In this document: one piece after another, positions 1 to 35,123 of the stretch
Position numbering within the stretch: position 1 is the stretch's first letter
How the letters are laid out: each line of letters starts with the position of its first letter
Assembly: GCA_029243005.1 (NCBI GenBank)
Contig: JAQWSV010000248.1
Span: 1-35,123, forward strand
Origin: Woeseiaceae bacterium
GTDB lineage: Bacteria > Pseudomonadota > Gammaproteobacteria > Steroidobacterales > Woeseiaceae
Direction of reading: 5' to 3'
Length of the DNA stretch: 35,123 bases
The notes under the pieces: model-generated
The model's input: only the letters and a program-made list of their open reading frames with translations
Told to the model about the DNA's origin: nothing
Database searches by the model: none
Made by a program: the position numbers and the translations under genes

Positions 1-504
1 TCATTTTGCAGCCTGATTGACGATGACACGCTGCCGCAACGCATCGCGCACAACGACGCCAAGATCAACAATGTCCTGCTCAGTGACGAAACGGGCGAGG
101 CCGTGTGTGTCATCGATCTCGATACCGTGACGCCCGGACTCGCCCTTTTTGATTTCGGCGACATGGTGAGAACCATGGCGACTGCTGCAGCCGAAGATCA
201 GGGTACCAACCAGGACATCACGATGCGCATGGACTATTACGAGGCAATCGCAGCGGGTTATCTCGACACAGCCGGCCATTTCCTGTCACCCGACGAGATT
301 GCGCATATGCCGGATGCGGGCAAGCTACTGACCGTTGAAACGGGCCTGCGCTTCCTGACGGACTACCTGGACGGCGACCAGTACTTTCGGACATCGAGAG
401 ATGGTCAGAACCTGGATCGATGTCGTACCCAGTTTGCCCTGGCCGATTCCATTGATTCGCACATGGAATCAATGCGAAAGATCACGGGGAAGCTGGTCCG
501 TTGA
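1..504 (+). CDS. Aminoglycoside/N-acetylhexosamine kinase-like phosphotransferase, C-terminal part (truncated by window start)
   Basis: Frame 1 is open from base 1: ...RIAHNDAKINNVLLSDETGEAVCVIDLDTVTPGLALFDFGDMVRT..., with the APH-type catalytic HNDxxxxN and IDLDT metal-binding motif. TGA at 502-504. Confidence 0.8.
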   Translation, partial: SFCSLIDDDTLPQRIAHNDAKINNVLLSDETGEAVCVIDLDTVTPGLALFDFGDMVRTMATAAAEDQGTNQDITMRMDYYEAIAAGYLDTAGHFLSPDEIAHMPDAGKLLTVETGLRFLTDYLDGDQYFRTSRDGQNLDRCRTQFALADSIDSHMESMRKITGKLVR

Positions 505-625
505 TCATCCACTTTATGTGATTCACCTTGCGGTCACGGCAGGCAGTACGAATAATGGCCTTCGCACTAACGCGCACAAAACGACAACCAATAATGTCGC
601 GCCAATCCATCGGTCAGGGGACAGC

Positions 626-1870
626 ATGCTGGATCGATTCGACAAGCAGCGCTTAGCCGCCTACATGCAGGTTATCCTGCTGGCGCTTGCTGCCTCAGTC
701 ATATACAGCGCACCCTATCTGCGCCAGCTGTTCAAGACCTCACTACTGGATGCGTTTTCGCTGACCGAAATGCAGCTCGGCAACCTGAGCACAATGTACG
801 CCATCTGTTCGATTATCTGTTACATCCCCGGGGGCTGGATTGCAGATCGGGTAGCGCCCCGCACCCTGGTCATCATCGCGCTGTTTACCAGCGCCGGCAC
901 GTATGCATGGTGGGCAACCATTCCGGGCTATTTCGAGCTACTGATTATCCACAGCCTATGGGGTGTAATCGGGGTGGGCATTCTCTGGGCAGCGATGTTC
1001 AAGCACCTTCGTTTGCTCGCCGGTGGCGATGACCAAGGACGGATGTTCGGCACGCTGGAAGGCACACGCGGACTGTTCGAAGCCATTCTTTTGACGGTGG
1101 CGACCTTCGTGTTCGGCCTGTTTGCAACCCGCAAGCTCGGCATGATCAATGTCATTATCATTTACACCGTTTTCGCCGCAGGACTCGGCGTCATCATGCT
1201 GTTCATGAAGGGCGTGTCGGGTAACAGCGACGATACCGCATCGGAAAAAATTCACCTGGCCGACGTGCTGCTGATCCTGAAGCAACCAACGATCTGGCTC
1301 CTGTGCGTCATCCTCACAGCCGTATATCACATCTTTTGGGCGACGATTGAATTCCCGAGTTTCGTGGAGACCGGCGGTTTCGCCATGCCGCTCGCAGCCG
1401 CCACGGCGCTGGGCGCGACGAAATTATGGATGCGGCCTTTCGGGGGTGTGTTTGCCGGCATGCTGGGCGATCAAATCGGCAATGTCCGCATGATGGAACT
1501 GCTTTTCATCGCCGGAATCATGGGTTGCGCCTATCTCGCACTCATTCCGACCACACCGGACCTCGCGTGGACCCTCTGGGTATTCATTTTTCCATTTGGC
1601 CTGCTGGCCTACGGGCTACGCGGCGTTTTCTGGGCATTGTTGTACGAATGTCCCGTGCCAACCCGCGTGCTGGGAACGGCGATCGGATTTATCTCAATTA
1701 TGGGTTACAGCTCCGATGCCTACATTCCCCAGGTCAGCGCCTACCTGCAAACGAACTATGACACCGGCCCCGCCTATCAACTCTTCTTTGCCTATGTAGG
1801 CTTTGCCGCAGTAATCGGCCTTATCGCCTCATGGAGGCTCGGCCGGATCACCCGGGCCAGAACACGATGA
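626..1870 (+). CDS. MFS transporter
   Basis: Multi-TM protein with [14 protein letters not shown] motif. The ORF track starts at 401, but [15 protein letters not shown] at 626 is the plausible start. The stop overlaps the next gene (ATGA). Confidence 0.8.
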
Positions 1871-3552
1871 GTGATTACGACTACATCGTTATTGGTGCCG
1901 GTTCCGCGGGCTGCGTGCTCGCTAATCGGCTCAGTGAAGACGCGGACACCCGCGTACTGCTCCTGGAAGCCGGCGGCTCGGACAACAGTATTTTCATTCG
2001 CATGCCGACGGCGTTGTCCATTCCGATGAATATGGACCGCTTCAACTGGGGCTTCGCGAGTGAGCCCGAACCCCACCTCGACGGTCGGCGCATAGACTGC
2101 CCCCGCGGGCGCGTGCTCGGCGGCTCCTCATCAATTAACGGCATGGTTTACGTGCGCGGCCACGCCTGCGATTTCGATGAGTGGCAAAAGGCCGGGGCCG
2201 CCGGCTGGGGCTACGCTGACTGCCTGCCCTATTTCAAAAAGTCCGAAACCTGGATGCTGGGAGAAGACACGTGGCGCGGTGGCGACGGCCCGCTCGGCAC
2301 GTGTAACGGCAACGAGATGAAAAATCCCCTGTATCGAGCATTCATCGAAGCAGGTATCGAGGCAGGGTATCCGTCGACTGACGACTGTAATGGCTATCAA
2401 CAGGAAGGCTTTGGTTCGATGCACATGACGGTCAGTGGCGGTGAGCGTTGCGCGACCTCGCGCGCGTACCTGGGGCCTGTGCAAAACCGAGCCAACCTGA
2501 ACGTCAAATCCGACGTCCTGGTCGAAAGGATCATTATGGACGGCAAGATAGCAACCGGCGTGACCTGGTCGAAGGGTGGTCGGCCCCAGCAGGCAAATGC
2601 AACTGCCGAGGTGATTGTCTGCGCTGGATCGATCGGTTCCCCGACGTTACTGCAACGATCGGGCATCGGCCCGGGTAATGTCCTGAAGGATGCCGGTGTG
2701 GACGTGGTCCACGATTTGCCCGGCGTCGGCGAAAACCTGCAGGATCACCTCGAAGTCTATTTCCAGTACCGGTGCAACATGCCCATAACCCTCAATTCGA
2801 AGATCGGGCTCCTCAGCAAGTTCATGATCGGCACGCGCTGGATACTGACGCGCTCCGGACTCGGCGCGACCAATCATTTCGAATCATGCGCCTTCATTCG
2901 TTCACGCGCTGGCGTTCGCTGGCCGGATATCCAGTTTCATTTCATGCCCGCCGCGATGCGTTACGACGGTCGTGCCGCCCTCGATGGCCACGGATTCCAG
3001 GTTCATGTCGGCCCGAACAAGCCGACCAGCCGTGGCAAGGTCCGGATTCGGGATGCCTGCACAGGCAGCAAGCCGCAGATTAACTTCAACTATCTCGAGA
3101 CGGAGCGAGATCGGAATGACTGGCGCACCTGCCTTCGACTGACGCGTGAAATTCTCGGTCAGCCGGCAATGGATGCGTACCGGGGCGATGAAATTCAGCC
3201 CGCGGTCGAACTCAGAGATGACAAGCATACCGATGCCTGGGTGCGACAAAACGTCGAAAGCGCTTACCATCCGTCGTGTACCTGCAAGATGGGCGCAGAC
3301 GACGACCCGATGGCTGTCCTCGACCCGCAGTGCCGAGTACGCGGTGTTGATAAATTGCGCGTCATCGACTCGTCGATTTTTCCGACGATCACCAACGGGA
3401 ATCTGAATGCACCGACGATCATGGTGGCCGAAAAAGGCGCAGACATCGTGCGTGGCCATGTTTTGAGCGGTGAAGACGTTGAACCCTGGATCGATCCGGA
3501 GTGGCAATCACGGCAACGCTCCGGTCCGGCGAAACGCGGCGACGTTACCTGA
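1867..3552 (+). CDS. betA: GMC oxidoreductase, choline dehydrogenase (BetA)-like
   Basis: [25 protein letters not shown] (FAD Rossmann), [54 protein letters not shown]. Closely resembles BetA along its length. Confidence 0.8.
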
Positions 3553-3572
3553 ACTGAGACATAGGAACCGCC

Positions 3573-5066
3573 TTGAAAAACTCAATCCGATTCTTGATTC
3601 CCCTGTTCGCGGCCGCCGCCTGTGGTGCCGAATCGCCAGCATCTGTCAGCGAGTCAACACGGACCTGGGACACACCGTATGCCGCAGGTTCAAGCACCGT
3701 GTTCCTCCACGACGAGTCGCGCCCCTATGATAGCGTTGCCAAAATCGATGAAGGCATGCGGACGCTCATCACAGAGATCTGGTACCCGATCGAACATGAA
3801 GTCGCCACCTCCGGCGACTATCGGCGCGCCACCTACGGCGATTATGTTTTCGGTAACCGTGACGTTCATGAACTCATGATGACGAAGACGACCTTTTTTC
3901 ACTTGACGGCTGACACTGTCAAAGACGGCACTTCCGTCGAGCAGATCGATGACGCGATCGAAGCACTTTTTCATCGCGAACGGGCGAGTTATGTGGATAC
4001 GCCCGTGGCTGAAAGCGATACGTCCTGGCCTGTCATCGTTATGTCGCATGGGGATGCGGGCAGCCGTTACAACATGGAATCGGCAACTGAATACCTTGCA
4101 GCAAATGGCTACGTCGTCATCGCGCCGGAACACACCGGGAACTCACCATACTCGATGACCGGCCACGACCCGGCATTCGAAAACGATGCAGATTTTCGCG
4201 AGGCGATGGCCGGCGTTATGCCGCATCTGTCCGAGCTCGGCACATACGGTAGTGAAGAACAGTATGGACAGAGTTACGCGCCGTCCGGCGGCGGACCCGA
4301 TACGCTGGGCTTCCTGCAGCAACTCGACGCCTCGCTACTGGAACGACTAAACGATCTGCGAGTCGCGTTGGATGAACTGGGCCGCATGAATGCCGAAGGT
4401 TTTTCCAGCGCCGCGCCGGGTTCCCTCGACCTCGAACGCATCGGCCTGATGGGTCGCTCATTCGGCGGCGCAACAACATTGCTTGGGCTGGTGATGGAAC
4501 CACGATTCACGGCCGGTTTTTCGGTGGCGCCACCTGGATACCTCGATCCCCGAGCCGGCTTACCGGCGGCAGTCCTGAAGCCGCCAGCTGAAGAATCCGT
4601 GCTGCTGAGTGCCGACGGGCCATTTCCGTTGACCACTATAAGCAAGCCGACCGTGTTATTGAGCGGCGGCGAAGACGCCCTGATTATCGGGCTCAGCGCA
4701 TCGGTAGCGCAGGCGGCGGGACTGCCTGCACCCAGCGCCGACAACCCGCACCCGTTGCTACGCCAGGCTTTCGAGTCGACTAACGCCCCAGTCGTGTGGG
4801 GCATGCTCGCCGATTCAAATCACGCATCTTTCGGCGTCTCCGGCGGTTACTGGCGGCGGGACCTGAAGTCGAACACACAAGCTCGGACCTTCGACAACGA
4901 GACGAAATTTGAACTGGTTGATCCGGAGCTGGCACACCGGATGCAGAGAGAGCTTGCACTTAACTTCTTCGACCTAACGATTCGTGAAGATACCGATGCA
5001 TTGGAACGGCTGGGCACTAACGAATATGCGGCCCATGGCCTGACGATCGAGCTGCGGAACTTCTGA
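3573..5066 (+). CDS. Secreted alpha/beta hydrolase (PAF-acetylhydrolase / dienelactone hydrolase-like)
   Basis: TTG start, signal/lipoprotein-like N-terminus (FLIPLFAAAACGAE), VIVMSHGDAGSRY oxyanion region, GRSFGG nucleophile elbow. Confidence 0.65.
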   Translation: MKNSIRFLIPLFAAAACGAESPASVSESTRTWDTPYAAGSSTVFLHDESRPYDSVAKIDEGMRTLITEIWYPIEHEVATSGDYRRATYGDYVFGNRDVHELMMTKTTFFHLTADTVKDGTSVEQIDDAIEALFHRERASYVDTPVAESDTSWPVIVMSHGDAGSRYNMESATEYLAANGYVVIAPEHTGNSPYSMTGHDPAFENDADFREAMAGVMPHLSELGTYGSEEQYGQSYAPSGGGPDTLGFLQQLDASLLERLNDLRVALDELGRMNAEGFSSAAPGSLDLERIGLMGRSFGGATTLLGLVMEPRFTAGFSVAPPGYLDPRAGLPAAVLKPPAEESVLLSADGPFPLTTISKPTVLLSGGEDALIIGLSASVAQAAGLPAPSADNPHPLLRQAFESTNAPVVWGMLADSNHASFGVSGGYWRRDLKSNTQARTFDNETKFELVDPELAHRMQRELALNFFDLTIREDTDALERLGTNEYAAHGLTIELRNF

Positions 5067-5073
5067 GCCGCCC

Positions 5074-6198
5074 GTGACGGAAATTCTCTCAGTTGCAATC
5101 ATCATCACGACGCTGACGTCGCTCCTCATCGTCGCGCGCTGGCGTAACCTACGTTGCGAAGGACCATCTCCCGTTTCGCTTTTCACCTTTATTGCCATTC
5201 TGTTCACGTCTGGCCTAGACGTGGGACTGATCATGTTCCCGCTGGTCGACTTCGAGTCTTATGCCAACAACCCAGCATACGACTTTGCCAATCCCCTGGC
5301 ATTTGAGTTCGGCTTCTGGGGCTTTCTCGTCTGGGGTTTCTATTTCCTAACGACGTTCTACTTCTGCATCATTGAACCGAAACTGAAGCTATTTGAAGTT
5401 CCGGCGATCAAATTTACCAACAATGTCGTCATCGTCGGCACCTGCGCGTTCACCGGCTTTTTGTTCCTGCAATACCTGCCCAGTTACATCGACGGCATTT
5501 CGGACACGGCTCGATTCGGGCTCGTTGCGCTGGTGGTGCTGTTTGCTGCCATGTCGAGTACGCATATTCGTTTCGTCGCGATACTGAGTCTGTCGTCAAC
5601 ATGGGTTTTTTTCGCACTGATCGCCGGCGTGTGGCTGGTATCCGGCATGGGATTTGGCGGACTGGCGTCGTCCATGGCCAATATCGGCGAGTACTTCGGC
5701 AACATTCACCGCTTTGTGTTACCTGTTAGCGACTATCACCAGTTCTACCTGTACTGGTGGTTTGCATGGAGCATCATGATCGGCCAGTTCGTAGCGCGCT
5801 TCATTGGCGGGCTGAAGACCTGGCAGTTGTTACTCGCACTACTGATCGTACCGTCCATTCCGATCGCGATCTGGTTCTCGGTGCTTTACTACTATTTTTC
5901 CAGTGGTATCGCGATTCCGGACGCCTGGCGCATTGCAATGATCGTGGTCGGTGTGATCTTCGTCGTGAACTCGCTCGACTCACTGATGCGGCTGTACACC
6001 CAGAACCTCGGCTTGACGGTGGCACGTCTTGGTACCTGGCAGTACGTCACGGGCAACTGGACCGCTTTGTTCGGACTCGTATTGCTCTATCAGTTCACAC
6101 CGCTCGAGATCGAGTGGGTGGGCCTCGTCGTGATCGGCATCTACGCCGCAGTCTACGCACTGGTCTTCCGGCGGCGTGCCGATTTGTCCGCAGCCTAG
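5074..6198 (+). CDS. Divergent, shortened BCCT-like membrane protein
   Basis: 374 aa multi-TM. [29 protein letters not shown] aligns by eye with [30 protein letters not shown] of the BCCT at 11620-13170. [22 protein letters not shown] aligns with [23 protein letters not shown]. Confidence 0.6.
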   Translation: [374 protein letters not shown]

Positions 6199-7463
6199 TC
6201 TGCATTGATCTCCGTCAGTGCCTGGTACGTAGCGACCTTCATCTGAAAGCGTGTCGGATCACTCCATGGTGAGCCCAGGAACTGGGTCATTAGGATGGCG
6301 ACCAGGTCTTCTTCCGGGTCGATCCAGAACTTCGTGTTCGCAGCGCCGCCCCAGGAATATTCCCCTTTCGACGTGATGACGCCAGCCTGGCCCGGATCCG
6401 TCACGACGCCGAAACCGAGACCGAAGGACTGTCCGGGATACAGGTGCGACCCCGGGTATTCGTCCGCGCCTTCGTTGCGCGTTTCGTCGGTGAGCTGGTT
6501 GATAGTCATGTACTGGACCGTCTTCGGCCCCAGAATGCGCACACCGTTGTAAGAACCGCCCTGGCGAAGCATTTCGCAGAAGATCATGTAGTCCATCGCA
6601 GTAGACAACAATCCGGCGCCACCCGAGAACAACGTAACGCCTTGGATGGGGCGACTGGCTGCGGCCGGAATCACTGCCATACTGCCGGCGTCCTGGTCCC
6701 AGTAGTGATTGCTGGCTACCCGGTGTAGTTTGTCGTCAGGCACGTTGAAGAAGGTATCGTTCATACCCAGCGGCGTGAAAATCTGACGATCGAAGAACGC
6801 CTCGAGCGTCATGCCACTGAGTCGCTCGACGAACGCACCGAGCACGTCTGTCGCTATGCTGTAGTGGTAACGCGAGCCGGGCTCAAAGCGCAACGGAATT
6901 TCCGACAGCCGCTTTATCATCTCGTCGAGATCCCTGCTGTCAGCCAGCCTCGACTCCTGGTACGCGAGATCCACCGGATTGTCGTTATGGAAGCCGTACG
7001 TCAATCCTGCGCTGTGCGACATCAATTGTTCAATCGTCATTGGAGATGCCGGATCAACGAGTTCGCCGTCCCTGAGCAGCTTCTGGTCTTCGAATTCCGG
7101 CAGATACATTGCAACCGGATCATTCAACTGAAACCTGCCTTCCTCGTACAGCATCATCATCGCGACCGTCGTAATCGGCTTGGTCATTGAATAGATACGG
7201 AACAGCGCGTCATTATCGATCGACTTGTCGTTGTCCAAGCCGTAATTTCCGGCAGATTCGAAGTGTACGATCTTGCCGTTACGCGCAACCATCGTAACGA
7301 CGCCAACCAGGCGGCCATCGTCGATGTCCCGGCGGACGAAGTCGTTGATCTGTCCGAGGCGCTCACTCGAAAATCCAACGACCTCGGGATCGGCAAACTC
7401 CAGCTCGGCCGCGAACAGCGGCAGGGAACCCAGGGTCAACAGCAAGCAACGGATTGTATTCAT
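6195..7463 (-). CDS. Beta-lactamase-family serine hydrolase (class C / EstB-like)
   Basis: SxxK motif in FRIYSMTKPITTVAMMMLYEEG, YHYSIATDVLG. Signal peptide MNTIRCLLLTLGSLPLFAAE gives the likely start at 7463 rather than 7661. Confidence 0.8.
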   Translation of the reverse strand: MNTIRCLLLTLGSLPLFAAELEFADPEVVGFSSERLGQINDFVRRDIDDGRLVGVVTMVARNGKIVHFESAGNYGLDNDKSIDNDALFRIYSMTKPITTVAMMMLYEEGRFQLNDPVAMYLPEFEDQKLLRDGELVDPASPMTIEQLMSHSAGLTYGFHNDNPVDLAYQESRLADSRDLDEMIKRLSEIPLRFEPGSRYHYSIATDVLGAFVERLSGMTLEAFFDRQIFTPLGMNDTFFNVPDDKLHRVASNHYWDQDAGSMAVIPAAASRPIQGVTLFSGGAGLLSTAMDYMIFCEMLRQGGSYNGVRILGPKTVQYMTINQLTDETRNEGADEYPGSHLYPGQSFGLGFGVVTDPGQAGVITSKGEYSWGGAANTKFWIDPEEDLVAILMTQFLGSPWSDPTRFQMKVATYQALTEINAD

Positions 7464-7689
7464 TATTTGATAGCCAGTGGACAGCAGGGAAGGGTGTTTC
7501 AATGTTGTCGATCGATGCGCCGAAGTCAATTGCCGGCCGTTTATCTTTTGATGGTATAGCTGTGGTACGGGGCGAGGGAATCTATCGCGCTTTCGAGTTC
7601 GCCGGTCTTCCAGGCAAACAAGCGGACCGGTTCGCGACATCCTCGTCGAGCGGGGCGTCATCGCCCCATAGGGTCAACTGCCTCCGGAT

Positions 7690-8808
7690 TCAGGTGCTTT
7701 CCCACCGGTCTGTGCGTACTACCGCGCTGCGAACATCACCCTCTGCATCGATCGTTACCCGGGTTCCTGGCCTAATGTGAGGTGCATCGATCATGGCAAA
7801 AGCAATATTCGTCTCGTACTTCAACGACCAGACCTTAGACGTAACAAACCCTACTTTGGCGCCATTCTCGCTGAGGACGGGCCAATCCGAACGCATCGGT
7901 GCCATATCTTCGCCATCGATGAAAAGATTGACGAGCCGCCGAGATTCCCCTTTCTCGCGAACGCTGACAAGTGCGTCGCGACACATGTATTCGGCTTCCT
8001 TGTCGATATCGATGTAGCACTCCAGCGCCGCTTCAATCGGATTGGTGTCGATCGTCATGTCAGCACCATAAGACTTCAGGCCCGTCTCGATACGCTCGAT
8101 GAGATTAGGGGCGCCAGGCCCAACGTTGTACTTCTGGCCTACGCCCCAAAACAGATCCCAAAGCTCCTCGCCTCGCGACGAGTCCTGAAGGTAGACCTCA
8201 AAGCCCCCTTTACCGCTCCAGCCTGAGCGCGCGATCTTGACCGGCGTGCCGGCAACCGTTTCGTCAATAAACCAGAAAAAACGAATGTCCCGGGTATGCG
8301 CACCGACCACATCCGCCATGAGGTCATCCGCTTTTGGTCCCTGGATCGCAAGCGGACTGACATCGGGTTCGAACACCTTCACATCAAAGCCGCGACCATA
8401 GGCGATACCTTTTACCCAAAGACAAACATCGGAGTCGGCAATCGACAACCAGAAACGATCCTCAGCGAGCCGGAGAATAATAGGGTCATTTATGATGCCG
8501 CCGTACTCGTCACAAAGCGGCGCGTACAAACATTGTCCAACAGCACATTTGGAAATGTCCCGCGGGGTGATCAACTCGGTCAGGCGAAGGGCATCGGGAC
8601 CGACGATTTCGACTTGCCGCTGGCAGGCAACGTCCCAGAGCTGTACATGCTTGCAGAGGTGTTCGTACGACTTCTCGTAGGACTCGTACACCATCGGCAA
8701 AGTCATCTTATTGTACAGCGAGAAAAAGCTCGCACCATTCTCGATCGCCCGCTTCTCGTATGGGGACTTGCGCAGCCTGCGCGACAGGATCATAGGAACA
8801 GTCGACAT
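7690..8808 (-). CDS. dmdA: DmdA-like dimethylsulfoniopropionate demethylase (GcvT-fold aminomethyltransferase family)
   Basis: SRRLRKSPYE...LWDVACQRQVEIVGPDA, GGIINDPI, FDVKVFEPDVSPLAIQGPKADDLMA, ARSGWSGKGGFEVYL, IERIETGLKSYGADMT. This pattern is typical of DmdA proteins. Function is not provable from sequence alone. Confidence 0.65.
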   Translation of the reverse strand: MSTVPMILSRRLRKSPYEKRAIENGASFFSLYNKMTLPMVYESYEKSYEHLCKHVQLWDVACQRQVEIVGPDALRLTELITPRDISKCAVGQCLYAPLCDEYGGIINDPIILRLAEDRFWLSIADSDVCLWVKGIAYGRGFDVKVFEPDVSPLAIQGPKADDLMADVVGAHTRDIRFFWFIDETVAGTPVKIARSGWSGKGGFEVYLQDSSRGEELWDLFWGVGQKYNVGPGAPNLIERIETGLKSYGADMTIDTNPIEAALECYIDIDKEAEYMCRDALVSVREKGESRRLVNLFIDGEDMAPMRSDWPVLSENGAKVGFVTSKVWSLKYETNIAFAMIDAPHIRPGTRVTIDAEGDVRSAVVRTDRWEST

Positions 8809-9000
8809 CGTTCGTATTCGTCTATTGTTGTGTCTCGGTGAGGCGACTTTTTTTCACAAACAAGCCGGCGGCGCAAGCATTTCCGACTCCCTGCCCACAC
8901 TGTGGCACGTTTGGCTTGCATGACCGATAAAACTTGGCCAGAGTTCGCAAAATCTCTCACGGGGCTAGTTCCCACTGTGCGGATTCCGGGAGGAGCGCGC

Positions 9001-10473
9001 ATGAAAACCCGATTCACCTTATGTACAGGGATAGTGCTACTTCTCTCGCTGGACGTTTGGGCAAGTTACGCCATTTATGTTGGCAAGAACCGGACTGAGG
9101 ACGGCAGCGTCATGATCGGCGGGTCGGGCGACGAAGTTTCGAGCCACTGGCTCGAAGTTGTTCCGGCCATAGATCATCCGCCGGGGACAACGATAACCGT
9201 CGGCGTGACATCGGAGGCCAACCTGCCGGGTGAATTCATCGAAATTCTGCAGGCGCCGCACACCTATCGCTTCCTAACGATGGAGTACTCCGACTACCTG
9301 GGATTCCCACCGCCGCTTACGAACGGTGGCCTGAACGAGAACAACGTCGCTGGCCGCGACGTCTGGTCACCGTCACGTGGCGAGCTTGTCGAGATGACGC
9401 CGAACCCGCAGACCGGACCGCAATACAGCGACCTATCGCGCATCGCCATGCAACGGGCACGAAATGCGCGTGAAGCCGTCGAGATTATCGGCGCACTGAT
9501 TGACAAGCACAGCTATTCAACATACGGCGGCAACTCGCACATGTTTGCCGACGAGAACGAAGGTTGGGTGCTGATTAACTACGCAGGCGGCCAAGGCTTG
9601 TGGATTGCGGAACGGCTCGGGCCGGACGACGTGCGCATGTCCTATCCAGGGTATATCCACGAAGTTCCGCTCGACTTTCGCCACAGCGACGATTTCATGG
9701 GCAGTGCCAACTTCATTTCGTTCGCAGTCGAACAGGGCTGGTTCGATCCTGACAGTGGCAACACGTTCAATGCGACAGACGTGTACGGCGGGTCCGGAGA
9801 ACGATATCCCCGTAACGCGATGGAACAGGAATTACGGGATGCCGGCACCATCAATCTTCGCATGATGATGAATGCCGTACGCGACCCACGTATTTCGATG
9901 GACTCAACCGGCTACGGTCAGGTTGCCGCATTACAGAACAATGGCCGTCCCGAGATGAATATTCTCTGGGTCGCGCCAACAGGCTCTGTTACGGCACCGT
10001 TCATTCCGTATCGTATTGGCGTGCAGGCCATCGCACCGCAGTTTGGCAAGCACCGTTACCTCACCAAAGGTGAGGCCTCTCGCTTTCTCGACGCCGACTG
10101 GCAAATTCGTGAAGCAACGCAATTCGCCGGCAGGACCTTCAAACGCCTGATGTACTACACCTGCGATCGCCCGGAGGAGTTCCTGCCTGAGGTAAATGCG
10201 GCGCTGACCGCGTTCGAGAACCGGTTAATTGCGGAGCAGGAGATCGTGACTGATACGGCTAACGTCCTCTTCGGTCAGGGCAGGCGGGACCTCGCGCTTG
10301 ATTACCTGACGCGATACAGCCGCGTCAGCGGCGCCGAAGGTCTCGATCTGGGCAACGCACTGCTCGCCAGCATCGAAGCACGGACAGAGGCCATTTACGG
10401 CCTGCGTGAGCCTGCCACCAGCAAGATGAGTGCCGCCGCCGGCGAGCGCATCAACTGCCTCCCGAAAGACTGA
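9001..10473 (+). CDS. Peptidase C69 (dipeptidase)-like Ntn-hydrolase, secreted; predicted nucleophile Cys replaced by Ser
   Basis: GGAGGAGCGCGC upstream of ATG. Signal peptide ending VWA then SYAIYVGKNRTEDGSVMIGG; FPPPLTNGGLNENNVAGRDVWSPSRGELVEMTPNPQ, ARNAREAVEIIG. Confidence 0.7.
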   Translation: MKTRFTLCTGIVLLLSLDVWASYAIYVGKNRTEDGSVMIGGSGDEVSSHWLEVVPAIDHPPGTTITVGVTSEANLPGEFIEILQAPHTYRFLTMEYSDYLGFPPPLTNGGLNENNVAGRDVWSPSRGELVEMTPNPQTGPQYSDLSRIAMQRARNAREAVEIIGALIDKHSYSTYGGNSHMFADENEGWVLINYAGGQGLWIAERLGPDDVRMSYPGYIHEVPLDFRHSDDFMGSANFISFAVEQGWFDPDSGNTFNATDVYGGSGERYPRNAMEQELRDAGTINLRMMMNAVRDPRISMDSTGYGQVAALQNNGRPEMNILWVAPTGSVTAPFIPYRIGVQAIAPQFGKHRYLTKGEASRFLDADWQIREATQFAGRTFKRLMYYTCDRPEEFLPEVNAALTAFENRLIAEQEIVTDTANVLFGQGRRDLALDYLTRYSRVSGAEGLDLGNALLASIEARTEAIYGLREPATSKMSAAAGERINCLPKD

Positions 10474-10491
10474 CGGCAACACCCGGGACCG

Positions 10492-11612
10492 ATGAAGAAC
10501 GCACTTGCCCCGGTTGCGGCACTACTGATTGGTGTCGCTATTCTGCTGACCGGCCAAGGTCTGCTCGGTACGCTATTGCCGGTACGTGCAGGTCTCGAGT
10601 CATTTTCCACGCTCGCCATCGGGATCATGGGCGGCACTTACTTCCTGGGCTTCACGCTCGGCTGCGTCAAGGGCGGCGAACTAGTCAAGAACGTTGGCCA
10701 CGTTCGTGTGTTCGCGGCCATCACAGCACTTGCCTCCGCAACGCCGCTGGCGCACGGCCTGCTCATCAATCCCTGGGCGTGGTCCGTCTTTCGTACGATG
10801 ACCGGCTTCTGCGTCGCTGTACTCTTTGTCGTGATCGAAAGCTGGCTGAACGACCGCGCGACGAATGACAACCGCGGCATCGTTTTCTCCACCTACGTGA
10901 TGATCACGCTGTCCATGATGGCGGTCGGTCAGATGATGACTTTGCTTTACTATCCTGGCGATCTGCAGGTCTTTACCGTCGCCTCGGTACTTGTTTCTCT
11001 CGCTGCGATCCCGGTCGTCTTATCGAAATCGCCGTCTCCGGAGCCCCGCTCAGTGTCGACGTCGATCTGCGACGATTGTTCCGGATCTCGCCCTCCGGCG
11101 CACTGGCGCAATGGCCGCTCGGCATACTCTCGGACCAGCTCGGTCGCCGCAAAATCCTCATGGTGGTCGCATCCCTCGGTGCAGCGCTCGGCCTCGTCAC
11201 GATTATGACCATCAACCAGCTCGGCTTCGTCGGCATTAATCTGATCGGCGCCGCCTGGGGATTTGTTGCTTTCCCGGTGTACGGCATTGCCGTTGCCCAC
11301 GCCAACGACTATACGGACGTCGACGACTACGTCATGGTGTCCAGCGGCTTGCTGCTGATGTACGGGGGCGGCGCAATCGCCGGTCCGTTCATGGCCTCGG
11401 CTTTGATGACCGTCAGCGGCGCCACGGCCATGTATGCCTTCACCGGCGTAGCCCATCTCCTGCTTGCGATGTATGTGCTGATTCGTATCTTCCGTCGCGA
11501 CAGCGCGCCGGCCGAACAGCACATCGCATTTGGTGACGCGCTGGCAACCGCGCACACCGCCTCGCAGGTTTACGAGGAGGAAATCCAGTACATTGCGGAA
11601 GAGGAATCCTGA
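10492..11612 (+). pseudogene. MFS transporter (YcaD-like), frameshifted with a probable internal deletion
   Basis: N-terminal half in frame 1 (10492..11208; MKNALAPVAALLIGVAILLTGQGLLGTLLPVRA...). C-terminal half in frame 3 (SVDVDLRRLFRISPSGALAQWPLGILSDQLGRRKIL...). Frame switch near 11040-11055. Confidence 0.7.
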
Positions 11613-11619
11613 AGTGTCG

Positions 11620-13170
11620 TTAGAGCTCGTCACGGAGTCCGCGGTACAGGCCGATACACATCAGAAGCAGTACGATCCCGAATGGTAGTGCGATCGAGAT
11701 CGTCATCGACTGTAGCGACGCCATGCCACCGCCGAGCATCAGAGCCATGGCGACCAGTCCCGCCAGCACACACCAGAAAACGCGCTGCAGGACGGGGGTG
11801 TCCATCTTGCCACCCGCCGTGATCATGTCCATCACCAGCGACCCGGAATCAGCCGAGGTGATGAAGAAAATCGCGATCAAAAGAACGCTGACCGATGAGG
11901 CGATGCTGGTAAATGGCAGACCCTCGAGCATCCTGAAGAGTGCCAGCTCCGGAACCGAATCCGCGACGCCCCGGTAACCTTCAGTAAACAACTGGTCCAG
12001 CGCTGTCCCTCCAAACGTCGACATCCAGATCACACCAATGATCGTCGGAATGACCAACACCCAGGTGATGAACTCTCTGACCGTGCGTCCGTAACTGACG
12101 CGGGCGATGAACATGCCAACAAAGGGTGACCAGGAGATCCACCACGCCCAGTAGAACACGGTCCAGTCGCGCAGGAAAGCGGTATCCGGGCGGTCGATCC
12201 AGTTGCTTAAGCTCGGCAGGAATGTAGCGTAATCGAGAAACGACTGGAAGATTGTCGACAGGATGACCCAAGTCGGTCCGGCAATGAGCACGAACAACCA
12301 GAGGAGGCCTGCCATACCCATGTTGATCTCGCTCAATCGCTTGACACCTCGATCCAAGCCAGCAACAACAGAGACCAGCGCGATACCGATGATCGTTACA
12401 ATCAACAGGACTTTGGTCAGTTTACTGGCGGGAATCCCGAACAGGTAATTGAGACCCCCTGCGATCTGTTCCGCGCCAAACCCCAGAGAAACGGCCAGCC
12501 CGAACAGGGTGGCGAGCACGCCGACAACGTCGATGAAGTGTCCGATAGGGCCCCAAACGCGGGTACCAATGAGTGGGAAGAATGCCGACCGGAGCGTCAG
12601 CGGCATGCCGCGATTGAAACAGAAAAAGGCGAGTGCCAGCCCGACGATGCCGTAGATCGCCCAGGCGTGCAGTCCCCAGTGAAAAATTGCGGCGGACATA
12701 CCGGCCGCCCGTGCCGCTTCCGTCGCCGCCGGATCGACACCAACTGGTGTATTGATTGTATGGGTGACGGGCTCCAGGACGCCAAAGAACATCAGGCCAA
12801 TGCCGACACCCGCAGCAAACAGCATCGCGAGCCACCCCGGATATCCATAGCGCGGCTGCGCATCCTGCCCGCCAAGCCTGACACGTCCGAGACGCGACCA
12901 GGCCACGTAGAAACAGAATATGACCAGTACATTAGCCACGATCATGAAGAACCAGTCGAACGTGACCGTAATCCATGCCCGGACATCGGCGAACAGAACG
13001 GCGGCCTGCTCGAGAAAAAGCAGTGTGCCGAGCACGACCGTCACAGCCAGCACCGCCGACACCATGAAAACAGGGTTATGGATGTCGAGACCCATCATCT
13101 GGATGTTGTGTTCGCCGACCTCGTGGCCGATGTCCGTATTCGCGTCTTGCGTTGTTTCGTCGTTACTCAA
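11620..13170 (-). CDS. BCCT family betaine/choline/carnitine-type transporter
   Basis: GWLAMLFAAGVGIGLMFFGVLEPVTH, LFHWG-like IFHWGLHAWAIY, WTVFYWAWWISWSPFVGMFIARVSYGRTVREF, ITSADSGSLVMD. Confidence 0.92.
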   Translation of the reverse strand: MSNDETTQDANTDIGHEVGEHNIQMMGLDIHNPVFMVSAVLAVTVVLGTLLFLEQAAVLFADVRAWITVTFDWFFMIVANVLVIFCFYVAWSRLGRVRLGGQDAQPRYGYPGWLAMLFAAGVGIGLMFFGVLEPVTHTINTPVGVDPAATEAARAAGMSAAIFHWGLHAWAIYGIVGLALAFFCFNRGMPLTLRSAFFPLIGTRVWGPIGHFIDVVGVLATLFGLAVSLGFGAEQIAGGLNYLFGIPASKLTKVLLIVTIIGIALVSVVAGLDRGVKRLSEINMGMAGLLWLFVLIAGPTWVILSTIFQSFLDYATFLPSLSNWIDRPDTAFLRDWTVFYWAWWISWSPFVGMFIARVSYGRTVREFITWVLVIPTIIGVIWMSTFGGTALDQLFTEGYRGVADSVPELALFRMLEGLPFTSIASSVSVLLIAIFFITSADSGSLVMDMITAGGKMDTPVLQRVFWCVLAGLVAMALMLGGGMASLQSMTISIALPFGIVLLLMCIGLYRGLRDEL

Positions 13171-13339
13171 CGTCTGCTCCCCGGTATCCCGTTCCCACCG
13201 CCAGCACCGCCATCATCGATGGCACTACGCCGATAAATCAATTCTGGAGTGTCGCTGTGAGAGCGAGATGAATGACTACCTTGTTCTTGTTTGTCGTGTA
13301 GTTTATCAGCATTGCTCCAGCCACCTGCGCATAGCACCC

Positions 13340-14215
13340 TCATTCAAGGCCATATTCACGGCGTACGTGATCACCCAACGCCGCTTTGAGTGGATCTAGC
13401 CATTGCTCGAAATGCTGCCATTGCTGTAGACCGGTCGTGTAAATCGGCTGGCGTACCTGCTCCGAGCTTGGCGTACGAACCAAGCGCTCCGTCTTGTGGA
13501 ATTCGAGACACGCTTCCTCGAATGGAAGACCGCAAAACTCCAGCATGCGACGCACCTCTGCCTCTAGGTCGGCAACAACGTTCTCATGCATCACCCGTAA
13601 TACAAAGCCGGGCAACACCTGGTCCCAGTGTTCCATCAGCTCGACATAGTCCCGATAGTACTGGCCCGCATCAGCGATGTTGTAAGTGAACTCCTGGCCC
13701 TCCGCGAACAACTGCTTGAAGCCCGAGAAGCAACAGGACATCGGGTACCGGCGCGCATCGATGATCTTCGCGTTTGGCAGAATCATCCTGATCAGACCAA
13801 TGTGGCGAAAATTGTTCGGCATCTTGTCAATGAAAAACGGTGCGCCCGCACGATGGATCATCGTGTCGCGAATAAATGCCTCGCCGAACTCACGAAACTC
13901 GTCCTGACCGATACTCGCCAGTACCTGCGGTTAGCCGCCCGTCTCACCTTCACGCCCGCAACGTCGCAAGCGTTGCGAGAACGACAGGATATTCGGTAAT
14001 TCCAGCGTCCCGTCGACCATCGAATGCGATGAAAGAATTTGTTCAAGTAAAGTGGAGCCGGCACGCGGCAGGCCAACAACAAAAATCGGATCAGGCGCGC
14101 CATGCCCCCAACCCTCGCGGCTGCCGAAAAAACTGGCAGTACAGACTTCCTGTTGTGAGCGAAGATCCTCAGTCATCATGTCCGCGTCATATCGACTCTG
14201 TGCTTTCTTAAGCGG
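13340..14215 (-). pseudogene. Sulfotransferase (TPR-sulfotransferase-type catalytic domain) interrupted by an in-frame TAA
   Basis: PDPIFVVGLPRAGSTLLEQILSSHSMVDGTLELPNI (PAPS-binding loop), then TAA at 13931-13933, then in the same frame PQVLASIGQDEFREFGEAFIRDTMIHRAGAPFFIDKMPNNFRHIGLI... Confidence 0.75.
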
Positions 14216-14410
14216 TTACCGCACCGGGCCCCGCGCCAGCCAAGAGGTCGCTTCTGGTCAGGCGGATGTCGCTCATAACAATGCAGCCGGCCTGCAACTG
14301 ACAGAAACTCACGTGCTGGAAGTTCGCCGGCACGCCGGGCAAATCCCGGAGTTGAGCCGGGCCAACCATCAACAAATCGGTATCACGCAGTCATTTGGAG
14401 GGGGGTTCTT

Positions 14411-15955
14411 TTGAGCAGCAGGCCTAGAAGAAAAGGACGGGGTGCCGGCCGCGAGGCCAAGCGCGCCGCCAGACTGGCGGCGCCGGTAGCGGCAGCCGCC
14501 TACATCGATCGCAAGATTCCCTACTTTGATGTTCTGAACGACGAGGCGCTCGAGACTATCGAACACAACGCCGAGACAGTCCTCGAGGAAATCGGTATCG
14601 AGTTTCGGGATTTTCCGGAATCGCTCGAATTGTGGCGTAACGCTGGTGCGAATATTGACGGTGAACGCGTCCGCTTCCCCCGCGGTATGTGCCGCTCCAT
14701 TATCCAAGCATCGGCGCCGTCAGAATACACCCAGCATGCGCGGAACCCCGAGCGCAATGTCGTGATCGGCGGTGACCGGACCGTTCTGGTGCCGGCTTAC
14801 GGCCCGCCGTTCGTCCACGATCTCGACGGCGGCCGGCGTTACGCAACCCTCGAAGACTTCCGGAATTTCGTCAAGCTCGCCTACATGAGTCCGGGCATGC
14901 ACCACTCCGGCGGCACGGTCTGTGAGCCGGTGGATATCCCGGTCAACAAACGTCACTTCGACATGGTGTACAGCCACCTCAAATACAGCGACAAACCGTT
15001 CATGGGCTCGGTGACCCACCCGGAGCGCGCCGAGGACTCGGTAGCAATGGCCAAGATTGTCTTCGGCGACGACTTCGTCGAAGAAAATACGGTCATGACT
15101 AGCCTGATCAATGCCAACTCGCCGATGACCTTCGATTCGACCATGCTTGGCGCCGCAACTGTCTATGCCCGGCACAACCAAGCGACGATGATTTCGCCGT
15201 TCCTGCTGGCCGGCGCGATGTCGCCGGTTTCGGTCGCGGGCACCGTGACACAGATCCTGGCCGAGGCACTGGCGGGCATCGCCTATGTGCAGCTCGTAAG
15301 GCCGGGCGCGCCGGTGATCTTCGGCACCTTTGCAGCAGCCGTTTCGATGCAGTCGGGAGCACCGACTTTCGGCACGCCCGAGCCCAGCCTGATTCTCTAC
15401 GCTGCGGCGCAGCTCGCCCGTCGACTGGGACTACCGTTTCGCAGCGGTGGCGGCCTGTGCGGCTCGAAGATCCCAGATGCACAGGCGGCTTATGAGTCAG
15501 CCAACACCCTGCAAACTTCGGCGCTTGCCGGCGTAAACTTCATGTTGCACACCGCTGGCTGGCTGGAGGGTGGCCTCGCAATGGGATACGAGAAGTTCGT
15601 CATGGACGCCGATCAGGCGGAGATGATTGCGACCCTGCTCAGGGGCGTCGATATGAGCGAGGACGGTCAGGCGATGGATGCTCTCCGTGAAGTTGGACCC
15701 GGCGCCCATTTTCTCGGCTCCACGCACACCCAGGCGCATTTCGAAACCGCCTTCTATCGTTCCCGGATTGCCGACAACAACAGCTTCGAACAATGGGAAC
15801 TCGAGGGTTCTCTCGATGCCGCACAACGTGCCAACGGGCTTTGTAAGAAGATGCTCAACGACTACGAAGCCCCACCGCTCGATCCGGCCGTCGACGAAGC
15901 TTTGCTTGACTACGTTAAACAACGAAAATCAGAGTTCCCGGACCAGGACTACTGA
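14411..15955 (+). CDS. Trimethylamine methyltransferase (MttB/COG5598) family protein, non-pyrrolysine
   Basis: TTG start after GGAGGGGGG. EALETIEHNAETVLEEIGIEF, HHSGGTVCEPVDIP, GAPTFGTPEPSLILYAAAQLARRLGLPFRSGGGLCGSK. No in-frame TAG. Confidence 0.85.
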   Translation: MSSRPRRKGRGAGREAKRAARLAAPVAAAAYIDRKIPYFDVLNDEALETIEHNAETVLEEIGIEFRDFPESLELWRNAGANIDGERVRFPRGMCRSIIQASAPSEYTQHARNPERNVVIGGDRTVLVPAYGPPFVHDLDGGRRYATLEDFRNFVKLAYMSPGMHHSGGTVCEPVDIPVNKRHFDMVYSHLKYSDKPFMGSVTHPERAEDSVAMAKIVFGDDFVEENTVMTSLINANSPMTFDSTMLGAATVYARHNQATMISPFLLAGAMSPVSVAGTVTQILAEALAGIAYVQLVRPGAPVIFGTFAAAVSMQSGAPTFGTPEPSLILYAAAQLARRLGLPFRSGGGLCGSKIPDAQAAYESANTLQTSALAGVNFMLHTAGWLEGGLAMGYEKFVMDADQAEMIATLLRGVDMSEDGQAMDALREVGPGAHFLGSTHTQAHFETAFYRSRIADNNSFEQWELEGSLDAAQRANGLCKKMLNDYEAPPLDPAVDEALLDYVKQRKSEFPDQDY

Positions 15956-15967
15956 AGGAACACCAGC

Positions 15968-16549
15968 TTGTCCGACGAAGGTAATCGAAACATGACCAAG
16001 AAAGTCAGCTTCACGGCCATGGAGCATGGCGCTCAGGCCGACTATGACCTAATCATGGCGGAAGGGGAATCGAAAACCGATCAACTTGCTGATCGAGTTC
16101 TCGACTGGCTGCGGCAGCTCGATGGCGATTCCCCGTATCAGATCACCCGTCTGGGCCACAGTTTGCAGACGGCAACTCGTGCGGAACGTGACGGCGCTGA
16201 TGACGAGACCATCATCTGTGCACTGCTGCACGACATCGGGGACGTACTGGCGCCCGCGAATCACTCGCAGGTGGCCGCAGCGCTGCTCGCGCCTTATGTC
16301 AGTGAGAAGAATCACTGGATCATCAAGCACCACGGCATATTTCAGGGCTACTACTGGTTCCATTTCATCGGCGGCGACCGAGATGCGCGCGACCGATATC
16401 GGGACCACAAGCACTACCAAGCCTGCGCGGACTTCTGCGCAAACTGGGACCAGCCGTCGTTCGATCCAGACTATGACACCCTGCCGCTGGAGCACTTCGA
16501 GCCGAAAGTCCGGGCACTCTTTGCACAGGAGCCCCGGCCGTTCTTTTGA
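15968..16549 (+). CDS. HD-domain protein resembling PhnZ/COG4341-type diiron oxygenases
   Basis: YQITRLGHSLQTATRAERDGADDETIICALLHDIGD, HSQVAAALLAPYV, IIKHHGIFQGYYW, NWDQPSFDPDYDTLPLEHFEPKV. A spaced H...HD...H...H...D metal-ligand pattern. An alternative start is ATG at 15992. Confidence 0.7.
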   Translation: MSDEGNRNMTKKVSFTAMEHGAQADYDLIMAEGESKTDQLADRVLDWLRQLDGDSPYQITRLGHSLQTATRAERDGADDETIICALLHDIGDVLAPANHSQVAAALLAPYVSEKNHWIIKHHGIFQGYYWFHFIGGDRDARDRYRDHKHYQACADFCANWDQPSFDPDYDTLPLEHFEPKVRALFAQEPRPFF

Positions 16550-16668
16550 GCCATGCCCGGGATCGACAGGATTAATGATTTCAGGCGTTGGTCCGAGAGT
16601 CCCTTTCGGCTACATTAGCCACCCAGCCAGTGCTGTCGGCAATAAACCTATTATAAAGAGCTAAAAGC

Positions 16669-19140
16669 ATGGCAAATGACGGAATCAAATCGCATGCGCG
16701 TGTCGCAATTATTGGCGGCGGCGTCGTTGGCGTCAGCGCGCTCTATCACCTCGCCAAGAAAGGCTGGGGAGATGACGTGGTCCTCTTCGAGAAGGCGGAG
16801 CTGACGTCCGGCTCGACTTGGCATGCCGCCGGTCTGCTGCCTCTGTTCAATATGAGTTACAGCGTCGGCCAAGTGCACAAGTACTCAGTCAATCTGTATG
16901 GCGAACTCGAGGAGGAAACCGGTCAGCCGGTCGGCTTCGCGCGGGTTGGCAACCTGCGCCTCGCTATGAACGACGACCGGATGGACGAGTATTATCAGTA
17001 TGCTGCCACCGCCAAGACTATCGGTATCGACGTCCGCTTCCTGGCTCCCGAAGAAATCCTGAAGCTCTGGCCGATGTGCAATATCGAAGGTCTTGTGGGC
17101 GGGATCTTTCATCCGGACGATGGCTACATTCAGCCCGCTGACCTGACACAGGCACTGGCAAAGGGTGCACGTAACCGCGGCGCCACCATTTACCGCAACA
17201 CGCACGTGCTGAACCTCGAACAAACTTCGTCCGGTGCGTGGCTCGTGCAGACCGACAAGGGCGACATCACGGCAGAACACGTCATCAGTGCCACCGGCAA
17301 TTACGCGCGTAAGACCGGCGAGATGATCGGCCTCGATATTCCGGTGATTCCGGTCGAGCATCAATACATCGTTACCGAACCACACCCGGAACTCGTCAAC
17401 CGCCGCGAGGCGGGTGCTCCCGAGATGGGCGTCCTGCGCGAGTCCGACGGCTCATGGTATCTGCGCGAGGAGAACGGCGGCTTCATTCTCGGACCTTACG
17501 AGCATGGCGCGCCTGCCTGCTACGTGGACGGCCCGGACCCGCGCGCAGAGTACGAGCTGTTCCAGGAAGACATCGAACGACTCGCGCCGCATATCGAAGC
17601 GGCGATGAACCGTGTGCCAGCCTTTGCGGAGGTGGGTATCAAGCAATGCTACAACGGGGCGATCGCTTACACGCCGGACGGCAACCCGATCATCGGACCT
17701 GCCTGGGACGTCGACAATTTCTGGTTGAACGAAGGCCACAGTTTCGGCATTACCGCTGCCGGTGGAGCGGGCTGGCAGCTTGCGGAATGGATCGTTGAAG
17801 GTGAGCCCACGATCGACATGCTCGGCGTCGAACCCAGACGGTTCGGTGACTATGCGACGAAGGAATATCTGGTCGAGAAGAATGAAGAGGCGTATGCACA
17901 CGTATTCGTCATTCATTATCCCGATGAAGAACGACCGGCCGCCCGTCCACTGCGCACGGCGCCCTGCTACGAGCGCATGAAAGATCTCGGCGCCGTATTC
18001 GGTCAGAGATTCGGCTGGGAACGGCCTAACTTCTTTGCGACCGATGGTATGCCGCAGGAGGACGACTGGTCGTTTCGCCGCTCGAGGTGGTTTGAAGCGG
18101 TTTGCAAGGAAGTCGCCAACACGACAGAAAACGTCGGCCTGCTGGATATGACTGCATTCGCGAAGTGCCGGGTTTCTGGACTTGGTGCCGCCGCCTTTCT
18201 TGACAGTTTCGTCGCCAACAATTTGCCGGCCAAAGACGGCGGACTGGTGCTCGCTCATGCACTGAACCAGAACGGCGGTATACATTCCGAGTTCACGATC
18301 CGGGGCGAATCCGCGAATTCCTATTACCTGGTCTCCGCCGGTGCATTGCAGCGCCTGGATCACGACTATCTCAAGAAACACATGCCGGACGATGGTTCGG
18401 TGCAATTCGAGAACCTGACCGACTCCATCGGCGTCCTGGTCGTGGCCGGACCGAAGTCGCGTCAGCTACTTGAACGGGTGACTGACACCGATTTTTCGAA
18501 CGACGCCTTCCGCTGGCTGACAGCCCAGGACATCGTCATTGCCGGGGCCGAAGTCAACGCGATGCGGGTCAATTATGTCGGCGAGCTTGGTTGGGAACTG
18601 CATCATCCGATAGAAGAACAGAATCAGATTTTCGATGCGCTTATGGAAGCAGGAGCGGACCTGAGCCTGAAGCCATTTGGTATACGGGCGATGGACTCGA
18701 TGCGTTACGAAAAGTCCTATCGTATGGTAGGCACGGAGCTTTCCATCGAGTATTCCGCCTACGAATCCGCAATGGACCGGTTCATCAAGCCTGATAAAGG
18801 CAATTTCCTTGGCAGGGAGGCGTTACTTGCCTGGCAGGAACGCGGCCACGACAACATGCTGGTGACGCTCGAAGTCTCAGGCATCGAGGATGCCGATGCG
18901 CTCGGCAACAATGCCCTGACCAAAGATGGCGAGCTCGTCGGCAGAGCAACCGGCGGCAATTACGGTTTCCGTATCGGCAAGTCACTGGCACTGAGCATGG
19001 TGCGGCCCGACCTCGCCGAACCCGATACTACCCTGGAAATCGACATTCTGGGTAAGAACTACCCGGCGACAGTCACCATTGAAAGTCCGTTTGACCCGAA
19101 TCAGGAGCGGCTAAGAGATGTCAATGGCGCAAACGGATAA
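16669..19140 (+). CDS. FAD-dependent dimethylglycine/sarcosine dehydrogenase-type protein (DAO + GcvT domains)
   Basis: RVAIIGGGVVGVSALYHLAKKG, ELTSGSTWHAAGLLP (His of covalent-FAD type), C-terminal GcvT fold (RVNYVGELGWELHHPIEEQNQIFDALMEAG). Confidence 0.85.
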   Translation: MANDGIKSHARVAIIGGGVVGVSALYHLAKKGWGDDVVLFEKAELTSGSTWHAAGLLPLFNMSYSVGQVHKYSVNLYGELEEETGQPVGFARVGNLRLAMNDDRMDEYYQYAATAKTIGIDVRFLAPEEILKLWPMCNIEGLVGGIFHPDDGYIQPADLTQALAKGARNRGATIYRNTHVLNLEQTSSGAWLVQTDKGDITAEHVISATGNYARKTGEMIGLDIPVIPVEHQYIVTEPHPELVNRREAGAPEMGVLRESDGSWYLREENGGFILGPYEHGAPACYVDGPDPRAEYELFQEDIERLAPHIEAAMNRVPAFAEVGIKQCYNGAIAYTPDGNPIIGPAWDVDNFWLNEGHSFGITAAGGAGWQLAEWIVEGEPTIDMLGVEPRRFGDYATKEYLVEKNEEAYAHVFVIHYPDEERPAARPLRTAPCYERMKDLGAVFGQRFGWERPNFFATDGMPQEDDWSFRRSRWFEAVCKEVANTTENVGLLDMTAFAKCRVSGLGAAAFLDSFVANNLPAKDGGLVLAHALNQNGGIHSEFTIRGESANSYYLVSAGALQRLDHDYLKKHMPDDGSVQFENLTDSIGVLVVAGPKSRQLLERVTDTDFSNDAFRWLTAQDIVIAGAEVNAMRVNYVGELGWELHHPIEEQNQIFDALMEAGADLSLKPFGIRAMDSMRYEKSYRMVGTELSIEYSAYESAMDRFIKPDKGNFLGREALLAWQERGHDNMLVTLEVSGIEDADALGNNALTKDGELVGRATGGNYGFRIGKSLALSMVRPDLAEPDTTLEIDILGKNYPATVTIESPFDPNQERLRDVNGANG

Positions 19141-19546
19141 CAAAACGGGCGGCTGCCTTTGCGGTGCTATCCGGTACGAAATCGACGGACCGCTGAAGAA
19201 AGTCGTGTACTGTCATTGCGAGCAGTGCCGCAAGTCCAACGGGCACTTCGTCGCGGCGACGTCGGTTGCCCATAAATACCTGCATATTGAGGGAGGCTCG
19301 AACCTGACCTGGTTCCAGTCTTCCGATATAGCGAGACGCGGTTTTTGCAACGTTTGTGGCTCGAGTCTTTTCTGGGAACCGTCCCACGGCAAGTACATGG
19401 GCGTCTGGGCGGGCACGATCGATGCACCGACAGGGCTGACCAGTCACGAGCATATCTATGTCGACGACGCGTCGGACTACTATGAGGTGACCGACGGCCT
19501 GCCGCAGTTTCCGCAGGACCACCCGGACCTGTGGGAAGACAACTGA
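19118..19546 (+). CDS. GFA (glutathione-dependent formaldehyde-activating enzyme/CENP-V domain) family protein
   Basis: [37 protein letters not shown] ... [14 protein letters not shown]; zinc-binding Cys pattern. Overlaps the upstream gene by 23 nt. Confidence 0.85.
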
Positions 19547-19548
19547 GG

Positions 19549-20796
19549 ATGAAATATTCAGCACTAAACCTCGTCCGCAATGCTTTCAGTCATAACAGGA
19601 ACTGGAAGGAAGCCTGGCGCAGTCCTGAACCAAAGAAGGAATATGACGTCATCATCGTTGGCGGCGGCGGTCACGGACTCGCCACAGCGTATTACCTGGC
19701 GAGAGAGCACAACGTGGGCAACATCGCGGTCCTGGAGAAGGGCTGGATAGGCGGCGGCAATACAGGACGCAACACGACCATCGTTCGCTCGAACTACCTG
19801 TGGACCGAAGCGTCGCTGCTGTACGAGAAGTCGATGCAACTGTGGGAAGGGCTCAGCCAGGATCTGAACTACAACGTCATGTTCAGCCAGCGCGGCGTCT
19901 ACAATCTCGGCCACACGTTGCAGGACATGCGCGACATCGAACGTCGCGTGAACGCCAACCGCCTGAACGGTATCGATGCTGAAGTCGTTACCGCAAAACA
20001 AATCAAGAAAGATATCCCGCTGATCAATACGTCGCCGGATGCACGCTACCCGATCCTGGGCGCATCGCTGCAGCCGCGCGCCGGTGTCGCGCGTCACGAT
20101 GCCGTGGCGTGGGGATTCGCGCGCGCCGCTGACCAACTGGGCGTCGACATCATCGAACAATGCGAAGTCACCGGGGTTAATCGTAACGGCAGCACGGTGA
20201 CCGGCGTCGAGACTACCCGCGGCACGATCAAAGCGAAAAAAGTCGGCGTCGTCGTCGCCGGTAATGCGAGCGTGGTCGCGTCGATGGCCGGACTGCGGCT
20301 GCCCATCGAAAGCCACCCGTTGCAGGCCTATGTGTCGGAACCATTGAAGCCGGTGCTCGATACGGTGGTCATGTCGAACGCCGTGCATGGCTATGTCAGT
20401 CAGTCTGACAAGGGCGAGCTCGTCATCGGCGCGGGCATCGATGCCTACAACGGCTACGGGCAGCGCGGCAGCTTCTCGACCATCGAGCATGCGATGCAGG
20501 CAATCCTCGAACTGTTCCCGATGTTCAGTCGCGTACGCATGCTCAGGATGTGGGGTGGCATCGTCGACGTCTGCCCGGATGCCTGTCCGATCATCAGCAA
20601 GACGCCCGTCGACGGTCTCTACTTCAATTGCGGCTGGGGTACCGGCGGGTTCAAAGCCACACCCGGGTCCGGATGGGTGTTCGCGCATACAATCGCAGAG
20701 GACCGGCCGCACGAATTGAATCAACCGTTCAACCTGCAGCGCTTCGAAACCGGTGCCCTGATCGACGAGCACGGCGCTGCCGCGGTGGCCCACTGA
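19549..20796 (+). CDS. soxB: Sarcosine oxidase beta subunit
   Basis: [105 protein letters not shown]. Confidence 0.93.
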
Positions 20797-21068
20797 TGTT
20801 CCTGATCGAATGCCCCTGGTGTGGTGAGCGCGCCGAGACCGAGTTCAGCTACGGCGGCGAAGGCGGCATCACGCGCCCCGCCGAGCCTGACAAGCTGAGC
20901 GATGCCGAGTGGGCGAACTACCTGTTCATGCGCACTAATCCCCGGGGGGCGCACCAGGAACTATGGAATCATGCGCAAGGGTGCCGGCGCTGGTTCGGAG
21001 TCGAACGCGACACGGTGACCTACCACATCTCGCGGAGCTATGTGCTCGGCGATGGCGTAAAGGACTGA
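20796..21068 (+). CDS. soxD: Sarcosine oxidase delta subunit
   Basis: [23 protein letters not shown]...RPAEPDKLSDAEWANYLFMRTNPRGAHQELWNHAQGCRRWFGVERDTVTY. ATG overlaps the soxB stop. Confidence 0.93.
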   Translation: MFLIECPWCGERAETEFSYGGEGGITRPAEPDKLSDAEWANYLFMRTNPRGAHQELWNHAQGCRRWFGVERDTVTYHISRSYVLGDGVKD

Positions 21069-21077
21069 CGGACTCGC

Positions 21078-24056
21078 ATGCAGGTCAATCGACTCGACAA
21101 AGGTGGGCGTATCGATCGCTCGAAGCCGCTGAAGTTCCGCTTCAACGGCAAGTCCTATGAGGGCTATGCCGGCGATACACTGGCGTCAGCCCTGCTCGCC
21201 AACAACGTGTCACTGATCAATCGCAGTTTCAAACTACATCGGCCACGCGGCATCATAGGCAGCGGTGCCGAGGAACCCAACGCCATTCTGCAGATTGGCA
21301 AAGGCGCGCATACCCTGCCCAATCGCCGCGCGACGCAAGTTGCGCTGCAGGAAGGCCTGGTCGCGCGCTCGACGAAAGGCTGGCCGGGTGTCCGCTTCGA
21401 TATTGGCGCAATCAATGACGTTTTTTCGAGATTGTTCAGCGCCGGCTTCTACTACAAGACCTTTATGTTTCCACAGTCCCTCTGGAACCTTTACGAAGAC
21501 CTCATTCGAGGCTCTGCGGGCTTCGCGAAGGCGCCGAAGAAGCCGGACCCAGACCGCTACGAACACATCAATGCACACTGCGACATACTGGTCGCCGGCG
21601 CAGGTCCGGCCGGTTTGATGGCGGCATTGGCTGCAGCACGTTCCGGGGCGAGAGTCATCCTGGCAGACGAAGGTACCGAGGCTGGCGGCGCATTGCTTCG
21701 CAGCGACGAAATCATCGACGGCAGACCGGCCACCAACTGGGTTGAAACCATTGCGACCGAAATCAGGGGCTATGAAGACGTCACGGTTCTGAAGAACAGC
21801 ACCGTGTTCGGCTATTTCGCACAGAACTTCCTCACCATAACCGAGCGGACCGAAGGCCCGATCCGACAACGCGAGTGGCGGGTGCGTGCGCGCCAGGTGG
21901 TTCTCGCACAGGGTGCAATCGAGCGGCCGCTGATCTTTTGCAATAACGATCGTCCCGGCGTCATGCTGGCATCGGCAGTATCCGAATACATCCGACGATA
22001 TGCAGTATTGCCCGGCAAGCGTGCCGTTGTGTTTACCAACAACGACGCCGCTTACCAGGCAGCGCTTGACCTGCATTCGGCCGGCGCCACGATTGCGGCA
22101 ATCGTCGACAGCCGCAGGACAGGTGCCGGCGACCTCGGCGAACAGGCCAAGGCGGCGGGTATACCGGTCATGCCTGGACACATCGTGACCAACGTCAGTG
22201 GCAGGAAGCGCGTCACGGGCGTGAAGATCGCGACTTGGGACGGCGCGACGGAAGGCATGGTCGATGAGTCCATCGACATCGCCTGTGACCTTGTCACAAT
22301 GTCGGGCGGCTATAGCCCGGCCGTGCACCTGCATTCACAGTCCGGGGCGAAGAATGCCTGGGACGACTCGTTGAGTTGCTTCGTTCCCGGTGAAGCCGTG
22401 CAGGCTTGTGAGTCCGCGGGTGCAGGTAATGGTCGTTGGTCTTTACGGGACTGCCTGGAAGATGGTGCCCGGGCCGGCAAGGTCGCGCTCGCGAAAGCAG
22501 GCTTCGACATGCCCGACATCGCCGTTCCAGCAGCCTCTTCGCAGGCCGTGAAGCCGCTGGAACCGCTGTGGCGTGTCCCCGCGGCACAGGATCCGGACCG
22601 CTGTCCCAAGCAGTTCCTCGATTTCCAGAACGACACAAGTGTCGCCGATGTCCGGCTGGCCGTCCGCGAAGGCTATCGCAACATCGAACATGTCAAACGC
22701 TACACGGCACTCGGCTTCGGTACCGACCAGGGCAAGCTGGGCAACATCAATGGCATGGCGGTTCTGGCCGAGGCGCTGGGCATGTCCATTCCCGAGGTCG
22801 GTACGACCACCTTTCGACCACCCTACACGCCGGTGTCCTTCGGCGTCTGCGCTGGCGAAAGTGTCGGCGAGCTCTACGACCCGGTTCGCAAAACCGCCGT
22901 CCACGAGTGGCATGAGTCAAGCGGTGCAGAATTTGAGAACGTCGGCCAGTGGCACAGGCCCTGGTACTTTCCGCTGCCGGGCGAAGACCTGGACGCGGCG
23001 GTAGCCCGCGAATGTCTCGCCACGCGCAAGTCGCTCGGCATCCTCGACGCGTCGACGCTCGGCAAGATCGACGTACAGGGTCCTGATGCCGTCACGTTCC
23101 TCGAACGGATCTACACGCATAACGTCGGCAAGATGCAAAATGGTCGCTGCGCCTACGGCATCATGCTCGGTGAAGACGGCATGGTCATGGACGATGGCGT
23201 CATGGCACGACTCGGCGATAACCGCTTTTACCTGACGACCACCACCGGTGGTGCGGCGGCCGTGCTCGGCTGGCTTGAGTCCTGGTTACAGACCGAGTGG
23301 CCGGAACTCGAGGTCTATCTCACTTCGATCACGGATCAGTATTCGACGATCGCCGTTGCCGGCCCGAATAGCCGGCGGCTCTTGCACAAGCTCAGCTGCA
23401 GTGTCGATCTCGGCAACGAGAACTTCCCGTTTATGAGTGTGCACGATGCAGAACTCGCTGGCATACCGGTACAACTGTTCCGCGTCAGCTTTTCCGGCGA
23501 GCTGGCCTTCGAAGTCAACGTAGACAGCAACCATGCCCTGCCCCTGTGGCAGACCTTGATGGACGCCGGTGAGGAGTTCGACATTACCCCGTACGGCACC
23601 GAAACCATGCACGTACTGCGCGCTGAGAAGGGCTTTGTCATTGTCGGCCAGGACACCGATGGCTCGGTGACACCCATCGATCTCAACATGAACTGGATGC
23701 TGTCAAAGGAGAAAGACTACCTTGGGAAGCGTTCGCTATCGCGACCCGATTGCCTGCGGACGGATCGTAAGCAACTCGTCGGCTTGCTGTCAGAGGACAA
23801 CACAACAGTTATTCCCGAGGGTGCGCAGCTGATCGAAGACCTGTCAGCGCCGGAGCCGGTCCCGATGCTGGGTCACGTGTCGTCGAGTTACATGAGTGCC
23901 TGCCTTGGCCATCCGATCGCGCTGGGACTGGTTGCCGGCGGCTGGAATCGGAAGGACGAAGTCGTCTACGCATGGGCCGCTGGATGCGAACCCATCCGCG
24001 CCCGGATCGTGTCACCGGTCTTTTACGATCCCAGGAACGAGCGGCAAAATGACTGA
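21078..24056 (+). CDS. soxA: Sarcosine oxidase alpha subunit (FAD/NAD-binding + GcvT domains)
   Basis: N-terminal Fer2-like segment FRFNGKSYEGYAGDTLASALLANN, CDILVAGAGPAGLMAALAAARSGARVILADE, C-terminal GcvT domain (LGILDASTLGKIDVQGPDAVTFLERIYTHNVGKM). Confidence 0.95.
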   Translation: MQVNRLDKGGRIDRSKPLKFRFNGKSYEGYAGDTLASALLANNVSLINRSFKLHRPRGIIGSGAEEPNAILQIGKGAHTLPNRRATQVALQEGLVARSTKGWPGVRFDIGAINDVFSRLFSAGFYYKTFMFPQSLWNLYEDLIRGSAGFAKAPKKPDPDRYEHINAHCDILVAGAGPAGLMAALAAARSGARVILADEGTEAGGALLRSDEIIDGRPATNWVETIATEIRGYEDVTVLKNSTVFGYFAQNFLTITERTEGPIRQREWRVRARQVVLAQGAIERPLIFCNNDRPGVMLASAVSEYIRRYAVLPGKRAVVFTNNDAAYQAALDLHSAGATIAAIVDSRRTGAGDLGEQAKAAGIPVMPGHIVTNVSGRKRVTGVKIATWDGATEGMVDESIDIACDLVTMSGGYSPAVHLHSQSGAKNAWDDSLSCFVPGEAVQACESAGAGNGRWSLRDCLEDGARAGKVALAKAGFDMPDIAVPAASSQAVKPLEPLWRVPAAQDPDRCPKQFLDFQNDTSVADVRLAVREGYRNIEHVKRYTALGFGTDQGKLGNINGMAVLAEALGMSIPEVGTTTFRPPYTPVSFGVCAGESVGELYDPVRKTAVHEWHESSGAEFENVGQWHRPWYFPLPGEDLDAAVARECLATRKSLGILDASTLGKIDVQGPDAVTFLERIYTHNVGKMQNGRCAYGIMLGEDGMVMDDGVMARLGDNRFYLTTTTGGAAAVLGWLESWLQTEWPELEVYLTSITDQYSTIAVAGPNSRRLLHKLSCSVDLGNENFPFMSVHDAELAGIPVQLFRVSFSGELAFEVNVDSNHALPLWQTLMDAGEEFDITPYGTETMHVLRAEKGFVIVGQDTDGSVTPIDLNMNWMLSKEKDYLGKRSLSRPDCLRTDRKQLVGLLSEDNTTVIPEGAQLIEDLSAPEPVPMLGHVSSSYMSACLGHPIALGLVAGGWNRKDEVVYAWAAGCEPIRARIVSPVFYDPRNERQND

Positions 24057-24612
24057 GTGGCACGAAAAACGACACGGCCTTGAGCAGCGCATCGCGGACT
24101 GGACTTCGCGCACAGGCTTCACGATCTCGGTTCGCGACGATCTCGGACACCTGAATCTCCGCGGCGATCTGGGCAGCCCGGGCTTCCTAGCAGCGGCTGA
24201 GGAAACCATTGGCCAACCGTTGCCGCAGGCGCCAAATACAATTTCAGATGGCGATTCCACGATATTCTGGCTGGGGCCCGATGAGTGGCTCATCCTTACT
24301 CCCGCGGAAAAGGCCGCCAACCTGGCCGACCAGCTCGAATCGTCGCTTTCAAACCAGCATGCGGCCACGAACAACGTCAGTGGGGGGCAGATTGCCCTAA
24401 CATTGACCGGCGAACGGGTACGCGAGGTGCTCGCCAAGGGCTGCGCGCTAGATTTTCACCCACAGGTGTTCACAGAAGGCCGGTGCGCGCAAAGTGGACT
24501 GGCCAGGGCCAATGTCACGATCGGCAGCATTGGCGGTGACAACAAATTCCTGGTCATTGTCAGGCGCAGTTTCGCAGACTATCTGCTCGCCTGGCTTGAT
24601 GGCGTCGCATGA
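24049..24612 (+). CDS. soxG: Sarcosine oxidase gamma subunit
   Basis: Overlaps soxA by 8 nt. FWLGPDEWLILTPAEKAANL, NNVSGGQIALTLTGERVREVLAKGCALDFHPQVFTEGRCAQSGLARANVTI. Confidence 0.9.
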   Translation: MTEWHEKRHGLEQRIADWTSRTGFTISVRDDLGHLNLRGDLGSPGFLAAAEETIGQPLPQAPNTISDGDSTIFWLGPDEWLILTPAEKAANLADQLESSLSNQHAATNNVSGGQIALTLTGERVREVLAKGCALDFHPQVFTEGRCAQSGLARANVTIGSIGGDNKFLVIVRRSFADYLLAWLDGVA

Positions 24613-24683
24613 CGCCGGCAAACCATTGAGTTAACAGAGACGCCGATCCATACTTCCGCAGCAATAGTTGCAGGATCAAGCGC

Positions 24684-25682
24684 ATGGCGAGTGGGAAGCC
24701 TGAATTAAACCCGACCCGGTTCGGGTTCTTTCTACTCAATAATTTCACGCTGATGTCGATGACATCGGCTGTCGAACCTCTACGCCTCGCCAACCGCTAC
24801 GTTCGGGGAACACATTTCGAGTGGAAACTGTTCTCGCTGGACGGTCAACCAGTCACGGCAAGTAATGGTGCTGCAATGGCCGTCGATTCTACTCTGCGGG
24901 ACATCGATACGATTCGGCAACTCGACCTGATGATCATCTGTGGTGGAGAAGGCATCAGCGAGCACGTCACCGAAGGCACAATCAAGGAATTACGAGCGCT
25001 TTCCACAACCGGCATCGCACTGGGCGCAGTTTGTACGGGAAGTAATACCCTGGCCACTGCCGGCTTGCTCGATAATTATCACTGCAGCGTCCACTGGGAG
25101 AATATTGCGGCGCTGACCGACCAATTTCGTGATGTCCATGTGACGCGCAGTATCTATACCGTCGACCGGGATCGATACACCTGTTCAGGAGGTACCGCGC
25201 CGATCGACATGATGCTGTCAATCATTCGCAAACAACTCGGCCCTGATGTCAGCGCATACGTTGCAGAGCAACTAGTATACGGCTATGTGCGCCAGGCCGA
25301 CGAAGACCAGCGTATTCCGCTGCGGCATGTAATCGGCGGTCAATCGGAAAAACTGGTCACGGCTGTGGAACTGATGGAGGCGAATATCCGGGAGCCGATC
25401 GACCAGGGCGAACTCGCCGGATACGTTGGTCTGTCGCGTCGCCAGCTACAGCGCCTTTTCGACCAACACCTGCAATGCACGCCTTCGCGCTATTACCTGC
25501 AAATCCGTCTTGCAAGGGCGCGTGAGCTGCTCTGCCAGACGGGGATGGGGCTTGTTGAAATTTCATCTCTGACCGGCTTCGTGTCGACGTCGCATTTCAG
25601 CAAATCCTACAAAGAGCGTTACGGATGCCCGCCGAGCAGCGAGCGGCGGATAAGCACAAACACTAGTAGACGGACAATTTGA
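24684..25682 (+). CDS. GlxA/GbdR-type AraC-family transcriptional regulator (DJ-1/PfpI + HTH)
   Basis: FGFFLLNNFTLMSMTSAVEPLRLANR, GAVCTGSNTLATAGLLDNYHCSVHWEN, C-terminal AraC HTH (LAGYVGLSRRQLQRLFDQHLQCTPSRYYLQIRLARARELL). Confidence 0.88.
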   Translation: MASGKPELNPTRFGFFLLNNFTLMSMTSAVEPLRLANRYVRGTHFEWKLFSLDGQPVTASNGAAMAVDSTLRDIDTIRQLDLMIICGGEGISEHVTEGTIKELRALSTTGIALGAVCTGSNTLATAGLLDNYHCSVHWENIAALTDQFRDVHVTRSIYTVDRDRYTCSGGTAPIDMMLSIIRKQLGPDVSAYVAEQLVYGYVRQADEDQRIPLRHVIGGQSEKLVTAVELMEANIREPIDQGELAGYVGLSRRQLQRLFDQHLQCTPSRYYLQIRLARARELLCQTGMGLVEISSLTGFVSTSHFSKSYKERYGCPPSSERRISTNTSRRTI

Positions 25683-25792
25683 GCCGTCTGTTACCATCGC
25701 AACAAACCGATAAATCAAGGATACCGATGTTTTTAGACAAACAAGACACGCACGAGGGCGTGCGGATGAATCTTACGCCCAGTAGGACGCGC

Positions 25793-27112
25793 ATGAAAAA
25801 ACGACGAACAGAAAAGCTACAGCTGGCAGCCATGGCATTACTGCTAACAGGTTTGGCCGCTTACACCACTGCAGAACAGCGTGCCACCGAATTCCTACCT
25901 GCATCGACAGTCGACCAGGTCCAGAAACAAATGCGGCGCCTACCGACCGACGACATCTGGTGGACGGTCAACGGCGAGGACATGGCGTGGAATTTCAAGA
26001 ATCTCCATCAGATATTACCCACCGTGAACGTCTACCGGGACGGATCGGTACGCGAGCTCGCCAATCGCCCGATGGGTGAGATTGGCGACTTCGTCGTCGA
26101 TACGCCGGAAGGGAAGATGTCTTTCGACGAGTTTATTGAAAGCGACCAATCGACAGCTATGGGCGTCGTTGTCTTGCACAAAGGTGATATCGTCTACGAA
26201 CGCTATCCGCGTATGCAGCACTATGAAAAACCCGTCTATTGGTCGACATCCAAGGTGTTCCCAGCAACCGTTATTCGCTTGCTCGAAGAGCGTGGCGAAG
26301 TTGACGTCAACAAACCGGTCGATCACTACATTCCGAAACTGGAAGGGTCGAGCTTCGCAGGGACCTCAGTGCGCCACATTCTCGATATGGCCTCGGGCCT
26401 GGACTGTTCGGACGAATACGAAAGTTGGGATTCCTGTTACTACCAGTATTCCATGGCCATCGGTGACGGATTTCGCACAGAAGATGCGCCCGACAACCCC
26501 TACGACTTTGCGGCAACCTATGAAGCGGTTCGCGAATTACCGCCGGGCCAGAAGTTTTCTTATTCCGGCCTGAACACGTTCATCCTCGGCTGGCTGGTCG
26601 AGGAGATCATGGACATGCCGTTTCAGGATGCGTTCTCCAAAGAAATCTGGACGAAGATAGGTGCCGAAGCGGATGCTTCTTATATTGCACCGCGCTACGG
26701 TATCGCGGTTACGCACGGCGGTTTCGTGTCGCGCATGCGCGATCTCGCCCGCTTCGGATTGCTGTTTACGCCGAGCTACACAGTGGTCTCGGACGAACAG
26801 ATCATTTCGGATTCGCATATTGATCTGTTGCGCAATGGCGGCGATCCGGCATTGCTGCGACACGGTGGCGCTACGTATGCGGATGCTGCCGGCATCAAGC
26901 ACAACATTTACCAATGGGATGCCATCTTCGAGAACGACAACTTCTTCAAAGGTGGCTGGGCCGGCCAGGGGCTGGTTGTTAATCCATCGCGCGATACGGT
27001 GGCCGTATTTACAAGCTACTTCAAAGACGATAACTACAGCGAGGTGCCGCTGCAGCGAAAACTATTCGAAGTCCTTGAAGGCATATTCGGCGAGACAGGG
27101 TCAACACGCTGA
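25793..27112 (+). CDS. Beta-lactamase-family serine hydrolase
   Basis: SxxK in VYWSTSKVFPATVIRLLEERGEVDVNKPVDHYIP, FSYSGLNTFILGWLVEE. Start uncertain (ORF opens at 25679; MKKRRTEKLQLAAMALLLTGLAAY signal-like at 25793). Confidence 0.8.
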   Translation: MKKRRTEKLQLAAMALLLTGLAAYTTAEQRATEFLPASTVDQVQKQMRRLPTDDIWWTVNGEDMAWNFKNLHQILPTVNVYRDGSVRELANRPMGEIGDFVVDTPEGKMSFDEFIESDQSTAMGVVVLHKGDIVYERYPRMQHYEKPVYWSTSKVFPATVIRLLEERGEVDVNKPVDHYIPKLEGSSFAGTSVRHILDMASGLDCSDEYESWDSCYYQYSMAIGDGFRTEDAPDNPYDFAATYEAVRELPPGQKFSYSGLNTFILGWLVEEIMDMPFQDAFSKEIWTKIGAEADASYIAPRYGIAVTHGGFVSRMRDLARFGLLFTPSYTVVSDEQIISDSHIDLLRNGGDPALLRHGGATYADAAGIKHNIYQWDAIFENDNFFKGGWAGQGLVVNPSRDTVAVFTSYFKDDNYSEVPLQRKLFEVLEGIFGETGSTR

Positions 27113-27117
27113 GCGAA

Positions 27118-27882
27118 TTGCGCACAGTTCTGGTCACCGGTGGCGCATCGGGTGTTGGCAGAACAATTGCCACTGCGTTCTTGCGCAACGGGGCAAAAGT
27201 CCATGTGCTTGATTCTAGCCAGCAGCATGTCGATGATTTCATCAGCGCTTTTCCCGATGCGTTGGCTACACAATGTGATATCAGCGAACCCGAGGAAATT
27301 GACGCTGCGATTGGGCATCTGGATCGGCTGGATGTGCTCGTGAACAACGCGGGTATTGCCGGACCGGCAGGCAAAGTGGAGACGCTCGATATTGAAGCAT
27401 GGGATCGATGTGTCGACGTCAACCTTAATGGCACTTTTTACGTGACGCGCCAGGCCGTGCCGCTACTGCGGCAGAGCGATACTGGCGTCATCATCAACAT
27501 CGCGTCGAACGCGGGACTCATGGGTTGCCCAGATCGCTCTCCCTACGCCGCTACCAAGTGGGCCATTATCGGCCTGACCAAGACCTGGGCGATGGAACTG
27601 GGACCACAGAACATTCGTGTTAACGCAGTCTGCCCGACGAGCGTCGAGGGAGAGCGAATAGACGGCGTCATCGCTCGAGACGCGAAACGACTGGGTAAGA
27701 CCAAAGATGAGATACGCAACATCTACGAACGACAAAGCTCCATGCGTACGTTTGTCTCTGCCGAGGATGTCGCTGACGTGGTGACCTTCCTTGCCTCGGC
27801 GCAAGCATCGCGGATTTCCGGCCAGGTGCTCGCCGTCGATGGTCATACCGAAACGCTGGCGGTCTGGGCTGAGGAATCATGA
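27118..27882 (+). CDS. SDR family NAD(P)-dependent oxidoreductase
   Basis: VLVTGGASGVGRTIATAFL, DVLVNNAGIAG, YAATKWAIIGLTK. TTG start. Overlaps the next gene by 4 nt. Confidence 0.9.
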   Translation: MRTVLVTGGASGVGRTIATAFLRNGAKVHVLDSSQQHVDDFISAFPDALATQCDISEPEEIDAAIGHLDRLDVLVNNAGIAGPAGKVETLDIEAWDRCVDVNLNGTFYVTRQAVPLLRQSDTGVIINIASNAGLMGCPDRSPYAATKWAIIGLTKTWAMELGPQNIRVNAVCPTSVEGERIDGVIARDAKRLGKTKDEIRNIYERQSSMRTFVSAEDVADVVTFLASAQASRISGQVLAVDGHTETLAVWAEES

Positions 27883-28883
27883 GCGACAGCGAATCCATGA
27901 AGGCTGCCTGGTTTGGATCGTTTGGCACTGCAAAGGACGTCCTGCGCGTCGGGGAGTTCGAAAGGCCTGCAGCGGGTCCGGGAGAAGTCCTCGTAAGGCT
28001 GCATACCAGTGGTGTTAACCCTTCCGACGTAAAAAAACGTGCGGGATCGTTTCCTGATCTTCTCGATGCTGGACCTGTCATTCCCAACAGTGACGGCGCT
28101 GGCATTGTCGCCGCCGTCGGCGAGGGCGTCGACAATGCCAGGATCGGAGAGCGTGTCTGGGTCTACCAGGCGCAGTATGCCCGGCATTTTGGGACGGCTG
28201 CAGAGTACGTCGCTATTGATCATTCGCGTGCGCCACGACTCCCGGACAACACGACATTCGAGGTGGGCGCCTGTCTCGGCATTCCTGCAATGACGGCGCA
28301 CCGCTGTGTTTTTTCGGATGGCGATGTCGCCGGTCGCCGATTGCTGATTACGGGCGGTGCAGGTCGCGTTGGACACTACGCAATTCAGTGGGCCAGTCGC
28401 GCAGGCGCATCCGTCATCGCGACTGCCAGCAATGATGCCGACATAGAGACCTGTCGACAGGCCGGTGCCAACATCGTCGTCAATCATCGTTCGGAGAACT
28501 TCGCTGCCGAGGTGCTTGATGCAACCGGCGGCATGTTGGTTGACCGGGTTATCGATGTCGAATTCGGTGCCAACCTAGCGACAATGCTCGAGGTGATTCG
28601 GGTAGGCGGCACTATTACTACGTACTCGTCCACCGTCGTTCCGGAACCGGAACTGCCGTTCTTCCGGATGATGTACAAGGATCTGACGGTTCGGTTTGTG
28701 ATCGTTTATGCAATGCCAGAGTCCGCCAAGCACTTTGCAATAGCCGACATAGAACAAGCCTTACAACGCGACGAACTGATCCATCGCGTTGCTGACACGT
28801 TCTCGCTGGACGATATTGCCGTCGCCAATGAGAATGTCGAAAGCGTTAGTATTCGTGGGTGCGTTGTCCTGACCATCGACTAA
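27879..28883 (+). CDS. Zinc-independent MDR / NADPH:quinone oxidoreductase-like protein
   Basis: MKAAWFGSFGTAKDVLRVGEFERPAAGPGEVLVRLHTSGVNPSDVKKRAG, LLITGGAGRVGHYAIQWASRAGASVIATAS. Confidence 0.88.
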   Translation: MSDSESMKAAWFGSFGTAKDVLRVGEFERPAAGPGEVLVRLHTSGVNPSDVKKRAGSFPDLLDAGPVIPNSDGAGIVAAVGEGVDNARIGERVWVYQAQYARHFGTAAEYVAIDHSRAPRLPDNTTFEVGACLGIPAMTAHRCVFSDGDVAGRRLLITGGAGRVGHYAIQWASRAGASVIATASNDADIETCRQAGANIVVNHRSENFAAEVLDATGGMLVDRVIDVEFGANLATMLEVIRVGGTITTYSSTVVPEPELPFFRMMYKDLTVRFVIVYAMPESAKHFAIADIEQALQRDELIHRVADTFSLDDIAVANENVESVSIRGCVVLTID

Positions 28884-28901
28884 GCGGGGTAAGTTAAGGT
28901 T

Positions 28902-30419
28902 ATGGAACATAAGAGGATCGACAAACCGGCGTTTATCTCGAGCGTCGCTATCATTGTGCTTGCCTGCGTGCCACTCGTTTTGTTTCCAGAGGCGGCCGGC
29001 GAGGCCCTTCGGTCACTCTATAACTACATCGCCCAGGAATACGGCGTTATCTTCCTGCTGGCCAGCGTCGGGGCCAATGCATTCCTGATTTGGCTCGCAC
29101 TCAGCCGCTTCGGGCATACGCGACTGGGGGGCAACGCCGATAAACCCGAGTTCGACACAGTCAGCTGGATCGCAATGTTGTTCTGCGCCGGAATTGGCGG
29201 TGGCCTGATTTACTGGTGTGGCACCGAGTGGGCATTTTATTACCAGTCGCCGCCCTTCGGGGTTGAGCCCTACACCGCTGAAGCAGCGGAATGGGCGTCG
29301 ACGTATGGCCTGTTTCACTGGGGCTTCACAGCCTGGGCATTCTATTGCTTACCGACGCTGGCGATCGGCTATCCCTATTACGTCCGCAAAATGGACCACA
29401 TGCGCTTCAGCATCGGCTGCAGTCATTACCTAAAAGGCCGGGAAGTTGGGCCGTTGGCACGTTTCATCGACTTTCTCTTCATCATCGCCATGGTCGGCGG
29501 TGCCGCGACATCGCTCGGTTTCTCGACGCCGATGATTGCCGCCTGTATCTCGTGGCTGTTCGGCATCGAGAACAACTTCACGCTCGAAGTCAGTGTAATG
29601 CTCCTTTGCCTGACGCTGTTTGCCACAAGTGTATGGCTAGGCCTGCGCAAGGGTATTCGGACACTCAGCGACGTCAATCTCAGAATCAGCGTCGTCCTGC
29701 TGTTGTTCATCCTCGTCGTCGGACCGACCGCCTTCCTACTCAAGACCAGCCTAAATGGTGTTGGCCTGATGATCCAGAATCTCGTCCGTATGAATTTCTG
29801 GTCCGACCCCTTCACTGATTCCGGCTTCGTTGAAAACTGGACCGTCTTTTACTGGGCCTGGTGGATCGCGTTCGCGCCGTACGTGGGGATGTTCGTCGCG
29901 CGCATTTCACAGGGAAGAACAATCCGGCAGATCATTGTCGGCATGCTCGTCTTTGGCTCACTGGGTTGCTGGGTGTTCTACATGATCATCGGCAACTACG
30001 CGTTGTTCCTCGAACTGGAGGGCGTCGTTATCAGCACACAGATCATCAATGAACAAAACCAGAGTGCCGCGATTGTCGCCGTGCTTGGTCAGTTGCCGAT
30101 GCCCGCCATTGTGATCGGCATTTTCTGCACGATGGCAATCATATTCGTGGCGACTACCTATGACTCTGCCTCGTACACGCTCGCTTCCAGTGCGACTTTA
30201 CATCTGCCCGCCGGTGACGACCCATCGCGCGGCCATCGTGTCTTCTGGGCGTTTGCATTAGGTGCTCTTCCGATCACTTTGCTGTTCATCGGCGGACTTC
30301 AGGTCATGCAGGTAGTTTTGCTGATCGTGTCGGTACCAATTCTGATCGTCGGTATATTTATGTGTGTTTCACTGGTCCGCTCGTTACAGGAGGATCAGCC
30401 AAAATATCATCCACCGTAA
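28902..30419 (+). CDS. BCCT family transporter, CaiT-like subgroup
   Basis: WIAMLFCAGIGGGLIYWCGTEWAFYYQSPPFGVEP, LFHWGFTAWAFY...YYVRKMDHMR, WTVFYWAWWIAFAPYVGMFVARISQGRTIRQ, YDSASYTLASSAT. Confidence 0.92.
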   Translation: MEHKRIDKPAFISSVAIIVLACVPLVLFPEAAGEALRSLYNYIAQEYGVIFLLASVGANAFLIWLALSRFGHTRLGGNADKPEFDTVSWIAMLFCAGIGGGLIYWCGTEWAFYYQSPPFGVEPYTAEAAEWASTYGLFHWGFTAWAFYCLPTLAIGYPYYVRKMDHMRFSIGCSHYLKGREVGPLARFIDFLFIIAMVGGAATSLGFSTPMIAACISWLFGIENNFTLEVSVMLLCLTLFATSVWLGLRKGIRTLSDVNLRISVVLLLFILVVGPTAFLLKTSLNGVGLMIQNLVRMNFWSDPFTDSGFVENWTVFYWAWWIAFAPYVGMFVARISQGRTIRQIIVGMLVFGSLGCWVFYMIIGNYALFLELEGVVISTQIINEQNQSAAIVAVLGQLPMPAIVIGIFCTMAIIFVATTYDSASYTLASSATLHLPAGDDPSRGHRVFWAFALGALPITLLFIGGLQVMQVVLLIVSVPILIVGIFMCVSLVRSLQEDQPKYHPP

Positions 30420-31179
30420 TCGTTCTTCCGGCGCCATCTCCCGGATATTTACGATTATTCGCACCTGGATAGGCGTAGCCGTTAATGAATACGCGCCGAT
30501 ACATCGACGACGTATTCTCATAGCTCGCATGCGCGGCATACGGGCCGAACATTAAGACATCTCCGGCCTTGGCGATCAGGGTGACAATGTGTGCATCATG
30601 AAACTGGGGCGGTATTTTTGTAACCGGATTCGGTAAATCATAGTCGTGATCACCAAAATCGACACGACCCCAGGATCCGCTGCCAGGTATGAACTGCAAT
30701 GGTCCACTGTCTGCTGACATATCATCGAGCGCAATAAGTGTTTGCACGAAACTGCCGCAGCCATTGACGTCCGTCCACGTACCGTTTCCCTTGTCGCGGT
30801 GCTGGATGTCTTGGTGCCAACCGAATATGACGCCGTCATTGGGTCGCTTGAAGTGTGCCTGGCTCAATAACTGCTCGATGCTCGTGCTGCCCAGCAACTG
30901 AGCAGCCGGCACAGTCAGCCGCGGGTCTGCACCAATAGAGAGAAGATACGGTTGTGACCCACCGGCCCAGACGACACGCTTGATAACCTGCTCACCGTCT
31001 TTCCGGCCCAGTACAAATTGCGAGCCATTCCGCAGCCCAGTTTCCTCCATATCGGCCGACATCGACTCGAGCGCATCGAAGCACTGCCGCATTTGCTCAA
31101 TTTCATGCACATTGAAGAGGGATGGGATAACGATCAAGCCAATGTCGTCATATTCCTTAACCTGCTCCCTAGTCAGCAT
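30358..31179 (-). CDS. Phytanoyl-CoA dioxygenase (PhyH) family Fe(II)/2-oxoglutarate oxygenase
   Basis: GVIFGWHQDIQHRDKG (HxD), SGPLQFIPGSGSWG, GDVLMFGPYAAHASYENTSSMYRRVFINGYA (distal H and R). 3' end overlaps the convergent BCCT gene by 62 nt. Confidence 0.85.
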   Translation of the reverse strand: MLTREQVKEYDDIGLIVIPSLFNVHEIEQMRQCFDALESMSADMEETGLRNGSQFVLGRKDGEQVIKRVVWAGGSQPYLLSIGADPRLTVPAAQLLGSTSIEQLLSQAHFKRPNDGVIFGWHQDIQHRDKGNGTWTDVNGCGSFVQTLIALDDMSADSGPLQFIPGSGSWGRVDFGDHDYDLPNPVTKIPPQFHDAHIVTLIAKAGDVLMFGPYAAHASYENTSSMYRRVFINGYAYPGANNRKYPGDGAGRTITVDDILADPPVTSGPVKHT

Positions 31180-31415
31180 AAAACTATCGTTTAACTCAGA
31201 CCGACCAGGTGATGCCGCCAGCTGGCGCGCGGCGCCAACCCCTTGTCGTTACTGGCGGCGGTGATGACAGCAACTCTTGGCTCGGCAATTTGTATATCCG
31301 TTATCATTTTTGAAGTGGTCTTGCGGCCATTTTACCAGATTGTGCTTTCTTCTTTTACCTATACAGCATGATCTGGAAATCGGTAAAGTGAGGATGTGCA
31401 CCGTATCGAACGACT

Positions 31416-31442
31416 GATTGCTTCGCTGCTCTCGCAATGACG
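31416..31442. repeat. REP-like short palindromic element
   Basis: GATTGCTTCGCTGCTCTCGCAATGACG in an intergenic gap. Resembles the widespread intergenic GTCATTGCGAG...GCAATC type. Only one copy seen in this window. Confidence 0.4.
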
Positions 31443-31593
31443 GACGCGCAACTCTGACACAACGTCGGCGCTGTCGCAGGTACCTGCCGATTAAATCCAC
31501 GGATCGCAACAGGCAGATCAAATGTGAATGTATTTTTTCCCTGACTTGATCTATTTTGGGACTATGGAGTTCAAACTTGGAGGAATCATAACA

Positions 31594-32592
31594 ATGCGCC
31601 TTCGTTCCAATCACTCGCTTTCCTTGCTTACCTTGTTAACGGCGATCGCTGTTTCCATATCCGGCCCAGTCCTAGCCCAATCCGGGCCACCAGATTCCCC
31701 ACCCGCCGACTGGGGTCCGATCTCAATCAACCTTGAAGAGTATGAGTACCCCTACCCGGTTGAGCACATGGATTTCAGGGTCTACGGTCAGGACGTGCGT
31801 ATTGCCTACATGGACGTAGCGCCGACCGGTCCGGCCAACGGCCGCACCGTTATTTTTCACCACGGCGGCTTCTACTACAGCTGGTACTGGGAAGATCAGA
31901 TCAGGGCCCTGAGCGAAGCCGGTTACCGGGTTATCGCCAAGGACCGCCTGGGATGGGGTAAATCTGCAAAGCCGACCATCCCCTATAGCATCAGCCTTTG
32001 GGCATCCAACACGGCGCGGCTCATGGATTACCTGGGCATTGAACAGGCCGCACTGGTGGGGCATTCGATCGGCGGCCAGATGGTCACCCGCTTTGCCTTT
32101 CTCTACCCGGAACGGATCACGCACCTGGTGACCGTCAACCAGATCGGCCTGACCGATCGACGCGGGGGCCGTGGCTTCGAACCGTTAACCGGTGACGAAT
32201 ATACCAACCCGGACATGGATGCTGTTTATGCCTCGTTGCTGGCATGGGCGGACCGAAATTACGTGCAGTGGCGCCCGGAATACCAGGAGCACATGCGCCT
32301 CCGTTACGGTTACCAGCTCAGCGGTGACTGGCCGCGCATGTACTACGTCTACAGGCTGACCGGGAATATGCGAAACATGGATACCATCGTCAATGACTGG
32401 CAGCACATCGAAACGCCAACGCTGATCCTGGGCGGTGAAGAGGACTATCCGACCTTCGCGGAAGAAGCCTGGAATGCTGCGAGCATCCTGCCCAACGGTG
32501 ACGTGTTCCTGATTCCGAACGTCGGTCACAACCCGCATGAAGAAGCGCCCGAGGTTCTGACCAGAGAGTTGCTCAGGTTCCTTGGGACCTAG
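31594..32592 (+). CDS. Secreted alpha/beta hydrolase
   Basis: Signal peptide MRLRSNHSLSLLTLLTAIAVSISGPVLAQ, VIFHHGGFYYSWYWEDQI, VGHSIGGQMVTRFAFLYPERI, catalytic-type D (GGEEDYP) and H (VGHNPHEE). GGAGG upstream of ATG. Confidence 0.88.
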   Translation: MRLRSNHSLSLLTLLTAIAVSISGPVLAQSGPPDSPPADWGPISINLEEYEYPYPVEHMDFRVYGQDVRIAYMDVAPTGPANGRTVIFHHGGFYYSWYWEDQIRALSEAGYRVIAKDRLGWGKSAKPTIPYSISLWASNTARLMDYLGIEQAALVGHSIGGQMVTRFAFLYPERITHLVTVNQIGLTDRRGGRGFEPLTGDEYTNPDMDAVYASLLAWADRNYVQWRPEYQEHMRLRYGYQLSGDWPRMYYVYRLTGNMRNMDTIVNDWQHIETPTLILGGEEDYPTFAEEAWNAASILPNGDVFLIPNVGHNPHEEAPEVLTRELLRFLGT

Positions 32593-32655
32593 CGCTTTGT
32601 GAAAAAACGCGCATCTCCTCCCTTGGCTACTTGTGCCTGTAATGCACAGGTTTCG

Positions 32656-32693
32656 GCCGCTCAACTATTCCCGGATCCTTGCAGTTGAGCGGC
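32656..32693. repeat. Inverted repeat (11-bp perfect arms, 16-nt loop)
   Basis: GCCGCTCAACT (32656-32666) / AGTTGAGCGGC (32683-32693). No T-run follows on either strand, so it is not a classic intrinsic terminator. Confidence 0.7.
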
Positions 32694-32754
32694 TGGTTAT
32701 CGACGGCGCAGCCCTATCAACGAGACGACAACAACCATTCTTATAACGCTGGTC

Positions 32755-34218
32755 GTGTACAAATTGATCCTGATCGGGATTGGTCTCTGGGCATCGCGAC
32801 GCGTCAAAGATGAAGCGGATTTTCTGGTCGGTGGCCGCGGACTCGGCGCCGTGGTCGCTGGCATGTCCTATGCCGCCAGCACGTCGTCGGCCTGGGCCCT
32901 GCTCGGCTTTTCCGGTTTTGTGTTTGCGGTCGGCTTGTCCGCGCTGTGGATGTTGCCCGGCATCTGGGGCGGCTACGTCATTATGTGGGTCTGGTTCGGT
33001 CCGCGAATCCGCGAAGAATCCAGCCGCAATGCATTGATTACGCCAACTGAATTCCTGACGGCCAATGTGGATGCACGTGCAGCGAAACAGATCGCTGCAC
33101 TCGCCGCCTTATTAATCGCGTTTTGCTTCGTGTTTTATATCGCAGCGCAGTTTGCGGCAGCAGCACAGGCCTTTGTTACCAACTTTCAGATGAACCTGGG
33201 CAGCAGCATCGTAGTCAGTGCGTCGATCATCCTGATCTATTGCCTGCTCGGCGGATTCTGGGCGGCGAGCGTCACGGATACACTACAAGGATTCGTCATG
33301 ATAGCGGTGGCCGTGCTCGTGCCGACGCTCGCCGTCATCGAGGCCGGTGGTCCGGGGCAGATCATTGACACGCTCTGGCAGACGGATTCGACGTTCACCC
33401 GGTGGTCGGGCGGCTACTCTGGATTCCTCCTGCTTGGTCTCGTCTTTGGGCTGAGTGGGGTCGGCATTGGCACCTTTGGCCAGCCACACCTGCTGTCGCG
33501 GCTGATGGCCGTCAAAGGTGATCGCGAAAGACGGAACGGATTCATGATTGCGCTTACCTGGGCTGTCCTTATCTACGTTGGCATGGCCTGGCTAGCACTC
33601 GCTGCCCGCAGTCTCGCGTTGACGCCGGACGCGACCGAGCAAATCTTCTACATCCTTGCTGAACAACTGCTCCCGCCGATCCTCGCCGGCATTGTCGTAG
33701 CAGCGATCCTGTCCGCAGTCATGTCGACCGTCGACTCCCTCCTGCTGGCAGCATCCGCAGCCGTATCTCACGATCTCAACCTCGCCGACAGATTCCAGAT
33801 GCGCGAGATCCTGGTGTCCCGCATCGTCATGACCGGTATCGTCGTACTCGCGGTCGTACTCGCCGTGGTGCTGCCGGACACGATTTTCAATCGTGTGTTA
33901 TTTGCGTGGAGCGCACTCGGCGCGGCCTTTGGTCCGATCGTCGCTGCTCGCGTGATGAATCTCGAACCCCCCGCGATCGCCCGCATCTGGAGCATCATTG
34001 TCGGTTTTGGGCTAACGGTCTTATTCTACTCGTACGGTACCCTGCACCTGGAACTGGTGGATGGCACGATCAATCGCTTCTTTACGAAACTCGCGCACCT
34101 GCCGGGCGATCCATTCGAAAGACTGATCCCGTTTATTCCAGCATTCCTGATCGTGTACTTCTGGCCACAAACGAAGGCTACGCGCGGCGACTACTCCGCC
34201 TCCAGCGGCTCCTCGTAA
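32755..34218 (+). CDS. Sodium:solute symporter (SSS / PutP-like) family
   Basis: ASRRVKDEADFLVGGRGLGAVVAGMSYAASTSSAWALLGFSGFVF, LGGFWAASVTDTLQGFVM, AAILSAVMSTVDSLLLAASAAVSHDL. The true start may lie upstream of the GTG at 32755. Confidence 0.88.
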   Translation: MYKLILIGIGLWASRRVKDEADFLVGGRGLGAVVAGMSYAASTSSAWALLGFSGFVFAVGLSALWMLPGIWGGYVIMWVWFGPRIREESSRNALITPTEFLTANVDARAAKQIAALAALLIAFCFVFYIAAQFAAAAQAFVTNFQMNLGSSIVVSASIILIYCLLGGFWAASVTDTLQGFVMIAVAVLVPTLAVIEAGGPGQIIDTLWQTDSTFTRWSGGYSGFLLLGLVFGLSGVGIGTFGQPHLLSRLMAVKGDRERRNGFMIALTWAVLIYVGMAWLALAARSLALTPDATEQIFYILAEQLLPPILAGIVVAAILSAVMSTVDSLLLAASAAVSHDLNLADRFQMREILVSRIVMTGIVVLAVVLAVVLPDTIFNRVLFAWSALGAAFGPIVAARVMNLEPPAIARIWSIIVGFGLTVLFYSYGTLHLELVDGTINRFFTKLAHLPGDPFERLIPFIPAFLIVYFWPQTKATRGDYSASSGSS

Positions 34219-34406
34219 TCGCGGTATTTGTCAAGCAGCAACAGGGGCACCGCGCCGACGACAAACAGGACGGACGAGATCAGCAATATCGCGTCATAGT
34301 TGCCGTCGGATTCATAGAAAGCGCCAAACACGGCGGAGCCGAAACCTGCGCCCAGTGCAAAGAAGCCGTACAACGCACCATAGATAGCCACATAGTGCAG
34401 CAGTAC
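34191..34406 (-). pseudogene. C-terminal remnant of an MFS transporter
   Basis: LLHYVAIYGALYGFFALGAGFGSAVFGAFYESDGNYDAILLISSVLFVVGAVPLLLLDKYRDYEEPLEAE*. The same frame upstream reads as non-MFS sequence. Confidence 0.6.
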
Positions 34407-34430
34407 CTGCCGGGAAGAGGTTATTCCAGA

Positions 34431-34717
34431 GCGGTGATGGTCAACGTGCTGAGTGAGGAAGCCCGGGGCTGGATAACCAGGTAATTGAGGACTCAGTACG
34501 TGAAACCACTGCTGCCATCAATGTCGATGTGGAAAAGTATGCGCGTATTGGCGCAATCATCATTGACGTGGAACCCTGGTCCATCGAAAACGAAATTCTT
34601 GCGTCCACTTTGAAAATCAAATGCTAAACAGTTAAAGATCGCTTTGGCCAAATCGCAGAATCACTGGCACGCCAGCCTGCGGAAAATGGCCGGCTCCTCG
34701 TACACGGGTACAGCTGA
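34431..34717 (+). pseudogene. C-terminal remnant of an AMP-dependent acyl-CoA ligase (frameshift + in-frame stop)
   Basis: AVMVNVLSEEARGW (34431-34472), then frame switch to DNQVIEDSVRETTAAINVDVEKYARIGAIIIDVEPWSIENEILASTLKIKC*TVKDRFGQIAESLARQPAENGRLLVHGYS*. Confidence 0.65.
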
Positions 34718-34775
34718 AAACCGGGACCAGGGCCCTGCCTGTCTCTATCACAGGCCAGGCAGTTCACCGCTGTAA

Positions 34776-35123
34776 CTAGAGGTCGGTACCGTCTTCCAGG
34801 AATCCGTTTTGGCGAAGATTATCCGGACCGCCTGTGCGCTCTGGAATCCAGGGGGCCAGGCACTGTGCTTCCAGCACACAGGGGTCGGTCAGGCTTTCGA
34901 CGAAAGCCAGTAGATCTGACACCTGCTGGTCGCTGAGGTCGGCAGTTGTCAGGGCCGATTCACCACTATCCATGAGGCTCTGCAACTGGGCGAGGGCTAC
35001 ACGGGTATTGGTTTCAGCATTTTCTGCCTGGATGCCCGGCTGCAGTTCAGTAGCCGTAAAATCAAAGCCATCGATGGCCTGGGCAGGATTCAGGTGGTGC
35101 CTGATAGCACCTTCCAGGGTGGG
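34776..35123 (-). CDS. Di-heme cytochrome c peroxidase / cytochrome c-type protein, C-terminal part (truncated by window end)
   Basis: Open to the window edge: PTLEGAIRHHLNPAQAIDGFDF...TADLSDQQVSDLLAFVESLTDPCVLEAQCLAPWIP*. Confidence 0.6.
   Translation of the reverse strand, partial: PTLEGAIRHHLNPAQAIDGFDFTATELQPGIQAENAETNTRVALAQLQSLMDSGESALTTADLSDQQVSDLLAFVESLTDPCVLEAQCLAPWIPERTGGPDNLRQNGFLEDGTDL

Follow-up and report, generated by a model that had tools for sequence, protein, structure and literature searches.

The window, by which we mean the whole 35,123-nucleotide stretch of Woeseiaceae bacterium DNA analysed here, is, as judged by family matches, a choline/glycine betaine catabolic region, in which genes for MttB, dimethylglycine dehydrogenase (DMGDH), SoxBDAG, BCCT transport and a GbdR-type regulator are all present. 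Its left part carries genes of choline dehydrogenase BetA (1831..3552, + strand; TIGR01810, 773.5 bits, cut-off 732) and of a BCCT betaine/carnitine/choline transporter (11620..13170, − strand; Pfam BCCT, E 3e-175; TIGR00842 over cut-off). Also found here are a 374-aa open reading frame (ORF) with a partial weak BCCT match (5074-6198, +; 2.6e-8), possibly a divergent or truncated transporter, and, within this betaine gene region, a gene of the DMSP demethylase DmdA (7690-8808, −; 440.6 bits, cut-off 410). The gene at 14411..15955 (+) codes for an MttB superfamily protein (Pfam MTTB, E 6.9e-234) of the non-pyrrolysine type, as it scores below the pyrrolysine TMA-methyltransferase cut-off; by analogy (PMC12478193) and from the surrounding genes, it is a probable MtgB-like glycine betaine methyltransferase.

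Further downstream, all on the + strand, there are genes of a DMGDH-like protein with Pfam DAO and GCV_T domains (16669..19140), a glutathione-dependent formaldehyde-activating (GFA) domain protein (19118..19546; Pfam, 3.6e-23) and the heterotetrameric sarcosine oxidase: SoxB, beta (19531..20796; TIGR01373, 728 bits, cut-off 529), SoxD, delta (ORF 20550..21068; Pfam SoxD, 3.6e-36), SoxA, alpha (21078..24056; TIGR01372, 1394 bits, cut-off 1164) and SoxG, gamma (ORF 23896..24612; Pfam SoxG, 2e-28). Since the SoxD and SoxG domains span residues 85-164 and 89-235 of their ORFs, the true starts must lie nearer to 20800 and 24160, respectively. They are followed by a GbdR-like AraC regulator of the glycine betaine/dimethylglycine-responsive type (24684..25682; NF052371, 405.7 bits, under the cut-off of 480) and a second full-length BCCT transporter (28902..30419; Pfam BCCT, 2.5e-151). 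No phosphonate gene was identified in the window.

Between the MttB and DMGDH-like genes, where the initial annotation had placed it, is an ORF for an HD-domain protein (15968-16549, +; 193 aa counted from TTG), ~36 bases past the MttB stop codon and ~120 bases ahead of the DMGDH-like gene; all motifs quoted from it earlier are found there. The gene likely starts at ATG 15992, because the conserved N-terminus of its relatives (MxxKVxFTxM) points to this codon; residue numbers below count from the TTG. On sequence, profile and fold evidence, the product of 15992..16549 is probably a mixed-valent diiron oxygenase belonging to a non-phosphonate clade. It has the full PhnZ-type set of six predicted diiron ligands: H64 (GHSLQ), H88 and D89 (LLHDIGD), H99 (NHSQ), H122 (the second His of KHHG) and D161 (NWDQ). 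We aligned, column by column with PhnZ/TmpB relatives, 117 family members drawn from the window's genus, a scan of 80 loci, plasmids and random genomes, and found the six ligands identical in every one of the 117. Since, in addition, PhnZ and TmpB come first in both sequence and fold searches, the pattern is not due to chance. The Asp of SFDPDYD, D166, is conserved in its own right and is not part of the six-ligand set.

Among NCBIfam families, the best match of the HD protein is TIGR03276 Phn-HD (5e-10), followed by PhnZ1 (1e-7) and TmpB (1e-6), and all scores stay far below the curated cut-offs (39 bits against 215, 31 against 300 and 29 against 300 for TIGR03276, NF052439 and NF049941). When the single sequence was compared with PDB sequences, PhnZ (3.6e-6) and TmpB (0.0018) were retrieved and nothing else credible; with a profile of 58 relatives the values became 1e-10 and 1.7e-8, the next match being a dNTPase at 0.1. 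The AlphaFold2 model, built from the window sequence and fetched relatives, is confident (pLDDT 96.2, pTM 0.90), and its sole Foldseek matches in the PDB at E<0.001 are PhnZ (5e-7, TM 0.68) and TmpB (1.6e-5), while myo-inositol oxygenase (MIOX) is found at E 0.11 and hydrolases are weaker. Because PhnZ and TmpB lead in profile and fold searches alike, the protein very probably belongs, as the initial annotation had proposed, to the oxygenase branch of the HD superfamily and is not a phosphohydrolase; the 2-oxoglutarate oxygenase/HD gene pairs of relatives, described below, also support this. A 2020 review lists only three HD-domain oxygenases as characterised, namely MIOX, PhnZ and TmpB (PMC8177086).

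The substrate pocket is different. In PhnZ and TmpB, the Glu of a YxxE motif contacts the amino group of the substrate (PMC8177086). This gating Tyr/Glu pair, to which the initial annotation had drawn attention, is not present in the window protein, which has a gap in the Tyr column and Y57 in the Glu column. Across the family, the Tyr column is variable or gapped and the Glu column is Tyr or Phe in 114 of 117 members, which could place an aromatic side chain opposite an ammonium group. The pocket positions were compared with 12 phosphonate-type outgroups (TmpB-/PhnZ-like loci with TmpA and PhnY partners, TIGR03276 types and three further relatives), in which phosphonate-type residues are kept in 11-12 of 12. 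HDxG is followed by Asp in 114/117 members and by His in 11/12 outgroups. The Lys of HxxxKR (12/12 outgroups) is replaced by Gln in all 117 members; the pattern used in the 80-locus scan, HG[LI]FQGY, favours Gln, and profile-found loci from randomly drawn genomes also have it. An Arg three positions before the last Asp ligand occurs in 12/12 outgroups and in 0/117 members, and the QGG loop, likewise conserved in 12/12 outgroups, is missing from 117/117. We take this Lys, this Arg and the QGG loop to be the phosphonate binders in PhnZ structures.

With these residues replaced or missing, the substrate is probably not a phosphonate, and the loss of the YxxE Glu, Lys, Arg and QGG-loop residues sets the family apart as a separate clade. 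In the tree, phosphonate types form one clade (support 99/91), and the window protein falls outside it, grouped with glycine-betaine- and TauD-linked members in a clade of 33 rows (100/98). On scores, pocket residues and the tree, TmpB, PhnZ and TIGR03276 were all rejected as orthologues. The earlier designation "PhnZ-type" therefore holds for the fold and the diiron ligand set and fails for the substrate pocket. The family was present in 59 of 399 sampled Pseudomonadota genomes; as far as sequence comparison can tell, it is a large uncharacterised clade of PhnZ/TmpB-fold HD proteins found in ~15% of them. A second HD protein of the same superfamily (259 aa) is encoded at 1180-1959 (−) of contig C314 of the window's own genome; its N-terminus resembles a twin-arginine signal (MDRRKFLNTVSV...), many members of the genus carry related copies, and export would be unusual for an HD oxygenase-like protein.

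Genes adjoining the HD gene were examined next, with codon bias and six-frame profile searches used for gene calling in GC-rich loci. In most of the window's wider clade, a TauD/TfdA gene lies directly upstream, overlapping or abutting the HD gene, and in more than 20 loci overall the HD gene directly follows a TauD/BBOX/TmpA-like gene of the same strand. This gene order is the layout of TmpA-TmpB and PhnY-PhnZ. Such pairs also occur beyond the window's clade, in SAR324 loci (L042, L043) and a Pseudomonas aeruginosa plasmid (L104), and in three of the random-sample genomes (G568, G500, G340). A DmdA-like gene was seen near two TauD-HD pairs (L034, L035). The partner is similarly close to gamma-butyrobetaine dioxygenase (BBOX; PDB E 1e-36) and to TmpA (9e-35), and scores 209-257 bits, under cut-offs of ~400. 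The partner in the window's clade keeps the Fe and 2-oxoglutarate residues, and its BBOX cage is changed (Y177F, W181H, Y194H, Y205F), as is the TmpA FNNR motif (to FSNQ), which makes both gamma-butyrobetaine and TMAEP less likely as its substrate. Gamma-butyrobetaine in particular is doubtful, as W181 and Y194 of the trimethylammonium cage are replaced by His.

No TauD partner was found elsewhere in the window's own genome (85% complete), nor among the members of its genus that were searched, which keep the HD gene alone. Carnitine dehydrogenase homologues are present in 6/8 members of the genus and absent from 4/5 TauD-bearing genomes, a distribution that is suggestive only. The window itself contains a gene of a PhyH-family (2-oxoglutarate) oxygenase (30358-31179, −; ~13.8 kb from the HD gene, no NCBIfam match), whose ~60-72% identical copies are found in five other genomes of the family; it is kept in only some genomes of the genus, does not adjoin the HD gene, and is a possible alternative hydroxylase partner.

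Wider gene context links the family to quaternary amines repeatedly. In near relatives, the DMGDH-like protein (78-90% identical in near loci where found) adjoins the HD protein. Glycine betaine clusters with the HD gene occur in gamma- and alphaproteobacterial lineages; the alphaproteobacterial members, which fall elsewhere in the tree, lie beside GbdR, SoxBDA and often MttB genes. In one genus of the random sample, the HD gene immediately precedes that of carnitine 3-dehydrogenase (595.9 > 592) in 6/6 genomes; the operon also contains CaiA- and CaiD-like genes, and a GbdR-like regulator is encoded divergently. On the P. aeruginosa plasmid, the TauD-HD pair is followed by genes of a choline substrate-binding protein (over cut-off), choline dehydrogenase and an aldehyde dehydrogenase. 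Further genes in three related loci (L023, L025, L026) are those of an ASKHA-type protein, a methyltransferase-like protein and SdaA, named by sequence inspection rather than by family search. In SAR86 (L047, L050, L061, L068, L071, L090), a conserved thioesterase-HD-DUF3089-alpha/beta hydrolase block is found.

As glycine betaine, carnitine or choline genes recur around the family, the quaternary-amine substrate that had been suggested earlier gains support from context, and we hold it, with moderate confidence, to be the substrate of the HD protein. The recurrence also probably marks an extra route into the betaine breakdown pathway. We found nothing on an HD oxygenase in betaine or carnitine catabolism in the literature searched. 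The most serious alternative, though an unlikely one, is a diiron oxygenase acting on a polyol, a hydroxy acid or a lipid-derived alcohol, the betaine context being one setting of several. Most random-sample loci, drawn from the 59 positive genomes, have no betaine, carnitine or choline genes nearby, and part of the glycine-betaine association stems from closely related genomes. A class II aldolase/adducin gene neighbours the HD gene in 15 loci (L105, L065, L067, L095, L217, L242 and others), sometimes overlapping it, a hint that these enzymes have a second use; in L228 the HD gene is flanked by beta-oxidation genes. Since many members have aldolase, lipid or unrelated genes as neighbours, the family may also have substrates other than quaternary amines, and its ancestral substrate may have been of another kind. 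What argues against a non-amine substrate is that the betaine, carnitine or choline markers fall in separate parts of the tree, supported branches forcing at least five changes of this label, and that TmpA/BBOX-like partners recur.

Returning to a quaternary-amine substrate, we consider it on balance probable, by a modest degree, that the HD protein is a PhnZ/TmpB-fold mixed-valent (FeII/FeIII) diiron oxygenase which, by breaking a C-C bond in a hydroxylated quaternary or tertiary amine, feeds MttB, DMGDH and SoxBDAG. From the fold, the ligand set, the pocket change and the gene coupling we infer the metal, the use of O2, the substrate and the product. In many relatives, the upstream TmpA/BBOX-like 2-oxoglutarate oxygenase would first add the hydroxyl; as this partner is missing in the window's genus, the HD enzyme there would take a pre-hydroxylated compound, imported or produced by a different hydroxylase. 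If it works as PhnZ, TmpB and MIOX do (PMC8177086), the substrate hydroxyl would chelate one iron of the mixed-valent pair and O2 would bind the other; a superoxo species would then abstract the C-H beside the hydroxyl, and the adjacent bond would break in a four-electron oxidation. Of the C-N or C-C cleavage proposed earlier, C-N cleavage found no specific support, and C-C cleavage stands as the more natural analogue. Given the loss of phosphonate-type residues and the aromatic residue at the Glu site, the most economical candidate for cleavage is a C-C bond in a hydroxylated betaine.

The products may be glycine betaine and a small oxidised fragment; MttB, DMGDH and SoxBDAG would then take over the amine-side part, whether glycine betaine itself or a close intermediate. 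That C-C cleavage yields glycine betaine is a tentative proposal, short of probable, and we put forward more tentatively still that an undescribed, widespread clade has moved away from phosphonates and works together with a TmpA-like hydroxylase to break a C-C bond in a hydroxylated betaine, either carnitine-like or a 2-hydroxy analogue, giving glycine betaine. Carnitine would be one candidate substrate; another would be 2-hydroxy-3-(trimethylammonio)propanoate, the carboxylate counterpart of the compound on which TmpB acts, and a third a vicinal diol made from carnitine, which MIOX-type chemistry could split into glycine betaine and glyoxylate. Amine C-C cleavage has to be weighed against the aldolase, lipid and unrelated neighbours of many members, the HD gene without a partner in the window's genus, and the loss of much of the BBOX cage in the gammaproteobacterial partner, which speaks against gamma-butyrobetaine itself.

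Other readings fare worse. An ordinary HD-domain phosphohydrolase of the nucleotidase type would fit the HD superfamily membership (Pfam gives HD alone, E 1.2e-5) and the label "phosphohydrolase" that one plasmid record gives a family member, but it is improbable: characterised hydrolases with solved structures match far more poorly by both fold and sequence profile, the six-ligand dinuclear set is invariant, and 2-oxoglutarate oxygenase genes are paired with the HD gene. Slightly less probable again is a TmpB-type phosphonate oxygenase converting hydroxylated trimethylaminoethylphosphonate to glycine betaine and phosphate. PhnZ and TmpB are the closest solved structures and the partner oxygenase of L232 scores above the cut-off for TmpA (422 > 400), but the HD protein scores 28.7 against 300 for TmpB and 31.2 against 300 for PhnZ, all 117 family members have lost the residues shared by phosphonate types, the phosphonate types form a clade of their own, and the window lacks an identified phosphonate gene. 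A hydratase/lyase on the HD scaffold (Ddi2-like) or a non-catalytic accessory protein is very improbable, since, although HD-domain lyases exist, the terminal Asp ligand absent in Ddi2 (PMC8177086) is invariant here, as are all catalytic ligands.

We regard the interpretation in the initial annotation as partly supported and sharpen it to a probable new clade of PhnZ-like oxygenases, not a PhnZ, tied to quaternary-amine catabolism. If amine C-C cleavage is correct, HD-oxygenase chemistry would extend beyond phosphonates and inositol, and glycine betaine release from a hydroxylated betaine would be an O2-dependent entry into betaine catabolism without CoA and without a C-P bond. Betaines are a large pool of marine organic nitrogen, and the clade could add an aerobic step to their turnover. 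Databases would call this protein a phosphohydrolase; an iron-dependent, oxygen-using, bond-cleaving enzyme looks likelier, and genes of these clusters that are annotated "HD domain-containing protein" or "phosphohydrolase" would then be misread. Ocean phnZ counts could be inflated if non-phosphonate HD genes are included, which could explain part of the spread of published abundances, from <1% to ~20% of genomes (PMC10574752).

Among known systems, MtgBCDE glycine betaine demethylation of marine bacteria resembles the window in its MttB-superfamily gene and setting; a term search of that paper (PMC12478193) returned no HD protein and no 2-oxoglutarate partner. Myo-inositol oxygenase (PDB 2HUO) is an HD-domain diiron C-C cleaving oxygenase with the reaction type proposed here, but it is a weak fold match (E 0.11, TM 0.52) and differs in size and pocket. 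TIGR03276, the phosphonate degradation HD-domain oxygenase family, is the best NCBIfam match over the HD motif region, whereas its members keep the Lys/Arg/QGG set and several lie beside phosphonate genes. PhnZ (PDB 4N6W, 4MLM, 4MLN, 4N71) has the same ligand pattern and is the best fold match, and the PhnY-PhnZ gene pairing, seen in L113, is like the TauD-HD pairing; however, the pocket replacements set PhnZ apart too, PhnY is of the PhyH type while the HD partner is of the TauD/BBOX type, and C-P cleavage by the HD family is not expected. TmpB ((R)-1-hydroxy-2-trimethylaminoethylphosphonate oxygenase, PDB 6NPA) is only ~20% identical to the window protein and belongs to a different clade, with HDIGH in place of HDIGD; relative to it, the HD family has an aromatic residue for the YxxE Glu, Gln for the Lys of HxxxKR, and neither the Arg nor the QGG loop. 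The fold and the six diiron ligands are nevertheless common to both, and TmpB, like many members of the HD family, is encoded directly downstream of a TmpA/BBOX-family 2-oxoglutarate oxygenase and has a link to glycine betaine.
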